A stretch of 64,000 nt of DNA from Cellulomonas timonensis (lineage in GTDB: Bacteria; Actinomycetota; Actinomycetes; Actinomycetales; Cellulomonadaceae). Positions 1 through 64,000 of the stretch are shown one piece after another (the first letter of the stretch is position 1; each line of letters starts with the position of its first letter). The notes beneath the pieces are model-generated. The model was not told where the DNA came from, ran no database searches, and saw only the letters and a list, made by a program, of their open reading frames with translations. Both the position numbers and the translations under genes were made by a program. The DNA lies in NCBI RefSeq assembly GCF_900046455.1, contig NZ_FCOT01000010.1, positions 310,001 to 374,000 of the forward strand. The letters run 5' to 3'.

Positions 1-49
1 CTGGTCTGCTGTCAGGTGAGGAATGTCCCAGATGCCCCGGGAGGGTTCC

Positions 50-757
50 ATGCCGCAGCCCACAGTCCTGCTCGTGCACGGCGCCTTCGCCGATGGCTCG
101 AGCTGGTCCCGCGTGATCGACCGGCTCCACGCCGAGGGCGTGACGGCGCAGGCCCTGGCCAACCCGCTGCGCGGCCTCACCCACGACGGCGAGTACGTCG
201 CGAACGCCGCGTCGCAGGTCGACGGGCCTGTGGTGCTCGTCGGGCATTCCTATGGCGGGCCCGTCGCCACCTACGCCGGCAGCAAGGCCCCGAACGTCAC
301 GGCCTTGGTGCTCGTCGCGGCCTTCGGGGTCGACTACGGCGTGTCGGCGCTGGGCTCGGTGGCGGAGTTCCCGGACCCCGAGCTGGCCACGTCGCTCGAG
401 CCCCGCACCTACCCGGGCAGCGACAGCCCCGAGGTGTACATCCAGCGGGACAAGTTCCGCTCCGTGTTCGCGGCCGACCTGCCCGAGGAGGAGACGGCGC
501 TGCTGGCCGTGAGCCAGCGCCCCGTGGCGCTCGCCGGGCTCAACGACGTGCTCGAGGTGGAGCCCGCCTGGAAGACCCTGCCGACATGGTTCGCCGTCGC
601 CACGCAGGACCACGCGATCCACCCCGACTCGCAACGGGCCGCCGCCGCGCGCCTCGGCGCCACGACTGTGGAGATCGAGGGGTCGCATGCGATCGCCCTC
701 TCCCAGCCCGACGCCGTCGCGGCGCTCGTCCTGGCGGCGGTGCGGGCTCAGGAGTGA
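50..757 (+). CDS. alpha/beta hydrolase (EstC-like esterase)
   Basis: A 235-residue single-domain alpha/beta hydrolase, probably a cytoplasmic esterase; the substrate is unknown. The N-terminus has the oxyanion segment VLLVHGAFADGSS, the nucleophile elbow is GHSYGG (Ser67), and the likely acid and base are Asp187 (ATQDH) and His213 (EGSHAI). The pattern matches the pyrethroid/salicylate-esterase-like branch. I chose the ATG at 50 because GGGAGGG lies 4-5 nt upstream; an in-frame ATG at 23 would add nine residues. It converges with the next gene and overlaps its 3' end by about 10 bp. Family is clear; the reaction is not. Confidence 0.85.
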   Translation: MPQPTVLLVHGAFADGSSWSRVIDRLHAEGVTAQALANPLRGLTHDGEYVANAASQVDGPVVLVGHSYGGPVATYAGSKAPNVTALVLVAAFGVDYGVSALGSVAEFPDPELATSLEPRTYPGSDSPEVYIQRDKFRSVFAADLPEEETALLAVSQRPVALAGLNDVLEVEPAWKTLPTWFAVATQDHAIHPDSQRAAAARLGATTVEIEGSHAIALSQPDAVAALVLAAVRAQE

Positions 758-1518
758 GCGGCGCCGTCCAGCCGGTCCGGCGCGGGGCGCTCGCCGAGGC
801 GCAGGACGCAGTGGTGCGGCCCGACGAAGCGCTCGAGCCACTCGGCGACGATCGGCCCGTCGTGCTGCTCCAGCACGCCCCGGCTGAGCCCGAGGTGCAC
901 CTGGCACATGACATCGGAGGACTGGCCCACCAGGTCGATGAACGGGCACCGGTGCAGGTGCACCTGCAACGAGTCGGGATCGGCCTCGGGCGCGAAGCCC
1001 AGGTCCTCCATATGCCGGCGCAGGTCGTCGAGCTGGAGCCGTGCCTCATGCGCACGCGCGATGACCTCGGCGTGGCCGGGAGGCGGGCACTCCTGCGCGA
1101 GCTGGGCCGCCCACGCCCGACCGCACTCCTCGGCGGGCTCGGCGGGCTCCGCTGGCACGTTGATGCAGGCGCGGTCCGCCGCATCGGGAGGGGTGGCCCC
1201 GGCCGTGGAGTACCCGGCGAGGAGCGCCCGGATGAGCTGGTCGCGAGCCCGGGCGTCGTTCGGCTCCTCGAGCTCGGCGGTGGCGCTGTACAGGATGCGA
1301 GGCCTGCCTCGGGTGCGACGCCGCTCAGTCTCGGTGGTGACGAGCCCCGACTCGATGAGGCGGTCGAGGTGCTCGCGGACGGTGTTGACGTGGAGGCCGA
1401 CCTCGAGCGCGATCTCGTCGGCGCCCAGCGGACGGCCCAGGCGCTGGAGCATGCGCACCATGGCCATGCGCTTGTCCGACGCGAGCGCCCGATGTGCGCT
1501 GACCGGCTGACTTGGCAT
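748..1518 (-). CDS. HTH transcriptional regulator with conserved cysteines (COG2345/SufR-like)
   Basis: A 256-residue regulator. Residues about 15-75 form a winged HTH (LGADEIALEVGLHVNTVREH as recognition region, then the GRPRILYSAT wing). The C-terminal effector half carries Cys191 in RCPF, Cys205 in DVMC and Cys237 in GPHHC. This Cys-Pro-Phe pattern is seen in COG2345 regulators, some of which (SufR) bind an iron-sulfur cluster, so redox or Fe-S sensing is plausible but inferred. It is divergent from mog with an 89-bp intergenic space, which makes control of the molybdenum-cofactor genes or of itself the natural guess. Confidence 0.75.
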   Translation of the reverse strand: MPSQPVSAHRALASDKRMAMVRMLQRLGRPLGADEIALEVGLHVNTVREHLDRLIESGLVTTETERRRTRGRPRILYSATAELEEPNDARARDQLIRALLAGYSTAGATPPDAADRACINVPAEPAEPAEECGRAWAAQLAQECPPPGHAEVIARAHEARLQLDDLRRHMEDLGFAPEADPDSLQVHLHRCPFIDLVGQSSDVMCQVHLGLSRGVLEQHDGPIVAEWLERFVGPHHCVLRLGERPAPDRLDGAAHS

Positions 1519-1595
1519 GCGTCCATTGTCCGATGGCCGGTCAGGGCACTTCTAGGACCAGCGGCCCGGCGCCGTGGGGTCGCTCAAATGATCGC

Positions 1596-1601
1596 TACGG
1601 T
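1596..1601 (+). promoter_or_regulatory. -10 element of a leaderless mog transcript
   Basis: TACGGT fits the actinobacterial TANNNT -10 pattern and ends 6 nt before the ATG at 1608, with no Shine-Dalgarno sequence. This spacing predicts transcription starting at or next to the start codon. Inference from pattern only. Confidence 0.5.
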
Positions 1602-1607
1602 GGCGAC

Positions 1608-2090
1608 ATGGACTCCGCGCAGGCAACCGTCATCGTCGTCTCCGACAGATGCTCCCGGGGTGAGGCGCAGGACCGGTCCGGGCCGCTCGCCGCGGACTTG
1701 CTGCGGGCTGCCGGGCTCACGGTGGCAGACCCGGTCGTGGTGCCCGACGGCGCCGCCTCGGTCGCCGCGGCCCTGGAAGCGGCCCTCGCCTCCGGGTCGC
1801 GCGTCGTCCTCACCAGCGGCGGCACGGGCGTGACGCCCCGCGACCAGACCCCCGAGGGCACCCGCGGGGTGATCGACCGCGAGCTGCCCGGCTTGGCGGA
1901 GGCGCTGCGCCGCGAGGGCGAGGCCCATGTGGCGACGGCTGTGCTGTCCCGCGGGCTCGCAGGCGTCACGGCTAGCGGCGCGCTCGTGGTGAACCTGCCG
2001 GGCTCCACCAAGGCCGTGGAGCAGGGCATGGGGGTGCTGGCGCCGCTGCTGCCGCATCTGCTGGACCAACTGGTCGGCGGCGACCATTGA
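1608..2090 (+). CDS. mog: molybdopterin adenylyltransferase (MoaB/Mog family)
   Basis: A 160-residue MoCF-fold protein that activates molybdopterin by adenylation before metal insertion. It shows the N-terminal VSDRCSRGEAQDRSG segment, the molybdopterin-binding TSGGTGVTPRDQTPE loop (about residues 69-83) and the C-terminal NLPGSTKAVEQG segment. Length is normal for MoaB/Mog. Earlier in-frame starts exist, but the ATG at 1608 matches the family N-terminus and has a leaderless promoter pattern. Its stop overlaps the TTG start of moaA (TTGA), so the two are translationally coupled. Confidence 0.92.
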   Translation: MDSAQATVIVVSDRCSRGEAQDRSGPLAADLLRAAGLTVADPVVVPDGAASVAAALEAALASGSRVVLTSGGTGVTPRDQTPEGTRGVIDRELPGLAEALRREGEAHVATAVLSRGLAGVTASGALVVNLPGSTKAVEQGMGVLAPLLPHLLDQLVGGDH

Positions 2091-3169
2091 GCCAGCAGGT
2101 GGCACTGCCCCATCCGGTCCCCCGTGACGCGACGCCCGATGCGCCAGCGCCAGTCGGCACGCTGGGCCAGGACGGGCGGCTCACGGACACGTTCGGCCGC
2201 GTCCATCGGGCCCTGCGGATCTCCCTGCCCGACCGCTGCTCCCTGCGCTGCACGTACTGCATGCCCGCCGAGGGCGTGCCGTGGATCGCGGGCTCCGACC
2301 TGCTGAGCACCGCCGAGCTGGTGCGGGTGGCCACCGTCGCCGTCGAGCAGGCGGGCATCGAGGAGCTGCGCCTCACGGGCGGCGAGCCGTTGCTGCGGCC
2401 CGATGTCGTCGACGTCGTCGCGGCGCTCGCCGCGCTGCGCGGCCCCCACGGTGCGCCCGAGGTGTCATTGACCACCAACGGCCTGCGGCTGCCAAAGCTC
2501 GCGGGGCCGCTCGCCGCCGCGGGGCTCGCCCGCGTCAACATCAGCATCGCCCCGCTGCGCCCCGACCGGTTCCTGGCCCTCCCCCGCCGGGACCGCCTCG
2601 CCGACACCCTGGCCGGCATCGCGGCTGCCGACGCCGCCGGGCTGCGGCCCGTCAAGCTCAACGCCGTCGCGATGCGCGGGGTCAACGACGACGAGCTGGT
2701 CGACCTGGTGCGCTTCGCCACCGAGGGAGGCTACGAGATGCGGTTCATCGAGCAGATGCCGCTCGATGCCGGGCACACGTGGGAGCGCAGCTCGATGGTG
2801 ACGGGGCCGGAGACCCTCGCCCGGCTCGCCCCCGCGTTCCCGCTCCCCCCGGTGCCGGGGCGCGGCGCGGCGCCCGCCGAGCGGTGGCTGGTGGACGGCG
2901 GCCCGGCGACCGTCGGGGTCATCGCGTCGGTGTCAGCGCCGTTCTGCGGCGCCTGCGACCGCCTGCGGCTCACCGCCGACGGCCAACTCCGCTCCTGCCT
3001 GTTCGCGCGCACCGAGACGGACCTGCGGGCGCTGCTGCGCGGCGACGCGGACGACGCTGCGCTCGTGAGCGCGTTCGCCGGCTGCGTCGCGGGCAAACTG
3101 CCGGGGCATGGCATCAACGACCCGTCGTTCCTGCAGCCCGACCGGCCGATGAGCGCGATCGGCGGCTAG
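2087..3169 (+). CDS. moaA: GTP 3',8-cyclase MoaA
   Basis: A 360-residue radical SAM enzyme that starts molybdopterin synthesis from GTP. Visible are the SAM-cluster cysteines CSLRCTYC (Cys51, 55, 58), the GGEPLL motif, the second-cluster cysteines in FCGACDRLRL and RSCLF (Cys287, 290, 304) and the typical C-terminal Gly-Gly. The start is a TTG overlapping the mog stop; a GTG at 2099 is a possible alternative. It converges on the DUF6457 gene, and both stops lie within one CTAG tetranucleotide. No moaC, moaD or moaE is present in this window. Confidence 0.95.
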   Translation: MSQQVALPHPVPRDATPDAPAPVGTLGQDGRLTDTFGRVHRALRISLPDRCSLRCTYCMPAEGVPWIAGSDLLSTAELVRVATVAVEQAGIEELRLTGGEPLLRPDVVDVVAALAALRGPHGAPEVSLTTNGLRLPKLAGPLAAAGLARVNISIAPLRPDRFLALPRRDRLADTLAGIAAADAAGLRPVKLNAVAMRGVNDDELVDLVRFATEGGYEMRFIEQMPLDAGHTWERSSMVTGPETLARLAPAFPLPPVPGRGAAPAERWLVDGGPATVGVIASVSAPFCGACDRLRLTADGQLRSCLFARTETDLRALLRGDADDAALVSAFAGCVAGKLPGHGINDPSFLQPDRPMSAIGG

Positions 3170-3513
3170 CCCGGGGCGGGCCGCGACCAGTTGTGCGGGC
3201 CGCCCATCGCCATGTAGCGCGCGTACCAGTCCGTGGCCAGGTCGTCTGCCCGATCGATCGCGTCCGCCAAGGGGCCCGCGCCGACGCCCGCCGCGTAACC
3301 CACCAAGAAGGCGGTGAGCGGCGACGCGCCTGGCCGGCCGACGCTGCGCGCCGCGTGCAACGCGAGCGCCACGAGCGCCTCCTCGTCCACGACGACCATC
3401 TCGATCCCGAGATCGCGGGCCAAGGTGTCCGTCCAGGCGTCCAGCGGCGTCGTGGGCGCGGCGATCAGCCGCGTCGACGGGCGTGGGCCTGGATGTGGTG
3501 TGGTTCCGGTCAT
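3166..3513 (-). CDS. DUF6457 domain protein
   Basis: A 115-residue protein whose core (LDAWTDTLARDLGIE, then AARSVGRPGASPLTAFLVGYAAG) matches DUF6457. In actinobacteria this domain is commonly next to or fused with molybdenum-cofactor guanylyltransferase, consistent with moaA beside it and mobA 1.8 kb away. No catalytic residues can be assigned. The ATG at 3513 has a good Shine-Dalgarno sequence (GGGGAGG) on the minus strand. A role in cofactor maturation is inferred from neighbourhood only. Confidence 0.75.
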   Translation of the reverse strand: MTGTTPHPGPRPSTRLIAAPTTPLDAWTDTLARDLGIEMVVVDEEALVALALHAARSVGRPGASPLTAFLVGYAAGVGAGPLADAIDRADDLATDWYARYMAMGGPHNWSRPAPG

Positions 3514-3613
3514 GCTGCGCCTCCCCTGTCGCACATGCCGCTTCTCTCCATCGTGCCACGCGACCCGGGCAAGCGCCCGAACGGTCGTGCAGACTCCTCG
3601 TCCGCCGGTGGCC

Positions 3614-3619
3614 TATCCT
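3614..3619 (+). promoter_or_regulatory. possible -10 of the chaA promoter
   Basis: TATCCT fits TANNNT and lies about 90 nt before the likely chaA start. No convincing -35 hexamer was seen. A small GC hairpin (CGGGC/GCCCG, 3566-3579) lies upstream. Confidence 0.3.
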
Positions 3620-3709
3620 GGGCGGCGTCGACTGACAGGACCACCACGGACGGGACGGCCCGTTCGTTCGCTCGGCACGGGGACGGCCCCGTGGAACTGG
3701 ACCTCATCC

Positions 3710-4870
3710 GTGATCTCCACCACCGCGCGATCCATCCTCACTCCCGTCGCCCTTCTCCGCCTCGTGCTCGGCTGGTGCGCCATCGTCGCCCTGATGCTCG
3801 CCGGCCCCCTGCTGGACGGAGCCGTCCCCGCGCCGGTGCTCGTCATCGCGCTGGCGCTCATCATCGGCGTCATCCTGGTCTGCGCCTTCGGGGTGGTCCA
3901 TGAGGCCGAGCACCTCGCCCGCCGGCTGGGCGACCCCTACGGCTCGCTGGTCCTCACGCTGTCGATCGTGCTGATCGAGGTGGTGCTGATCTCCGCCGTC
4001 ATGCTCGGGCCCGGCCACCAGGCCACCATCGCCCGCGACTCGGTGATGGCGGTGTCGATGATCATCCTCAACGGGGTGATCGGGCTCTGCCTCCTCGTCG
4101 GGGGCGTCAAGCGCGGCGACATGGAGCACAACCGGACCGGCGCCTCGGCCTATCTCGCCCTGCTCATCGTGCTCTCGTCGTTGGCCTTCGCGCTTCCGGC
4201 CCTGATTGGGCGCGACGGCTCCTACCTGCCGGGGCAGGAGGTCGCCATCATCGTGCTGACCCTCGCCCTCTACGCCTTCTTCCTCTTCCGCCAGATGGGC
4301 GCGCAGGCCGACGACTTCCGTGAGGTCGACCCCCACCTCGCGGCCGTCTCAGGCTCCCGTGGCGAGGGCGCCTCACTGCAGGAGCGTCCCAGCATCACCC
4401 GGGTCATCGCCGAGCACCGTGCCGAGATCGGGCTGCGTCTCGCCCTGCTCATCGTGACGGTCCTGCCCATCGTGCTGCTCTCCCACGACATGGCGACCCT
4501 CCTGGACGATGGCCTGGGCCGCGTCGGGGCGCCGGTGGCGCTGGCGGGCATCCTGATCGCGATGATCGTCTTCCTGCCCGAGTCGATCACCTCCGTGCGC
4601 GCCGCCCTGCGAGGCGAGATCCAGCGCGTCAGCAACCTGTGCCACGGCGCCCTGGTCTCCACGGTCGGCCTGACGATCCCCGCCGTCCTCGTCATCGGCG
4701 CCCTCACCGGGCAGGCGGTCGTGCTGGCGGAGTCCCCCGTCAACCTGCTGCTCCTGGGCGTCACGTTGGCGCTGTCGGTGACGACCTTCGCCGCTCAGAT
4801 GGTCACGGCGACGCACGGCGCGGCCCACCTCGTGCTCTTCGCGGTCTACGGCATCGCCGTGTTCTCCTGA
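3710..4870 (+). CDS. chaA: calcium/proton antiporter, ChaA family
   Basis: A 386-residue inner-membrane antiporter of the CaCA superfamily with about 11 hydrophobic segments. It contains the paired family motifs: HEAEHLARRLGDPYG followed by a helix ending IVLIEVV in the first half, and FLPESITSVRAALRGEIQRV in the second half. Between the halves is a short acidic cytoplasmic loop. It would export Ca2+ or Na+/K+ against protons. The start is uncertain: a GTG at 3710 directly precedes the first membrane helix, and longer in-frame readings upstream look non-coding. It splits the molybdenum-cofactor genes without obvious functional connection. Confidence 0.85.
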   Translation: MISTTARSILTPVALLRLVLGWCAIVALMLAGPLLDGAVPAPVLVIALALIIGVILVCAFGVVHEAEHLARRLGDPYGSLVLTLSIVLIEVVLISAVMLGPGHQATIARDSVMAVSMIILNGVIGLCLLVGGVKRGDMEHNRTGASAYLALLIVLSSLAFALPALIGRDGSYLPGQEVAIIVLTLALYAFFLFRQMGAQADDFREVDPHLAAVSGSRGEGASLQERPSITRVIAEHRAEIGLRLALLIVTVLPIVLLSHDMATLLDDGLGRVGAPVALAGILIAMIVFLPESITSVRAALRGEIQRVSNLCHGALVSTVGLTIPAVLVIGALTGQAVVLAESPVNLLLLGVTLALSVTTFAAQMVTATHGAAHLVLFAVYGIAVFS

Positions 4871-4918
4871 GCGAGCCGCTGGGCGCCTTCGACGACGGGC
4901 GCATGACCCGCTGAGCGC

Positions 4919-5554
4919 TCACCCCTCGATGCGGCGCACGTCCTCCCACGTGTCGACGTCGCGGGACGCCCCCTCGTCGGCGAGGCGCTGCACGTGCATC
5001 TCCGTGAGGATGGCGCGCACGGGGGCGCCCCGGACGCCGCGCCCCCCCGCCAGCCGGGCCAGCCCCGACTCGAGCGCGGCCCGGCGGTAGAGCCCGACGA
5101 GCGGCTGCTCGCGGCCGTCCGCGTCCACGAGCATCACGCCGTCGAACGCGGTGTCGTCGCGTCGGGCTGCGGCGAGGCCGGCCAGGCGCGGGACGGCAGC
5201 CGCGACGAGCGGCACGTCGCACGCGAGCAACAGCACCCACTCCCCGGGAGCATCGAGGGCGGCGAGGCCGGCGGCGATCCCCGCCGCTGGCCCGCCGTCC
5301 GGCGGGTCCTCGAGTGTGAGCCGGACGCCCGGGGGCACCTCGAGCGCGGGCGGGCCGACCACGACGGCCTGCCGGGCCTGCGCCGCCGCGTCGAGCACGT
5401 GCGCGAGCATCCGGCGGCCCCGCACCACGACGTCCGGCTTGGACGCCCCGCCGAGCCGGCTGGCCCGGCCGCCCGCGAGCACGACGGCGTCGAACGACAC
5501 GTCCGCACCGACCGCGGCGGCCAGGGCTGGCTCCCCCGTGCCGGCCGGGCTCAT
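4919..5554 (-). CDS. mobA: molybdenum cofactor guanylyltransferase
   Basis: A 211-residue nucleotidyltransferase that adds GMP to Mo-molybdopterin to make the MGD cofactor. The signature LAGGRASRLGGASKP (residues 26-40) and the metal-binding Asp in LLLACDVPLV are present. The start overlaps the moeA stop by 4 bp (ATGA), so moeA and mobA form an operon on the minus strand. A need for MGD implies DMSO-reductase-family enzymes such as nitrate reductase or formate dehydrogenase elsewhere in the genome. Confidence 0.9.
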   Translation of the reverse strand: MSPAGTGEPALAAAVGADVSFDAVVLAGGRASRLGGASKPDVVVRGRRMLAHVLDAAAQARQAVVVGPPALEVPPGVRLTLEDPPDGGPAAGIAAGLAALDAPGEWVLLLACDVPLVAAAVPRLAGLAAARRDDTAFDGVMLVDADGREQPLVGLYRRAALESGLARLAGGRGVRGAPVRAILTEMHVQRLADEGASRDVDTWEDVRRIEG

Positions 5555-6792
5555 GGCGCGATCCGCACGACGGCGACCTCGTCGCCAACCCCCACCGCCG
5601 AGACGTCACGCGGCACGATCGCGAGCCCGTCCGCGAGCGCGAGCGAGGCCACCAGGTGCGACCCGGATCCCCGGTTCGCGGCAGGCCGCGCCTCGAGGCC
5701 GTGCTCGCCCTCGGTGAGGACCACCGGGATGTGCTGCTCACGCCCGGCGGGCGAGGACCATCCCTCGGCAGCGCGGGCGCGCACGCGCGGCCGGTGCAGC
5801 GCGGCGCCCGTCAGCCCGCGCAGCGCCAGCAGCGCCGGCCGCACGAAGGCCTCGAAGGATACGAAGGCGCTGACCGGGTTCCCGGGCAGTGCGAGCACCG
5901 GCGTGCCGTCCTCGAGCCGGCCCATGCCCTGCGGCTTCCCGGGCTGCATCGCCACGGGCATGAACCGCATCTCAGGGAGCCCGATGAGGACCTCCTTGAC
6001 CACGTCATACGCCCCCTGGCTGACCCCGCCGGAGGTGAGGACCAGGTCGACATCCGGCCGCTCGGCGCCAAGGGCAGCCCGCAGCGCGTCCGCGTCGTCG
6101 GGCACCGCGCCAAGCCGCACCACGCTGGCGCCCGCAGCCCGGGCGGCGGCGGCGAGCAGGTAGGAGTTGGAGTCGGGGATCTGGCCGTGGCGCATGGCCT
6201 CCCCCGGGACGACCAGCTCGGAGCCCGTCGACATGACGAGCACCCGTGGGCGCCGGTGGGCCAGGACCTCGGCGCGGCCCACCGAGGCGATGGCGGCGAC
6301 CCGGTACGGCGTCAGCTCCTGCCCGGCGGCGAGCACGACGGCGCCGGCGGCCACATCCTCGCCGGCGCGGCGCACGTGGGCGCCCGGGGCGGCGGGCGCG
6401 GAGATCGTCACCATCCGCTCCCCCGCGTCGGTGCGCTCGACGGGCACGATCGCGTCGGCGCCCGGGGGCATGGGGGCGCCGGTCATGATGCGCGCGACGG
6501 TTCCGGGCGCCACGGGGGTCCGCGCGTCGGCGCCCGCGGGCAGGTCGAGCACCACGGGCAGCGTCACCGGGTGCTCGTCCGAGGCGCCGGCCACGTCGCG
6601 GGAGTGCACCGCGTAGCCGTCCATCGCCGAGTTGGCGAAACGGGGCAGCGCCTCGGGCGCCGTCACATCCTCCGCGAGGACGAGTCCGAGCGCGTCATCG
6701 AGCGGCACGGTGACGGGCGGCAGGGCCGCCACCAGGGCGAGCACCTCCGCCAGGTGGTCGGCGACCGTGCGGGGACCTTCGTGCGTGGGCAT
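5551..6792 (-). CDS. moeA: molybdopterin molybdotransferase
   Basis: A 413-residue enzyme that inserts molybdate into adenylated molybdopterin. It shows the N-terminal DALGLVLAEDVTAPEALPRF segment, the central MoCF domain with SGGVSQGAYDVVKE, then MQPGKPQGMG and LPGNPVSAFVSFE, and a C-terminal beta-barrel domain. The ATG at 6792 is preceded by a leaderless-type -10; a GTG at 6801 is an alternative. It overlaps mobA by 4 bp. Confidence 0.95.
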   Translation of the reverse strand: MPTHEGPRTVADHLAEVLALVAALPPVTVPLDDALGLVLAEDVTAPEALPRFANSAMDGYAVHSRDVAGASDEHPVTLPVVLDLPAGADARTPVAPGTVARIMTGAPMPPGADAIVPVERTDAGERMVTISAPAAPGAHVRRAGEDVAAGAVVLAAGQELTPYRVAAIASVGRAEVLAHRRPRVLVMSTGSELVVPGEAMRHGQIPDSNSYLLAAAARAAGASVVRLGAVPDDADALRAALGAERPDVDLVLTSGGVSQGAYDVVKEVLIGLPEMRFMPVAMQPGKPQGMGRLEDGTPVLALPGNPVSAFVSFEAFVRPALLALRGLTGAALHRPRVRARAAEGWSSPAGREQHIPVVLTEGEHGLEARPAANRGSGSHLVASLALADGLAIVPRDVSAVGVGDEVAVVRIAP

Positions 6793-6799
6793 GGCGCCC

Positions 6800-6805
6800 A
6801 CGCTA
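6800..6805 (-). promoter_or_regulatory. -10 element of a leaderless moeA-mobA transcript
   Basis: On the minus strand TAGCGT is followed by 7 nt and then the moeA ATG at 6792, with no Shine-Dalgarno sequence. This is the classical actinobacterial leaderless arrangement. Confidence 0.5.
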
Positions 6806-6876
6806 GCCGCCGTCGCGACGGGGGCCCCTAGGACCCTCGTCGCAGCGGGCGGCCGATATGGGCACGGCCAGGCAGG

Positions 6877-7074
6877 TCAGCTCTGCTCGGCGTTCGCGTC
6901 GTGCCGCGGGTTCATGTTGCCCGGGTCCGCGTCGGTGTCGGCGTCGGGGTCGGGGTCGACCGCCACGTCGCTCTTCGCGTTGACGCCCGAGCGCGGGTTC
7001 ATGTTGTCCGGGTCCGCGTCGGTGTCGTAGTCAGGATCGTCGTCGCGCTGCCCTGCCGGAGGTGTCGAGTTCAT
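6877..7074 (-). CDS. small acidic tandem-repeat protein
   Basis: A 65-residue, highly acidic, probably disordered protein built from two copies of a 29-residue unit starting DTDADPDNMNPRSGVNA and DTDADPGNMNPRHDANA. At the DNA level two 35-bp blocks (6906-6940 and 6993-7027) are identical at 34 positions and offset by exactly 87 bp, which keeps the frame. No signal peptide, cysteines or known domain are visible. The upstream Shine-Dalgarno is weak. It could be a Ca2+-binding or low-complexity stress protein, but no function can be assigned. Confidence 0.55.
   Translation of the reverse strand: MNSTPPAGQRDDDPDYDTDADPDNMNPRSGVNAKSDVAVDPDPDADTDADPGNMNPRHDANAEQS
6906..7027. repeat. 35-bp direct repeat inside the acidic protein gene
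   Basis: Copies at 6906-6940 and 6993-7027 differ at a single base and are offset by 87 bp (29 codons). The near identity suggests recent duplication. Confidence 0.85.
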
Positions 7075-7131
7075 CTGCTCACGCTGTCACCGTTCGGCGG
7101 CCGGCGCACCCGAGAGCGCGTCTCGGCATCT

Positions 7132-7641
7132 TCACGCCCGCAGGACCGCCCGGCGCGCGACGGCGGCGAGGCTGGCGAGCTCGTCGAGTTGGCGGTCGGC
7201 GGAGAGCACGAGCTCCTCGAGCACCACCGGGTCGAGCCCCAGCGGCGCCGACCAGTCCTGCAGGGCGTGCCACAGCGACCTCTTGCCGGCCACGGCGGAT
7301 TGCATGAGGTCGAGCTCGAGGAGCGTCGACAGCGGGGACCTGCGCGCGAGCCGCCCGTTCGGCTTGAGCCGGCCCAAGTGCTCGCCCGCCCACAGCGCCG
7401 CGAGCTTCGCGCGGTTGATCCGCACCCCCAGGCGCCGGGCCGTCTCGATCAGCCACTCGCGCTCCGTCCTGATCTCGGCGGCGAGGTCCGCGAGGCGAGG
7501 GCCGAGCGGGGAGCCCACGTGGGCATCTGCCATCTGGCTGATCCGGCTCGCCCCGGCGGTGGCGCCGGCGATGTGGTCGTTCAGGTAGATCGCGAGCAGC
7601 CTGCCGTCGGGCGCGGTGGAGCCCACGTCACTGGAGCCCAC
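7132..7641 (-). CDS. conserved actinobacterial protein of unknown function
   Basis: About 169 residues, mostly alpha-helical, soluble, without signal peptide. It opens with LLAIYLNDHIAGATAGASRI, then a helix with RTEREWLIETARRLGV and a middle WAGEHLGRLKPNGRL segment. I recall similar uncharacterised proteins in Streptomyces and mycobacteria, possibly with a ferritin-like helical bundle, but I cannot name a family. GTG starts at 7641 or 7626 fit best; both lie in a short direct repeat (GTGGGCTCC). It is divergent from mqo. Confidence 0.65.
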   Translation of the reverse strand: MGSSDVGSTAPDGRLLAIYLNDHIAGATAGASRISQMADAHVGSPLGPRLADLAAEIRTEREWLIETARRLGVRINRAKLAALWAGEHLGRLKPNGRLARRSPLSTLLELDLMQSAVAGKRSLWHALQDWSAPLGLDPVVLEELVLSADRQLDELASLAAVARRAVLRA

Positions 7642-7826
7642 GTCACTCGTCCCGAGCGCGCTGGCCGGGCTGGCGCGGACCCGGTGCGTCGCGGAGGTTC
7701 TTGTCTGCGTCCATCCGCCCAAACTGCCACCGGCAGATCGCCTCCGCACCCGCTGGCCGACATGCGGCTCTCGCTGCGCGATGACCGCACTGCGGACAGC
7801 CATTCGGGTGACAGGCGAGATCATCC

Positions 7827-7832
7827 TACGAT
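7827..7832 (+). promoter_or_regulatory. -10 element of a leaderless mqo transcript
   Basis: TACGAT is followed by 7 nt and the GTG start at 7840, with no Shine-Dalgarno. It fits the TANNNT leaderless pattern. Confidence 0.45.
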
Positions 7833-7839
7833 TCGGCGG

Positions 7840-9318
7840 GTGAGTTCTCAGCAGACTGTGGATGTCGTCCTCGTCGGCGGCGGGATCATGAGCGCGACGT
7901 TGGCAGCGATGCTCTCGACGCTCGAGCCCACGTGGAAGATCGAGATCCTCGAGCGGCGCCCCGCACTCGCCGAGGAGAGCTCCAGCCCGTGGAACAACGC
8001 GGGCACCGGCCATGCCGCGCTCTGCGAGCTGAACTACACCCCCGAGCGGCCCGACGGCTCGATCGACATCGCCAAGGCGGTGGCCATCAACGAGCAGTTC
8101 GAACTGTCCCGCGAGCTGTGGAGCTTCCTGCTCACCACCGGGCGGCTGCCGGACGACACGTTCCTCTCGCCCGCCCCGCACATGACCTTCGTGCGCGGCG
8201 CCGCCGACGTGGACTACCTGCGCCGACGTGCCGACGCCCTGCGCGCCCACCCGCACTTCGCGAGCCTCGAGTTCTCCACCGACCCCGAGGTCATCCGCAC
8301 GTGGGCGCCGCTGCTGGTGCTCGATCGCGAGCTCGACGAGCCGATCGCCGCGACGCGCGCGCCCGAGGGCGTCGACGTGGACTTCGGCGCGCTGACCCGT
8401 GCCCTGGTGGAGGACGTCACCGCACGCGGCGCCACCGTGCGCCTCGAGCACGAGGTCCGCCGCCTGCGCCAGCGCCGTGACGGCACCTGGCGCCTGCGCG
8501 TGCGCGACCGCCGCTGGAACGCCTCTCCCCGGAACCGCACCATCGACGCGCGGTTCGTGTTCATCGGCGCCGGCGGCGGCGCGCTCCACCTGCTGCAGAA
8601 GTCGGGGATTCCCGAGGCCAAGGGCTACGGCGGCTTCCCGATCAGCGGGCAGTTCCTGCGCACCACCAACCCCGAGATCGTGCGCCAGCACCAGGCCAAG
8701 GTCTACGGCAAGGCCGATGTCGGCTCCCCGCCCATGTCGGTGCCGCACCTCGACACCCGTGTCGTCGACGGGCAGACGGCGCTGATGTTCGGCCCGTACG
8801 CGGGCTGGAGCATGAAGTTCCTCAAGCACGGCTCCCCGCTGGACCTCCTCCGGTCGATCCGGCCCGGCAACGTGGTGCCCATGGCCGCCGTGGGGCTGCA
8901 GAACCTGGACCTGCTGAAGTACCTGATCGGCGAGTTGACCGCCTCCCCGACGCGACGGCTGCGCACCCTGCGGGCGTTCATGCCCTCCGCGCACCCGCGC
9001 GACTGGGAGCTGATCACCGCGGGCCAGCGCGTGCAAGTCATCAAGAAGGACGCGAAGCGGGGCGGCGTGCTCGAGTTCGGCACCGAGCTGCTCACCTCGG
9101 CGGACGGCACCATCGCCGGGCTGCTGGGCGCCTCACCCGGCGCGTCGACGGCAGTGTCCACGATGCTCGACCTGCTGGGCCGCTGCTTCCCCGACCGAGC
9201 GACAGCGTGGGAGCCGGGCCTGCGGGCGATGATGCCGGTGCTGGGCGGCGAGGATTGGGACGACGCCCTCGCGCTGCACCAGATGGCGGCCGGCGACCAG
9301 GTCACCGCGGAGCCCTGA
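7840..9318 (+). CDS. mqo: malate:quinone oxidoreductase
   Basis: A 492-residue FAD-dependent peripheral membrane enzyme that oxidises malate to oxaloacetate and reduces quinone in the TCA cycle. The N-terminal dinucleotide fold is DVVLVGGGIMSATLAAML; family segments SSPWNNAGTGHAALCELNYT, FGPYAGWSMKFLKHGS and the C-terminal LLGASPGASTAVSTMLDLL are all present. Length matches Mqo. The GTG start at 7840 gives the proper N-terminus. The 3' end overlaps the convergent DUF1275 gene by 17 bp. Confidence 0.95.
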   Translation: MSSQQTVDVVLVGGGIMSATLAAMLSTLEPTWKIEILERRPALAEESSSPWNNAGTGHAALCELNYTPERPDGSIDIAKAVAINEQFELSRELWSFLLTTGRLPDDTFLSPAPHMTFVRGAADVDYLRRRADALRAHPHFASLEFSTDPEVIRTWAPLLVLDRELDEPIAATRAPEGVDVDFGALTRALVEDVTARGATVRLEHEVRRLRQRRDGTWRLRVRDRRWNASPRNRTIDARFVFIGAGGGALHLLQKSGIPEAKGYGGFPISGQFLRTTNPEIVRQHQAKVYGKADVGSPPMSVPHLDTRVVDGQTALMFGPYAGWSMKFLKHGSPLDLLRSIRPGNVVPMAAVGLQNLDLLKYLIGELTASPTRRLRTLRAFMPSAHPRDWELITAGQRVQVIKKDAKRGGVLEFGTELLTSADGTIAGLLGASPGASTAVSTMLDLLGRCFPDRATAWEPGLRAMMPVLGGEDWDDALALHQMAAGDQVTAEP

Positions 9319-9976
9319 GGCCCAACCGCGCCTGCCCGACGGCGGCCACCGCGAGTGCGAGCCCTGAGGCCACGCCCAGGGCCAGCCCGATGTGCGCCCG
9401 CAGCAGCAGGGCTCCGGCCAGCGCGCCCGAGCCGAGCAGCGCGATGCTGAGCGTGCGGCGCGCCCACGGCTGGTCGCGCCGACGGCCCGTGTCGGCCGCC
9501 AGGCCCGTGACCTGCTCGTCAATGGCCGACGTCGGCACGTCCACGACGCCCAGGTGCTGCACTGTCGCCGCCTGCAGCCCCATGCACGCGCCGAGCACGC
9601 CCGCGGCGGCCAGCGCCATCGCCCTGGACGACTCGGGCGGGGTCCGCGCGACGAGCACCGCCACGACGCCCACCGCCAGCCCGACGCCCCCGAACAGCCC
9701 GGTGGTGCGGGCCGTCCAGATCCGGGGCGTGCGCCTCAGCGCCCGACCGCAGGCCGCCGCCCCCGCCCAGAAGGCCGCCAGCGCCCACGCCAGCCCGGCC
9801 GCCTGCAGGCCCCCGGCGCCCGCCAGCGCTGCTCCCAGCAGCACGGTGTTGCCCGTCATGTTCCCCATGAAGACCCGGTCGAGCTCCAGGTAGCCGACGG
9901 CGTCGACGATCCCGGTGGCGAAGGTCAGCGTGAGGAGCAGGGCCACCTCGAGCCGCTCCGCGCGGCGCCCGCTCAC
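9302..9976 (-). CDS. DUF1275 (YoaK-like) membrane protein, copy 1
   Basis: A 224-residue protein with about six transmembrane helices. The DUF1275 signature is clear: FATGIVDAVGYLELDRVFMG, then NMTGNTVLLG, and a central GVLGACMGLQAATVQHLGV. The family is of unknown function. It overlaps the upstream copy by 4 bp (ATGA), so the copies are co-translated. It is the last gene of a three-paralog run on this strand. Confidence 0.9.
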   Translation of the reverse strand: MSGRRAERLEVALLLTLTFATGIVDAVGYLELDRVFMGNMTGNTVLLGAALAGAGGLQAAGLAWALAAFWAGAAACGRALRRTPRIWTARTTGLFGGVGLAVGVVAVLVARTPPESSRAMALAAAGVLGACMGLQAATVQHLGVVDVPTSAIDEQVTGLAADTGRRRDQPWARRTLSIALLGSGALAGALLLRAHIGLALGVASGLALAVAAVGQARLGLRAPR

Positions 9977-10725
9977 GGCCCGCCGCCCGACTCGGCCTGC
10001 CCGTCGCGCTGGACGTCGTGCTGGACGTCGTGCTGGTCGTCAGGGCTCCGCGCCAGCAGCGCCTGGCCCGCCACCGCGACGCCCACGCTGAGCACCGCGA
10101 CCAGGCCCAGCGCGAACCCGGCATGTACGCGGATGAGCAGGGCGCCGGCGAACGCCCCGACGCCGATCAGCGCGAAATTGCCCATCCGCCGGCTCCACCG
10201 CCCGGGGTCGGGACGGCTGTCGCGGAACGTCAACCCCAGCCCCACCAACGCGCCCGTGATGGCGTCGGCGACGAGGTCGGCGACCCCCGTGGCGCGGGCC
10301 GCCGCCGCCTGGGCCCCCATGCAGGCGCCCAGCACCGCGGCCGCGCCCAGGCCGGATGGCTGTGAGGTGGCTGGCGGGACCAGTGCCACGCCGACGCCCA
10401 CCAGCCCCACGACCACCCCGGAGAAGGCGATCAGCGCGGAGACGCGGGACGTCCACCCGTCTGGGGCCCCGCGCAGCGCGTGCCCGCACAGCTGGGCGCC
10501 CAGCCAGAACGCCGCGAAGGCGATCGCAGGGCCGGCGACCTGCAGCCCGCCGGCCCCGGCGAGCCCCATGCCGAGCAGCAGCACGTTGCCGGACATGTTC
10601 CCCGCGATGACCCGGTCCAGCACCAGGTAGCTGACCGCGTCCACCACGCCGGTGCCGAACGTGAGGACGAGCAGCAGCACGGTCTCGTGTCGGCGCGTCT
10701 GGCGCCGCAGCGACTCGAACACCAT
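9973..10725 (-). CDS. DUF1275 (YoaK-like) membrane protein, copy 2
   Basis: A 250-residue, roughly six-helix protein with FGTGVVDAVSYLVLDRVIAG, NMSGNVLLLG and AVLGACMGAQAAAARATGV. After the last helix it has a hydrophilic tail with a short repeat (QHDVQHDVQRDGQ). The ATG at 10725 follows a GAGGGGG Shine-Dalgarno. It is the middle gene of the tandem run, 34 bp from copy 3 and overlapping copy 1 by 4 bp. Confidence 0.9.
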   Translation of the reverse strand: MVFESLRRQTRRHETVLLLVLTFGTGVVDAVSYLVLDRVIAGNMSGNVLLLGMGLAGAGGLQVAGPAIAFAAFWLGAQLCGHALRGAPDGWTSRVSALIAFSGVVVGLVGVGVALVPPATSQPSGLGAAAVLGACMGAQAAAARATGVADLVADAITGALVGLGLTFRDSRPDPGRWSRRMGNFALIGVGAFAGALLIRVHAGFALGLVAVLSVGVAVAGQALLARSPDDQHDVQHDVQRDGQAESGGGP

Positions 10726-10759
10726 CCCGACGCCCCCTCACTCGCGTGGCCGGCAGCGC

Positions 10760-11461
10760 TCACCCCGCTGGCCGGCCTCCTGAGCGGTGCCGGGCAGCCC
10801 CGACCCCGGCGACGGCGAGCACCAACACCGCGGGGACCGCGAGCGCCAGCGCGATGTGCACGCGCAGCAGCACCGCCCCCACCGCCGCGCCCGCGCCGAT
10901 GAGCACCACCGCCCCGGCCCGCCGCGCCCACCGCCCGGGCGTGCCGGCGCCGAGGTCGGCGAAGAGCCGGGTGAGGGTGGACGTGACGACCACAGTGGTC
11001 ACGTCGGCCACCCCGAGCTGGCGCGCGGCGGCGGCCTGCAGTCCCATCGCCCCGCTGAGCAGGGCGACGGCCACCGACCGCACGGCCACGGGCACGGGCG
11101 CCTCGGCGGGCGGGGGCATGAGCACGAACAGCAGGGCCGCCAACGCCGTGGCCGCGCCCGTCACGGCGATCGCTGTGGTGGTGCCCCGCCCCCAGGCGGG
11201 CGGGCTCCCCCGCAGCAGCCGACCCCCGACGGCGGCTCCGACGGCGAACATCAGCAGCGCTAGTGCGGGGCCCGCCACGGGCAGGTCCGCGGCCTTGCCG
11301 ATGCCCATGCCGAGGATGAGGACGTTGCCGGTCATGTTCCCGGCGAAGATGAAGTCCAGGCCGAGGTAGCCGACCGCGTCGACCATCCCGGTGGTGAAGG
11401 TGAGCGCCAGCATGAGGGCGAGGTCCAGGCGCCGGGGATCGGCATGCAGCGCGTTCAGCAC
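10760..11461 (-). CDS. DUF1275 (YoaK-like) membrane protein, copy 3
   Basis: A 233-residue, roughly six-helix protein with FTTGMVDAVGYLGLDFIFAG, NMTGNVLILG and SGAMGLQAAAARQLGVADVT. I chose the GTG at 11461 because GGGAGGC lies about 8 nt upstream and the product then begins close to helix 1; a GTG at 11518 would add 19 residues. It is the first gene of the three-copy operon. Confidence 0.88.
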   Translation of the reverse strand: MLNALHADPRRLDLALMLALTFTTGMVDAVGYLGLDFIFAGNMTGNVLILGMGIGKAADLPVAGPALALLMFAVGAAVGGRLLRGSPPAWGRGTTTAIAVTGAATALAALLFVLMPPPAEAPVPVAVRSVAVALLSGAMGLQAAAARQLGVADVTTVVVTSTLTRLFADLGAGTPGRWARRAGAVVLIGAGAAVGAVLLRVHIALALAVPAVLVLAVAGVGAARHRSGGRPAG

Positions 11462-11613
11462 CGGCAGCCTCCCAACGGCCGCACGGCCCTCCGGACCCGG
11501 CCGAGGTGCGCGCGCCACGTCCGCCCGTGGCCCGCCGCAGTCCCCCCCAGGCTAGGTCGACGCCCCACAGTCCGCGCGAGCGCGCTGCGGATGCGGCCCA
11601 CACGGGGACGGCG

Positions 11614-11619
11614 TAGACC
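11614..11619 (+). promoter_or_regulatory. possible -10 of a leaderless SGNH-hydrolase transcript
   Basis: TAGACC lies 7 nt before the ATG at 11627. It fits TANNNT except for the last base. GGGG just before the ATG is too close for a normal Shine-Dalgarno. Confidence 0.3.
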
Positions 11620-11626
11620 TGGGGAC

Positions 11627-12454
11627 ATGACGGGCCGACCTGAGTTCCTCCCCGTCGGCAGCGGCTACGTCGCCCTGGGCGACTCCTTCGCGGCCGGTCC
11701 GGGCATCCCCGTGACGGTCGACGTGGAGTGCGCGCGCTCGGACGGCAACTACCCCCACCTCGTCGCGGGCGAGCTCGGGCTCGCGCTCATCGATGTGACC
11801 TGCCGGGGCGCGTCGATCGACGACCTGATCGACATCCCCGAGTCGGCAGGCGTGCACGGCGCGCCGCTGCCGCGCCAGGTCGACGCGCTGCTGCCTGACA
11901 CGAGCCTGGTGACCGTGACCGCTGGCGGGAACGACGTCGGCTTCTTCGCCGCGCTCAGGTCGTGGTCCGCCGTGCACGCCGCCGAGCGCGGGCAGCTCCC
12001 GCACGGCAGGGGCGGCCTCGCGTCGCCGACGCCGCAGCCCGTCGACCGGGCCCGCGTCGAGGACTCGCTGCGGGGCATCGGGCCCCGGCTCGGCGACGTG
12101 CTCTCCGCGGTGCGGGTGCACGCCCCCGACGCACGCGTGGTCCTGGTCGACTACCTCACCGTGCTGCCGCCGATGGGCACAGAGGTGCCCGAGGTCCCGG
12201 TGACCAGCGCGGAGCAGGAGTTCTTGTGGCATGTGGCGCATGCCCTCGGGGACGCGACGGCGACGGCGGCCCGTGACCACGGGGCCATGCTGGGGCGGGG
12301 GTCCGCCGCGAGCCGCGAGCACCACGCCGGGTCGCCCGAGCCGTGGGTCGAGGGGTTCTTCCCCGGGCTCAACGTGCCGCCATACCACCCGGACGCCGCG
12401 GGGCACATGGCGGTGGCACGGCTCGTGCTCGACGCCCTGGCGGCGCGGGGCTAG
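11627..12454 (+). CDS. SGNH/GDSL hydrolase
   Basis: A 275-residue esterase or lipase of the SGNH fold. Block I is ALGDSFAAGPG with the catalytic Ser (about residue 19), the oxyanion block is TAGGNDVGFF, and the C-terminal block PYHPDAAGHMAVA holds the catalytic Asp-x-x-His equivalent. The pattern resembles the Streptomyces SEST-type lipases, but no signal peptide follows the chosen ATG, so this form looks cytoplasmic. It converges on the carbon-nitrogen hydrolase gene; both stops share one CTAG. Confidence 0.88.
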   Translation: MTGRPEFLPVGSGYVALGDSFAAGPGIPVTVDVECARSDGNYPHLVAGELGLALIDVTCRGASIDDLIDIPESAGVHGAPLPRQVDALLPDTSLVTVTAGGNDVGFFAALRSWSAVHAAERGQLPHGRGGLASPTPQPVDRARVEDSLRGIGPRLGDVLSAVRVHAPDARVVLVDYLTVLPPMGTEVPEVPVTSAEQEFLWHVAHALGDATATAARDHGAMLGRGSAASREHHAGSPEPWVEGFFPGLNVPPYHPDAAGHMAVARLVLDALAARG

Positions 12455-13218
12455 CCACGCGGGCGGGCCCGAGGGCGGTGGCGCTCGATCTCGGTGGAGC
12501 GCAGGCGGTGCACCAGCAGCCCCGGGAGGCCGTCGAGGCCCGCCACCCGGCTCCCATCCGGCGCCCACACCGCAGTCCCGCCGATGGCCGACCCGATCGC
12601 GCTGGGGCCCGTGAGCCCCGCCATGGCCGTGTACATGCGGTGGTCCATCGCGCGGGCGCCGTGGTGCAGGTCGTGGCGTCGCTCCTCGCCCTGGACGTAC
12701 ACGGAGGACGAGACGTACAGGTCCGCGCCGGCCGCCGCCGCCTGCGCCGCGTGGCCGGGGTGCGCCATGTCGAAGCACACAGCGAGCGCGACCAGCCACC
12801 CGTCCACGTCGATCGGCGGCTGTGGGCGGCCCGCGGTGAACCAGCCCGTCTCGGAGCCGTGCAGGTGGGCCTTGGGGTGCACGTGGTCCTGCCCGGCGGG
12901 TCCCAGCACGATCGATCCGATGACGGGCGCGGCGCCGGGCTCGCGCACCGGGGCTCCTGCCACGATCCACATCCCATGCCGACGGGCGCGTGCGCGCAAC
13001 GGCTCGAGGCGGGGGTCGCCCGCGCCCGAGGCCCAGCACGCGTCGTCGTGCAGCAGCGCCAGGTCGTAGCCGATCAGTGAGAGCTCGGGGAAGACCAGGA
13101 GCCGGGCGCCCTCGGCCGCGGCCGCGTCGGCCACGTCCAGGGCGTGCGCGACGTTGGCCGGCAGGTCGCCGGGGACCGGGGTGGTCTGGGCCAGCGCGAG
13201 GACGAGGTCGTCTGCCAT
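12451..13218 (-). CDS. carbon-nitrogen hydrolase (nitrilase superfamily)
   Basis: A 255-residue amidase-type enzyme with the Glu-Lys-Cys triad: Glu in LLVFPELSLIGYDLA, Lys in HVHPKAHL and Cys in LAVCFDMAHPGHA. It would hydrolyse a small amide or N-carbamoyl compound in the cytoplasm; the substrate cannot be told. The ATG at 13218 follows a leaderless-type -10. It is downstream of the flavin reductase gene but separated by its own promoter. Confidence 0.88.
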   Translation of the reverse strand: MADDLVLALAQTTPVPGDLPANVAHALDVADAAAAEGARLLVFPELSLIGYDLALLHDDACWASGAGDPRLEPLRARARRHGMWIVAGAPVREPGAAPVIGSIVLGPAGQDHVHPKAHLHGSETGWFTAGRPQPPIDVDGWLVALAVCFDMAHPGHAAQAAAAGADLYVSSSVYVQGEERRHDLHHGARAMDHRMYTAMAGLTGPSAIGSAIGGTAVWAPDGSRVAGLDGLPGLLVHRLRSTEIERHRPRARPRG

Positions 13219-13225
13219 GGGGACA

Positions 13226-13231
13226 AACGTA
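13226..13231 (-). promoter_or_regulatory. -10 element of a leaderless carbon-nitrogen hydrolase transcript
   Basis: Minus-strand TACGTT is followed by 7 nt and the ATG at 13218, with no Shine-Dalgarno sequence. Confidence 0.45.
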
Positions 13232-13280
13232 GCGACAGCGTGGGCGCCGGCCGAGAGGCGGGCGCCCACGCTGTCACGGC

Positions 13281-13913
13281 TCAGCGGCCGGCGAGCAGGT
13301 CCTCGAAGGACGTGGGGTTGGCGAACGGGTCGGCGATGGCGCGCGGCTCCCGCGCGGCCATGAGCTGCGCGAGCTCGCGGGCCGCGCGGTCCACGCGCCG
13401 GTCGAGCGCCCCGGACTCGTCGGAGACGTCCTGCTGGGCCGTGGCGCCGAAGTCCGCCGTGGCCGCGAAGACCCCGGTGGGCACGGCCATGGCCCGCAGG
13501 TACGCGAACAGGGGCCGGACCGCGTGGTCGAGGGCGAGGGAGTGCCGGGCGGTGCCGGCCGTCGCCCCGAGGAGCACGGGGGCGCCCGCGAGCGCGCCCT
13601 GCTCCGTGACGTCGAAGAAGTTCTTGAACAGCCCCGAGAACGAGCCGGAGAAGATCGGCGTCACGGCGATGAGCCCGTCCGCGCGGGCCACCGTGTCCAG
13701 CGCGGCCCGCAGGTCGCCGGCGGCGAACCCGGTGAGCAGCATGTTGGTCAGGTCGTGGGCGAGCAGCCGCACCTCGACGACCTCGACCTCGGCCTGGACG
13801 CCCAGGGCGTCGAGCTCGCGGACGGTGGCCGCGGTGAGCCGGTCGGCGAGGAGGCGGGTCGAGGACGGCTCGCGCAGCCCGCTCGAGACGACCGCTAGCG
13901 TGCGCTTGGTCAT
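13281..13913 (-). CDS. NADPH-dependent FMN reductase, CE1759-like
   Basis: A 210-residue flavodoxin-fold FMN reductase. It starts TLAVVSSGLREPSSTRLLAD (phosphate-binding loop) and contains AVTPIFSGSFSGLFKNFFD. It overlaps the LLM oxidoreductase by 4 bp (ATGA). Flavin reductases of this type are recurrently paired with CE1758-type LLM monooxygenases, so it most likely supplies reduced FMN to that enzyme. Confidence 0.88.
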   Translation of the reverse strand: MTKRTLAVVSSGLREPSSTRLLADRLTAATVRELDALGVQAEVEVVEVRLLAHDLTNMLLTGFAAGDLRAALDTVARADGLIAVTPIFSGSFSGLFKNFFDVTEQGALAGAPVLLGATAGTARHSLALDHAVRPLFAYLRAMAVPTGVFAATADFGATAQQDVSDESGALDRRVDRAARELAQLMAAREPRAIADPFANPTSFEDLLAGR

Positions 13914-15061
13914 CGCGACTCCGCCGGGGGGGCGCCGGTGACGTCGTCGACGAGGCGGGCGCGCTCGTGCGTCGGGCGGTCCCCCGCGGCGGCGACGCGG
14001 GCGGCGTGAGTCGGCGCGTCGGGCACGTGCGCCGGGCGGCCGATGGCGAACTCCTTGCGGAGGGCGGGCACGACCTCCCCGCCCAGCAGGTCGAGTTGCT
14101 CGAGCACCGTCTTGAGCGGCAGGCCGGCGTGGTCCATGAGGAAGAGCTGGCGCTGGTAGTCGCCGACCTCGTGCCGCATCGTGGCGTAGCGGTCGATGAC
14201 CTCCTGCGGGCTGCCGACCGTCAGCGGGGTCTGGGCGGTGAACTCCTCCATCGTGGGGCCGTGGCCGTAGACGGGGGCGTTGTCGAAGTAGGGGCGGAAC
14301 TCGCGCTTCGCGTCCTGGCTGTTGGGCCGCATGAACACCTGGCCGCCGAGGCCGACGATGGCCTGGTCGGCCCGGCCGTGGCCGTAGTGCTCGAACCGCC
14401 GGCGGTAGAGCTCGACCATCTGCCGGGTGTGCTCGATGGGCCAGAAGATGTTGTTGTGGAAGAAGCCGTCACCGTAGTAGGCGGCCTGCTCGGCGATCTC
14501 GGGGCTGCGGATCGACCCGTGCCACACGAACGGCGGCACGTCGTCGAGCGGGCGGGGCGTGGAGGTGAAGGACTGCAGCGGGGTGCGGAACTTGCCCTCC
14601 CAGTCGACCACGTCCTCGCGCCACAGCCGGTGCAGCAGCGCGTAGTTCTCGATGGCCAGGTTGATGCCCTGGCGGATGTCCTTGCCGAACCACGGGTAGA
14701 CGGGGCCGGTGTTGCCGCGGCCCATCATCAGGTCCATGCGGCCGTCGGCGAGGTGCTGCAGGTAGGCGTAGTCCTCGGCGATCTTCACCGGGTCGTTGGT
14801 GGTGATCAGCGTCGTGGACGTCGACAGCAGGATGCGGTCCGTCTGCGCGGCGATGTAGCCCAGCAGCGTGGTCGGCGAGGACGGCACGAACGGCGGGTTG
14901 TGGTGCTCGCCGGTCGCGAAGACGTCGAGGCCGACCTCTTCGGCGTGCTTGGCGATGGCGACTGTCGCCTTGATGCGCTCCGCCTCGGTGGGCGTGTGGC
15001 CGGTGACGGGGTCCGTGGTGACGTCCCCCACGGTGAAGATGCCGAACTGCATCTGCGACAT
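13910..15061 (-). CDS. LLM-class flavin-dependent monooxygenase, CE1758-like
   Basis: A 383-residue luciferase-like TIM-barrel oxidoreductase. It starts MQFGIFTVGDVTTDPVTGHT and has ATGEHHNPPFVPSSP, LMMGRGNTGPVYPW and ALLHRLWREDVVDWEGKFR, characteristic of the LLM family. The ATG at 15061 follows AGGAG; a longer start would include the operator region. With the co-translated FMN reductase it forms a two-component monooxygenase. The substrate is unknown. Confidence 0.9.
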   Translation of the reverse strand: MSQMQFGIFTVGDVTTDPVTGHTPTEAERIKATVAIAKHAEEVGLDVFATGEHHNPPFVPSSPTTLLGYIAAQTDRILLSTSTTLITTNDPVKIAEDYAYLQHLADGRMDLMMGRGNTGPVYPWFGKDIRQGINLAIENYALLHRLWREDVVDWEGKFRTPLQSFTSTPRPLDDVPPFVWHGSIRSPEIAEQAAYYGDGFFHNNIFWPIEHTRQMVELYRRRFEHYGHGRADQAIVGLGGQVFMRPNSQDAKREFRPYFDNAPVYGHGPTMEEFTAQTPLTVGSPQEVIDRYATMRHEVGDYQRQLFLMDHAGLPLKTVLEQLDLLGGEVVPALRKEFAIGRPAHVPDAPTHAARVAAAGDRPTHERARLVDDVTGAPPAESR

Positions 15062-15100
15062 GTGGGTGCTCCTGCTCTGCGGGTCGAACGATCTGGCGTT

Positions 15101-15114
15101 GTCAAACATTCAAC
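15101..15114. promoter_or_regulatory. operator-like direct repeat 1 upstream of the LLM operon
   Basis: GTCAAACATTCAAC on the plus strand. It matches the second copy at 12 of 14 positions and lies 31 bp away (about three helical turns). On the minus strand it contains TTGAAT, usable as a -10. Confidence 0.5.
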
Positions 15115-15131
15115 CACCCCCGTTCGAGGTC

Positions 15132-15145
15132 GTCAAATCTTCAAC
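15132..15145. promoter_or_regulatory. operator-like direct repeat 2 / -35 region of the LLM operon
   Basis: GTCAAATCTTCAAC on the plus strand. Its minus-strand TTGACG could be the -35 hexamer, 17 bp from TTGAAT in repeat 1, so a repressor bound here would cover both promoter hexamers. Confidence 0.5.
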
Positions 15146-15242
15146 TACCTACCGAACCGGCCGCCCCGCCCAGGTATTCCCCGCGCAGCACGACGGCCGG
15201 CCGGCGCCTCCCCCGAGCGCCGACCGGCCGTCCCACCCAGCA

Positions 15243-16376
15243 CTAGGCCCAGGCCGCCCAGTCCGCCTTCGGGATCAGGCAGTGCACGCCCTTGACCGCG
15301 TCCACCACCTGGCTCACCTCGAAGTCCCCCGCCGCCGAGAGGTAGGCCAGCGCCACCGAGCGCGGCACCCCGAACCGCCCGTGCAAGAACGCCACCGCAT
15401 GGCGCACCGCCTGGCGCATCGCCTCGTCCAGGTCCGCGTCCATCCCCGTCGGGATCCAGTGCGTCGCGGTCTCGACCACCGGGGTGCGCACCCCGCCCAG
15501 CACTCCGCGGACCTGCGCGGCGGGCACCACGCTCAGCCGCAGCGTGGCGCGCAGCGAGGCCTCCAGCGCGGTCAGCGCCACCTCGCCGTTGCCCTGCGCG
15601 AAGTGCGGGTCGCCCGTGTAGAACAGCGCCCCGTCCACGGCCACCGGCAGGTACAAGGTCGCCCCGACGCCCGCGTGCTTGATGTCGATGTTGCCGCCGT
15701 GGTCCCCCGGCGGCACCGACGGCACCGCGTCACTGGTGGCCGGGGCGACGCCCATCAACCCGAGGAACGGCGCCAGCGCGAACTGCACCGTGCGGCCGCG
15801 GCCCGCGTCCATCACCCCCACCTCGCGGCCCGAGCGGCGCTCGACCCAGGCGAAGTGGCTGACCGAGCCGTCGGTGATCATGCGGTCCACATGGCGGGTG
15901 GGCGTGGAACGCAGGTCCTGCGGATACTCCCCCGCCAGCGCGCCGTAGCCGTGCCGGTTGCTCACGAACCCGTACGGCACCCGGTAGGCGAGGTCCAGCA
16001 CGTCCACCCGCAGCATGTCGCCGGGGCGGGCGCCCATCACCGCGATCGGCCCAGTGACGACATGAGGGCCGTCCTCCGGCCCATTCGCCAGGTCGCTCGC
16101 GGCGACCTCCACCGCGTCGTCCAGCACGTCCACCGCGCCGAACTGGCGCACGTACCGCGCCGGGTCGCGGCCCTGGTCGGCGAGCAGGCCCTCGTGGGAC
16201 AGCGTGTCGATGGTGACCGTCGCGCCATCGGCCACCCGCAGCACTGGCGTCGCGTCCGCATTCGGCAGCCAGCCCCACCGCACCTCCTCGGCGCGCGAGG
16301 GCAGGTAGTGCCGCCCCAGGACGGAGCCCTTGCCGGGCTGCAGCGCCGTGCTGCGCAGGATCGTCGCGGCGCTCAC
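15243..16376 (-). CDS. acetamidase/formamidase family protein
   Basis: A 377-residue FmdA/AmdA-family amidase that would release ammonia from formamide, acetamide or a related short amide. Family segments include GDMLRVDVLDLAYRVPYGF, PPGDHGGNIDIKHAGVGATL, LFYTGDPHFAQGNGEVALTA and the C-terminal YLSAAGDFEVSQVVD. The GTG start overlaps the ridA stop (GTGA), so it is the last gene of the uptake operon. With RidA and the transporter it suggests use of an imported nitrogen compound. Confidence 0.9.
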   Translation of the reverse strand: MSAATILRSTALQPGKGSVLGRHYLPSRAEEVRWGWLPNADATPVLRVADGATVTIDTLSHEGLLADQGRDPARYVRQFGAVDVLDDAVEVAASDLANGPEDGPHVVTGPIAVMGARPGDMLRVDVLDLAYRVPYGFVSNRHGYGALAGEYPQDLRSTPTRHVDRMITDGSVSHFAWVERRSGREVGVMDAGRGRTVQFALAPFLGLMGVAPATSDAVPSVPPGDHGGNIDIKHAGVGATLYLPVAVDGALFYTGDPHFAQGNGEVALTALEASLRATLRLSVVPAAQVRGVLGGVRTPVVETATHWIPTGMDADLDEAMRQAVRHAVAFLHGRFGVPRSVALAYLSAAGDFEVSQVVDAVKGVHCLIPKADWAAWA

Positions 16377-16786
16377 AGGACACCCTCGCCCCGGACGCCC
16401 ACGACGAGGTCCACCTCGACGAGCGCGCCCACCGCGAGGCCCGTGACGCCGACGCACGTGCGGCTCGGCAGCGGGTCGTCGAACCACGTGCGGTACTCGG
16501 CGTTGAACTCGTCGAAGTCGTCGAAGTCCGTCAGGTAGGCCCGGACCATCAACGTGTCCGACAGCTCCGCGCCCGCGGCCCGGACCACTGCCTGCAAGTT
16601 CGCCATGACCTGGCGGGTCTGCTCCACGAGCCCGCCCGGCACGAGCAGCCCGGTGGCGGGGTCCGTGGGCATCTGCCCCGTCACGAACAGCAGGTCGCCC
16701 CACCGCACCGCGTGGCTGAACGGGCCGACCTGGGGCGGGACCCCGGCCGACGCGGGGAAGACGTGGTGCGTGCGTGCCTTGCTCAT
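16373..16786 (-). CDS. ridA: RidA family protein
   Basis: A 137-residue YjgF/YER057c/UK114 protein. RidA enzymes hydrolyse reactive enamine/imine intermediates from amino-acid metabolism. Visible family segments are the N-terminal GPFSHAVRWGDLLFVTGQMP and the downstream MVRAYLTDFDDFDEFNAEY. The C-terminal signature is altered: RTCVGVTGLAVGALVEVDLV in place of the common R-x-x-V-x-V-x-x-L-P, so it may belong to a divergent subgroup. The ATG at 16786 is 1 nt from the stop of the ABC gene. Confidence 0.88.
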   Translation of the reverse strand: MSKARTHHVFPASAGVPPQVGPFSHAVRWGDLLFVTGQMPTDPATGLLVPGGLVEQTRQVMANLQAVVRAAGAELSDTLMVRAYLTDFDDFDEFNAEYRTWFDDPLPSRTCVGVTGLAVGALVEVDLVVGVRGEGVL

Positions 16787-16787
16787 C

Positions 16788-18371
16788 TCAGACCTCCGCC
16801 GAGTCCATCGCACGGACGAAGCGACGCGTCGCCTCGACCTGTGGGTCACCGATCACTTGCTCTGCCGTGCCTTGCTCGACGACCACCCCGTCCGCCATGA
16901 AGACGACCCGGTCCGCGACCTCGCGGGCGAACCGGAGCTGGTGGGTGGCGATGATCATCGTGAGACCGCCCTGGCGTGCGAGGCCCTGGATGACGCCCAG
17001 CACCTCCGCGACCAGCTCGGGGTCGAGGGCGCTGGTCGGCTCGTCGAGAAGCAGCACCTTCGGGTGGGACGCGAGGGCTCGGGCGATGCCCACGCGCTGC
17101 TGCTGCCCACCGGACATGTGCCGCGGGAGGGCGTCCGCGCGGTGCGACATGCCGACCTGCGCGAGCAGCTCGTCGGCCCTCGCGGCGGCCTCCTCCCGGG
17201 ACCAGCCGTGCACCCACCGGAGGGGCGCCGCGACGTTCTCGCGGGCGGTGAGGTGGTGGAACAGGTTGAACTGCTGGAAGACCATCCCGACGCCGGCCTC
17301 GACGCGCTGGCGGGCCACATGCCGCTCCACCAGCTCGCCGCCCCGGTCGCCGTAGCCGATGGCCGTGCCGCCCACCAGCACCGCTCCCCCGTCCAGCCCC
17401 TCGAGGTGGTTGAGGCAGCGCAGCAGCGTGCTCTTGCCCGATCCGCTGGGCCCCAGCAACGCGATGACCTCGCCCTCGCGGACCTGCAGGTCGATGCCGC
17501 GCAGCACCTCGTTCTCGCCGTAGGACTTGCGCAGCCCATAGGCCTCGATGAGCGCCTCCCCGAAGCTGCGCGGCGGCGGGTCGGCCTGCGTGAGCCGCGC
17601 CGCGGAGCCGAGGCCGGAGTCGGTGCGGTCGGGGACCCGGCGCGGGTCGGGCTCGGCCACCGAGGTCGCAGTGCCGGCCCTGCCCCGCCGGCCGATCCAG
17701 CCGCGGAGCGACGCCCGCGCCGGGCGGTCCAGGTCCAGCGCCCGCTCCACCGCGAGCTGGACCAGGGTGAGCGCCGCCGTCAGCACCAGGTACATCACGG
17801 CCGTCGCGAAGTAGATCTCGAAGTAGTCGAACGTGGCGGAGGCGAGCTGCTGGGTGCGCAACGTCAGCTCCGGCACCGCGATGATCGACGCGAGCGCCGA
17901 GTTCTTCATCGTGGCCACGGCCTCGCTGCCCAGCGACGGCACCATCGACCGCAGCGCCTGCGGCGCCACGACCCGGCGCATGAGCAGCGCCGGCCGCAGG
18001 CCCAGGGCGCGGCCGGCGGCCACCTGCCCGGGGTCGACCCCCTTGACGCCCGAGCGGAAGATCTCCGCGAAGAACACCGCCTCGTTGAGCGCCAGGGCCA
18101 GGCCGCCCGCCGCGAGCGGGGAGAGCACGATCCCCGCCCGCGGCAGCACGGAGAAGACGAAGACGAGCTGGAGGATCAGCGGCGTCCCCCGGTAGAGGGT
18201 CACGTACGCCCTGGCGGCCCAGGTCAGCGCCCGGAAGCGGGTGAGCTGCATCGCCGCGAGGAGCAGGCCCAGGATCATCCCGCCGACGAATCCCATGGCG
18301 GTCAGCCGCAGGGTGAACACGATGCCGTCGAGCAGGTAGGGCAGGGTCAGGTAGTGCAGGAACTCGGTCAT
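16788..18371 (-). CDS. fused amino-acid ABC transporter permease/ATPase
   Basis: A 527-residue fusion. Residues about 1-225 are a HisM/GlnP-type permease with the EAA-like loop GRALGLRPALLMRRVVAPQ, followed by a roughly 50-residue linker. Residues about 270-520 are a GlnQ-type ATPase with Walker A GPSGSGKST, signature MSGGQQQR, Walker B LLLDEPTSALD and the switch ATHQLRFAREVADR. The two functions are normally separate genes. It drives import of a polar amino acid or amine delivered by the upstream lipoprotein. Confidence 0.92.
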   Translation of the reverse strand: MTEFLHYLTLPYLLDGIVFTLRLTAMGFVGGMILGLLLAAMQLTRFRALTWAARAYVTLYRGTPLILQLVFVFSVLPRAGIVLSPLAAGGLALALNEAVFFAEIFRSGVKGVDPGQVAAGRALGLRPALLMRRVVAPQALRSMVPSLGSEAVATMKNSALASIIAVPELTLRTQQLASATFDYFEIYFATAVMYLVLTAALTLVQLAVERALDLDRPARASLRGWIGRRGRAGTATSVAEPDPRRVPDRTDSGLGSAARLTQADPPPRSFGEALIEAYGLRKSYGENEVLRGIDLQVREGEVIALLGPSGSGKSTLLRCLNHLEGLDGGAVLVGGTAIGYGDRGGELVERHVARQRVEAGVGMVFQQFNLFHHLTARENVAAPLRWVHGWSREEAAARADELLAQVGMSHRADALPRHMSGGQQQRVGIARALASHPKVLLLDEPTSALDPELVAEVLGVIQGLARQGGLTMIIATHQLRFAREVADRVVFMADGVVVEQGTAEQVIGDPQVEATRRFVRAMDSAEV

Positions 18372-18423
18372 GTCAGGCCGCCCTCGCGTGAGTCGTCAGT
18401 CGCCCGTCGTGGTCAGCGGGCGC

Positions 18424-19344
18424 TCACCCGACGCTGAGCACCGTCGGCTCGGCGAGCGCGTTCTCGTCGAGGGCCCACTTGCCGGCCAGCTCGGCCTGCA
18501 GCCCGGAGCCCTGGATCTCCACCAGCGCGGCCTGGACGGCGTCACGGAAGACGTGGTCGCCCTGCAGCACGCCGATGCCGATCTCGTAGTCGAGCATCAC
18601 GGTCTCGGCCGAGTCGAGGTCGTCCGGGTGGGCGGCGATGTAGCCCTTCACCGTGTTGACGTCGTTCATGTACGCGTCGGCCCGGCCGGAGAGGATGGCC
18701 TGCACGCAGTCGGCGCTGGAGTCGAAGAGGCTGACCGTGGGTGCCTCGAGCCCGGCCGCCTCGCAGTCGGGGGCGACGCCCTCGACCAGCGGGACCTCGA
18801 CATAGCCCTTGTTGAGCGCGACGGTGGTGCCGCACAGCGAGGTGTCGATGCCGGTGATGGACTTCGGGTTGCCCGTGGCGACGAGGATCCCGTCGAAGAC
18901 CTTCGAGTAGCTGATGAAGTCGACGCCGCCGTGCGCGCGCTCCTCGGTGGCGTAGAGGTTGGAGACGATCCAGTCGGCCTGGCCGCTGGCGACGGTGGGC
19001 ACGAGCTCGGAGAAGCCGACGGGCAGGTAGTCGACGTCGAAGCCGAGGCAGTCGCCGATCGCGTCGCCGAGGTCGATGTCGAAGCCGATGAACTCGTCGG
19101 GGTTCTCCGGGTTGACGACCTCGTAGCCGGGGGTGTGCGGGTTGAGCGCGTTGGTCTTGGTCGTGCCGACCAGGTCGGGGTTCTGCTCGCGCAGCTCGAC
19201 ACAGGCGGCGGAGTCGGCGAGGTCGGGGAAGGCCGCCTCGCCCGCGGCCTCGGCCTCGGCGTTGGAGCAGGCCGTCAGTGCGAGCAGGGCCGCGAGCGCG
19301 GCTGTGGCCAGGGCTGCCGTGCGGGAGGTGTTCGTGGGGAGCAT
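18424..19344 (-). CDS. amino-acid ABC transporter substrate-binding lipoprotein
   Basis: A 306-residue extracytoplasmic solute-binding protein, family 3. A signal peptide ends in the lipobox LLALTACS (lipidated Cys about residue 27). The body has the SBP_bac_3 features PDEFIGFDIDLGDAIGDCLG, GQADWIVSNLYATEERA and a late hinge segment. The ATG at 19344 follows GGAAGG with good spacing. It is the first gene of the operon and lies 52 bp from the fused ABC gene. Confidence 0.92.
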   Translation of the reverse strand: MLPTNTSRTAALATAALAALLALTACSNAEAEAAGEAAFPDLADSAACVELREQNPDLVGTTKTNALNPHTPGYEVVNPENPDEFIGFDIDLGDAIGDCLGFDVDYLPVGFSELVPTVASGQADWIVSNLYATEERAHGGVDFISYSKVFDGILVATGNPKSITGIDTSLCGTTVALNKGYVEVPLVEGVAPDCEAAGLEAPTVSLFDSSADCVQAILSGRADAYMNDVNTVKGYIAAHPDDLDSAETVMLDYEIGIGVLQGDHVFRDAVQAALVEIQGSGLQAELAGKWALDENALAEPTVLSVG

Positions 19345-19423
19345 CGCGCATGCCTTCCGGTCGCCGGGCGACGGCGCCGGGCCCCGGCGGGAGCGCTGGG
19401 GACGCGACGCCGCCGTTGGTGTC

Positions 19424-19443
19424 TCCGGTCGGATGGTCTGACC
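19424..19443. promoter_or_regulatory. FadR/GntR-type operator, left copy
   Basis: A 20-bp block that is the exact reverse complement of 19540-19559. It contains TGGTCTGACC, close to the TGGTCNGACCA palindrome bound by FCD-type GntR regulators. It sits just downstream of a minus-strand -10 (TAGCGT, 19460-19455), covering the likely start of the uptake operon transcript. Confidence 0.75.
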
Positions 19444-19500
19444 GGTGGGAGCAGACGCTAACCCCGGGACGAGGACCCGATCCGGGCATTCCGGTCGCGG

Positions 19501-19513
19501 AAACAGACTGTTT
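19501..19513. promoter_or_regulatory. palindrome between the divergent promoters
   Basis: AAACAGACTGTTT is a perfect 6-bp inverted repeat with a one-base centre. It lies between the two GntR-type operators and is AT-rich for this genome. A second regulator site is possible. Confidence 0.4.
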
Positions 19514-19538
19514 ACAGGCTCGACCCACGCCGAAACAT

Positions 19539-19559
19539 TGGTCAGACCATCCGACCGGA
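19539..19559. promoter_or_regulatory. FadR/GntR-type operator, right copy
   Basis: TGGTCAGACCA (19539-19549) is a perfect palindrome of the FCD-GntR type. 19540-19559 is the exact inverted copy of 19424-19443. It lies just upstream of a plus-strand -10 (TAACGT, 19567-19572) for the gntR gene. Confidence 0.75.
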
Positions 19560-19635
19560 CGGGTGCTAACGTGCCGTCTCGCGCAGCCGCTGCCAGCCGG
19601 TCTGCGCCGAGCCCGACACCGAAGAGGAGCACCTC

Positions 19636-20340
19636 GTGCCGACACCGGTCCCGCCGCTAGCCCGCAGGTCCCCCACCATCTCGGTGACCCTCGCCGCGCA
19701 TCTCGAACGCCTGATCGCCACCGGGCAGCTCGCCCCCGGGCAGCGCCTGCCCGGTGAGCGCGAGCTCGCGGCGCAGCTCGCCGTGTCCCGGGCGTCGCTG
19801 CGCGAGGCGATGTTCGAGCTCGAGTCCAAGCACCTCATCGAGCGCCGGCCCGGACGCGGCACCGTCGTCGTCGAGACCTCCGCCGAGCAGCGCGACCTGC
19901 ACGACCTCACCGCGGGCGCCGGAGGCCCCGGCGGCGCCGCCATCGCCGACGCCGCGGAGCTGCGCCTCATCGTGGAGCCCTCCATCGCCGGCCTCGCGGC
20001 CCGCCGCGCCACGCCCGCCAACCTGCTCCAGCTCCACGACGTGCTCGACGCGTCCGTCGGGCCGCTCACGCCCTCCCGGTCGGTGGAGCTCGACCTCGAG
20101 TTCCACCTGCTGCTCGCCCAGGCCGCCCGCAACCCGCTGCTCACCACCCTGCACGGGCTGATGGGCGAGTGGACGCTGCCCATCCGCCGCCGCCCCCACC
20201 CCCCCAAAGCCGGCCGCGCGCGATCGCTCGCCGGCCCCCGCGACATCTACGCGGCCGCCGCCGCCCCCGACCCCGCCGCCGCCCCCGCCGCGATGCACGC
20301 GCCCCTGCTCGACATCCACACCCTGCTGGAGGACTCCTGA
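19636..20340 (+). CDS. FCD-domain GntR-family regulator
   Basis: A 234-residue regulator. Residues about 10-75 are a GntR winged HTH (GQRLPGERELAAQLAVSRAS, then a downstream GRGTVVVE wing). Residues about 95-230 are a helical FCD ligand-binding domain (VELDLEFHLLLAQAARNPLL). The GTG start follows AGGAG. Together with the inverted operators it most likely represses the divergent uptake operon and itself, with the imported compound or a metabolite as inducer. Its stop overlaps the next start (TGATG). Confidence 0.88.
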   Translation: MPTPVPPLARRSPTISVTLAAHLERLIATGQLAPGQRLPGERELAAQLAVSRASLREAMFELESKHLIERRPGRGTVVVETSAEQRDLHDLTAGAGGPGGAAIADAAELRLIVEPSIAGLAARRATPANLLQLHDVLDASVGPLTPSRSVELDLEFHLLLAQAARNPLLTTLHGLMGEWTLPIRRRPHPPKAGRARSLAGPRDIYAAAAAPDPAAAPAAMHAPLLDIHTLLEDS

Positions 20341-21488
20341 TGCCCCGCCCCACCCCCGCCGGCCTGTACACCAGCGGGCTGCTGCTGCTGACCGCCGCCA
20401 CCGGCGCCATCGACGCCGTGAGCTACCTGGCCCTCGACGGCGTCTTCACCGGCAACATGACGGGCAACGTGCTGTTCCTGGCCTTCGCCCTCGTGGGGGT
20501 CAGCGGCATCCCCCTGTTGAACAACGCGTTCGCGCTCGGCGGCTTCGCGCTCGGGTCGATGCTCGGCGGGCGGCTCGTGCGGCGCGGGCACCCCGTTGGC
20601 CTGCCGGTCCGCAGCGGCTGGGTGCTCGGCGTCGGCGCCGCGCTCATCTTCACCCTCGTGGGCGCCTGGGCCGCGCTCGGCGATCTGGGCCCGGCCTGGC
20701 AGATCACCCTTACCGCGGTGCTCGCGGCCCTGATGGGCGCGCAGGTGGCGGCCGTGAAGCCCGTGGGGAACACCGACATCACGACAGTCGTGGTGACGAA
20801 CACGCTGGCCAATGTCACGCGCGAGAGCCGCCTGGGCGGCGGCCGGCAGACGGCGCTCCAGTGGCGGCACCGATTCCTCGCCGTGGTGTCGATGGGCGCC
20901 GGGGCCGCGCTCGGGGCGGCAGTGCTGCGGGTGGGCGACGGGCCAGGCGCCCTGGCCGCGTCGGGGGTCGTCTTCGCGGCGGGCGTGGCCACACTGCTCG
21001 TGGCCCGACGCGCACAGCGCCTTGCCGACGAGGCTGAGGCGCCCGCGGGCGCACTCGCCGTCGACAAGGTCGAGGTCCGTCTCTTATTAACAACAGGCGC
21101 TGCCGACGATCTTACGCGGGTCGGTCGTCGCGGCGGCCCGCGCGTCGCATCAAGACACAGCTGGGAGGATACATCGAGCGCCGCGGATCTCTTAGAGCCC
21201 CCTGCCGCCCGGGCGCGCGTTCGCCGCGACGAGCACCTGCGCGCGGCACCGCACATCGTCGCGTCCGAGCACCCGGTGCAGGTCGGCGCTCGCCACCTCC
21301 ACGGCGCTCGCGACCTCGTCCAGGTCGGCTGTCGGGTCGATGGTCACGCGCAGCCCGGCCACGAGCTCGCCGCGGTCCCGGATGAAGGAGCCCGAGGCCG
21401 CCCGCACGCCAGGCGTCGCGGCCAGCGCGTCGGCGGCCGCCCGGGTCGCCTCGGCGCCGTCGATGCTCAGCAGGCCGCCGGAGCCTGA
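20340..21488 (+). CDS. DUF1275 (YoaK-like) membrane protein, copy 4, with run-on C-terminus
   Basis: Residues 1 to about 235 are a DUF1275 protein: ATGAIDAVSYLALDGVFTG, NMTGNVLFLA, LMGAQVAAVKPVGNTDITTV. The reading frame then continues about 145 more residues to 21488, antisense to the next gene by 297 bp, with composition unlike a real protein. A TAA in another frame at about 21089 suggests the native stop was lost by a frameshift or by a sequencing error near 21060-21085. It is co-translated with the GntR gene. Confidence 0.75.
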   Translation: MPRPTPAGLYTSGLLLLTAATGAIDAVSYLALDGVFTGNMTGNVLFLAFALVGVSGIPLLNNAFALGGFALGSMLGGRLVRRGHPVGLPVRSGWVLGVGAALIFTLVGAWAALGDLGPAWQITLTAVLAALMGAQVAAVKPVGNTDITTVVVTNTLANVTRESRLGGGRQTALQWRHRFLAVVSMGAGAALGAAVLRVGDGPGALAASGVVFAAGVATLLVARRAQRLADEAEAPAGALAVDKVEVRLLLTTGAADDLTRVGRRGGPRVASRHSWEDTSSAADLLEPPAARARVRRDEHLRAAPHIVASEHPVQVGARHLHGARDLVQVGCRVDGHAQPGHELAAVPDEGARGRPHARRRGQRVGGRPGRLGAVDAQQAAGA

Positions 21489-21773
21489 TCCGGTCAGCCG
21501 CAGTGGGCCGGCCGAGCGTCGCGGGATGTGCGCCAGCAGCCACCAGAGCCCGAGCAGCACCAGCACCCCGCCAGCCACGCCGAGCGCCCAGGGCCACCAC
21601 GTCTCACTGGCCAGGTCGGCCGCTGCGGTCGTGTCGAGGGTGTCCGGGGCCGCCGACCACACGTCGTCGAGGTAGCCCGTCCACCAGGCCACGACCGCGA
21701 GCCCTGCGGCCAGCAGCACCAGCCCGAGCAGGAACGCCGCCACCCGGTCCCAGCCGATCACCGCGCGGCTCAT
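21192..21773 (-). CDS. membrane protein of the Asp23 envelope operon (AmaP-like)
   Basis: 193 residues with two N-terminal transmembrane helices (about 12-34 and 60-80) and a C-terminal soluble alpha/beta domain (GELVAGLRVTIDPTADLDEV). This layout resembles AmaP-type anchors for alkaline-shock proteins. It is the last gene of a six-gene operon and overlaps the upstream gene by 4 bp. The specific function is inferred from the operon. Confidence 0.7.
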   Translation of the reverse strand: MSRAVIGWDRVAAFLLGLVLLAAGLAVVAWWTGYLDDVWSAAPDTLDTTAAADLASETWWPWALGVAGGVLVLLGLWWLLAHIPRRSAGPLRLTGSGSGGLLSIDGAEATRAAADALAATPGVRAASGSFIRDRGELVAGLRVTIDPTADLDEVASAVEVASADLHRVLGRDDVRCRAQVLVAANARPGGRGL

Positions 21774-22348
21774 AGCGGCGCCTCCGTCGCGGGAGGAACG
21801 CCGTGCGCCTTGACGAAGACCTTGGGCGGCTTGGCCAGGGGCGCGAGCCGGGTCATCACGACCTCCCGCACCCGCTCACTGGTGTGCGGGTCGCCGGTGG
21901 TGCGCACGTCGATGCTGACGTTGCGACGCCCCCCGGTGGCCTTCGCCTCGAGCACCCCGTCCACGTCGTCGGCCGCCACGCGCGCGAGCCGGGCGACGTC
22001 CCGTGGCCGGATGCCCACCCCGACCGCGCGCCGCAGCCACAGCGCCTTGCGCCGCCGTCGCCGCAGCGAGACCACGATGAGCCACAGGCCCACGAGCGCG
22101 GCGACGATCCCCGCTGCGAGAGCCCAGCCGGTCTTCGCTTGGCCGTCCAGCGCGTCCAGCACTGTCACGACCCACCCGTTCCCGGGCAGCACCCCGGCGA
22201 TGGCGAGCGCGTCCCACAGCAGGGCCACGCCGAGCGCGATGGTGAGCACCGCGAGCACCGGTCCCACGAACCCGATCGCCCCGGAGCCTGTGGACTGGCG
22301 TGCCGGGCGCAGCGGCGGGACGCCCGGCGCCGTGTGCTGGCCGCTCAT
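21770..22348 (-). CDS. DUF6286-like membrane protein
   Basis: 192 residues: two transmembrane helices (about 25-48 and 72-95), a basic stretch (SLRRRRRKALWLRRAV) and a cytoplasmic C-terminal domain with RRNVSIDVRTTGDPHTSERV. It matches the actinobacterial DUF6286 proteins found with Asp23-type genes. It overlaps both neighbours by 4 bp. Confidence 0.75.
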   Translation of the reverse strand: MSGQHTAPGVPPLRPARQSTGSGAIGFVGPVLAVLTIALGVALLWDALAIAGVLPGNGWVVTVLDALDGQAKTGWALAAGIVAALVGLWLIVVSLRRRRRKALWLRRAVGVGIRPRDVARLARVAADDVDGVLEAKATGGRRNVSIDVRTTGDPHTSERVREVVMTRLAPLAKPPKVFVKAHGVPPATEAPL

Positions 22349-22701
22349 CGGGCACGCGCCCTGGCCGGCTCCGGGGGCTGCACCACCCGGAGCACCTCGA
22401 CGCCCACGGAGTCGGCGGTCAGGTCGAGCAGTGCGCCGACCTGCTCGCGCACCCGGTCGCGGACGGCCATGGCGACCTCGGCTGCCGAGCGCGGCCAGAG
22501 CGTCGCGATCTCGAGCGTGATCCTGGCCCGGTTCCCGGCGACCGTGGACTGGCTGCGCGGCAGCCCGCGACCGAACGCCCTCTTCTCGGGGCCCGCCACG
22601 CCGTCGACCGTGAGCGCCGCGGCCTCGACGACCCGGGCGATGACGCTGTCGGCGATCTGCAGGCTCCCGCGGCGGCCCGCCTCGTCGCTGTCGTCAGCCA
22701 C
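22345..22701 (-). CDS. Asp23/Gls24 family protein (short)
   Basis: 118 residues with the Asp23 pattern: SLQIADSVIARVVEAAALTV, a glycine turn (DGVAG), then ARITLEIATLWPRSAAEVA and an amphipathic helix RDRVREQVGALLDL. Asp23 proteins form envelope-associated assemblies under alkaline or cell-wall stress. The GTG start at 22701 overlaps the upstream gene by 8 bp. Confidence 0.8.
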   Translation of the reverse strand: MADDSDEAGRRGSLQIADSVIARVVEAAALTVDGVAGPEKRAFGRGLPRSQSTVAGNRARITLEIATLWPRSAAEVAMAVRDRVREQVGALLDLTADSVGVEVLRVVQPPEPARARAR

Positions 22702-22876
22702 GGCGACGGCCCGCCTGCACCATCGAGCCCAGGTCGACCCGCCCCTCGATCTGTGCGCCGACCACGAGGCCGATCAGGCCGAGCCCGAGGGCGAGCAGGA
22801 AGCCCCCGAACCCTCCGAGGATGGCGGCGATGGCGAGGAGGATTCCCACGAAGATGCCGATGACTGAGGCGGACAT
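22694..22876 (-). CDS. small DUF2273-like membrane protein
   Basis: 60 residues, nearly all hydrophobic: two helices with glycine-rich packing (ILGGFGGFLLALGLGLIGLV) and a short basic tail (AGRRRG). DUF2273 proteins accompany Asp23 genes as membrane anchors. The ATG at 22876 follows AGGAG. Confidence 0.75.
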   Translation of the reverse strand: MSASVIGIFVGILLAIAAILGGFGGFLLALGLGLIGLVVGAQIEGRVDLGSMVQAGRRRG

Positions 22877-22897
22877 GTCAGCTCCTGGTTCGGGGTG

Positions 22898-23203
22898 CTA
22901 CTGGGGGTCGGGGATCGCGATGTCCTCGACGTAGACGTCGACTGGCTCCGGGCGGATGTGCTGCACGGCGGCGCGCACCGCGTCGGCCACCCCGGGGATC
23001 GGGTTGTCGGGGGTGACGACAACATGGACCTCGGTGCGCTCGGGCTCGAGCCGCACGCCGGTGACCCGGCGCCCGGGCAGGTAGGTCGCCACGTCGGCGA
23101 AGACGCCGCCGTGCATGGCGTTGACGCCCGGCACGCCCAGCACCGCGGCGCGCACGGCGTCGGCGGGGCCGGGCGTCGCGCCCGAGGGCGACGCGGTGCT
23201 CAT
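22898..23203 (-). CDS. Asp23-operon small soluble protein
   Basis: 101 residues, no membrane segment. It has a beta-alpha-beta pattern like a half Asp23 domain (TEVHVVVTPDNPIPGVADAV, then VDVYVEDIAIPD). It overlaps the upstream Asp23 gene by 4 bp. The function is inferred to be part of the same envelope assembly. Confidence 0.7.
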   Translation of the reverse strand: MSTASPSGATPGPADAVRAAVLGVPGVNAMHGGVFADVATYLPGRRVTGVRLEPERTEVHVVVTPDNPIPGVADAVRAAVQHIRPEPVDVYVEDIAIPDPQ

Positions 23204-23679
23204 GACGATCGCTGCTGGGCCTGGCCGCCGCCCTCGTCCTCGTCGTCATCCTGCGGCAGGTGGATGTCCACCACAGAGATGTTGACCTCGGTGACCTGCA
23301 GCCCGGTCATGCGCTCGACGGCGTGGATGACGTTGCGCCGGATGGCCGACGCCACATCGGCGATGGGCACCCCGTACTCGATGATGACCTCGAGGTCGAC
23401 GGCGGCCTGCTTGTCGCCGACCTCGACGCTGACGCCCTGGGAGTAGTTGGGGCGTGCGCCGGGGATCCGCTCGCGCAGGGCGCCGACGGTGCGCGCCGCG
23501 CCTCCGCCGAGCCCGTGGACGCCCTGGATCTCCTTGGCGGCCAGGCCGGCGATGGTGGCGACCACGCCGTCCGAGATGGTGGTGTTGCCCTGCGCGCTGT
23601 CCAGGGCGCTGTGCGGCTTGCTGGCGCCGCCAGTCGTCCCGCTGCTCGCGGGGGTGGAGCTGCCTGACTGCTCGCTCAC
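23200..23679 (-). CDS. Asp23/Gls24 family envelope stress protein
   Basis: 159 residues; residues about 30-145 are a full Asp23 domain: TTISDGVVATIAGLAAKEIQ, a GVHGLGG turn, SVEVGDKQAAVDLEVIIEYG and VTEVNISVVDIHLP. A Ser/Thr-rich head and an acidic tail (DDDEDEGGG) flank it. The GTG at 23679 has a good Shine-Dalgarno (GGAGGAAGAGG). First gene of the operon; its upstream region is shared with a divergent membrane protein gene. Confidence 0.85.
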   Translation of the reverse strand: MSEQSGSSTPASSGTTGGASKPHSALDSAQGNTTISDGVVATIAGLAAKEIQGVHGLGGGAARTVGALRERIPGARPNYSQGVSVEVGDKQAAVDLEVIIEYGVPIADVASAIRRNVIHAVERMTGLQVTEVNISVVDIHLPQDDDEDEGGGQAQQRSS

Positions 23680-23943
23680 GATGTGCCTCTTCCTCCGCTG
23701 GGCATCCTCGTCCGCCCGGCGGCGTGTCGGTGGCGATGCAGCCCTGGCTGCGTCGCGGCGTCCGTGGCGACGCGGTGCGCCGGCGCCTGAGACCTCCGTG
23801 CGGCGCCGGCTCGGCGTCGGAGAGTCATGCGTGATGACCTCCCCTCCAGTGCAACACCAGGCCGGTGCCGCCGCACCCGCTCGTGGGAGGACGCACGAAG
23901 TCCAGGTCACGGGGTGATAACGATGTCCGGCACTGCGACGCGA

Positions 23944-23956
23944 AGTACCTAGTACT
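23944..23956. promoter_or_regulatory. inverted repeat in the Asp23 divergent region
   Basis: AGTAC-CTA-GTACT: perfect 5-bp arms around a 3-base centre. Possible operator; no regulator can be named. Confidence 0.3.
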
Positions 23957-24006
23957 CACTGTTCCACCCATACCCGGCGCTGCTAGACAGTGCTCGATCG
24001 ACCCGT

Positions 24007-24022
24007 TGGGACCTAAGTCCCA
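24007..24022. promoter_or_regulatory. DosR/DevR-like palindrome
   Basis: TGGGACCTAAGTCCCA: perfect 6-bp arms around CTAA. It matches the core of the mycobacterial DosR box (GGGAC-TWWA-GTCCC) at all but one position. It lies 73 bp upstream of the ATG at 24095 and about 330 bp from the Asp23 operon start. Confidence 0.5.
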
Positions 24023-24094
24023 GGCGCAGCGACGATGCTGGCCCGCCCCGACGGACATCGGCTCCTCCACGACCTTCACCACAACGAGGTGGTC

Positions 24095-24697
24095 ATGACC
24101 AGACATGTGCTCGCGGGGGCTCTCCTCGCCGTCGTCGCAACCGTCACCGTCCTGCTCTCCGGACTACTGGGCCCCGAGGTCCAGCCCGTCGCGCTGCTCG
24201 GCGCGGCGCTCGGCGGTGCCCTCGGGCTCGTGCCCGACCGCACGCCCGGCCAACGCATCGCCGCCTTCGCGGTCGGCTTCGGCGCCGCCTGGATCGGCTA
24301 CCTGCTGCGGGCCGCCGCGCTGCCCGACGCCGCCGCCGGCCGCGCCGTGGCCGTCTTCGTCGTGCTGATCGCCTGCCTCGCCATCGGCGCCGGCACCCGC
24401 GGCCGGCTTCCACTGTGGGCCACACTGCTCGGCGCCGCCGCCATGGCCGGCTCCTACGAGTCCGCCTACGCCGCGGACCCGTCGGCCTTCGTCACCACCT
24501 CGCCGATCGCGGCCACCGCCGTGCTCCTCACCGCGGGCGCCGGCTTCCTCGCCACAGCGCTGCTCGGCCCCGCCGTCGAACGCGACCGCGCACGCGACGA
24601 CGAGGAGGCACTGCCGCTCGAGCCCGAGCGCGGCCGCCCGACGCGCGTCGCCGAGCCCACCGCCTACCGCCCCTTCGAGCACGCACCGGAGGCCTGA
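24095..24697 (+). CDS. hypothetical polytopic membrane protein
   Basis: 200 residues with about six hydrophobic helices and a charged C-terminal tail (ERDRARDDEEALPLEPERG). No domain recognised. GAGGTGG precedes the ATG at 24095. It ends 1 bp before the next start, so it is co-transcribed with the secreted repeat protein and may help export or anchor it. Confidence 0.7.
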   Translation: MTRHVLAGALLAVVATVTVLLSGLLGPEVQPVALLGAALGGALGLVPDRTPGQRIAAFAVGFGAAWIGYLLRAAALPDAAAGRAVAVFVVLIACLAIGAGTRGRLPLWATLLGAAAMAGSYESAYAADPSAFVTTSPIAATAVLLTAGAGFLATALLGPAVERDRARDDEEALPLEPERGRPTRVAEPTAYRPFEHAPEA

Positions 24698-24698
24698 G

Positions 24699-27032
24699 AT
24701 GACCCCGACCACCACCCAGCGCGGGCGCCGCGCCACCACGGTGCGCCGCGCCGGCGTCGCCACCCTGGGCCTCCCACTCGTCCTGCTCCTCGCGTCCTCC
24801 CCCGCCACCGCCGCGCGGGCCGCCGCCGACAGCGGCGACGTCGAGGTGGCCAACACCGAGACCGTCCAGGCCCGACTCGACGCCACCGGCAAGCTCACAA
24901 GCGCCCGCGTCTACGAGCAGCTCGCCTTCACCGGCCACGGCACCCGCACCGTCACCAACCCCGTCTCCACCAAGGGGCTGCGCAACCTCGACGGGTTCGG
25001 CGGCTTCACCGTCAAGGACGGCGCCATGCAGGCCACCGTCACCGTGGACGGCGAGCAGCGCCTGCGCACCGTCAGCGACTTCGACGGGGAGCTGCCCATC
25101 AGCGTCGACGTGGAGTACCGCCTGGACGGCGTGAAGGTCGGCCCCGGCGCCGTCGTCGGCAAGTCCGGCGAGCTCGAGGTCCGGTACACCGTCACCAACC
25201 TGACCACCCGCCAGGACGAGGTCGCCTACGACGACGGCACCGGCAAGCAGGTCACCGCCACCGCCGAGACCGTCATCCCCATGGTCGGCCAGCTCACCAC
25301 CACGCTGCCCTCCACCTTCACCGCCGTCGCCTCCGACGAGGCCAACATGGCCGGCGACGGCCGCGGCGGCACCAAGCTCTCCTACACGATGACCCTGTTC
25401 CCGCCCATCGGGTCGCCCACCGCCGAGTTCGGCTACACCGCGCAGATCCGCAACGGCAAGATCCCGCCCGCGTCGGTCACCGCGCTGCCCGTCTCCCCGC
25501 TCACGAGCCCCTCGTTCAAGGGCGGCTCCGCGAGCTACCAGGGCGGCGCCGAGTCCGGCATCGCCCTCACCGCCGGGGCCACCGAGATCGACGCCAACCT
25601 GCTCAAGCTGCGCGACGGCGCCGCGACGCTGCTCGACGGGCTGCTGCAGCTCCGCGACGGCGCCGACCAGCTCGCCGCCGGCCTCAACGACCCCGCCGCG
25701 CCGGGCGCCAGCCAGCTCGCGACCGGCGCCAAGGCAGCCGACGCGGGCGCCGACGCCCTGGCTGCGGGCGCCGCGTCGGCCGATGCCGGCGCCCAGCAGG
25801 TCGCGTCGGGCGCGGCAGCCCTGAACGCCGGCCTGACCTCGGCAGGCGCCAAGGTGCCCGCACTCCTCGGCGGGCTCACCACCCTCGACACGGGACTCGC
25901 CACGATCCAGGCGGGGCTCACCCAGCTCGCCGGGGCCGAGGGCGTCGACAAGATGGTCGTCGGCGTCGGCTCGACCACCTCGCCCGAGACGCTCCTTCAT
26001 GGCGTCGACCAGCTTCGCCAGAGCCTCGCGTCGCTTGGCCCCGGCTTGGCGAAGCTCAGCGTCGCAACCGCCGCGTCGAGCACCGGATCCCGAGACGCCG
26101 CCACCGGTATCCGGGATGTGGCGACCGGCCTCGCGGCCACCGATCCTGTGGCTGCCGGCACGCTCAGTGTCATCGCTGACAAGCTCGACAGCACGGTGGT
26201 GACCGACCCAGCCAAGCCTCCATTGGCCATGCTCCTCGACCAGGTCAGCGGCCAGCTCGCCGAGACGTCCACAAGGATCTCCGGCACGGCGCTCCCCGGC
26301 ATCATGCAGGTCGAGTGCGGGCTGAGCGCGGCATCGCTCCCGGTGTGCGACCCCAAGAGGCCAGGGGTCCTTGAAGGGCTGCTCGCGGTCCGCGCGGGAA
26401 TCGGCGCCACGACCGACCCGACCACGAGCAAGACCCTGCAGGGCGGCATCAACGCAGCGCGTGCCGGCGTCGGTCAGCTCTCAGCCGGGGGCCAGACGCT
26501 CGTCGGCGGCCTCGGACAGCTCGCCGAGGGCGCGTCCGCGCTGAAGGCGGGCTCGTCGCAGCTGGCCGGTGGCACACGTCAGCTCGCGTCCGGCGCCGGC
26601 CAGCTCTCCACCGGCACCGGCCAGCTCGCCGATGGCGCGGCGCGCCTGGCGGGTGGGCTGCGCACCGCCGCCGACGGGTCGCAGACGCTGGCCGACGGGC
26701 TCGGCACGGCTGCTGACGGCGCCCCGGCGATCGTCGACGGCGCGGAGCAGCTCTCCGAGCAGGGCACCTCGGTGCTCGTCGAGACGGGCGCGTCGACGGC
26801 CGCCGACTACGGAGTGAAGTACGCCGTGATCGAGGCCGGCGCCGTGCGGGCCACTGAGGAGTCGATGGCGTACGGCGGCCCGGAGGGCGCGGCGTCGGTG
26901 ACGGCGTACTCGATCGAGATCGCCGGGGCCGATGGCTCGGGCGCCAGCTCGGTGGGCCGGGGCGCGGCGGCGGCTGCGCTGTTCGGGCTGGGCGGGGCGC
27001 TCGCCGCCTTCGCCCGGCGCCGGTTCGCCTAG
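24699..27032 (+). CDS. secreted, membrane-anchored YhgE/Pip-like repeat protein
   Basis: 777 residues. A basic start and hydrophobic signal segment (about 15-38) precede an extracellular beta-rich domain (about 45-280). Residues about 310-700 are dominated by degenerate heptads such as QLASGAGQLSTGTGQLADGA, typical of Pip/YhgE proteins and predicted to form long helical rods. A C-terminal helix (AAAAALFGLGGALAAF) plus RRR is a membrane anchor. The segment of about 26,000-26,480 has visibly weaker G/C bias at third positions. A role in envelope tethering or phage/export is possible; no reaction is implied. Confidence 0.75.
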   Translation: MTPTTTQRGRRATTVRRAGVATLGLPLVLLLASSPATAARAAADSGDVEVANTETVQARLDATGKLTSARVYEQLAFTGHGTRTVTNPVSTKGLRNLDGFGGFTVKDGAMQATVTVDGEQRLRTVSDFDGELPISVDVEYRLDGVKVGPGAVVGKSGELEVRYTVTNLTTRQDEVAYDDGTGKQVTATAETVIPMVGQLTTTLPSTFTAVASDEANMAGDGRGGTKLSYTMTLFPPIGSPTAEFGYTAQIRNGKIPPASVTALPVSPLTSPSFKGGSASYQGGAESGIALTAGATEIDANLLKLRDGAATLLDGLLQLRDGADQLAAGLNDPAAPGASQLATGAKAADAGADALAAGAASADAGAQQVASGAAALNAGLTSAGAKVPALLGGLTTLDTGLATIQAGLTQLAGAEGVDKMVVGVGSTTSPETLLHGVDQLRQSLASLGPGLAKLSVATAASSTGSRDAATGIRDVATGLAATDPVAAGTLSVIADKLDSTVVTDPAKPPLAMLLDQVSGQLAETSTRISGTALPGIMQVECGLSAASLPVCDPKRPGVLEGLLAVRAGIGATTDPTTSKTLQGGINAARAGVGQLSAGGQTLVGGLGQLAEGASALKAGSSQLAGGTRQLASGAGQLSTGTGQLADGAARLAGGLRTAADGSQTLADGLGTAADGAPAIVDGAEQLSEQGTSVLVETGASTAADYGVKYAVIEAGAVRATEESMAYGGPEGAASVTAYSIEIAGADGSGASSVGRGAAAAALFGLGGALAAFARRRFA

Positions 27033-27252
27033 CGGTCGCTCGCTCCTCGGCGTCACCGGAGGGCGTCGCGTGCAGGGCCCTGGCCTCGCACGCGGCGCCT
27101 TCGCGTGTGGGTCGGCGACCCTGAGCGGATCCGCCCCAGAACCAGGGCCAGGGTCCGGGCGCCCCCTGATGCCGCGCGGCGGCGGGCCGACCAGACTGGT
27201 CGCAGAGCGCTGGCGAGCCAGGCCGGCGCCATCAGCACGGACGAGGTCACGT

Positions 27253-27963
27253 ATGCGCTCCCGCTCGATCGCCCTTCTGACCGGCACGCTCGCGGTGTCG
27301 GTGGCCCTAGTGGGCTGCGGCCCTGTGATCACCAACCAGGGCGAGCCCGTGACGGAGGAGCGTTCCGTCGGCGATGTGACCGAGGTGCGCCTGCAGACGT
27401 CGGGGAACCTGACGGTGGCAGTCGGCGATGAGCCGTCGCTCACCGTCACCGCGGGGAAGAACGTCCTGGAGCACCTCACCACCGAGGTCAGCGGCGACAC
27501 CCTGGTGCTCGACACCGACGGCGGCTGGGGCAACCACGGCGCGATCGACTACACGCTGACCCTCCCCCGCCTGACGGACCTGACGGTCGCCGGCAGCGGC
27601 GACGTCCGCGGCCAGCTCGCGTCGGGCGAGGCTCTGTCCGTGACCATCAAGGGCAGCGGCGACGTGCGGCTCGACGAGGTGGACGCCGCCGAGCTCCGAC
27701 TGTCGATCTCTGGCAGCGGCGACGTGCAGCTCGACGGCTCCGTGTCCCGCCAGGACGTGGAGATCAAGGGCAGTGGCGACTACGACGGGCTCGGGCTCGA
27801 CTCCCAGGAGGCCGTGGTGGACGTCGCGGGCTCCGGCAACGTGGAGGTCCAGGTGAGCGACCGCCTCGACGCGACGATCGCGGGCAGCGGCTCCATCCGT
27901 TACGAGGGCGACCCCCAGATCAACAGCACCACCCGTGGGTCCGGGAGCATCGAGCAGCGCTGA
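27253..27963 (+). CDS. DUF2807-type lipoprotein
   Basis: 236 residues with a lipobox ALVGCG (Cys about residue 19). The rest is a head-GIN (DUF2807) adhesin-like beta-helix with repeated GSGDV turns (VAGSGDVRGQL, IKGSGDVRLDE, ISGSGDVQLDG). It is surface-anchored; the family function is poorly known. The ATG follows GAGG. It lies 220 bp downstream of the repeat protein. Confidence 0.85.
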   Translation: MRSRSIALLTGTLAVSVALVGCGPVITNQGEPVTEERSVGDVTEVRLQTSGNLTVAVGDEPSLTVTAGKNVLEHLTTEVSGDTLVLDTDGGWGNHGAIDYTLTLPRLTDLTVAGSGDVRGQLASGEALSVTIKGSGDVRLDEVDAAELRLSISGSGDVQLDGSVSRQDVEIKGSGDYDGLGLDSQEAVVDVAGSGNVEVQVSDRLDATIAGSGSIRYEGDPQINSTTRGSGSIEQR

Positions 27964-28002
27964 CGCGCGACGCTTCCCCGCGCCGCGGTGGCCGCCCGCG
28001 TC

Positions 28003-28008
28003 TACGGT
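28003..28008 (+). promoter_or_regulatory. -10 element of a leaderless LigD-polymerase transcript
   Basis: TACGGT is followed by 7 nt and the ATG at 28016, with no Shine-Dalgarno. Confidence 0.45.
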
Positions 28009-28015
28009 GGCTGCC

Positions 28016-29086
28016 ATGGCGCCCACGAAGACGCCGGCGGTGGAGCTCGACGTGCAGGGACGCACCGTCCGCGTGAGCAGTCCGGACAAGGTCTACTTCC
28101 CCGCGCGCGGGCTGACGAAGCTCGACGTGGTCGAGTACTTCCTCTCTGTGGGCGACGGCATCCTGGGCGCGTTGATCGACAGGCCCACGACGTTGGAGCG
28201 CTGGCCGAAGGGCGTGTTCGAGGGCGCGAAGATGGCGACCCGCGCCGACTCCACAGGCGACGCGTTCTACCAGAAGCGTGTTCCGCAGGGCGCCCCCGAG
28301 TACGTGGAGACGGCCCGCATCGCGTTCCCCAGCGGCCGCACCGCCGACGAGGTATGCCCCACCGAGCTGGCGGTGGTGGCGTGGGCGGCGAACCTCGGCA
28401 CGATCACGTTCCACCCGTGGCCGGTGAGCCGTGCGGACGTCGAGGCGCCCGACCAGATGCGCATCGACCTGGACCCGCAGCCCGGCACGGACTTCACCGA
28501 CGCGGTGCGCGTGGCGCCTGTGGTGCGGGAGGTGCTGCAGGAGATGGGCATGGAGGGCTGGCCCAAGACGTCCGGCGGGCGCGGGCTGCACATCTTCGTG
28601 CCCATCGAGCCCCAGTGGACGTTCACGCAGGCGCGCCGGGCCACGATCGCGCTGGGCCGGGAGGTGGAGCGGCGCCTGCCGGAGCAGGTGACCATGCACT
28701 GGTGGAAGGAGGAGCGCGGCCGCAAGATCTTCATCGACTACAACCAGATGGCCCGTGACCGCACCATCGCCTCCGCGTACTCGGTACGCGCGAACCCGCG
28801 GGCCACGGTGTCCGCGCCGCTGCGCTGGGACGAGGTGCCCGACGTCCACCCGGACGACTTCGACGTGACGACGATGCCGGCGCGATTCGCGGAGGTCGGC
28901 GACCTGTTCGCCGCGCTGAGCGCCGTCGACGGCCCGGCGTACTCGATCCGCCCGCTGCTGGACCTGGCCGACAAGGACGAGCGCGACCACGGCCACCAGG
29001 ACCTGCCCTACCCGCCGGAGTACCCGAAGATGCCGGGCGAGCCCAAGCGGGTGCAGCCCAGCAAGGACCGCGACCGGGCCCACTGA
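28016..29086 (+). CDS. stand-alone LigD-type DNA polymerase/primase
   Basis: 356 residues matching the archaeo-eukaryotic primase-like polymerase domain of LigD (non-homologous end joining). The catalytic acidic pair is in MRIDLDPQPGTDF, with TSGGRGLHIFVP and DYNQMARDRTIASAYSVRA as further motifs. There is no ligase or nuclease domain and no Ku gene nearby; separate PolDom proteins are common in actinobacteria. Start chosen at 28016 from the family N-terminus (VRVSSPDKVYFP). Confidence 0.9.
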   Translation: MAPTKTPAVELDVQGRTVRVSSPDKVYFPARGLTKLDVVEYFLSVGDGILGALIDRPTTLERWPKGVFEGAKMATRADSTGDAFYQKRVPQGAPEYVETARIAFPSGRTADEVCPTELAVVAWAANLGTITFHPWPVSRADVEAPDQMRIDLDPQPGTDFTDAVRVAPVVREVLQEMGMEGWPKTSGGRGLHIFVPIEPQWTFTQARRATIALGREVERRLPEQVTMHWWKEERGRKIFIDYNQMARDRTIASAYSVRANPRATVSAPLRWDEVPDVHPDDFDVTTMPARFAEVGDLFAALSAVDGPAYSIRPLLDLADKDERDHGHQDLPYPPEYPKMPGEPKRVQPSKDRDRAH

Positions 29087-29118
29087 GCCGGTGGAGCCGG
29101 CGGGCCGATCAGCGGGCG

Positions 29119-30378
29119 TCAGGCCTTCGCGACGGGCAACGCGGGCTCGTCAGCGGCATCGGACACGGCCGCGCGCGGGGTCCCGATGGGGCTCGAGCCG
29201 CCGCTGACGAGCCCGGCGACCGCCATCGTCACCGAGATGCCCATCATGACCAGCAGCGACGCATGCCACCCGGCGCCGGACATCACGCCGATGAGCACCG
29301 GCACGCAGGCCGCGAGCGCGTAGCCGACGGCCTGCACCATCGCTGACAGCGACCGCGCGGTGTCGCCGTCGACACTGCGGCGCGCGATGAACGTGAAGGC
29401 CACGGCGATGGCGCCACCCTGGACCACGCCCGTGACGACGATCCACACCGCCCACAGTCCGGGCGCGGTGAGCAGCCCGATGAACGCGACAGCCCACACG
29501 AGGCCCAGGGAGCCCGCGACGACGCGGGGCGACCGGGCGCGGGTGGCCAGGACCGGGGCCAGCAGGGCGCCGGAGATGCCGAGCACCTGGAAGACGGACA
29601 TCGCGGTGGCCGCGGCGCCGGCGCTGAGCCCGGCGACGTCGCGCAGCATGCCCGGCAGCCACGCGGTCATCGCGTAGTAGAGGCCGGACTGGCAGCCGAA
29701 GTACACGCCGAGCGCCCAGCCGCCGCCGGAGCGCCACACGGTGGAGCGCCCGCTGGCCGCCGGCACCTCGACGTCGCCGCGCCCGCGGGAGGACACGGCC
29801 CACAGCCACGCCCCGGCAAGTGCGAGCACCGCCCACACGGCCGTCGCGGTCCGCCAGCCGAGGCCGTGTGCCAGCGGGATCATCAGCGCGGCGGTGATCG
29901 CCGCGCCGGCGGTCAGGGAGGCGGTGCTGGCGCCTGTCATCGCCCCGAGCCGGTGCGAGAAGTCGCGCTTGACCAGCACGGGGATGAGGACGTTGCCGAC
30001 GGTGATGCCGGCGCCGATCACCACGGTGCCGACCAGGAGCTGGGTGGCGCCGCCCCACGGGCGCAGCGCGATGCCCGCGGCGATGAAGAGCAGCGCGACG
30101 ACGACGGCGCGGTCGACACCCCACTTGCGCGCGATGCCCGGGACCAGCAGCGATCCGACCGCGAAGCACAGCACGGGCAGCGTGGTCAGCAGGCCGGCCT
30201 GCCCGGCCGACAGCCCGAGGTCGGCACGGATGTCGTCCAGCACCGGCGACACCGCCGAGATGGCGCCGCGCAGGTTGAGGCTGACGAGGATGAGGGCGAC
30301 GACGTGCAGCGCTCCCGCGACGGCGGGCACGGCGACGGCGTTCTTCACGGGGCGATCGGGCACCGCTCTTTGTAGCAT
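29119..30378 (-). CDS. MFS transporter, CynX/NimT-like
   Basis: 419 residues, 12 predicted helices. SLNLRGAISAVSPVLDDIRA after helix 1 and the LSAGQAGLLTTLPVLCFAVG segment are typical of the CynX/NimT branch (cyanate or nitroimidazole-related exporters). The substrate is unknown. It begins 27 bp after the sugar ABC operon and may be co-transcribed. Confidence 0.88.
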   Translation of the reverse strand: MLQRAVPDRPVKNAVAVPAVAGALHVVALILVSLNLRGAISAVSPVLDDIRADLGLSAGQAGLLTTLPVLCFAVGSLLVPGIARKWGVDRAVVVALLFIAAGIALRPWGGATQLLVGTVVIGAGITVGNVLIPVLVKRDFSHRLGAMTGASTASLTAGAAITAALMIPLAHGLGWRTATAVWAVLALAGAWLWAVSSRGRGDVEVPAASGRSTVWRSGGGWALGVYFGCQSGLYYAMTAWLPGMLRDVAGLSAGAAATAMSVFQVLGISGALLAPVLATRARSPRVVAGSLGLVWAVAFIGLLTAPGLWAVWIVVTGVVQGGAIAVAFTFIARRSVDGDTARSLSAMVQAVGYALAACVPVLIGVMSGAGWHASLLVMMGISVTMAVAGLVSGGSSPIGTPRAAVSDAADEPALPVAKA

Positions 30379-30405
30379 GCAATGTTCCGTTACGGCTTCT
30401 CGGCC

Positions 30406-31245
30406 CTACTTCACCGACCCCGAGGTGAGTCCCGCGACGAACTGCTTCTGCAGCAGCAGGAATCCGATGACCACGGGCACGCTCACCACCAGTGACGCCG
30501 CCATCACCTGGTTCCAGTAGACGTTGATCTGCGTGGAGTACTCCCGGAGCCCGATGGACAGCGTCCGGTTCGCGTCATTGGTGAGCACGGACGCGAAGAG
30601 CACTTCCCCCCACGCCGTCATGAAGGCGTAGATCGACACGGCGATCACCCCCGGGCGCGCCGCTGGGAGCACCACGCGCAGCAACGCGCCGATATGCGAG
30701 CAGCCGTCCACCCGGGCCGCCTCGTCGAGCTCGCGCGGGATGCCGTCGAAGTAGCCGGCGAGCATCCAGATCGCGAACGGCAGCGAGAACGTCAGGTACG
30801 TGATGATCAGGCCGAGCCGGGTGCCGATGAGCTGCACCCCGAAGGTCTGCGTGAAGTTCACGAAGATCACGAACAACGGCAGCAGGAACAGCACCCCCGG
30901 GAACATCTGGGTGGACAGCACCGTGGTGGTGAACACCCCGCGGCCCTTGAACCGGTGCCGGGACACCGCGTACGCCGCGAAGATCGCGATGGCGACGCTG
31001 GCGATCGTCGCGGCGGTGGACACGATCAGGCTGTTGAGGAAGTACCTGGCGAGCGGGACCGTCGACCACATGTCGATGAACGGCTGCACGGTGAGGTTCG
31101 TCGGCCACCACGTGAACGCCCCCCGCACGTCGCCCAGCGGCTTGAGCGACGAGCCGACCATCACGTATAGCGGCACGAGTGTGAACACCGCGAGCACCGT
31201 GACGGTGATGACGCGGAAGACTTTGAACCCGGTGGTGTCATGCAC
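30406..31245 (-). CDS. carbohydrate ABC transporter permease (MalG-like)
   Basis: 279 residues, six helices, with the cytoplasmic EAA loop ELDEAARVDGCSHIGALLRV and the C-terminal FVAGLTSGSVK typical of MalG-type permeases. It overlaps the MalF-like gene by 8 bp. Second membrane subunit of a sugar importer; the ATPase is not in the window and is probably a shared MsiK-type subunit. Confidence 0.92.
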   Translation of the reverse strand: MHDTTGFKVFRVITVTVLAVFTLVPLYVMVGSSLKPLGDVRGAFTWWPTNLTVQPFIDMWSTVPLARYFLNSLIVSTAATIASVAIAIFAAYAVSRHRFKGRGVFTTTVLSTQMFPGVLFLLPLFVIFVNFTQTFGVQLIGTRLGLIITYLTFSLPFAIWMLAGYFDGIPRELDEAARVDGCSHIGALLRVVLPAARPGVIAVSIYAFMTAWGEVLFASVLTNDANRTLSIGLREYSTQINVYWNQVMAASLVVSVPVVIGFLLLQKQFVAGLTSGSVK

Positions 31246-32209
31246 GGCGCGACTCCCGGTTCACGATGAGCAGGTAGATGCCGGTGACGAGCAGCAGGAA
31301 CAGGAGCAGCAGCACGGACATCGCCGCGCCGAGCCCGAAGTTCCAGGTGAGGAACGTGGCGTTGTAGATGTGGAACGAGATGAGGTCGCCCGAGGCGGGC
31401 TGGCCCGTGCCGAACAGGACGTACGGCGTGTTGAAGTCGTTGAACACCCACAGGAACATCACCAGCACCAGCACCACGTTGACGGGGCGCAGCATCGGCA
31501 GCGTGATCGACCGCCACTGCCGCCAGGCGTGCGCGCCGTCCACGGCCGACGCCTCGTAGACGTCCTGCGGCACCGATTGCAGCCCCGCCATCAGCATGAG
31601 GAAGGCGAACGGCCACATCCGCCAGATCGCCACCACCACCACCGACCAGAACGCGTTGGAGCCGATCAGCCAGAACGGCCGGTCATCGAGTAGCCCCAGG
31701 TTGTCCACCAGGATGTGGTTCACCGCGCCGGTGTCGCGCTGCAACATGAAGTTCCAGGTCAGCACGCCCGCGTACACGGGCAGCGCATAGGGCACCAGGA
31801 ACATCGTGCGGAGCCCCGAGCGCCCGCGGAACGACCGTTGGAGCACCACGGCCGCGGCCATCCCGAACGTCCACGAGACCACCACCACCAGCAGCGTGAA
31901 GGCGCACGTCACCAGGAACGACTGGAGCAGCGCCTTCCCCACCGCCGAGTCGAAGTCCAGCGCCACCTGGAAGTTCCGCAGCCCGACGGCGGGCGCCGCC
32001 GTCCAGTTGCTGATGAAGAACTTGGTGAGCTGGCGCGTGCTCATCCACACGCCCGTGATCATCGGGATCACGTGGATCACCAGTTCGAACAGGATCGCCG
32101 GGGCGAGCAGCGCATACGGCAGCCACCAGCCCGACCGCCTGCGCGGCCGGGCCGGTGGCTGCTGCTCCTGACCGGCGTCGTCCTTCTCCGAGACCGCTGT
32201 GGTCGCCAT
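31238..32209 (-). CDS. carbohydrate ABC transporter permease (MalF-like)
   Basis: 323 residues, six helices after a hydrophilic head (KDDAGQEQQPPARPRRR). The EAA loop is VYEASAVDGAHAWRQWRSIT. It pairs with the MalG-like permease and lies 29 bp from the binding-protein gene. Confidence 0.92.
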   Translation of the reverse strand: MATTAVSEKDDAGQEQQPPARPRRRSGWWLPYALLAPAILFELVIHVIPMITGVWMSTRQLTKFFISNWTAAPAVGLRNFQVALDFDSAVGKALLQSFLVTCAFTLLVVVVSWTFGMAAAVVLQRSFRGRSGLRTMFLVPYALPVYAGVLTWNFMLQRDTGAVNHILVDNLGLLDDRPFWLIGSNAFWSVVVVAIWRMWPFAFLMLMAGLQSVPQDVYEASAVDGAHAWRQWRSITLPMLRPVNVVLVLVMFLWVFNDFNTPYVLFGTGQPASGDLISFHIYNATFLTWNFGLGAAMSVLLLLFLLLVTGIYLLIVNRESRRA

Positions 32210-32238
32210 CAGACGCCCTCCTCGTCAGGGTGGGACGG

Positions 32239-33588
32239 CTAGCCGACGGCTGTCTGGACCTGGTCCTGAGCCGTTTGCAGCGCGCTGCGCACGTCGTCCT
32301 CGGTGACTGTGCCGCCGGTGGCGATCGTCGCGAACATCTGGTTCATCGCCTTGCCGACGGTGTTCTCGAACTGGTCCTCGGCGGGCACCAGCGGCAGCGG
32401 CGCGGACCGGTTGTTGTAGATGTCGGTGAACGTCGCCGCCAGCTCGGCGTTGTCCGTGAAGGACGGCTCGGTGTCGACGAGCACGGGCAGCGTCGAGAAC
32501 GGCAGGCCGAGCTGGGTCTGCACCTCGGGGCTGGTCATGTACTCGACGAACTGCAGGGCGCCGTCCTTGTTGTCGGTGTTGTCGAAGATCGACAGGTTGA
32601 TGCCGGCCACGTGGCTGGCGATGTCGTCCTCGGCGTCCGATGGCGCGGGGAAGGCGACGACCCCGAAGGCCTCCTCAGGCATCCCGTTGGCGGCGATGGT
32701 GGCGCCCGCGTTGTTCTGCGTGAGGATCATCGCGGCCTTGCCGGTGGCGAAGTCCGCGACGGCGAGGGCGCCGTTGTCGTACTGGGCGTTCGAGGTGTTG
32801 ACCACCCCGTCCTCCTGCATGAGGTCCAGGTAGCGCTGGACGCCCTCGACGACGCCGTCCTCGGTGAACGTCGGGTTGCCGTCGCTGTCGAAGAGCTCGG
32901 CGCCGTTCTGCGCGGCGTTGATGAACGCGAAGTGGCTGTTCTCCGTGTAGCTGCCCGCGGCGAGGGTCATGCCGTACACCCCGGCGGCCTCGTCAGTGGT
33001 GGCCTGCGCCGCGGAGACCATCTCCTCCCACGTGGTGGGCGGCTGCACGCCCGCCGCCTCGAACATGGCCTTGTTGTAGTAGAGCCCGTACGCGAGCCCG
33101 TAAACGGGCACCGACGTGGGGTCCTGGCCCTCGGCGCCGCCGGTGGCCAGCGCCGTCTCGACGAACTTGTCGGCGCCCCCGATGGCGTCCATCTCCTCGC
33201 TGCCGAACGGCATGAACGCGCCGGTGGCCTGCAACGACGCCGCCCAGGTATTGCCGATGTTCACCACGTCCGGGGCCTGCCCGGACGTCACGGCGGTCTG
33301 GATCCGCGTCTGGAGGTCGTTCCACCCGATCACCTCGAGCTCGACCGGGATGCCGGTCTGCTCGGTGAACGCCTCGAGGACGGGGGTGAGCACCTCCTTG
33401 TCGTTGTCGATGCTCGTGCCCTGGTTGCTGGCCCAGTAGGTCAGGGTTCCTCCGCCGCCCCCTCCCTCCTCGGTGGCCCCGCCACCATCGGAGTTGTCAG
33501 AGCCGTCGGAGTCGCTGGTGCAGGCGGCCGTCATGCCGAGCAGCAGGGCTGCGGCGACGACGGAGGCGCCCAGAGATCGTGTCTTCAC
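32239..33588 (-). CDS. sugar ABC transporter substrate-binding lipoprotein
   Basis: 449 residues. A signal peptide ends in the lipobox GMTAAC, followed by an acidic/glycine linker (DGGGATEEGGGGGG) and an SBP_bac_1 fold with LEVIGWNDLQTRIQTAVTSG, YGLYYNKAMFEAAGVQPPTT and DFATGKAAMILTQNN. The GTG start at 33588 follows GGGGGGA. First gene of the sugar importer operon; no regulator is adjacent. Confidence 0.92.
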   Translation of the reverse strand: MKTRSLGASVVAAALLLGMTAACTSDSDGSDNSDGGGATEEGGGGGGTLTYWASNQGTSIDNDKEVLTPVLEAFTEQTGIPVELEVIGWNDLQTRIQTAVTSGQAPDVVNIGNTWAASLQATGAFMPFGSEEMDAIGGADKFVETALATGGAEGQDPTSVPVYGLAYGLYYNKAMFEAAGVQPPTTWEEMVSAAQATTDEAAGVYGMTLAAGSYTENSHFAFINAAQNGAELFDSDGNPTFTEDGVVEGVQRYLDLMQEDGVVNTSNAQYDNGALAVADFATGKAAMILTQNNAGATIAANGMPEEAFGVVAFPAPSDAEDDIASHVAGINLSIFDNTDNKDGALQFVEYMTSPEVQTQLGLPFSTLPVLVDTEPSFTDNAELAATFTDIYNNRSAPLPLVPAEDQFENTVGKAMNQMFATIATGGTVTEDDVRSALQTAQDQVQTAVG

Positions 33589-33812
33589 GAGATGTCCCCC
33601 CTGGTCATCACGGGATCGGCGTCCGGATGGCGGCCGGTCCACACGGGGCGTCGATGCGTGCATTGAGCCCTTTTTGATGGTATGCGCGGTCTCGCGTGAC
33701 AGCGCGTCGGGAGCGCGTCCACGGGCTGCGGCCCAACGCGCGCGCCACGTGGGCGCCACGACGCGGGAGAATGGCCCGACCCGGTCTCACCCCCCGAAGG
33801 AGCACCTCCGCC

Positions 33813-35012
33813 ATGAAGCCCTGGGGCACGCCCCTGTCCCCCGCCGCCGCCCGCGTGATGCTGCTGGGCTCCGGCGAGCTCGGCAAGGAGGTGCTGATCG
33901 CGTTGCAGCGGCTCGGCGTGGAGACCATCGCCGTCGACAGGTACCCCGGCGCACCCGGCCACCAGGTGGCCCATCGCGCGCACACCCTCGACATGACCGA
34001 CCCGCAGGCCCTGCGGGACCTCATCCTGGCCGAGCGCCCCGACCTGGTGGTGCCGGAGATCGAGGCCATCGCCACGTCGGCGCTTGAGGACCTCGAGCGG
34101 GACGGCCTGGTCCAGGTGGTCCCCACCGCGCGCGCGACCCGCCTGACGATGGACCGCGAGGGCATCAGGCGCCTCGCCGCCGAGACCCTGGGCCTGCCCA
34201 CCAGCCCCTACCGCTTCTGCGACTCGGAGGACGAGCTGCGGGCGGCGATCGACGCCATCGGGTACCCGTGCGTGGTCAAGCCGGTGATGAGCAGCTCCGG
34301 CAAGGGCCAGAGCCGCCTCGACGGGCCCGACGACATCACCCCGGCGTGGGAGCACGCAATGGCGGGCGGGCGCGTCGCGGGCGGACGGGTCATCGTCGAG
34401 GGATTCGTCGACTTCGACTACGAGATCACCCTGCTCACCGTGCGGGCAGTGGAGGCTGACGGCACTGTCGGCACGCGCTTCTGCGAGCCCGTGGGGCACC
34501 GCCAGGTGGGCGGCGACTACGTGGAGAGCTGGCAGCCGCAGCCCATGTCGCCGGTGGCGCTCAGCCGGGCGCAGGAGATCGCGCGGGCCGTGACCGGCGA
34601 CCTCGGCGGGCTGGGGGTGTTCGGCGTGGAGCTGTTCGTGCGCGGCGACGACGTGTGGTTCAGCGAGGTCAGCCCGCGCCCGCATGACACCGGCATGGTC
34701 ACGATGGCCACGCAGCGGCAGAGCGAGTTCGACCTGCACGCCCGGGCGATCCTGGGGCTGCCGGTGGACACCACGCTGCTGAGCCCGGGGGCCAGCGCCG
34801 TCGTCTACGGCGGCGTGGACGCCGAGGCTGTGGTGTTCGAGGGCGTCGCCGAGGCCCTGCGCGTGCCGCACAGCGACCTGCGGCTGTTCGGCAAGCCTGC
34901 CAGCGGGGTCCGCCGACGCATGGGCGTGGCGCTGGTCCACGGCGACGACGTGGAGACGGCCCGCGCGCAGGCGGCCCTGGCGGCGAGCAAGGTCACGGCG
35001 CGGCCAGCCTGA
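33813..35012 (+). CDS. purT: formate-dependent phosphoribosylglycinamide formyltransferase
   Basis: 399 residues, ATP-grasp fold, catalysing the formate-dependent third step of purine synthesis. It shows [13 protein letters not shown] near the N-terminus, the ATP-grasp segment [16 protein letters not shown] and the metal-binding [24 protein letters not shown] precedes the ATG. The last 20 bp overlap the convergent flavoenzyme gene. Formate released by the formamidase at 15.3 kb could feed it, though the two are not linked. Confidence 0.95.
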
Positions 35013-37110
35013 CTGCCATGCCCGCGGCCACTGCTGTCCCGGCCCGCAGGCCCTGCTCGAACGCGCGCACGGCGTTGAGGCCGGGGGCGTCCAGTGCCCC
35101 GCCGATCACCGTGTGCGGGATGCCGAGCGCCGCCAGCTCCGCCGCCAGCGGGGCGTGCGGCTCCTGGCCGGCGGCGACCACGACGGTGTCGGCGGGGATC
35201 ACCTCCTCCACGCCGTCGACATCGGCATTGGCGACGACGAGCCCCTCGGCGGCGATCCGGCGGTACTCGACGCCTGTCCTGCTGCGCACTCCTGCCACGC
35301 GGATGGCCTGCAGCACGGCCCACCGAGTGGACGGCCCGATGCCCTCCCCGACGTGGCGGCCCCGGCGCAGCAGCGTGATCTCCCGGGCGGGGGCTCCCGC
35401 GCGCGGCTGGTCCAGCCCGGCCTCGCGCCGGAAGCGGGCACGCTCGGCGGCCCGACTGTCGGCATGGTCGCCCCAACACACCTGCATCTCATCCGGGCCG
35501 CCGAGCCCAGCGCCGGTAGGCGGAAGCGGCAGAGGTGAGGGCGAGCCCGGAAAGGAGGATAAGTGCGCCAGGTCCACGGCGATGCCGCCCGCCCCGATCA
35601 CCGCAACCCTGCGGCCAACCCGCCACGGGGCCGCGAACGCCTCCTGGTAGTCGAGCACCGGCAGCGCGCCCGCGCCGGGCAGCGCCACCCGGCGCGGGCG
35701 CACCCCCGTCGCGACGATCACGTGGGCATGGTCCGCCAGGTCGGCGGCGCTCGGCGCGACGCCCACGCGGATGCGCACCCCGAGCCTGGCGAGCTCGTGG
35801 CGGAAGTAGCGGACTGTCGCCAGGTAGTCCTCCTTGCCGGGCACCTGGCCCGCGAGCAGGAACTGCCCGCCGATCGAGTCGGCCGCCTCGATCAGGTCCA
35901 CCGGCGCCCCTGCGGCGGCCAGCGTGGCTGCCGCCTGCATGCCGGCGGGGCCAGCCCCCACCACCGCCACGCGGGGCGAACGGGGCTCGGGCTCTCGCAC
36001 CGCGAGTGGGAACTCCAGCTCGCGCCCGGCACGCGGGTTGACCAGGCAGGACACCCGCTCGACGCCGAGGGAGCGGTCGATGCAGGCCTGGTTGCATGCG
36101 ATGCACGTGTTCACCAGGTCGAGGTCGCCGTCGCGCGACGTGGCGACGAGGCGCGCGTCGGCCAGGAACGGGCGGGACATCGACACCAGGTCGACGTCGC
36201 CCCGCGCGAGCGCCTCCTCGGCGAGCGGGAGCGAGTTGACGCGGTTGGAGCCCATGACGGGCACGTCCAGGCCCGCCTGCGCGATCCGGCGCCGGATGCC
36301 CCCCGCGATGTCGAGCCACATGGAGTGCGGCACCAGGGACTGCACGCTCGGCACCGACGACTCATGCCACCCGATGCCGATGTTCAGCGCGTCCGCGCCG
36401 CCCGCCGCGAGCCGCAGCGCAAGGTCGGCGCTCTGCTCCGGTGTGCTGGACCCGTCGACGAAGTCCGCGCCCGATGTGCGGACGATCACCGGGAAGTCGG
36501 GGCCCACCGCCGCCCGGACCGCGGCCAACACGGCGAGCGGGAACGCGGCCCGGCGGTCCTCGTCGCCACCCCAGGCGTCGTCGCGCAGGTTCGTCAGCGG
36601 CGAGGCGAACTGGTTGATCAGGTACCCCTCGGAGCCCATCACCTCGACGGCGTCGAATCCGCGTCGCAGCGCGGTGGCGGCGGCTGCCGCGAAGGCCGCG
36701 ATGGTCCGCTGGACCCGCTCCTCGTCCATCGCGGCAGGCGTCTGCCGGGAGAACCGAGAGAAGACCGCCGACGGCGCCACCGGCGCGACGCCCATGGCGT
36801 ACCGCCCGGCATGGAAGAGCTGCAGCGCGAGCAGGGCGCCCGCCTGATGCACGGCGTCCAGCGCGGGCTCCAGGGCGTCCCAGGCGCCGGGCTCGTCGAG
36901 CACCAGGTACTCCGGGCTGCCCGCGCCCGCCCGGTCCACCGCCGCCCCGCCCGTGACGATCAGCCCGGCGCCCCCCAAGGCGCGCTCGCGGTAGAAGGCC
37001 GCGAGCGCCGGCGGGTCGTGCTCGAGGTTGAGGTGCATGGAGCCCATGACCACCCGGTGCGGCAGCCGCAGGCTCCCGATCCGGACGGGTGAGAACACGC
37101 GGGTGAGCAT
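34993..37110 (-). CDS. 2,4-dienoyl-CoA reductase-like flavoenzyme (PlmM/AnsM-like)
   Basis: 705 residues. Residues about 1-330 form an old-yellow-enzyme TIM barrel that binds FMN. A 4Fe-4S motif follows (CIACNQAC then Cys after 11 residues), then a C-terminal FAD/NAD(P) domain with [14 protein letters not shown] and [14 protein letters not shown]. This is the FadH architecture. It is the last gene of the cassette, 6 bp after the acyl-CoA dehydrogenase. In the proposed pathway it would reduce a ring double bond of a cyclohexadienyl-CoA. Confidence 0.9.
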
Positions 37111-37116
37111 CGACGC

Positions 37117-38316
37117 TCAGCCCTGGCCGCCGCCGAGTCCCGCGCGTCGCAGCAGGTCCCGGGCGATGACCGTCTTCTGGATCTCGTTGGTGCCCTCCTC
37201 GAACCGCTGCGCGCGGGCGTCGCGGTACACCCGCTCGATGGGCATCGACTTCCAGTAGCCGATGCCGCCGTGCACCTGCAGGGCCTTGTCGGTGACGCGG
37301 GTGAGCATGTCCACGGCGGTGAGCTTGGCCATCGACGACAGCGCGGGCGCACGGTCGTCGCCGTCCTGCCAGGCGCGCGCGGCGGTGAGGGTCAGGGCCT
37401 TCGCGGCCTCGATGTCCGCCGCGTTCTCAGCGAGCTGGAAGGCGATGGCCTGCCGGGACGCCAACGGCTTGCCGAAGGTGACCCGCTCGGTGGCGTAGGC
37501 GACGGCGAGCTGCTGCGCGCGCTGCGCGAGGCCCACACAGCTCATCGCCACGGAGATGCGGCTGGGGGTGAGGAACCCGCCAAGCGCCACCGCGAGGCCC
37601 TCCCCCTCCGCGCCGAGCCGCTGGGACACCGGCACGGGCGCGTCCTCGAACAGGAGGGTGGCGTGGTCGGTGCCGCGCACGCCCATGGTCTGCGAGCTGT
37701 CCTCCACGACGACACCGGGGGTCTGGCGGTCCACCAGCAGGGCGACGGTGCCCTCCTTGCCGCTGCTGCCGGCCAGCCGGGCGAACAGCAGCCAGTAGTC
37801 GCACCGCACCCCGAAGGTGATGAGGTGCTTGCGCCCGGTCAGCCGGTACACGTCCCCCTCGCGGCGCACCGTGGAGGTGATGTCCGCGCCCGTGCCGTTG
37901 CCGGGCTCGGTCAGCGTGAACGCGACGGTGAGCTTCCCGGCGATCGCGGGCTTGATGAACAGCTCGCGCTGGCGCTCGTCGGCGTAGGGGTTCATGGCCC
38001 GCCACGTCCCGTTGACCACGTGCACGATCATCCGCACCGACGCGTGCGACCGGGAGAACACCTCCATCAGCCCCATCCACTGCACGAAGCTCACGCCGCG
38101 CCCGCCCAGGTCGCGTGGCGCCGCGAGCGCGAGGTAGCCGAGGCCCACCAGCTCGTCCCACAGCGTGTCGGGCACGTCGCCGTCGGCCTCGATGCGCTCC
38201 GCCCAGGCCTCCCCCGGGCCCTCGACCCAGGCGGTGACCTCGGCGAGGAGTTGGTCGAACTCCTGGTCGGGGATGCTGCTGCCCCGGCCGTCGGCTGTGA
38301 TGGCGGCAATGCTCAC
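37117..38316 (-). CDS. acyl-CoA dehydrogenase (PlmL/AnsL-like)
   Basis: 399 residues, standard acyl-CoA dehydrogenase fold: FTLTEPGNGTGADITST (FAD/substrate loop), YATERVTFGKPLASRQAIAF, and the C-terminal VHGGIGYWKSMPIERVYRDA and EEGTNEIQKT, the latter holding the catalytic Glu. The GTG start overlaps the upstream fusion-gene stop (GTGA). It is expected to catalyse desaturation on an alicyclic CoA thioester in the proposed cyclohexanecarboxyl-CoA route; ordinary branched-chain acyl-CoA oxidation is the alternative. Confidence 0.9.
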   Translation of the reverse strand: MSIAAITADGRGSSIPDQEFDQLLAEVTAWVEGPGEAWAERIEADGDVPDTLWDELVGLGYLALAAPRDLGGRGVSFVQWMGLMEVFSRSHASVRMIVHVVNGTWRAMNPYADERQRELFIKPAIAGKLTVAFTLTEPGNGTGADITSTVRREGDVYRLTGRKHLITFGVRCDYWLLFARLAGSSGKEGTVALLVDRQTPGVVVEDSSQTMGVRGTDHATLLFEDAPVPVSQRLGAEGEGLAVALGGFLTPSRISVAMSCVGLAQRAQQLAVAYATERVTFGKPLASRQAIAFQLAENAADIEAAKALTLTAARAWQDGDDRAPALSSMAKLTAVDMLTRVTDKALQVHGGIGYWKSMPIERVYRDARAQRFEEGTNEIQKTVIARDLLRRAGLGGGQG

Positions 38317-41300
38317 GAGGTGCTCCCTGGGGTGTCGGCGGGTCGGGCTGCGTGGGATGTGGTGGTGAACTGCAGGGCGAGGTCCCGCAGGAGGAACTTC
38401 TGCACCTTGCCCACGGCGTTGCGCGGCAGGCTCTCCAGCACCTCGAGCCGCTCCGGCCAGTAGTGCTTGGACACCTGGTGGCCGTCCAGGTAGGCGGTGA
38501 GGTCGGCCAGGGTGAGGGTCGCCCCAGCGGTGGGGACCACGAACGCGCAGGCCCGCTCGCCCAGGCGCGGGTCGGGCATCGCGGCGATGGCCACGTCGTC
38601 GACGCCGGGATGCCGGTACAGGAGCTGCTCGATCTCGGCGACGGGGATCTTCTCCCCGCCCCGGTTCACCACGTCCCGGACCCGGCCGGTGATCCGCAGG
38701 AACCCCGCGTCGTCGAGGGTGGCCAGGTCGCCGGTGCGGTACCAGCCGTCCTCGGTGAGCGCCTCCTTGGTGAGGTCGGGGCGGTCCAGGTAGCCGTCGA
38801 ACATCGTGGGGCTGTGCAGCTCGAAGTTGCCCTCCCCGCCCGCCGGGATGAGGTGGCCGTCGTCGCTGACGATGCGGGCCCGCACCCCGTCCAGCAGCCG
38901 CCCGTCGGTGCCCCAGACCAGCGCCGGGTCGTCCTGCGGCGCGGCCAGGCTGCCCAGGCACGTCTCGGTGGTGCCGAACGCCCCGCACACCGCGGCGCCC
39001 AGCACGCGGGTGGCGCGCTCGGCCAGGTGCCGGGGCGCCGCGGCGCCGGTGTTCACGAAGATCCGCAGGCTCGCGGGCGCGGGCTCCCCGGCCTCCACCG
39101 CCTTGACCAGGTCGGTGAGGAACGGCGTCGCGGCCTGCGCGAACGTGCCCTTCCAGCCGCCCAGCAGCCGCAGCGCGCGCACCGGGTCCCACACGGGCTG
39201 CAGGATCTGCGGGGCGCCCAGCACGAAGGACAACCACATCCCGTAGAGGAAGCCCGTCTGGTGGGCGAGCGGCGAGGGGATGAAGATCGCGTCGTCGCTG
39301 GACAGGCCCAGATGCGCGACCTCCATCGCCGCCGCGCGGCTGAGGGTCTGGTGCCGGTGCAGCACGCCCTTCGGCTCGCCGGTGGTGCCGGAGGTGAACA
39401 GCAGCTGCGCGGCGTCGTCGGGGCGTGGGGCCCGCTCGTCGAGCACGTCGCGCCGCACGTCCGCCCCGGCCATCGTCTCGGCCCAGCTGTGCCAGCGGGG
39501 CGTGCGACCCGGCTCGTCGGGCGCGGCGGCATCCCCGCCCCCTGGCTCGGCGCCGGGCCGACAGCGCTCCGGGACCTCGCCGATCACGAGCACGTGCTCC
39601 AGGAACAGCCCGTACCCCGGGTCCCGGCCCGTGCCGGCGCGCAGGATGCCGTCGAGCTCCTCCGCGTGGCGCCGGCCCCGGAACTCCTCCGGCACGACCA
39701 TCACCCGCGCGCGCGACCTGTGCAGGGCGAACGCGACCTCGCGCTCGCGGAAGATCGGCATGATCGGGGCCACCACCGCGCCGACGCGCAGCACGGCCGT
39801 CGACAGCACCACGAACTCCCGCCAGTTCGGCAGCTGGAAGGCCACCCGGTCCCCCCGCCGCACCCCCAGGCCCACCAGCGCGGCGGCCGCGCGATCCGCT
39901 TCGGCGTCGAGCTGCGCCCAGGTCAGATGCCCGGTGGCGTTGTCGCGCGCGTCCACCACCGCCGTCTCGTTGGGCCGCTCGGCCGCCCACCGCCGCACCC
40001 ACTGGTCGCCGGTGGCCTGCGACGCCGCGTCGATCCCCGGCCCGGCGATGGTGTGCGGCCGGGCCGCGCGGGCTGTGCGGACTGCCGGGTGGTGGGGCGC
40101 CCGGCGCCGGAGCCGGCCGTCGTCCACCCGCATGTCCAGCCCGAAGGTCGTCATCGACTCCAGGTACTCCGGGTAGGAGATCCGGTAGGCGTGCGGGTAG
40201 GTGAGGGTGCTGCGCCCCTCGGCCGCGGAGGCCGCCACGGCCAGCGACATCAGCACCCGGTGGTCGTTGAAGGACGACAGGTCCGCGCCGCTGAGGCCGG
40301 GCACCCCGCGCACCCGCAGCTCGGCGCCCTCGATCCGCACATCCGCGCCCATGCTGTTGAGCTGCAGCATCGCGGCGACCCGGTCCGACTCCTTGAGCCG
40401 CACATGCTCGACGTTGCGGAAGACGCTCTCACCGTCGGCGAAGCAGGCCAGCACCGACAGGACGGGCAGCATGTCCGGCACGCTGCGGCAGTCGATGTCA
40501 GCCGGGCGCAGCCGCGCGCCGTCATGCCGCACCCGCACCGCGTCGACCTGCGGGTCGTAGGCCATCGGCACGCCCATCGCCGTGGCGATGTCCAGCAGGT
40601 GCGCCTCGGGATGGTCGGACCGCGCCGAACTGGTTGACCGGAGCCCGTGCAGCACGATGTCGGAGGGGTGCAGGGCCCCGGCAGCCAGCCCGAACGCCGC
40701 CGATCCGATGTCCGGCGGCATCCGCAGGTCGGTGGCCACGGCCTGCTGGTCGGGCTCCACCTCGAAGCGGCGCCAGTCGTCGGACACCTGCACGTGCAGC
40801 CCGAACTGCTTCATCATCTCGACGGTGAGCTGCAGGTAGGAGCGCTCGTTGAGCGGCCCGTCCACGACCACCGTGGTGGCGGACGACGCGAACGGCGCCA
40901 GCAGCAGCAGCCCCGAGATCCACTGCGAGAGGGTGCCGGCGATGTGCACCTCGCCGCCGCGGGGCCGGGCAGCGCGCACCCGGATGGGCGGGCAGTCGTC
41001 GGCGGAGGCCACGTCGAGGCCCATCTGGCGCAGCGCGGCGAGCAGCGGGCCGATCGGGCGGCGCTGGAAGTACTTCTGCCCGGTGACCGTGACATCCCGG
41101 TCGCCCAGCGCGGCCAGGCCGGCCATGAAGTACAGCGTGGTGCCGGAGCTGCCCGCCGTGACCACGTCGCGGCGCGGACGGTATGGGCCGCCGTGGACCA
41201 CGTACGTGCCGTCCTGGACGTCGATGCGGATGCCGAGCTGGCGCAGCATCGCCACCGTGTACTGGACGTGGCGGGCGTCGGTGAGGCCCGTGATGCGGCT

Positions 41301-41414
41301 GGTTCCCGGCGCCAGCGACGCGAGGATCAGCGCCCGATGCGCGTGGTACTTCGAGTTGGGCACCTGCACGGCGCCGCCGATGGGTTGATGCGTGCCGAGA
41401 ACTGACAGATACAT
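38313..41414 (-). CDS. EPSP-synthase-like / acyl-CoA ligase fusion (PlmJK-like)
   Basis: 1033 residues. Residues about 1-435 are an EPSP-synthase fold with Lys22, Arg27, Gln164, Asp314, KESDR (341-345) and DHR (384-386) kept. By hand alignment Ser23 is Tyr, Asn94 is Ser89, Ser169 is Leu162 and Lys411 is Ile412, so ordinary EPSP synthesis is doubtful. Residues about 445-1020 are an adenylate-forming CoA ligase: LLFTSGTTGEPKGV, FGTTETCLG, YRTGDLATLDDAGFLRITGR and NAVGKVQK. The same fusion occurs in phoslactomycin PlmJK, proposed to start shikimate conversion to cyclohexanecarboxyl-CoA. First gene of the operon. Confidence 0.9.
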   Translation of the reverse strand: MYLSVLGTHQPIGGAVQVPNSKYHAHRALILASLAPGTSRITGLTDARHVQYTVAMLRQLGIRIDVQDGTYVVHGGPYRPRRDVVTAGSSGTTLYFMAGLAALGDRDVTVTGQKYFQRRPIGPLLAALRQMGLDVASADDCPPIRVRAARPRGGEVHIAGTLSQWISGLLLLAPFASSATTVVVDGPLNERSYLQLTVEMMKQFGLHVQVSDDWRRFEVEPDQQAVATDLRMPPDIGSAAFGLAAGALHPSDIVLHGLRSTSSARSDHPEAHLLDIATAMGVPMAYDPQVDAVRVRHDGARLRPADIDCRSVPDMLPVLSVLACFADGESVFRNVEHVRLKESDRVAAMLQLNSMGADVRIEGAELRVRGVPGLSGADLSSFNDHRVLMSLAVAASAAEGRSTLTYPHAYRISYPEYLESMTTFGLDMRVDDGRLRRRAPHHPAVRTARAARPHTIAGPGIDAASQATGDQWVRRWAAERPNETAVVDARDNATGHLTWAQLDAEADRAAAALVGLGVRRGDRVAFQLPNWREFVVLSTAVLRVGAVVAPIMPIFREREVAFALHRSRARVMVVPEEFRGRRHAEELDGILRAGTGRDPGYGLFLEHVLVIGEVPERCRPGAEPGGGDAAAPDEPGRTPRWHSWAETMAGADVRRDVLDERAPRPDDAAQLLFTSGTTGEPKGVLHRHQTLSRAAAMEVAHLGLSSDDAIFIPSPLAHQTGFLYGMWLSFVLGAPQILQPVWDPVRALRLLGGWKGTFAQAATPFLTDLVKAVEAGEPAPASLRIFVNTGAAAPRHLAERATRVLGAAVCGAFGTTETCLGSLAAPQDDPALVWGTDGRLLDGVRARIVSDDGHLIPAGGEGNFELHSPTMFDGYLDRPDLTKEALTEDGWYRTGDLATLDDAGFLRITGRVRDVVNRGGEKIPVAEIEQLLYRHPGVDDVAIAAMPDPRLGERACAFVVPTAGATLTLADLTAYLDGHQVSKHYWPERLEVLESLPRNAVGKVQKFLLRDLALQFTTTSHAARPADTPGSTS

Positions 41415-41505
41415 GCCTGAGCGCCCCCTGTGCCGTCAGCAATGTCCGCTTTGTCCACGACGCTAGTGGGCGAGGGCGGCCACCACCATGGGGCATGCCG
41501 TGAGG

Positions 41506-42006
41506 TCAGCGCGGAGGATCGGCCAGGCGGAAGAACAACGTGGTCTCCCACTTGGTCATGTCGGGCTCGTCGTCCGGGTCGGTCAGGTAGGACTCGACCC
41601 GGCAGGCCCACGCGTCGCCCCGTGGGTCATCCCACCTGTCGAAGTCGAGCCCGGCGCGCTCCGCCCAGGCCAGCAGGTCGCCCGTGACGGCGATCAGCTC
41701 GTCCGGGTGGCCGGTGTGGGTGACCGTCGCATAACTCCCCGCGGGCAGCACCCCGGCGACCACGTCGCCCTCCCCCTCCACGGGCTCAGCGACGGGGGCG
41801 CCCGCTTCCACGAGCAGCTCGCGGTCCATGTCGATGACGTGGTAGCGGATGAACTGCGGCCCCGACGCCTCGACTCCGGCCGCCGCCATCCAGATCGCGA
41901 GCTGGTCGAGCCGCTCCACGACCTTGTCGAAGGAGGACATGGTGATCGACTCGCGGATGCCCAGGTAGGGCTGGGCGTCGCGCTGCTGGATGCTGGGCTG
42001 CGGCAT
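41506..42006 (-). CDS. GyrI-like small-molecule-binding protein
   Basis: 166 residues with a SOUL/GyrI-like effector-binding fold: YHVIDMDRELLVEAGAPVAE, a GSYATVTHTGHPDEL segment and the C-terminal WETTLFFRLADPP. GAGGAG precedes the ATG at 42006. It starts MPQPSIQQRDAQPYLGIRES, which is usual for stand-alone members. The ligand is unknown. It lies just upstream of the cassette but has its own promoter. Confidence 0.75.
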   Translation of the reverse strand: MPQPSIQQRDAQPYLGIRESITMSSFDKVVERLDQLAIWMAAAGVEASGPQFIRYHVIDMDRELLVEAGAPVAEPVEGEGDVVAGVLPAGSYATVTHTGHPDELIAVTGDLLAWAERAGLDFDRWDDPRGDAWACRVESYLTDPDDEPDMTKWETTLFFRLADPPR

Positions 42007-42116
42007 GTCGACTCCTCGGAGACGGCGCCCACGGGCGTGGGTCAATCCCGACATTAGGCCGGGAGGCCCACCCCGTCCTGCGCTGCGCTGCTGTTCCCTT
42101 CGGGGCCGACGACTTC

Positions 42117-42122
42117 TAGCCT
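42117..42122 (+). promoter_or_regulatory. -10 element of a leaderless DUF2277 transcript
   Basis: TAGCCT is followed by 6 nt and the ATG at 42129. GAAGG abuts the ATG and is too close for a normal Shine-Dalgarno. Confidence 0.4.
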
Positions 42123-42128
42123 CGAAGG

Positions 42129-42401
42129 ATGTGCCGGAACATCCGAACCCTCCACAACTTCGAGCCCGCCGCCTCGGATGACGAGGTGCACGCCGCGGCC
42201 CTGCAGTTCGTGCGCAAGGTCAGCGGCTCCACCCACCCGTCGCAGGCGAACCGCGCCGCCTTCGACCACGCCGTGGCCGAGATCGCGCACATCACCCAGC
42301 ACCTGCTGGACGACCTGGTGACGTCGGCGCCACCGAAGGACCGCGAGGTCGAGGCGGCCAAGGCGAAGGCGCGCAGCGCGCAGCGGTTCGCGCCTGCGTG
42401 A
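42129..42401 (+). CDS. DUF2277 domain protein
   Basis: 90 residues matching DUF2277 from end to end: MCRNIRTLHNFEPAASDDEV, ALQFVRKVSGSTHPSQAN and a helical C-terminus. Common in actinobacteria and proteobacteria; function unknown. Confidence 0.88.
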   Translation: MCRNIRTLHNFEPAASDDEVHAAALQFVRKVSGSTHPSQANRAAFDHAVAEIAHITQHLLDDLVTSAPPKDREVEAAKAKARSAQRFAPA

Positions 42402-42475
42402 GCCGCGTCTGAGGGCCTCGTCCGACAGGTGACGGGGGCTGTCGTCGACGAGGGAACGGCGCTGTCGACGTGGGG

Positions 42476-42503
42476 TTGCGCGGGGTCTGCCGACAGGTAC
42501 GCT
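42476..42503 (+). promoter_or_regulatory. possible promoter for the Stealth gene
   Basis: TTGCGC (42476-42481) and TACGCT (42498-42503) are separated by 16 bp, leaving a leader of about 110 nt before the GTG at 42619. Pattern only. Confidence 0.35.
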
Positions 42504-42618
42504 CAGCCTGCCTCATCGGAGTGGTCGATCCGATGGGATCTGATGACTTCGCTCGTGGCGCCTCCTCCCCCCATCGACCATCGGACTCGCCATCGTCACC
42601 GTTCCCGCCCCGCGCGAG

Positions 42619-44208
42619 GTGTACCTCGCACCCCCTGAGACTGCAGTCGAGCCCGCGCTGCCCGTCACCGCCGCCTCCCGCGCGCGACTCCGCGAGCGCG
42701 ACGACGTCGTCCTGCTCAAGGGCCGCTACTGCCTGGTCAACACCGGCCTGACGCCCCACGAGGCGATGGTCGAGGACCTGCTGTTCGTGCGCGACGCCCT
42801 CGACCAGGCCGGCATCGACTGCCTGCTGGTGCGCGGCAACGACGAGCGCCCAGTGATCGCCGTGGACCGCGCACAGCGCAAGGCCCTGCGCGCGGCGCTC
42901 GCCAGCGCGTGCGCGGACGAGCCGTTCTACGTCAAGCCCCTCGATGCCAAGGCGCCGACTCTGCTGGTGGCCGACGGCGCCCTGTCCACCACGTCGAAAG
43001 CCCGGGCGTTCCGGCTGTACCGGCCACGGGTGTGCCTCAACGGCGGGCTGCGCTACGGGGCCGCCACCGGCGTGCAGATCGAGCTGTGGGCGTTCGGCGA
43101 CGAGGACATCGTGCTGCCGATCGAGAACTCGCTGACCCGCCGCGCCATCCACCGCAGCGAGGCGGTGCGCGGCGAGGTCGAGCGCTACGGGCGGACGTGG
43201 ACCACCATCGAGAACATGTTCGCCGAGCACGCCGCGGACATCAGCTTCGACATCGACCTGGTGTTCTCCTGGGTGGACGGCGCCGACAGCGACTGGCAGA
43301 AGGCCCGCGCCGCGCGCATGCAGAGCTACGTGGTGGGCGAGGGCGACGACTCCGAGGCCCGGTTCCGGCAGATCGACGAGCTGCGTTACGCGCTGCGCTC
43401 GGTGCACATGTTCGCCCCGTGGGTGCGCCGCATCTTCGTCGCGAGCGACTCCCCCAAGCCGGCGTGGCTGGCCGACCACCCGGGCGTGACGTTCGTGCGC
43501 AGCGAGGAGTTCTTCACCGACACCTCGGTGCTGCCCACGCACAACTCGCAGGCCGTCGAGTCGCAGCTGCACCACATCCCCGGCCTCGCCGAGCACTTCT
43601 TGTACTCGAATGACGACATGTTCTTCGGCCGCGCGGTGAGCCCGGCGATGTTCTTCTCCCCGGGCGGGATCACCAAGTTCATCGAGGCCAGCACCCGCAT
43701 CGGGTTGGGTGAGAACAACGAGGTGCGCAGCGGGTTCGAGAACGCTGCCCGCGTGAACCGGCGTCTGCTGAACGAGCGCTTCGGCCGCGTCACCACCCGC
43801 CACCTTGAGCACGCCGCGACTCCGCTGCGCCGCAGCGTCATGGCCGAGTTGGAGGCCGAGTTCCCCGACGAGTTCGCCGCCACCGCGGCCAGCCCGTTCC
43901 GGGCGAGCTCGAACATCTCCGTGACGAACTCGCTGTACCACTACTACGCGCTGCTCATGGGCCGCGCCGTGGCGCAGGAGAACGCCCGCGTGAAGTACGT
44001 CGACACCACGTCGCGGGCCGGGCTCGCGGACATGACGTCGCTGCTGGCCTCGCGGGAGATGGACTTCTTCTGCCTCAACGACGGCAGCTTCCCCGAGATC
44101 GACGCGGACTTGCGCACCCGCGCCGTGACCGAGTTCCTCGAGCAGTATTACCCGATCGCGGCGCCGTGGGAGAAGGCGGCTGAGGGCGGTCCCGTCAGCC
44201 CTGCCTGA
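42619..44208 (+). CDS. Stealth-family sugar-phosphate transferase
   Basis: 529 residues with the four Stealth conserved regions. CR1 is [15 protein letters not shown]2 includes [35 protein letters not shown] and [13 protein letters not shown]3 and CR4 follow in the last third. Stealth proteins transfer hexose-1-phosphate to build phosphate-linked capsular or wall glycans. The GTG start is the only in-frame start after a stop at 42544. No other glycan genes are adjacent. The 3' end overlaps the convergent gene by 14 bp. Confidence 0.88.
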
Positions 44209-45145
44209 CGGTCGCCCACACGCGGGAGCGGTCCTCCGCTCCCGCGTCGCGCCGCTCACGGAGCGGCTCCGGGATCACCACGCCGGCGGCGGCCAGGCGC
44301 CGGGCCGCCTCCTCGGGCGTCACCGGCTCCCCCACCGTCAGGCCCGTGCCGAGGGGGACCACCGAGTGCACGATCGTGTCGTCGTACACGTGGACCAGGT
44401 TGAAGCCCTGCGCGCCGTCGCGCCCCCGCAGGCCGCCGCCCGCCGCCACGTTGAGGTCCTGCGTGTAGCAGGTGGCTGAGGCCACCGACACGGGGATGCC
44501 CGCGAACATCGCTGTCGTCGAGTAGTGCAGGTGCCCCGCGAGCACCGTGCGCACGTCGGTGCCGCGCAGCGCGTCGGCCAGGCGGTGCTGGTCGCGCAGC
44601 TCGACGAGCACCGCGAGGTCCAGCACGCTCGGCACCGGCGGGTGGTGCAGCGCGAGGACGGTGCCGTGCGGGGCCGGCTCGGCCAGCACGCCGGCGAGCC
44701 ACTCGAGCTGGGCTGGGGCCATCTCCCCGTGGTGGTGGCCCGGGACCGTGGTGTCGAGGGTGACGATGCGCAGCCCGTCCACGTCGTCGACGCGATCGAC
44801 GGGGCCGTCTGACGGGGGCTCGTCCAGCAGCGCGCGGCGGACCTCCGCCCTGTCGTCGTGGTTGCCCATCGCCCACACGACGAGCGCGCCCAGCCGCTCG
44901 GCGACAGGCTCCACGAGGGCGCGCAGCATCGCGTAGGCATCGGGCTCGCCCTTGTCGGCCAGATCACCGGTGACGACGATCGCGTCCGGCCGGATGCCCG
45001 ACGTCTCGGCCTCGGCCAGCACCTGCCGCAGCCGCGCCGTCGCGTCGACAGCCCCGTACAACGGGCCACCGCCGACCAGGTGTGTGTCGCTCAGGTGCCA
45101 GAGCACATGATGCGGTCGAGGGTGCTCTGCTACGCGGTGGCTCAT
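44195..45145 (-). CDS. metallophosphoesterase (CpdA/3',5'-cAMP phosphodiesterase-like)
   Basis: 316 residues with the calcineurin-type metal motifs in order: [35 protein letters not shown] and [10 protein letters not shown]. The pattern is that of class III cyclic-nucleotide phosphodiesterases and related enzymes; the substrate is not certain. GGGGAA precedes the ATG at 45145. Confidence 0.88.
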
Positions 45146-45276
45146 CGTTCCCCGTCCTGGGATCCCGGTCGTGCGTTCGATCTCACCACTGCCCACCCAA
45201 CACCCGGTGACCACTAGGCGACGGTGAGGCGTCGATCCGGGAGCGTCCGGACACAGCGGTGCGCGGCGTCTCCGCC

Positions 45277-45304
45277 GGCTCGCGTGTCCGGGCTCGCGTG
45301 TCCG
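45277..45304. repeat. 14-bp perfect tandem duplication
   Basis: GGCTCGCGTGTCCG occurs twice in a row between the metallophosphoesterase and rpmE2 genes. It may form part of a terminator-like GC region; no function assigned. Confidence 0.7.
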
Positions 45305-45313
45305 GCCTGACTC

Positions 45314-45631
45314 TCAGGCCTCGTCGGAGTCCGCTGCCTCGGGCGCGGGCTGCTCGGGCGGCGCCTTCTTCTCGGGAGCCTGGCCGCCGCGGTTGCCGTA
45401 ACGCTGCCGGAACTTCTCCACGCGGCCGGCGGTGTCGACCACGCGCGACTGCCCTGTGTAGAACGGGTGCGTGGCGCTCGAGATCTCGATGTCGACCACT
45501 GGGTAGGTGTTGCCGTCCTCCCAGACGATGGTCTTGGACGGCGTCGCCGTGGACCGCGTCAGGAAGGCGAACTCGCCAGACACGTCACGGAAGACGACCG
45601 GGTGGTAGTCGGGGTGGATGTCCTTCTTCAT
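45314..45631 (-). CDS. rpmE2: 50S ribosomal protein bL31 type B (zinc-free)
   Basis: 105 residues: [20 protein letters not shown], then a segment ending [25 protein letters not shown]. It lacks the Cys-x-x-Cys zinc site of type A L31, so it is the form made under zinc limitation in many bacteria. The C-terminal roughly 20 residues ([15 protein letters not shown]) are a low-complexity extension. A strong GGAGG precedes the ATG. No AT-rich Zur box was seen upstream. Confidence 0.93.
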
Positions 45632-45666
45632 GCCTCCAGCATGTGCCGGTAGGCCGGCGCGCGCAG

Positions 45667-45680
45667 CCTGGCGCGCCAGG
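45667..45680. promoter_or_regulatory. 14-bp perfect palindrome upstream of rpmE2
   Basis: CCTGGCGCGCCAGG lies 36 bp upstream of the rpmE2 ATG, where an operator could act. It is very GC-rich, so a chance palindrome is possible. Confidence 0.3.
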
Positions 45681-45815
45681 AATGTCGAGGCCTCCGCCTG
45701 AGACGCAGCGCGCCCCCGCGGCCCGACGTCGATGACCAACGAGCGACTCCACGGGCCCCCGAAGGCGCCGAGGACTGACCACCGCGTCAGCCGACTACGC
45801 AGCACTCCGGTCGGC

Positions 45816-46652
45816 TCAGGGGTGGTCCAGGGCGGTCGCGCCGCCGACGCCGTACAGGAGGGTCGCGAGGCCGTCCTCAGGCGCTCCGAGCGGCAGCTCA
45901 TCCTGCTCGAGCAGGTGCTTGCCGAGCCGGTGGGCGGGCGGCAGCTCGATGGGATACCTGCCGCTGAAGCACGCAGTGCACAGCTGCGACGCTGGCTGCT
46001 CTGTCGCCTCGATCATCCCTTCCGCGGAGAGGTAGCCGAGCGAGTCGGCACCGAGCGAGGCCCCGATCTCCTCGACCGTGAGGCCGTTCGCGATGAGCTC
46101 GGCGCGGGACGCGAAGTCGATCCCGTAGAAGCACGGCCACTTCACCGGAGGCGCGCTGATCCGGATGTGCACCTCTGCGGCGCCGGCCTCGCGCAGCATC
46201 CGCACCAGGGCGCGCTGGGTGTTTCCGCGCACGATCGTGTCATCGACGACCACCAGGCGCTGGCCGCGGATGACCTCCTTGAGCGGGTTGAGCTTGAGCC
46301 TGATACCCAGCTGGCGCAGCGTCTGCGACGGCTGGATGAACGTGCGCCCGACGTAGGCGTTCTTCGTCAGGCCCTGCCCGAAGCGGATTCCCGACTCGGC
46401 GGCGTACCCGACCGCGGCCGGCGTCCCCGACTCGGGGACCGGGATGACAAGGTCCGCTTCGACGGGGTGCTCCTGTGCGAGCCGACGGCCCATCGCGACG
46501 CGGGCGGCGTGCATCGAGCGCCCGGCGATCGACGTGTCGGGCCGTGCGAGATACACGTACTCGAACGCGCACCCGGCCCGGTCGATCTCCGCGAACCGCG
46601 TGCTGCGCAGCCCCTCGGCGTCGATCGCGACAAGCTCCCCCGGCTCGACCTA
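45816..46652 (-). pseudogene. purF: amidophosphoribosyltransferase, C-terminal fragment
   Basis: About 278 codons matching the C-terminal half of PurF, starting at VEPGELVAID directly after an in-frame TAG (46650-46652). The PRPP-binding loop VVVDDTIVRGNT and VIPVPESGTPAAVGYA are intact, but the whole N-terminal glutaminase domain (about 250 residues, with the catalytic Cys) is missing. Without it the product cannot use glutamine. A complete purF must exist elsewhere, or this is an assembly join. The truncation point coincides with the end of a broken phosphopantetheinyl transferase gene. Confidence 0.85.
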
Positions 46653-47145
46653 GCCACAGCGTCAGGAAGGCGTCATAGGGACGTTCGGCCGACTCGACGG
46701 CACATCGCTCTGGACCCGTCATGGCGGACACCGGCGGTGTGCTGGACGGTCCCCGTCCACCCGTCGTCTCGACGTCGATCCCGCACCGCCCACCACTGAC
46801 CACCGCGGCGACCACCCCGCGGGCATGCGACCAGCTCAGGTGCGTCGTCTCGGCGCCCTCAACCCATGGGCGGCCGTGCGGGCCGCCACAGACAGCGCAC
46901 TGCTGCCGCACGATCTGGTCCTCGGGGCGCCCACCGAGCACCGCGGCGACGCACGCCCTGGCAAGGACGTGCGCCGCCACGAAGTCGTCAGCATCGGAAG
47001 CGTGGACGAAGCGGGCCGCCCTCGCACGCTCCTCGCGCGTCAGCATCCGGCCCGGTGCGTCGAAGCGGCACAGGACCTCACTCGTCGCGAGCACAACGGC
47101 GTGCGCGGACTGGACCGCCCGGGCGTCGGCCTCGGTGTCGTCCAC
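46653..47145 (-). pseudogene. 4'-phosphopantetheinyl transferase, N-terminal fragment
   Basis: About 164 codons of a Sfp-type transferase that would activate the NRPS carrier domain. Present are QQCAVCGGPHGRPWV, HLSWSHARG and RCGIDVET (first metal ligand). The frame breaks off at AFLTLW, just before the expected KEA motif that completes the active site, so the product is inactive as it stands. The GTG start is 5 nt after the ABC exporter stop. Confidence 0.8.
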
Positions 47146-47150
47146 CCGGC

Positions 47151-47588
47151 TCAGCGGTACGCCGCAGCCTGGAGCTGGAAGAGGTCCGCGTACAGGCCGT
47201 CCCTCTCCATGAGCTCGCGATGGGACCCCGCCTCAACGACCCGGCTGTCGGCGACCACGAGGATCAGGTCGGCCATCTGGACTGTCGAGAAGCGGTGGGA
47301 CACGAGCAACGTGACAGCACCCGTCAGCCGGCCCACCCGCTGCGCGTTCGACGCGTACCTGTCGAACAGCTCGTGCTCGGCCTGCGCGTCCAGTGCCGAT
47401 GTCGGCTCGTCGAGGATCAACAGCAGCGGAGCCTCGCGCATCATCGCGCGGCCGAGCGCGAGCTTCTGCCACTGGCCGCCCGAGAGCTGCGCCCCATCGG
47501 TGTGCGTCGTGCCCAGTTGTGAGTCGAGCCCGTCGTCGAGACGGTCGAGCACCGACTCCGCGCGGGCACGGCGGAGCGCCGCGAGCAC
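47151..47588 (-). pseudogene. ABC exporter, C-terminal ATPase fragment
   Basis: About 145 codons of a HlyB/MsbA-type ATPase: signature LSGGQWQKLALGR, Walker B LLLILDEPTSALDA and the switch His in LVSHRFST. The transmembrane domain and Walker A are missing. A TGA stands in this frame just upstream, and the sequence there belongs to the FAD oxidoreductase. A GTG at 47588 could start a peptide, but it would not be a working exporter. Confidence 0.8.
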
Positions 47589-47590
47589 TT

Positions 47591-48847
47591 GGGGTCACCG
47601 CCCATCTGGTCCGACGCGATGCGGGGACGGAACGTGTCGGCGGGCACCGCGCCGTCCCACGGCTGCCCGAGCACGACCGTGGCCGCGAGACGGCCGATCT
47701 CGTCGGACCCGCGAGCGCCGTGCCCGTTTCCCCCGACAGCGACCGTCAGCGTCTCGTCGTCAACGTGCCCGATGTACGGATAGCGCGAAGGGGTCTTCTC
47801 GATGATGCAACAGGCCGAGCGCACGGACGGCGGCTTGAGGTCCGGCACAAGCATCTGCATCATCTCGCTCAGGAAGATCTCCTGGCGAGGCGTGAGGGTC
47901 TGCGCGGCATACCACTCGACCATGTCCCCAAGCCGGGTCAGCTCGTCCACGACGGGCTGCATGCCGGGGCCGATGCGCATGTACCAGCGACCGTCGGGGT
48001 AGCGCACGGGCGGCAACAAGTAGAGCGAGAGGTTTGCCTCGCCGACGTCTTCCGGGTCGACCGTGACGACAGTCGGCAGGGTGCGCAGCGCGCCGAGCTG
48101 CTCCTCGCCGAGCTCGTAGAGCAGGTTCGGCTCGGTGAACGCGTGCAGCGCGAGCCGGCGTCCCCCAGGGAGCACGCCCGCGACGTTGGTGAACGCACCG
48201 GTCGCGACCAGCAGCCGCTGCGCGTTGACCGTCTCGTCGACGCCGTCGCCGCGCACGTCGAGCACCCAGCCCCCGGACCCGGCCGGGCGTACGTCGGTCA
48301 CCGCGGCTCGCACGTGGCGCGCGCCGCCGCCAGCAGCCAGGGCGAGCTGCGCCCGCACCAGGAGCCTGGGGTTCAAGTAGCCGGCGCCGCGGTTCTCGTA
48401 GAGCCCCTCGACGCCGCCCGCTATCGGCACGGCGCCGAGTGCCGGGAACCGTCGCGCGAGGTCGTCCTCGTCGAGGCGCTCCACGGCGATGCCGTCGGCC
48501 GCGCACTGGGCGAGGATCTTCTCGGTGCGGTGGCTGATGGACCGCGCCATCAGCACGAGCGAGCCGCAGTCCTCGAAGAACGGCAGACCGCTGCGCTCCT
48601 CGATGCTCGCGAACCTCTCCTGCGAGCGGGCGTCGAGCGAGCCCCACACGGCGTCCCAGCCGAGCCGGCGGACGATCCGTGCCTCGTCGTGGTGGGCCCC
48701 GAACGCGTGCTCGGGGCGGGTGGACGCGTCGTCGGGACCGCTCGGGCCGATCACTGTGACGTCGACGCCCGCGTCGGTCAGGTGCCTCGCGGCAGCCGAG
48801 CCGAACATGCCGGCGCCGACGATCGCGACATCCGTGGTGTGCGACAT
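47591..48847 (-). CDS. FAD-dependent amine oxidoreductase (sarcosine/N-methyltryptophan oxidase-like)
   Basis: About 418 native residues: DVAIVGAGMFGSAAARHL (FAD-binding), HDEARIVRRLG, a long DAO-type core and the C-terminal VAVGGNGHGARGSDEIGRLA with PADTFRPRIAS. The frame runs on to 47441 through unrelated ABC sequence, so the native stop was removed by the junction near 47,595. The enzyme itself looks almost complete. GGGGAG precedes the ATG at 48847. It would oxidise a C-N bond in an amino-acid-derived intermediate. Confidence 0.82.
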
Positions 48848-49012
48848 GGCTCCCCAGGTGAAGACGAACGACGGTGGTCTTGGCCTCGGGCCGTGGAGCG
48901 CGGTGAGCGTATCGACATTTGACCCCTTCGGGCGGTTTGTGACCATACTGTGAGAGCGTGGCCGCGCGAGGCGGCGGGTAACCGTGACGGCGGAGGGAAG
49001 CCGGCAATCGAC

Positions 49013-49762
49013 GTGTACGACGCCATCGCTGAGCGGTACGACGAGCTCTGGGGAACGCGGGCCCACGACGCGGCCGAGTTCGCCTTCCTGCGGGCGCACG
49101 CGGGAACGGGGCCGGTGCTCGAGGTGGGGGTCGGCACCGGGCGGGTCGCCATCCCGCTGGCGCTGTCGGGGCTCGCCGTCGTGGGGGTCGACCCGTCACG
49201 GGGCATGCTCGACGTGCTCGCGCGCAAGCTGGCCCAGCAGCCGGGAGCGGACGTCGAACCACGCCTCGGGGACATGACCCTCGCCGGGGTGACGGGCGCC
49301 TTCATGCTCGTCTACTGCGTCTACCACACGCTCGTCTACGCAGGCTCCCGGGCGGAGCAGGCGACCCTGTTCAGGCGCGCGGCCGAGCTGCTCCGACCTG
49401 GTGGGACCCTGGTCGTCGAGGCTTACCACCCCGGACTGGCACGCCGCGTGCGCTGGGACCGTGGGGTGCGGGTGCGGGTGCTCACGGACGCGGCGTGCGA
49501 CATCGAGGTCTACGAGCACGACGCGGATCTGCAGACGGTGGACGTCACGGCGATCCGGGTCCAGGGCGGGGACGCCGAGCGAACCCGCTGGGTCGAGCGA
49601 TACCTGCTCCCGGCACAGCTCGATGGCCTCGCCACCGACGCCGGGCTGGTCCTGCACGCGCGCACGGGTGGCTACGCGGACGAGCCGTTCACCACAGCGA
49701 GCCGGCGCTGCGTGAGCGTCTACCGACACCGCCAGCCCGAGGGAACGCGCGGTCGCGGCTGA
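49013..49762 (+). CDS. SAM-dependent methyltransferase
   Basis: About 249 residues, class I methyltransferase: YDAIAERYDELWGT at the start, motif I VLEVGVGTGRVAIPLA, VVGVDPSRGMLDVL, then a VYCVYHTLVY motif and LLRPGGTLVVEAYHP. GGAGGGAAG lies 14 nt before the GTG at 49013; a GTG at 48950 would add 21 residues. A possible promoter is TTGACC/CATACT (48919-48949). It is the only gene of the 46.6-58.7 kb cluster on the plus strand and may modify the product or an unrelated small molecule. Confidence 0.78.
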   Translation: MYDAIAERYDELWGTRAHDAAEFAFLRAHAGTGPVLEVGVGTGRVAIPLALSGLAVVGVDPSRGMLDVLARKLAQQPGADVEPRLGDMTLAGVTGAFMLVYCVYHTLVYAGSRAEQATLFRRAAELLRPGGTLVVEAYHPGLARRVRWDRGVRVRVLTDAACDIEVYEHDADLQTVDVTAIRVQGGDAERTRWVERYLLPAQLDGLATDAGLVLHARTGGYADEPFTTASRRCVSVYRHRQPEGTRGRG

Positions 49763-49778
49763 CGACGCGTCCGCGCTG

Positions 49779-50945
49779 TCAGCAGAAGCCCGACCACTCC
49801 TCGGGGTCGATAGCCCCGGCCGTGCGCGGGTTCGCGAGCGCACGGGCGAGCGCCGCGGCGTTGTGCGCACGCGCGTCCGCAGCCGCGCCCGCCAGGACCC
49901 GCTCAGCACCGAAGTCGAGCAGCCAAGACGGTTGCAAACGGGCGCCGCGGAGTGCTTTCGCCTCGCTCGCCTTGATCCCGGCGTGCAGCCGACGGTCACC
50001 GGACACGGCGGAGCGCTCGATCAACTCGTAATAGACAAGGTTGAAGTACTCCGCCGCGCCGGGCGCCAGCCGGTCGTAGTCGAACCCCGCCCAGCGCAGG
50101 TGCACCGTGCCGTTCCACCGGTAGTAGAGGCAGAAGCCGGTCACGACGCCGTCGCGTGCGCACGTCAGCACACGGGCCTCCGCTCCCATCCCCTCGATGT
50201 GCGCGCGCAGCAGGGACTCGTAGGACTCGACGTCCTGCACCGTTCCGTACTTGCCCCCGGTCGCGCGCGCGAGCGGGCCGAGCACCGCGACCCGCTCCGC
50301 GAGCGTCGAGTCCTCGACGACGTACCCCGCCTCGCGGAACCGTCGCCGTTCGCCGCGCACCGCCACGCGTCGTTTGGACGTCAGCGTGCCGAGCCACGCG
50401 TCCCAGCCCCCGCACACGTCGATCGACGCGTCGAGCTCGAGCAGGACTGGGATCCCGTCGACGCCGGCGGCGAGAGCACGGCGCACACCGTCGGTGTCGA
50501 GGTACATGCCCACCGTGGCGGCCTGCGACGCGCCGCCGCCCGAGGCTTCGCCGACGACGGCCGCCGCCTCGCGCAGCTGGTCGACGAGCATTGCGACGTC
50601 CTCGGGCCCCGAGGCCGGTGCGGACACGAGCCGGCCCTGGTAGCCCTGCAGCACGCCGATCATCGCGCCGTGGCCTGGGAGCGCCGGCAGCCCGCGCTCC
50701 GCGAGGAGGGTGTTCCAGTCGTAGAGTCCGGCCGCAGCCGACTCGACCTCGGTGACCACGGCGCCCGCGCGCGGCCGGGACGGCTCGCCCGCGAGCAGCA
50801 GACCGGTGCGGCCAGCCGCGGCCCCGGCGCAGTAGCGGACCCAGCGGGCGCTCGAGTAGAACGCGTCCTGGGTCAGCGCGTCCCAGTGCACGTCGTCAAC
50901 GGTCGCCGGCGCGAAGCCGAGGTCGCGGGCGGTCGTGATGTCCAT
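49779..50945 (-). CDS. GNAT/FemAB-like acyltransferase
   Basis: 388 residues. The C-terminal half (about 200-330) has SKRRVAVRGERRRFREAGY, VLTCARDGVVTGFCLYYRW and YFNLVYYELIERSA, resembling the BioF2/Acetyltransf_6 (peptidogalycan-type) GNAT fold. Such enzymes transfer an acyl or aminoacyl group. It ends in Cys. It lies 12 bp after lysE in the same operon. Confidence 0.7.
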   Translation of the reverse strand: MDITTARDLGFAPATVDDVHWDALTQDAFYSSARWVRYCAGAAAGRTGLLLAGEPSRPRAGAVVTEVESAAAGLYDWNTLLAERGLPALPGHGAMIGVLQGYQGRLVSAPASGPEDVAMLVDQLREAAAVVGEASGGGASQAATVGMYLDTDGVRRALAAGVDGIPVLLELDASIDVCGGWDAWLGTLTSKRRVAVRGERRRFREAGYVVEDSTLAERVAVLGPLARATGGKYGTVQDVESYESLLRAHIEGMGAEARVLTCARDGVVTGFCLYYRWNGTVHLRWAGFDYDRLAPGAAEYFNLVYYELIERSAVSGDRRLHAGIKASEAKALRGARLQPSWLLDFGAERVLAGAAADARAHNAAALARALANPRTAGAIDPEEWSGFC

Positions 50946-50957
50946 GGGTCTCCTCGA

Positions 50958-51719
50958 TCAGTGGGCGAACAGGCGAGAGACGCTCAGCACGAACGCCATG
51001 ACGATGAGGGTCACGCCACACACGAGGCGCGCCCGGAGAAGCGCCCGGGGACTGCTCAGGACGCTGCGGGAGGCCAGTCCGGTGAGCAGTGCGACCGCGA
51101 CGAGGACGCTCGTGCCCAGCACGTTGAACAACACGCCGAAGAAGGCGACCTGCTGCCATGTCGGGCCGTCCTGCGCCCGGACGAACTGCGGGATGAACGA
51201 CAGGTAGAACACGACGACCTTGACGTTGAGCAGGTTGACCAGGGCTCCGCGCGCCGTGACGGTCAGGAGGCCCGGCCGCTCGTCGGTCGCGGCCATCGCG
51301 CCCGAGGACGCCGACCCGTCGGGCAGGGCTGCGCCGGGCGAAGCGTCGTCGCGCGGGTGGTCGGCATAATGCGGCGTCCCGCCCGCCGTCGCGGGTTCGG
51401 CGACCGGGAGCGCGCTCGTGTCCCGGATCATCGCGACGCCGGACCACACGAGATAGGCAGCGCCCGCGAACGTGACGACGTTCATCAACACGGGCGACGC
51501 CGCGACGAGGGCGGACAGCCCAGCCGCGGCGAGGACCACGTGGCACAGCGAGCCGAGGGCGATCCCGAGCGCGGCGCACACACCCGCACGCGTACGCCAC
51601 CGCAACGTGGCGCCGACGACATAGGTCATGTCGAGCCCGGGGGTGAGGTTCAGCGCGAGGCTGGCCAGGACGAAGGCCCCGACCACCCCGATCTCCGGGA
51701 CGAACACCCCCGGGCCCAC
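50958..51719 (-). CDS. LysE/RhtB-family exporter
   Basis: 253 residues, about six helices: LNLTPGLDMTYVVG, RAGVCAALGIALGSLCHVVL and NLLNVKVVVFYLSFIPQFV are typical of LysE. A long hydrophilic loop (about residues 105-150) between helices 3 and 4 is larger than usual. The GTG start is 1 nt from the NRPS stop. It probably exports the cluster's amino-acid-like product or precursor. Confidence 0.9.
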   Translation of the reverse strand: MGPGVFVPEIGVVGAFVLASLALNLTPGLDMTYVVGATLRWRTRAGVCAALGIALGSLCHVVLAAAGLSALVAASPVLMNVVTFAGAAYLVWSGVAMIRDTSALPVAEPATAGGTPHYADHPRDDASPGAALPDGSASSGAMAATDERPGLLTVTARGALVNLLNVKVVVFYLSFIPQFVRAQDGPTWQQVAFFGVLFNVLGTSVLVAVALLTGLASRSVLSSPRALLRARLVCGVTLIVMAFVLSVSRLFAH

Positions 51720-51720
51720 C

Positions 51721-54672
51721 TCAGCGCGCGCCCGTCGGGATGGTCGCGCTGCTCCGGCGCGCGTCGACGGCCCGGGCGAGGTCTCGGACGGTCGCCGCCG
51801 TGAAGATCACCGTGAGCGGCAGGGCGACCCCGAGCTCCTCCTCGATCCCCTGGAGCATCGACAGGACGACGAGGGAGTGGCCCCCGACGTCGAAGAAGCT
51901 CTGCTCCATCCCGAACGACTCGGTTCCGAGGAGCTCGGACCAGACCCGGGCGACGGCGCGCTCGGTGTCGTCCGCCGGGGGGTCCACGGGCGCCGCCTGC
52001 TCCGCCTCGACCGGGAGCGCGGCGACGTCGACCTTGCCGCCGACCGTGGTCGGCCAGAGCGGGACGGCGAGCACCTGCGCAGGGACGTTCGCGGGCGGGA
52101 GCACCGTGGCCACCCGGTCGCGCGCGCGGGCCGCGACGTCCCGCCTGGCGCCGTCGCCACCGTCCGGCACCAGGACCCAGCCAACGAGGCGGGCGTCGGG
52201 CCCCTCGCCGAGCAGCCGGACCACGGCGTCGACCACACCGTCCTCGCGACGCAACACGGACTCGACCTCGCCGGTCTCGACCCGCACGCCGCGCACCTTG
52301 ACCTGTCCGTCATCCCGCCCGAGGAAGTCGAGCGACCCGTCGCCACGCAGCCGCCCGAGGTCGCCCGTGCGGTAGACGCGTCCCTGGTCGGCTGTCTCGA
52401 CGAACCGTGCGGCCGTGAGCGTCGGGTCACCGAGGTACCCGCGTGCCACACCGGCGCCCCCGACCCAGATCTCGCCCGCGACCCCAGGCAGCACGATCCG
52501 GCCGGCGTCGTCGCGGACCGTCACTGTGACACCGTCGAGCGGGGGGCCCAGCGTCGGGCGCGTGCCGGTGACCTCGACGGCCGTCGCGTTCACCGTGACC
52601 TCCGTCGGGCCGTAGACGTTGAAAGCGCGGACCGGCGACGCCGCGAGGGTGCACCACAGCCCATCGTTCACTGCCTCGCCACCCACGAGGACCACCCCGG
52701 GCCGGTGCGCGTCCGCGTCCAGCAGGCCCGCGGCGAGCAGGAGGGTGAGGAATGTCGGCGTGACATCGATGACGTCGACCCCCGCTCGGCGGCACAGCCG
52801 CACATACGCGGGCGGGTCCCGGCGAGTGTCCTCGTCGACGACGACGAGGTGGTGACCCGCGGCGAGGAGCCCGAGCCGCTCGACCGAGCCGTCGAACACC
52901 AGCGACGGCGTGAGCGTGCCCACGAGAGGCTCGTCCCGGCCCACGGTCGCCGGACCGTAGATCCGCGCGCGATGGGCCCGCACGAGGTTCACGACGGACC
53001 GGTGCTCGACGACGACACCCTTGGGCCGCCCTGTCGTGCCGGAGGTGTACAGCACATACGCGACGCCATCGGGTTGCGCCCGCGGCTCGAGCGGGCCCGC
53101 CGGCTCCTTGACGACGTCTGAGACCGCGAGCGTCGGCACGCCCAGGTCCTGCGCACTGTCGGCGGCGAGGAGGAGGACGGCGCCGGCGTCCGCGAGGACC
53201 GTGCGACGACGCTCGACCGGCCACTGCGGGTCAAGCGGGACGTACGCCGCGCCTGCCGCCCAGACGCCGAGCACCGCGGCGACGAGGTCGACGTCACGCT
53301 CGGAGGAGATGCCCACCACCGCGTCCTCACCGGCCGCGGCCAGGATCGCAGCGGCGACAGCGGCTGCAGACCGCGTGAGCTCCGCGTAGGTCACGGTCCG
53401 TCGGGCGTCGCTGACCGCCGGGGCGGCGGGGGTGCGGGCAGCCTGCTCGGCCACCAGGTGCACCAGGGTCGCGCCGGGAGCCTCCGGCGCCCCGCTGGGA
53501 ATGCCCGCGGTCGCCGGCGCGGCGCCACCCAGGGGCAGATCGGCCAGCAGCACGGCGGGATCCGTGCCGATCTGACCGAGGACCGCGACGAGGATGGCGA
53601 CGAGCTCGTCAGCGGGGCCATCGGCGTCGCGTGTGGTCACCACCGCACGGGCCCCGGACGCGTCGTGCAGCACATGGACGCCGATCCGGTCGTCGTGGCT
53701 GTCGTCTGAGAGGACCACGTGGTCCCGGACGTGCGCGGTCCGCACCGGCAACGCCGCGAACGTCACGGGCCCTTGCGGACGTCGGCTGTCGGCCGCGAAT
53801 GTGCCCACGCTCTGGCGCGACCACCGGAACGAGTCCGCCACGGCCACGAGCTCGGCGTGGGCCCTCACGACGGACGCGAGCACCTCGCTGGTCACCTCGT
53901 CGGCCTCGAGGACACGCGGCAGTGGCAGTAGGCGCGAGAGCACCCCGACCGTCGACGCCAAGTCGGGGTACACGGTCCGGTGGTCCACGAGCACGGCGGT
54001 CGCGGGCAGGGCGTCCCGAGCTCGTGCGCGGACCGTCTCCCAGGCCGCGAGCAGGAACGCGTGGACGTCCACCCCGGCGGTGGCCGCCCGCGTGGTGATG
54101 GCCGACCACTGCCCAGGGCCGACGAGCGCATCCGCCGTCTGCACCGGCTCGTCGGCGTCCGCCCTCCCCCCCCGCGCGGCCCGCGACGGCCGCGGGAGTT
54201 GGTCGCCCTCGGCGTCCGAGACGACGTCCAGCCGCCCCGCGGCGTACTGCCCCGCCTGCACCGGCTCGTCGAGCGTTCTCCCGGTGAGGATCTCGACAAG
54301 GTCGTCCGCGAGCACGACGAGCCCGCCGAGGTCGACCAGGTCGTCCGGCGCGCTCAGCTCGATCTCCGTGACCCCTGCGGACGACGCGAGCGTCACCTCG
54401 AGGCGAGCCACCGTCGACACGGCCCGGGCCGTGTCGCTCGCGGCGTCGACGGCCCACACGAGCGGCGCGTCGTCGTACACGTGGTGGACGACCCGCGACA
54501 GGCGCCGCTCCGTGCTCGTGCGCAGCGCCTCGTGCCGCGCGACGATGGTCGCCAAGGCCGCCTGCGCGGCCTCACGGGTTGTCCCCGACGGCAGCGGCAG
54601 CCGCAGACGCGAGCGCCCGAGGCCACGGCGCTCGCCGTGCTGGAGCGCTGCGGCCTGGTCCGTCACGCTCAT
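51721..54672 (-). CDS. single-module NRPS: degenerate condensation, adenylation and carrier domains
   Basis: 983 residues. Residues about 1-400 resemble a condensation domain, but the HHxxxDG site is replaced (APDDLVDLGG near residue 110), so it is likely inactive. Residues about 405-900 are an adenylation domain with LYTSGTTGRPKG, NVYGPTEVTV, YRTGDLGRLRGDG and GGKVD. My hand-read specificity code, D-G-E-D-L-G-V-V-N-K, looks closer to Glu/Gln/Lys-type pockets than hydrophobic ones. Residues about 905-970 are a carrier domain with the phosphopantetheine Ser in DVGGHSL. No thioesterase. The start overlaps the dioxygenase stop (ATGA). Confidence 0.88.
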   Translation of the reverse strand: MSVTDQAAALQHGERRGLGRSRLRLPLPSGTTREAAQAALATIVARHEALRTSTERRLSRVVHHVYDDAPLVWAVDAASDTARAVSTVARLEVTLASSAGVTEIELSAPDDLVDLGGLVVLADDLVEILTGRTLDEPVQAGQYAAGRLDVVSDAEGDQLPRPSRAARGGRADADEPVQTADALVGPGQWSAITTRAATAGVDVHAFLLAAWETVRARARDALPATAVLVDHRTVYPDLASTVGVLSRLLPLPRVLEADEVTSEVLASVVRAHAELVAVADSFRWSRQSVGTFAADSRRPQGPVTFAALPVRTAHVRDHVVLSDDSHDDRIGVHVLHDASGARAVVTTRDADGPADELVAILVAVLGQIGTDPAVLLADLPLGGAAPATAGIPSGAPEAPGATLVHLVAEQAARTPAAPAVSDARRTVTYAELTRSAAAVAAAILAAAGEDAVVGISSERDVDLVAAVLGVWAAGAAYVPLDPQWPVERRRTVLADAGAVLLLAADSAQDLGVPTLAVSDVVKEPAGPLEPRAQPDGVAYVLYTSGTTGRPKGVVVEHRSVVNLVRAHRARIYGPATVGRDEPLVGTLTPSLVFDGSVERLGLLAAGHHLVVVDEDTRRDPPAYVRLCRRAGVDVIDVTPTFLTLLLAAGLLDADAHRPGVVLVGGEAVNDGLWCTLAASPVRAFNVYGPTEVTVNATAVEVTGTRPTLGPPLDGVTVTVRDDAGRIVLPGVAGEIWVGGAGVARGYLGDPTLTAARFVETADQGRVYRTGDLGRLRGDGSLDFLGRDDGQVKVRGVRVETGEVESVLRREDGVVDAVVRLLGEGPDARLVGWVLVPDGGDGARRDVAARARDRVATVLPPANVPAQVLAVPLWPTTVGGKVDVAALPVEAEQAAPVDPPADDTERAVARVWSELLGTESFGMEQSFFDVGGHSLVVLSMLQGIEEELGVALPLTVIFTAATVRDLARAVDARRSSATIPTGAR

Positions 54673-55745
54673 CGGAGGGCCCCGCCAGCCGCCGGGACGG
54701 CCATCTCGAACGCCCCAGGAACGGCCACCTCGTGGAAGTGCGACGCCCGCGCCATCGACACGAGCACCTTGCGCGTGCCGGTGAACGGATCGCGCGCGTG
54801 GCACACCCGGAGGTTGTCGAGCAGCATCACGTCGTCCTTCTCCCACGGGAACCGCACCCGCGCGGCGTCGTACGCGCGCCGGACCTCCGCCATCATGTCG
54901 TCGGCGATCGCACCGCCGTCCCCGAAGTACGCGTGGCGGGGCAGGTCGTGCTCGGGCATCGCCTCGAGCATCGCGGCCCGGATCTGCGGGTCAAGGTTCG
55001 TCACGTGGAACAGGTGGGCCTGGTTGAACCACACCGGGCGCCCGAGCGCGGGGTGCTGCACGACGGCCGGCAGCACGTGCTCCGTGCGGAGCCGGTCGCC
55101 TTCGCGCCACTCCCATGTCAGGCCGTCACGCTGGCAGTCCGCCTCGACGTCCGCCCGGTCATCCGTCTGGAACGCCTCCTGCCAGGTCAGCTCGAGCCCA
55201 GCGCCGAAGTTGCGCACGTAGCGCAGGCCGCGCCGCACGAACTCGTCGCGCACGTCCGAGTCGATCGCGTCGAAGACGTCGTCGGTCCGGGCGATCGGCG
55301 TGGCGCCCCCGGTCTCAGCGACGATCACGGAGTGGAACATGATCCGGGTGGGCCACCGGTACTGGAACGCGTTCTCGCTGTGCAGCTCGATCGACAGCGC
55401 CGACGGGTGCTCGGTGGAGGTGTAGACGCCCTCGCGCTCCTTGGTGCGGCGCGTCGAGCGCTGGGTGTATTCGAGCCCGCCGCCGCCGACCGTCGCGCCG
55501 AACCGCGGGAAGCCGGTCTCCGGGGCGACCAGGAAACCACGGAACAGCAACGAGCCGTGCTCCGCGAGCATCGCCTCGATCCGCGCCACGTTCTCCTCAG
55601 CCCACGCGCCGAGATCGATGTCGGTCGTTGGGCGCACGACGAGCGGGTGGGCCGCGCCGTCGATCTGTGCGGTCACCACGTCAGCCGCACCGGTCGGGAC
55701 CGATCGCGGGCGCAGGCTCCGGAAGCTGGGTGTTGGGGAAGTCAT
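54669..55745 (-). CDS. SyrP-like TauD/TfdA dioxygenase
   Basis: 358 residues, non-heme Fe(II)/2-oxoglutarate oxygenase. Iron ligands are His and Glu in IELHSENAF (an HxE rather than HxD) and a distal His in VCHARDPFTG, with Arg downstream for 2-oxoglutarate. GAGLELTWQEAFQTDDRADV is typical of SyrP relatives, which hydroxylate amino acids on NRPS carrier domains. Co-translation with the NRPS supports that role here. It overlaps the asnB fragment by 4 bp. Confidence 0.88.
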   Translation of the reverse strand: MTSPTPSFRSLRPRSVPTGAADVVTAQIDGAAHPLVVRPTTDIDLGAWAEENVARIEAMLAEHGSLLFRGFLVAPETGFPRFGATVGGGGLEYTQRSTRRTKEREGVYTSTEHPSALSIELHSENAFQYRWPTRIMFHSVIVAETGGATPIARTDDVFDAIDSDVRDEFVRRGLRYVRNFGAGLELTWQEAFQTDDRADVEADCQRDGLTWEWREGDRLRTEHVLPAVVQHPALGRPVWFNQAHLFHVTNLDPQIRAAMLEAMPEHDLPRHAYFGDGGAIADDMMAEVRRAYDAARVRFPWEKDDVMLLDNLRVCHARDPFTGTRKVLVSMARASHFHEVAVPGAFEMAVPAAGGALR

Positions 55746-57436
55746 ACCGATCCTCTCGTCGTCACGGGCTGCGCCGCGGTGAGCGCGGCGTCAGGTCGGG
55801 CGCTGCTGGTGTGCCAGCGCTCGAGCATGTAGAGCGTCCACAGGGCGTACGCGTCGGCGGGGCGGAAGGCTTGGACGAACGACCGGAGCCTGTCGGGATC
55901 GAAGTAGCCGCGTCCGAGCGACTCCTCGGCGAGCAGCGCGGACGTGATCCGGTCACGTAGGAGGCGCGTGAGCCAGGACTCGAGCGGGACGGCGAGCTCC
56001 TGCTTGCGCCGGTGCACCACACTGGCGGGCAGGTAGCGCTCGGCGACCGCCTTGAGCAGGGCCTTCTCGTTCCCCGGGACCAGCCGGAGGCCGGGGCCCA
56101 GGGTGCTGACGTACTCGACGAGCCGGTGGTCGAGCATGGGGCTGCGGGCCTCGACAGAGCTGGCCATCGACATCCGGTCGATCTTGACCAGCTGCGCGTC
56201 CGGCAGCCAGAACCGGAAGTCCAGCTGCAGCGCCCGCTCGAGGTCGGAGCGGCTCGGGTCGGTGCGTCCGAGCCGGCGCCGCAGGTGCACCGCCGGGTCG
56301 GTCTCGGTGACCCGAGACCGGAACGCCGGCGCGTACAGGTGCTCCTTGAGCGCGGGACGCACGCCGTCGACCAGCACGCTCGCGTAGCGGGTGGCCAGGT
56401 CGTCCCCCGCCTGGAGCGCCTCGAAGTCGACGCGGTGGCGGTCCGCCGGGTCGACCTCAGGGAGCGCCCGCAGCACGTCGTAGCGCCGGTAGCCACCGAA
56501 GATCTCGTCGGCGCCGTCGCCCGTCAGGACGACCGTGACCTCGCGCGCGGCGAGCTGGTACATCCTCCGGCTCGCGATCGCCGACGGGAACGCGTAGGGC
56601 TCGCCCATGTGCGCGAGGACCGCGTCCGCGTCGGCCAGGGCGTCGTCCGGCTGCACGGCGACCGCGTGATGCCGTGTACCGCAGAATTGGGACACCGCGC
56701 GCGCGTGCTCGGACTCGTCGAACGCCGCCTCCGCGAACCCGATCGAGAACGTGTCCAGCGGTTCTGGACGCATCCGGGCGGCCATCGCCACGACCAGGCT
56801 CGAGTCGAGCCCACCGCTGAGCATCGCCCCGAGCGGCACGTCCGCCTCCGATTCGAGGCGGCGCTCGACCGCGGCGCGCAGCAGGCGGTCGATCGTGTCC
56901 ACCGCGTCGTCCCACCTGACGACTGGGTCGAGCCCGTGGTCGCGCACATCCCAGTACGTGCTGGTCCGGATCCCGTTGTCGTCGAGCACCAGGATCGACG
57001 CCGGGGGGAGCTTGCGCACCGAGCGGTAGACCGTGCGGGGTGCGGGCACCACGCGGTGGCTGAGGTACTCATCGACCGCGTCGGGGTCGATCGTGAGGTC
57101 GAGATCGTGGTGCTGCGCGAGCGCCGAGAGCTCGGAGGCGAACACGAAGACGCCGTCGGGCGTCGTGCCGTAGAACAGCGGCTTCTTCCCGGCCCGGTCC
57201 GTGGCGAGGACGAGCCGCCGGTTCCGGGCGTCGAGGAGGGCAATCGCGAACATGCCGTCGAGGTGCGCGAACATCGCTGTGCCGTGGTGCGCGTACATCG
57301 CCGGGAGCACCGCGGCGTCCCCGCGGCCGTGGACCGGCCTGCCCGCGACGAGCATGCGGCGTCGGATCTCGTGGTGGTTGTAGATCTCCCCGTTGAACAC
57401 GACGGCGACCTGCGGATCGGCGCCGCTGACGGGTTG
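55742..57436 (-). pseudogene. asnB: asparagine synthetase (glutamine-hydrolysing), N-terminally truncated
   Basis: About 564 codons. FNGEIYNHHEIRRR begins the remaining glutaminase domain. The synthetase domain is intact with the pyrophosphate loop AMLSGGLDSSLV and DGADEIFGGYRRYD. The first 45-55 residues, including the catalytic Cys2, are missing; the sequence upstream is the start of an MFS gene. A GTG at 57400 could start a shortened protein that uses free ammonia. In the cluster it could amidate a side chain or, like beta-lactam synthetase, form an intramolecular amide. Confidence 0.85.
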
Positions 57437-57626
57437 GTGTGAAGAACAGTGCCGAGCCGGTGAGGAAGAGCCCGGTGCCGGAGGCCGCGACGACGGACGC
57501 GACGAGGAAGTGCCGAATCGCCGTCTCCGGCGGGAGCCACCCCCAGGCTCGTTGCCACAGGGTGGCTCCGCGCCCTGCGATCGGACCGTTGGCGCTTCCC
57601 CCAGGCGTCGGCACCCGCGTGAGCAT
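57437..57626 (-). pseudogene. MFS transporter, N-terminal fragment
   Basis: About 63 codons from an ATG at 57626: a short leader, LPPETAIRHFLVASVVAASG and the first transmembrane helix GTGLFLTGSALFFT, where the frame meets the asnB fragment out of register. A GTG at 57677 is an alternative start. The remaining 11 or so helices are lost, so it is not functional as written. Confidence 0.7.
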
Positions 57627-57728
57627 ACGGCATGAGTTGTCCTGATCTGAGACGGTTCGCCCCATGCGACGAGACACTCAGCGCCTGCGCTCGGTCTCCC
57701 TGATGCGGATCAGGCCCGGCCTGTCCTC

Positions 57729-58706
57729 CTACGGCCTTCTGCCGCCGGCGAGCAGGCGTTCCACACCGGGGAGGTCGTGCTCGACCAGATCCGTCGCGAC
57801 GACCAACGCATCCCAGGACAGGGGGTCCGCACCGAGCTCTTCGAGGCCGCGGGCGAAGATGTGCCAGTCCAGGGGCTCGGCGCCTGCGCGGGCGCGGTCG
57901 AGCCGCTCCAGGAGGTCCCCGGCCGTCGCTCCCATGCCGCCCGGGACGTCGCTGTCCTCGACGCGCCGGACGAGCTCGGACCTCAGTCGCGCGGACGAGG
58001 CCTCCAGATCGAGGTCGTGGGCCAACGCTCGCGCCTCGAGCTCGGCGACGGCCTCCTCCAGCGCGGACCGCGTCGCGGGCGACGCCGCAGCACCCATCGC
58101 CGCGTAGAAGTCCGCCAGGGCCTCCGGCACGAGGATCGCCAGCTCACGCACCATGTCCAAAGGCTCGTCGGACGTGTGGACCAGGACCACGAGCTTCGTG
58201 GGGGACCCGAGCGTGGCCCGGAGCTGGTGCGGCTGACGACGGGTGGTGTCCGACGGTCCTTTGAGCGCGGTGAGGCGCAGGCTCGCGGGCCCCTCCCGCA
58301 CCGCGGACACATCGCGCAACAGAACGACGATCGAGTCGTCGCGCGAGCAGATCGCGTCAGCCAGCTCGAGACTCGCCGGGGTCGAGGAACTGGACTGGTA
58401 GTGCCAGATCGCGGCCGTCACCGGAGGATCGATCCGCACCCGGCGCCAGTGGACTGGTTCGAATCCCTCCCGCCGGACGATGCTCAGAGCCCGCTGCGCG
58501 AGTCCACCGGCCACGCAATCGGGCTGGAGCACCAGCACGGCGTGGTCGCGCAGCAGTGCGGCGAGGCCGGCGGCCTCGCGCGGTCGGGCGCGGGCCAGAC
58601 CGGCCGCCACATGCTCGTCCTCGGAGTACAGCTGCCACTTCTCGGCGTCGTCGGTGAATAGGCGCCAGGCCCCGTCGGCCAGCTCGTCGATCAGCTCCCG
58701 TGCCAC
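57729..58706 (-). CDS. nucleoside-diphosphate-kinase-like protein
   Basis: 325 residues. Residues about 55-195 align with NDK: HAVLVLQPDCVAGGLAQRAL at the start, RLTALKGPSDTTRRQPHQLR in the middle and VHTSDEPLDMVREL, where the His sits at the catalytic phosphohistidine position. Residues about 200-325 are an extra helical domain not found in NDK. GGAAGGA precedes the GTG start. The association with an NRPS-type cluster is unusual; it might phosphorylate a product or an intermediate, which is inference. Confidence 0.7.
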   Translation of the reverse strand: MARELIDELADGAWRLFTDDAEKWQLYSEDEHVAAGLARARPREAAGLAALLRDHAVLVLQPDCVAGGLAQRALSIVRREGFEPVHWRRVRIDPPVTAAIWHYQSSSSTPASLELADAICSRDDSIVVLLRDVSAVREGPASLRLTALKGPSDTTRRQPHQLRATLGSPTKLVVLVHTSDEPLDMVRELAILVPEALADFYAAMGAAASPATRSALEEAVAELEARALAHDLDLEASSARLRSELVRRVEDSDVPGGMGATAGDLLERLDRARAGAEPLDWHIFARGLEELGADPLSWDALVVATDLVEHDLPGVERLLAGGRRP

Positions 58707-58948
58707 TGACGTCCTTCCTCGTGCCGGACCCGACCATCGGCCGGAAGGCGTCGCACCGTGCGATTCGGCGCCTGGCCAGCTCACGCCAGCGGCCAGGCTA
58801 CCGCGGCCCGCGGAGGCGTCAACGAGGTGGGCAGGGGGTTGCGCAGCCGCTCCACGGTTCGCGATGATCACGGCGCGCAGCCACCTGGTTGCCGCCGCGG
58901 GGCGGGCTGGCTCACGGCACATCCGGCACTCCAGAAGAGGACTCCGAC

Positions 58949-59632
58949 GTGACCGCACTCGAGACGCTCGTCGAGCCGCTGCTCAAGATCGACTGGGACG
59001 ACACGGACGCCGTCGAGGCCGTCGCCGAAGAGGCGCTCAAGGCCGTCGCGGCTGACGGCCGCATCCTCCGCGAGGCGCTCGCCGCGCTGGCCGAGCGTCC
59101 AGATCTGCAAGCGCTGTGCGAGCACCCCGACCCGCAGGGCACAGCCGACCTGGGGCAGCAGCTCGACAAAGTGGTCCTGTACGCCGACCCGGATTCCGGG
59201 GTCCGGGTGCGACTGCACGCCTTCTGGCCCGGCTACTACGACCTGCCGCACAACCACCGATGGACCTTCGCGAGCCTCGTCATGCGCGGTCGGTTCCGGC
59301 ACCGGATCTACGGCGACCAGGGGCCCGACGACGCCCCCCTGCCGGTACCGCTCCTCCCGCTGCACGTGCGGCACGAGGAGCCCGGCAATGTCTACGCGCT
59401 GCACCACAGGATGCTGCACGCTCTCATCGCAGAGCCCGGCACCGTGTCCCTGGTGGTTCGCGGCCCAGCCGCGAAGGACCGCTCGTTCCTCGTCAGGGAG
59501 AGCGATGGCGCCCGCGTGTGGCACGTCGGCGCGAGCAACGAGTCATCGCAGCAGCTGGCACGCAAGCGCATGAGCCCGGCTCGTCTGGCAGAGCTCACCG
59601 AGCTGTTCGGCACGTGGGGGCTCCTAGGCTGA
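58949..59632 (+). CDS. cupin-fold protein of unknown function
   Basis: 227 residues: a helical N-terminus (about 1-60) and a cupin barrel with the metal-binding motif [19 protein letters not shown] and a second His pair in [12 protein letters not shown]. It resembles the cysteine-dioxygenase-like cupins in layout but cannot be assigned a substrate. AGAAGAGG precedes the GTG start. Divergent from the NDK-like gene by 242 bp, and overlapping the P-type ATPase gene by 9 bp at the 3' end. Confidence 0.7.
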
Positions 59633-61627
59633 CAAAGCCCGAGCTGCCGCAACCATCGGCACGACTACCGCCCCCGGGTCTGCTCCGCGGCAGCGTCCAC
59701 TCCCGCCACCATCGTCAGGAGGAGGACGCAGGCGCCCGCCCGTCGCCGGGGCGCCGGGCGCCGTGGAGGGCAGCCTGCGCAGCAGCCGCATGGCGTTGAG
59801 GATGACCACCAGCACCGACACCTCGTGCACGAGCATCCCCACCGACATCGTCACCCCGCCGAGCAGCACCCCGAGCAGGAGCAGTGCCACGGTGGCCAGC
59901 GCGACGGCGATGTTCTGGCGCATGGTCGCCACGGTGCGGCGCGCCAGCCGGATGGCCTGCGGCAGCCTGCGCAGGTCGTCGGCCATCAGGGCGATGTCGG
60001 CGGTCTCGAGGGCGACGGCTGATCCCGCCGCGCCCATGGCCACGCCGAGGTCCGCGACGGCCAAGGCGGGGGCGTCGTTGACGCCGTCGCCCACCATGGC
60101 CACGACGTGCCCCTGGCGTTGCAGCTCCCGGACGGCGTCGTGTTTGTCCTGCGGGAGCAGCCCGGCCCGCACCTCATCGACGCCGGTCGCGCTGCCCACG
60201 GCTAGGGCGACCGGGAGGGCGTCACCCGTGAGCATGACGACCGTGCGCACGCCCGCGCGGTGCAGCTCGGCGACCATGTGCGCGGCATCGGGCCGCACCT
60301 CGTCGGCGACGGCGAGCACCCCGACGCCGGCGCCATCGACCGCCACGATCATCGGCGTGTGCCCCGCAGCGGCGAGGTCGTGGGCCACCCGATCGCTCCC
60401 CCGAACGTCGGCGACGCCGAAGTGGGACAACAGGGCGACGTTGCCGACGAGCACGCGATGCCCGTCGCTCGTCGCCGTGATGCCCATCCCGGGGATCGAC
60501 TCGGCGGCCTCCGGGAACTGGCCGCTGGGCAGCCCTTCAGCGCGGGCGGCGTCCAGCACCGGACGTGCCAGGGGGTGCTCGGAGCCTGCCTCGGCCAGCG
60601 CGGCCCAGCGCAGGACGGCGACGCGGTCCGCCGCCGGGTCGAGCACGACGACGTCGGTGAGGAGCGGGCGACCACGCGTCAGCGTGCCGGTCTTGTCGAT
60701 GGTGACCGCCGTGATCTTCGCCGCCCGCTCGAGGTGCTCCCCGCCCTTGATCAAGATGCCGTCCTTGGCCGCGCGGCCGATGCCGGCCACGATCGAGACC
60801 GGGATGGAGATGACCATCGCCCCCGGGCACCCGATCACCAGCAAGGTGAGCGCGAGGACGATGTCGCCGGTGACGGCTCCCGCGACGACCGCGAGGACGA
60901 TGATGCCGGGCGTGTACCAGCGGGAGAACCGGTCCATGAACCGCTGGGTGCGGGCCTTGGCGTCCTGCGCCTCCTCGACGCGGTGGATGATCCGGGCCAA
61001 CGTCGTGTCGGCCCCCACCCCGGTCGCCTTCACCTGCAGCACACCACCTCGGGAGACGGTGCCGGCGAAGACCTGGTCCCCGACGGCCTTCTCCACTGGG
61101 ATCGACTCCCCCGTGATGGAGGCCTGGTCGACAGCCCCGGCCCCGGCGACGACCTCGCCGTCGACCGGCACCTTCGCGCCGTTCTTGACCACGACCGTCT
61201 CCCCCATGGCGACGTCGGCGGCCGCCACCTCGATCTGGCCGCCCGCACGCAGGACGACAGCGACATCCGGGGCGACGGCGACCAACTCGGCCAGCGCCGA
61301 CCGGGTCCGGCTCAGGGTGGCCTGCTCCAGGGCATGGCCGACGGCGAACAGGAACGTCACAGCGGCGGCCTCCCAGTACTGGCCGATCACCACCGCCCCG
61401 ACGGACGCGACGGTGACGAGCAGGTCGATGCCGATCACCCGCGCCCCCAGCGCGCGGACTGCGTGGACGGCGATAGGCGAGCCCGCCGCGACTGCTGCCG
61501 CGAGCATCAGCGCGTTACTCGCAATGCCCGCACCGGACACCGTGGCTATCGCGGCTGATCCCCCGATGAGCAGCCCGCTCACCGCGGGGACGGCCCAACG
61601 GCCGCGCAACCTCTGGGACCTGGCCAT
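59624..61627 (-). CDS. heavy-metal translocating P-type ATPase
   Basis: 667 residues, P1B ATPase: the [20 protein letters not shown] actuator loop, transmembrane metal motif GCPGAM (Cys-Pro-Gly, not the usual CPC/CPH), DKTGTLTRG phosphorylation site, [10 protein letters not shown] hinge and [18 protein letters not shown] near the end. The last roughly 50 residues are Gly/Pro-rich. The N-terminal metal domain is encoded separately by the upstream gene, which overlaps by 4 bases (ATGA). The metal is not certain; Zn/Cd/Pb or Co export is plausible. Confidence 0.9.
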
Positions 61628-61869
61628 CAGAACGCCGCCGCTCTGGAGGCGTAGCCGGCCTTGGCGACAGCCGCGATCAGCGCCTCGACGCCGACGACTT
61701 GCGGGTCGTGGTCGATCTCCACGCGGCTCGAGGCGAAGCGCACCGTGACGGCACTGACGCCTGCGAGGCGCCCGACCTGCTTCTCGATCTTCGCCACGCA
61801 GGACGGGCAGGAGAAGCCCTCGGCTCGCAGGATCGTGCGGGTCGTCGCGGCGGTGGAGGTGGTGCTCAT
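61627..61869 (-). CDS. HMA-domain metallochaperone
   Basis: 80 residues with the heavy-metal-associated fold and metal-binding [20 protein letters not shown] precedes the ATG at 61869. The 4-bp overlap with the ATPase gene suggests it delivers metal to that pump or acts as its detached N-terminal domain. Confidence 0.92.
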
Positions 61870-61934
61870 GGTCGGACCTCTTCTGGTGGAGTCTGCGCCG
61901 CCCCGGTCGAGGCGACTGACGCCGACGCTAAGAG

Positions 61935-61961
61935 GCACGTCGCCACGCGAACATGACGTGC
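61935..61961. promoter_or_regulatory. inverted repeat between the metal operon and the Crp/Fnr gene
   Basis: GCACGTC (61935-61941) and GACGTGC (61955-61961) form 7-bp arms 13 bp apart within the 177-bp divergent region. A possible operator; the regulator is not known. Confidence 0.3.
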
Positions 61962-62046
61962 GTCAGGTAGCCGCAGCACGGCGCGGAATGTCCGGCCCAG
62001 GCCCCGGATCAGGAGGGATACGCTCGCGAGGAGCCCAGGAGACGAT

Positions 62047-62865
62047 GTGACCACCCCGCACGCACACCCTCACCACGACGGGCCAGGGCCGACGACGACG
62101 CCCTCGGCCCGACGGCGGATCCCGCTCCGGACAGCCTGCGCTGAGCCCCACCACTGCCCGGCGCCGGTCCGGATGCGCGTCCTGGGGAACGTGCCGCTGT
62201 TCGCCGGCCTTTCGACGTCAGAGCTCGAGGCCATCGACGCCCGGATGGTCTCGCTCGCCTGGCCCGCCGGCGGCCAGGTGTTCACCGCCGGCGCCCCCGC
62301 CGACCACCTGTACGTGCTGGCCTCCGGCCGGGTGAAGGTCTCCCAGCCGACCGACGGCGGGCGCGAGATCGTCGTCGACCTGCTCACCCCGGGCGATCTC
62401 TTCGGGACCCTGACCACCCTCGGCGACCCGACCTACCCGGAGACAGCCGAGGCCCTCACCACCACCTGCGCCCTGCGGATCGACCCCACCGCGTTCCGCG
62501 CCGTGCTCACCGAGCACCCGACGGTCGCCCTGCGGGTGCTCGACGACGTCGCGGCGCGCCTCGCCCGAGCCCGCTCCGACCTGGGCCGCCACTCCACCGA
62601 CACCGTGGCGCAACGCGTCGCCGCGACACTTCTCCGCCTCGCGGACAAGCTCGGGCAGGAACGGGCCGACGACGGCGGGACCCTGCTCCAGATCCCGCTC
62701 TCCCGCGCCGACCTCGCCGGGATGACCGGCTCGACGCCCGAGTCCGTGTCCCGGGTGATGAGCAGGCTCCGCAAGGACCGGGTCATCGACTCGGGCCGCC
62801 GCTGGACGGCGGTCCTCGACCGGGACCGCCTGGCTGACGTCGCCGCGGGGTCATCGGGACGGTAG
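62047..62865 (+). CDS. Crp/Fnr-family transcriptional regulator
   Basis: 272 residues: a roughly 45-residue head with two Cys (CAEPHHC), a cyclic-nucleotide-binding-like beta barrel (LYVLASGRVKVSQPTDGGRE, then LTPGDLFGTLTTLG) and a C-terminal HTH (LAGMTGSTPESVSRVMSRLR). The GTG start follows AGGAGACG. Divergent from the HMA/P-type ATPase pair, so regulation of metal export is the simplest idea. Whether the Cys residues bind a metal or cluster is not shown. Confidence 0.88.
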   Translation: MTTPHAHPHHDGPGPTTTPSARRRIPLRTACAEPHHCPAPVRMRVLGNVPLFAGLSTSELEAIDARMVSLAWPAGGQVFTAGAPADHLYVLASGRVKVSQPTDGGREIVVDLLTPGDLFGTLTTLGDPTYPETAEALTTTCALRIDPTAFRAVLTEHPTVALRVLDDVAARLARARSDLGRHSTDTVAQRVAATLLRLADKLGQERADDGGTLLQIPLSRADLAGMTGSTPESVSRVMSRLRKDRVIDSGRRWTAVLDRDRLADVAAGSSGR

Positions 62866-62893
62866 GCCCCAGCGACGGCGCCTGCCCCTGGGC

Positions 62894-63241
62894 CTACCGC
62901 GCCCTGGTCGGCTCCGCAGCGGGCTCCACGCCCGTCACCGTCGTCAGGAGGAACACCGCGTCCTCCTCGGCCCGCACGGCATGTCGAAGGTGCGTGAGCA
63001 GCGCGACCTCGCCCGCGGCCACCTCGTCAACCTCCATGCCGGTGACCTTCACCCGGCCCACCAGCACCTGCAGGCTGGCCGCGCTGGGCGAGTTGTGCTC
63101 CGCGAGCTCCGTGCCCGCCACCAGGGCGATGACGGTTTGCCGCAGCGGGCCGTCATGCAGCAGGAGCTCGGCGCTGCGGCCGTTGTCGGATGTGCGGGCG
63201 GCGTCGAGGTGCGACTGGGTGAGAAGGCTCAGGTTGGCCAT
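62894..63241 (-). CDS. small cupin-domain protein
   Basis: 115 residues, single cupin barrel: LAEHNSPSAASLQVLVGRVK and VALLTHLRHAVRAEEDAVFL. The first motif keeps only one His. GGAGG precedes the ATG. Function unknown. Confidence 0.8.
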   Translation of the reverse strand: MANLSLLTQSHLDAARTSDNGRSAELLLHDGPLRQTVIALVAGTELAEHNSPSAASLQVLVGRVKVTGMEVDEVAAGEVALLTHLRHAVRAEEDAVFLLTTVTGVEPAAEPTRAR

Positions 63242-63310
63242 GTGTCCTCCAAGGTCACGCCGAGCGTAGGGCCCGGCGGCACGTGCAGGCCTGGGGCGGC
63301 GGTGAGCCGC

Positions 63311-63994
63311 TCACACCTCGAACACGTACCCCATCCCCGGTTGGGTCAGCAGGTGCCGCGGGTGCGACGGGTCCACCTCGAGTTTCCGCCGCAACTGCGC
63401 GGCGTAGACCCGCAGGTACCCCGTCTCGTTCGTGTAGGCGGGCCCCCACACCTCGAGCAGCAGCTGCTCGCGTGACACGAGCCGTCCACGGTTGCGGACC
63501 AGCACCTCGACGAGCGCCCATTCGGTGGGGCTGAGCCGCACCTCGGCGCCGGCGCGCAGCACTCGGCGCCGGGCGAGGTCGATGGCCAGCTCCCCCGCCT
63601 CGACCACGGCCTCCGCGACATCGCTGGGGGCGGCGCGGCGCACGGCGGCCCGCAGGCGGGCGAGGAGCTCGTTCATGGCGAAGGGCTTGGTCACGTAGTC
63701 GTCGGCGCCGGCGTCGAGGGCCTCGACCTTGTCCTCGCCGTGCTGCCGGGCGGACAGCACCACCACGGGCACCCGGCTCCAGCCGCGGATGCCGGCCAGC
63801 ACGTCCAGGCCGCCGATATCGGGCAGGCCCAGGTCGAGCAGCACGACGTCGGGCCGCCAGGACGCGGCGAGGTCCAGGGCGTGGGCGCCGTCGGTGGCAG
63901 TGGCGACCTCCCAGCCGTGGGCGCGCAGGTTGATGGCCAGGGCCCGCACGAGGCCGGGCTCGTCATCGACCACGAGCACCCTGGATCCGGTCAT
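63311..63994 (-). CDS. OmpR-family response regulator (KdpE-like)
   Basis: 227 residues: receiver domain (about 1-115) with VDDEPG, phospho-acceptor Asp in VVLLDLGLPDI and Lys in DDYVTKPF; winged-helix DNA-binding domain (about 125-227) with LSPTEWALVEVLVRN and GYLRVYAAQLRRKLE. The VNETGYLRVY-like and GMGYVFEV features point to KdpE, controller of potassium uptake. The sensor kinase (KdpD) and kdp operon would lie beyond the window edge. Confidence 0.85.
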   Translation of the reverse strand: MTGSRVLVVDDEPGLVRALAINLRAHGWEVATATDGAHALDLAASWRPDVVLLDLGLPDIGGLDVLAGIRGWSRVPVVVLSARQHGEDKVEALDAGADDYVTKPFAMNELLARLRAAVRRAAPSDVAEAVVEAGELAIDLARRRVLRAGAEVRLSPTEWALVEVLVRNRGRLVSREQLLLEVWGPAYTNETGYLRVYAAQLRRKLEVDPSHPRHLLTQPGMGYVFEV

Positions 63995-64000
63995 GGGCCC

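Follow-up and report, generated by a model that had tools for sequence, protein, structure and literature searches.

What does a bacterium in which no polyketide synthase (PKS) was found do with a pathway that is known from antibiotic clusters? This question is raised by a stretch of 64,000 nucleotides from Cellulomonas timonensis (positions 310,001 to 374,000 of contig NZ_FCOT01000010.1; hereafter the window), in which a preliminary description recognized a candidate cassette for the synthesis of cyclohexanecarboxyl-CoA (CHC-CoA) from shikimate. Gene content, gene order, homology, the split of the cluster between two places, the co-occurrence of its parts, an altered AroA site and the lack of a PKS match to a ketosynthase query together suggest, with a probability that we put at about two in three, that CHC-CoA is made in this organism and is used by fatty acid synthesis; the reactions, the products and the roles of a ketosynthase (KS) and a second acyl-CoA ligase (LIG2) are those predicted from these observations.

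Organization of the cassette

The cassette consists of three intact open reading frames (Table 1), and the proposed set of overlapping or near-abutting minus-strand genes for an EPSP synthase/CoA ligase fusion, an acyl-CoA dehydrogenase and a FadH-type flavoenzyme agrees with both the frames and their Pfam domains. In JK, the EPSP_synthase (residues 9-421), AMP-binding (474-876) and AMP-binding C-terminal (927-1003) domains all exceed the cut-off. The stop codon of JK and the start codon of L have four bases in common (GTGA) and the gap between L and M is six bases, a packing like that which a single operon would have. Among solved structures, L is matched best by the caffeyl-CoA reductase CarC, followed by short-chain acyl-CoA dehydrogenases, whilst residues 5-690 of M match the 2,4-dienoyl-CoA reductase 1ps9 with an E-value of 1.5e-132; the four cysteines of M occupy positions that we take to be those of the iron-sulfur ligands of FadH. 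The dN/dS values are 0.13 and 0.20 for JK, 0.05 and 0.17 for L, and 0.31 and 0.29 for M, which evolves fastest.

Table 1. Features of the CHC-CoA cassette in window coordinates
Feature	Position	Strand	Evidence
JK, fusion of an AroA (EPSP synthase)-like domain with an acyl-CoA ligase, PlmJK type, 1033 aa	38313..41414	-	Pfam, relatives
J domain (residues 1-430), altered site in an EPSPS fold	40125..41414	-	Alignments to solved EPSPS
K domain, AMP-forming acyl-CoA ligase, from about residue 450 to 1033	38316..40067	-	Pfam AMP-binding, AMP-binding_C
L, acyl-CoA dehydrogenase of the PlmL type, start codon GTG at 38316	37117..38316	-	Pfam N-terminal, middle and C-terminal domains above cut-off
M, FadH-type 2,4-dienoyl-CoA reductase-like flavoenzyme, PlmM type, 705 aa	34993..37110	-	Oxidored_FMN, Pyr_redox_2
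M, Cys336-x2-Cys339-x3-Cys343-x11-Cys355	36046..36105	-	Aligned to cysteines of 1ps9
J site residues Y23, S89, Y95, L162, E190, H337, I412			Identical at each place in 88/88 rows

Comparison with related loci

The relatives compared include the best 80 of 279 loci, picked by similarity to J of the window, among which are those of C. cellasea, A. citreus and A. koreensis; the 91 loci in all were reduced to 88 by dropping L021, L029 and L030 as duplicates of L032, L040 and L042. J and K occur together in all 88 and ChcA in 62, and wherever J, L, ChcA and M are all present they lie on one strand in the order JK-L-ChcA-M (47/47 loci). M is missing from 16 of the 68 loci of at least 20 kb that carry JK and L. 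The same order, plmJK-plmL-ChcA-plmM, is given for phoslactomycin, with lmP1-lmP4 for lactomycin, in Table 2 of PMC5852498; the gene set and order of the plm type claimed for the window thus hold for JK, L and M, the likeness to PlmJK, PlmL and PlmM being one of enzyme type and order, with sequences compared against homologs in AHBA-type and PKS-linked loci. In that phoslactomycin table ChcA has its place between L and M; in Cellulomonas it is found elsewhere in the genome, as described below.

Among the relatives, one Streptomyces locus (L060) encodes beside the cassette an AHBA-synthesis-associated protein that scores above the cut-off, together with a DegT aminotransferase, an oxidoreductase and a class II DAHP synthase, and by similarity the neighbourhoods of five others (L065, L067, L068, L070 and L094) resemble it. 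Judged by gene content, from which product names are derived, these six AHBA-type loci probably hold the CHC-CoA genes of ansatrienin type, which we take to be ansJ, ansK, ansL, ansM and chcA. Their J domains are 63-64% identical to that of the window and their gene order is the same apart from ChcA, but the cassette stands beside ansamycin-type genes, unlike that of Cellulomonas. In a further locus (L091), a type I PKS gene lies directly upstream of JK, and two others (L087 and L099) resemble it by similarity. The conserved catabolic setting that the preliminary description had named as evidence against its proposal was therefore not what was found, relatives also lying inside ansamycin-type and modular PKS clusters.

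In seven Streptomyces loci (L053, L055, L056, L061, L063, L064 and L086), the genes form one run, JK-L-ChcA-M-KS-LIG2, every part of which is homologous to its Cellulomonas counterpart (KS 61-63% and LIG2 62-64% identical), and KS lies downstream of M in 15/88 loci. Among called genes of at least 80 amino acids, KS and LIG2 are the only ones common to several lineages beside the cassette.

The EPSP synthase-like domain

With 321 bits against a cut-off of 287, J passes the NCBI aroA model TIGR01356, so that automatic annotation would name it AroA; the model fails to separate the J family from ordinary AroA. K, L and M, by contrast, fall below the cut-off of every NCBIfam model listed (the best 25 of 112 for K, 22 of 22 for L and the best 25 of 52 for M). 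Both points weigh against the CHC-CoA reading. The genome encodes an ordinary AroA at C10:165117, to which J is only 32% identical. The seven site residues of J in Table 1 presumably correspond, in the order given, to S23, N94, R100, S169, S197, N336 and K411 of E. coli EPSPS. Of these, S23, S169 and S197, which we take to be residues of the shikimate-3-phosphate site, are replaced by Y, L and E in 88/88 J rows, although the phmmer alignment to solved EPSPS places a gap rather than L at S169, whereas the AroA of the same genome retains all three serines. The histidine of J at the N336 place is not distinctive, since this AroA also has one there. Residues K22, R27, G96, R124, S170, Q171, Y200, D313, K340, E341, R344, H385 and R386 are retained in 88/88 rows. 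One locus (L109) was too short and was omitted from the site table and the J tree, and the rows of L027 and L028 are identical.

Best matches to ordinary AroA had been named as part of what would speak against the cassette; ordinary AroA function is rejected for J because of the second AroA in the genome and the altered site. Instead, J may act on free shikimate, which would lose one hydroxyl by dehydration. An EPSP synthase family that lacks the phosphate-side serines in all 88 examples examined is a suitable example for the question of how a shikimate dehydratase could arise from AroA.

ChcA and a second operon

The final reductase, ChcA, had been described as lying outside the window, and a tblastn search of the window with two ChcA proteins (E <= 1e-8) indeed found none. 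The ChcA-like SDR that was to be sought elsewhere was located by a whole-genome search at C10:126660-127463 (E 1.1e-140; next SDR 1.9e-35), about 218 kb from the cassette. Loss of ChcA from the genome is rejected, as an intact ortholog is present. ChcA is encoded there with LIG2 and KS, which is a FabF-type ketosynthase, in an operon ChcA-LIG2-KS that recurs in 5/5 split genomes read (G000, G005, G006, G551 and G721); the identical two-place split is found in two Arthrobacter genomes, in place of the single run of the Streptomyces loci. The ChcA-less layout of the window is seen in 13/88 loci, two of Cellulomonas and eleven of Arthrobacter. Operon genes were called by a composition-based script, to which genes under 80-100 amino acids are invisible and by which starts are uncertain; by comparison with L145, KS in L143 probably starts about ten codons ahead of 4912.

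The four enzymes on the three window genes (J, K, L and M) would thus belong to a shikimate-to-CHC-CoA route that appears to have been split in this lineage. After dehydration by J, the acid would be converted to its CoA thioester by K; the oxygens and double bonds that remain would be removed or shifted by L, M and ChcA, with the reduction of 1-cyclohexenylcarbonyl-CoA to CHC-CoA at the end. In the known pathway an isomerase, ChcB, is encoded outside the cluster.

J (E <= 1e-60) and ChcA (E <= 1e-70) occur in the same five of 119 relatives and in the same four of 297 genomes of the order, the genome of the window being included in both counts. LIG2 (E <= 1e-100) is found in the same 5/119 genomes, unlinked in two. 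Two genomes with J, ChcA and LIG2 (G016 and G056) gave no KS ortholog at E <= 1e-90, which suggests that KS is dispensable in some versions. The J and ChcA trees, both from quick searches with SH-aLRT support only, unite Cellulomonas with the Arthrobacter citreus group.

Use of the ring

Searched with KS at E <= 1e-10, the genome contains only KS itself and one FabF (42% identical), which lies near FabH, and no PKS; elsewhere the same query does detect type I PKS genes, at about 100 bits (L087 and L091). The preliminary description had left the choice between omega-cyclohexyl fatty acids and a distant pathway. As the KS query found no PKS, weight shifts to the fatty acids, and the distant pathway is weighted down. 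CHC-CoA would then most likely serve as the primer of type II fatty acid synthesis, with KS as a candidate ketosynthase for the ring-bearing chain. KS orthologs occur in 13 of 68 loci of at least 20 kb, and 12 of these 13 are devoid of PKS, KAS III, AHBA or other KS genes; in the remaining one (L098) a second stretch resembling KS (97 bits, 32%) lies close to the locus end, so that a KS ortholog and another KS are not strictly exclusive. In 37/68 loci, KS orthologs and PKS-type genes are both lacking from the neighbourhood, the search for a KS elsewhere in the genome having covered Cellulomonas and two Arthrobacter only. The Fisher value of this survey (0.015) counts related loci as independent and is not relied on.

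The predicted product class has precedents. According to a review (PMC4147253), CHC-CoA is a precursor of omega-cyclohexyl fatty acids in the asukamycin strain, where they make up 3.1% of the total, and enters the fatty acid synthase of a Streptomyces. For Herbiconiux (Microbacteriaceae), it is stated that 'cyclohexyl-C17:0 may be present' (PMC10011130), and in two strains of Alicyclobacillus omega-alicyclic fatty acids are given as about 60% of membrane lipid (PMC10562698). The likeness of Alicyclobacillus to Cellulomonas is at the level of predicted product class only, and the genus is not among the best 80 of 279 loci. Among the matches listed in a literature search, none described a cassette for CHC-CoA, a dedicated ketosynthase or a lipid with a cyclohexyl group in Cellulomonas or Arthrobacter; this is a weak guide, as the original publications on plm, ans and asukamycin are absent there.

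For the part played by KS, we tentatively suggest a horizontally spread two-operon trait for omega-cyclohexyl membrane lipids in Cellulomonas, Arthrobacter and some Streptomyces, in which this FabF-type enzyme would start or elongate the ring-bearing chain, replacing or acting beside FabH/FabF. KS would then be without a known precedent as a ketosynthase reserved for an alicyclic primer, so far as the matches listed show. A variant that overlaps with the lipid reading, and that we regard as possible though rather doubtful, is that ordinary FabH/FabF are primed by CHC-CoA and that KS and LIG2 are otherwise engaged, LIG2 for example in the salvage of free cyclohexanecarboxylate. This would fit the FabH of the genome, the entry into fatty acid synthesis described for a Streptomyces in PMC4147253 and the two genomes without a KS ortholog at E <= 1e-90, but the place of KS in the ChcA operon of all five split genomes read, and after M in the 15 loci, points to a function linked with the ring.

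It is unlikely, on the same gene content, that CHC-CoA is made and that LIG2 and KS convert it to a small product, such as a cyclohexyl beta-keto acid or an acylated peptide, rather than to membrane fatty acids. LIG2 and a stand-alone KS accompany ChcA in Cellulomonas and are absent from the table of PMC5852498, and LIG2, shared by the five genomes with J and ChcA, may serve a later step. The ring presumably enters a product in the ansamycin-type and PKS loci. Adenylation-type matches are present in long frames of the genome and an A-PCP protein is encoded in the window, which leaves room for another user of CHC-CoA. Against a small product, nothing but KS and LIG2 is shared between lineages beside the cassette, although a small ACP could escape the calls of at least 80 amino acids, and the genome has one other ketosynthase of the KS family.

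That the set serves the breakdown of cyclohexanecarboxylate or similar alicyclic acids is very improbable: the best NCBIfam model for K is the cyclohexanecarboxylate-CoA ligase TIGR03208 (472 bits, cut-off 792) and L matches the cyclohexane-1-carbonyl-CoA dehydrogenase model (195 bits, cut-off 650), but both fall far below the cut-off, relatives lie in antibiotic-type clusters and, to our knowledge, the catabolism of alicyclic acids requires no AroA-like enzyme. That the cassette is a decaying remnant, stopping short of CHC-CoA after the loss of ChcA, is just as hard to credit, since the gap between L and M and the faster evolution of M are set against an intact ChcA elsewhere, three open frames with dN/dS of 0.05-0.31 and the recurrence of the layout in 13 loci.

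Implications and further observations

The lipid reading names a candidate ketosynthase and a candidate ligase for the use of CHC-CoA, and the signature of JK (with Y23 and E190), ChcA and KS would predict producers of omega-cyclohexyl fatty acids; if KS is indeed dedicated to the ring, JK together with KS would mark such lipids at the gene level. According to PMC4581413, a CHC-CoA cassette placed in S. avermitilis gave doramectin without acid feeding.

At its 3' end, M overlaps by 20 bases the convergent purT on the plus strand, which ends at 35012. This left neighbour was sought in a further six Cellulomonas genomes and was present at E <= 1e-80 in three only (G004, 64% identical, G005 and G006), so that an empty site without the cassette could not be demonstrated. 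Among the genes called by the script, a membrane protein (cluster c13, role unassigned) follows LIG2 on the opposite strand in seven loci of the Streptomyces type, but neither Cellulomonas nor Arthrobacter has one called next to LIG2.

Organization of the cassette and its relatives

The window spans bases 310001-374000 of contig C10 in a 4.06 Mb genome of 13 contigs, and carries the cassette as the three overlapping or near-abutting minus-strand genes proposed in the preliminary description: JK (an AroA-like J domain fused to an acyl-CoA ligase domain, K), L and M. JK and L share the bases GTGA and the gap between L and M is six bases, a spacing which makes their co-transcription very likely. 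The cassette has the same neighbours in Cellulomonas cellasea ET82, the closest named relative by J (99% in J, among the best 80 of 279 relatives), and in a second species, G005.

Coordinates of the features discussed, with dN/dS of the window gene against C. cellasea and G005
Feature	Position	Strand	Description	dN/dS, C. cellasea	dN/dS, G005
JK	41414-38313	minus	AroA-like/CoA-ligase fusion	0.13	0.20
L	38316-37117	minus	acyl-CoA dehydrogenase	0.05	0.17
M	37110-34993	minus	FadH-type flavoenzyme	0.31	0.29
purT			left neighbour of cassette, convergent; NF006766, 624 bits (cut-off 339)		
GyrI-like protein, then Stealth protein			right side of cassette		
ChcA	C10:126660-127463	minus	SDR of FabL type		
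CPBP/Rce1-like protein	L143:7538-8380 (G000:C10:127538-128380)	minus	membrane protein preceding ChcA		
FabF	C13:301483		ketosynthase		
FabH	C13:303162		adjoins FabF		
Operon-like run	49779-57400	minus	includes 983-aa protein		
409-aa ORF	57729-58958	minus	predicted		

The dN/dS values of three flanking genes are 0.04-0.14; purifying selection acts on JK, L, M and the flanks, and is weakest on M. M aligns with the 2,4-dienoyl-CoA reductase 1ps9 (E 1.5e-132, residues 5-690) with four cysteines in register, and the nearest solved matches of L are the caffeyl-CoA reductase CarC and short-chain acyl-CoA dehydrogenases; among the NCBIfam models listed, none matched K, L or M over its cut-off. Among the 68 loci that span 20 kb or more, 16 hold JK and L and lack M, and three hold JK alone. 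About 12 Pro/Ser-rich residues of the window's M (near 518-531) are absent from that of C. cellasea.

A species scan with an 11-row J alignment (one genome per species) found 279 relatives, the best 80 of which, together with 11 further stretches and minus three duplicates, gave 88 loci. JK is present in all 88; 80 have L, 62 have ChcA and 60 have M, and mixed strands for the cassette genes were found in none of them. All 47 loci holding the four genes have the order J-L-ChcA-M, which is that of plmJK, plmL, ChcA and plmM in the phoslactomycin table (PMC5852498, Table 2), where ChcA also matches that of the relatives in place and type. A full ChcA is missing from 26 loci. L and M abut, as in the window, in 13 of these (two Cellulomonas and eleven Arthrobacter), eight end at a contig edge soon after the cassette (L072, L085, L088, L096, L105, L107 with a ChcA fragment, L110 and L111) and five have no ChcA despite ample sequence (L092, L093, L103, L104 and L108). 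L093, L104 and L108 are second JK loci in three Streptomyces genomes (S. sulphureus, S. albus and S. xiaopingdaonensis) that also have a fuller cassette (L095, L059 and L077), with no L, ChcA or M found near the second JK within the fetched sequence; this second JK may serve another shikimate-derived product.

In the Streptomyces locus L060, JK-L-ChcA-M lies beside an AHBA-synthesis-associated protein (over cut-off), a DegT aminotransferase, a GFO/IDH oxidoreductase and a class II DAHP synthase, which is an ansamycin starter set, and five further Streptomyces loci have similar company (by similarity); to judge by this gene content, ansatrienin fits as the product. In L091 a type I PKS gene is immediately upstream of JK, resembling lmB before lmP1 in the tabulated lactomycin genes (PMC5852498, Table 2), and a gene similar to this PKS occurs in L087 and L099. 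The window genes are therefore members of a family that occurs in antibiotic-type clusters requiring cyclohexanecarboxyl-CoA (CHC-CoA).

The second operon

The preliminary description correctly saw no ChcA in the window. When the whole genome was searched with an alignment of ChcA, a single outstanding match emerged, the ortholog on contig C10 (E 1.1e-140; next SDR 1.9e-35), 217.5 kb from the cassette. It heads a tight run of ChcA, an acyl-CoA ligase (LIG2) and a beta-ketoacyl synthase (KS), beyond which lie other gene kinds. G005, G006 and two Arthrobacter genomes, G551 and G721, have these three genes in the identical order, seven Streptomyces loci have a single run JK-L-ChcA-M-KS-LIG2, and in eight additional loci M is followed by KS without LIG2. 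KS keeps the FabF Cys and both His in the alignment and scores over the FabF model NF005589 (472 bits, cut-off 387) and slightly below TIGR03150 (486 bits, cut-off 494). The CPBP/Rce1-like protein preceding ChcA has 92% identical copies at the same place in G005 and G006 and was not found in the two Arthrobacter second-operon stretches. A membrane protein family of Streptomyces-type loci (cluster c13, seven loci) lies 3' of LIG2 on the opposite strand in L053, L061 and L063.

In Eremiobacterota and some other MAGs (L075, L078, L079, L082-L085, L088, L102, L105, L107 and L111), J is directly preceded by another ketosynthase, 32-38% identical to KS, and so it seems that a ketosynthase partner has been recruited more than once.

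The J domain

By its match to a solved EPSP synthase (E 8.4e-56), J has the fold of that enzyme, and it exceeds the NCBI aroA cut-off (321 bits versus 287). Its sites were compared across 88 rows of the family, 87 from relatives and one from the window, together with the genome's own AroA, in E. coli residue numbering and with the E. coli residue roles. In all 88 rows the positions of S23, N94, R100, S169, S197, N336 and K411 are occupied by Y, S, Y, L, E, H and I, and all rows keep K22, R27, G96, R124, S170, Q171, Y200, D313, K340, E341, R344, H385 and R386. The genome's own AroA retains S23, R100, S169 and S197. It shares H at N336 with the family, and at N94, Y200, D313, K340 and K411 it either differs or is unaligned, so that the telling differences are those at 23, 100, 169 and 197; for the remaining positions the comparison is based on two solved EPSP synthases aligned to J. 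In that alignment J has a gap instead of a leucine at the S169 place. The glutamate replacing the serine that holds the 3-phosphate suggests free shikimate as the substrate of J.

Use of the ring product

A search with KS (E <= 1e-10) found two ketosynthases in the genome, KS itself and FabF (42% identical), and no PKS; type II fatty acid synthesis is therefore the natural taker of CHC-CoA. A KS ortholog is present in 13 of the 68 loci of at least 20 kb, 12 of which show no PKS, KAS III, AHBA or other KS gene, the exception being L098 with another KS-like stretch. Such genes occur in 18 loci without a KS ortholog (AHBA in six, type I PKS in three, KAS III in four and another KS only in five), and 37 loci, including the 13 split ones, have neither. 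A review describes CHC-CoA as a precursor of the omega-cyclohexyl fatty acids of the asukamycin producer, which make up 3.1% of the total there (PMC4147253), and another paper notes that Herbiconiux may contain cyclohexyl-C17:0 (PMC10011130). With no PKS detected and with the locus survey, these reports make use of CHC-CoA by type II fatty acid synthesis, which would give omega-cyclohexyl fatty acids, the best explanation. The family order, the antibiotic-type company and the ChcA ortholog favour the meaning first proposed from sequence, a CHC-CoA biosynthesis cassette. The putative roles of KS and LIG2 are the weakest link, since KS is missing from G016 and G056 despite the presence of J, ChcA and LIG2; LIG2 may be a salvage enzyme.

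Co-occurrence and history

J is present in five of 119 relatives, and ChcA and LIG2 in the identical five, LIG2 being distant from the cassette in G016 and G056. KS is found in three of these five and, marginally, in one genome without J (E 5.5e-92, 46% identical). Across the order, J and ChcA occur in the identical four of 297 genomes. These co-occurrences are not independent events, because the window's genome is counted in both samples and the carriers are confined to a few genera. A draw over the phylum gave J in five of 396 genomes, with ChcA near J in the four carriers besides the window's genome. J is absent from four of the six other genomes of the genus (G001-G004).

In quick trees (J, 89 rows; ChcA, 67 rows), Cellulomonas and the Arthrobacter citreus group are joined with SH-aLRT support of 95 for J (14-row clade) and 97 for ChcA (five-row clade, in which two genomes represent Arthrobacter); G016 and G056, of the same family as the window's genome, are distant in both. 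As Cellulomonas and Arthrobacter share the split and the ChcA-LIG2-KS order, the simplest account is one split, after which both operons passed between these lineages or to both. The nesting of Cellulomonas among Arthrobacter rows in the J tree (SH-aLRT 97) favours Arthrobacter as the donor. Beyond the preliminary description, the analysis adds the second operon, which holds ChcA, the ligase and ketosynthase conserved along with it, the co-occurrence, a split that Arthrobacter shares, and a genome in which no PKS was detected.

Other features of the window

The operon-like run contains a GNAT protein (Acetyltransf_6), a LysE/RhtB-type exporter (below cut-offs) and three further genes. These are a 983-aa protein that combines an adenylation domain (over cut-off) with a carrier domain, the latter preceded by about 400 residues that match no family; a 358-aa ORF that fits no NCBIfam family; and an asparagine synthase (over cut-off) whose likeness to the XrtA/PEP-CTERM amidotransferase is below cut-off. 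The run may encode an undescribed pathway to a small peptide or polymer. The predicted 409-aa ORF has a nucleoside diphosphate kinase-like stretch in mid-protein (E 4e-8).
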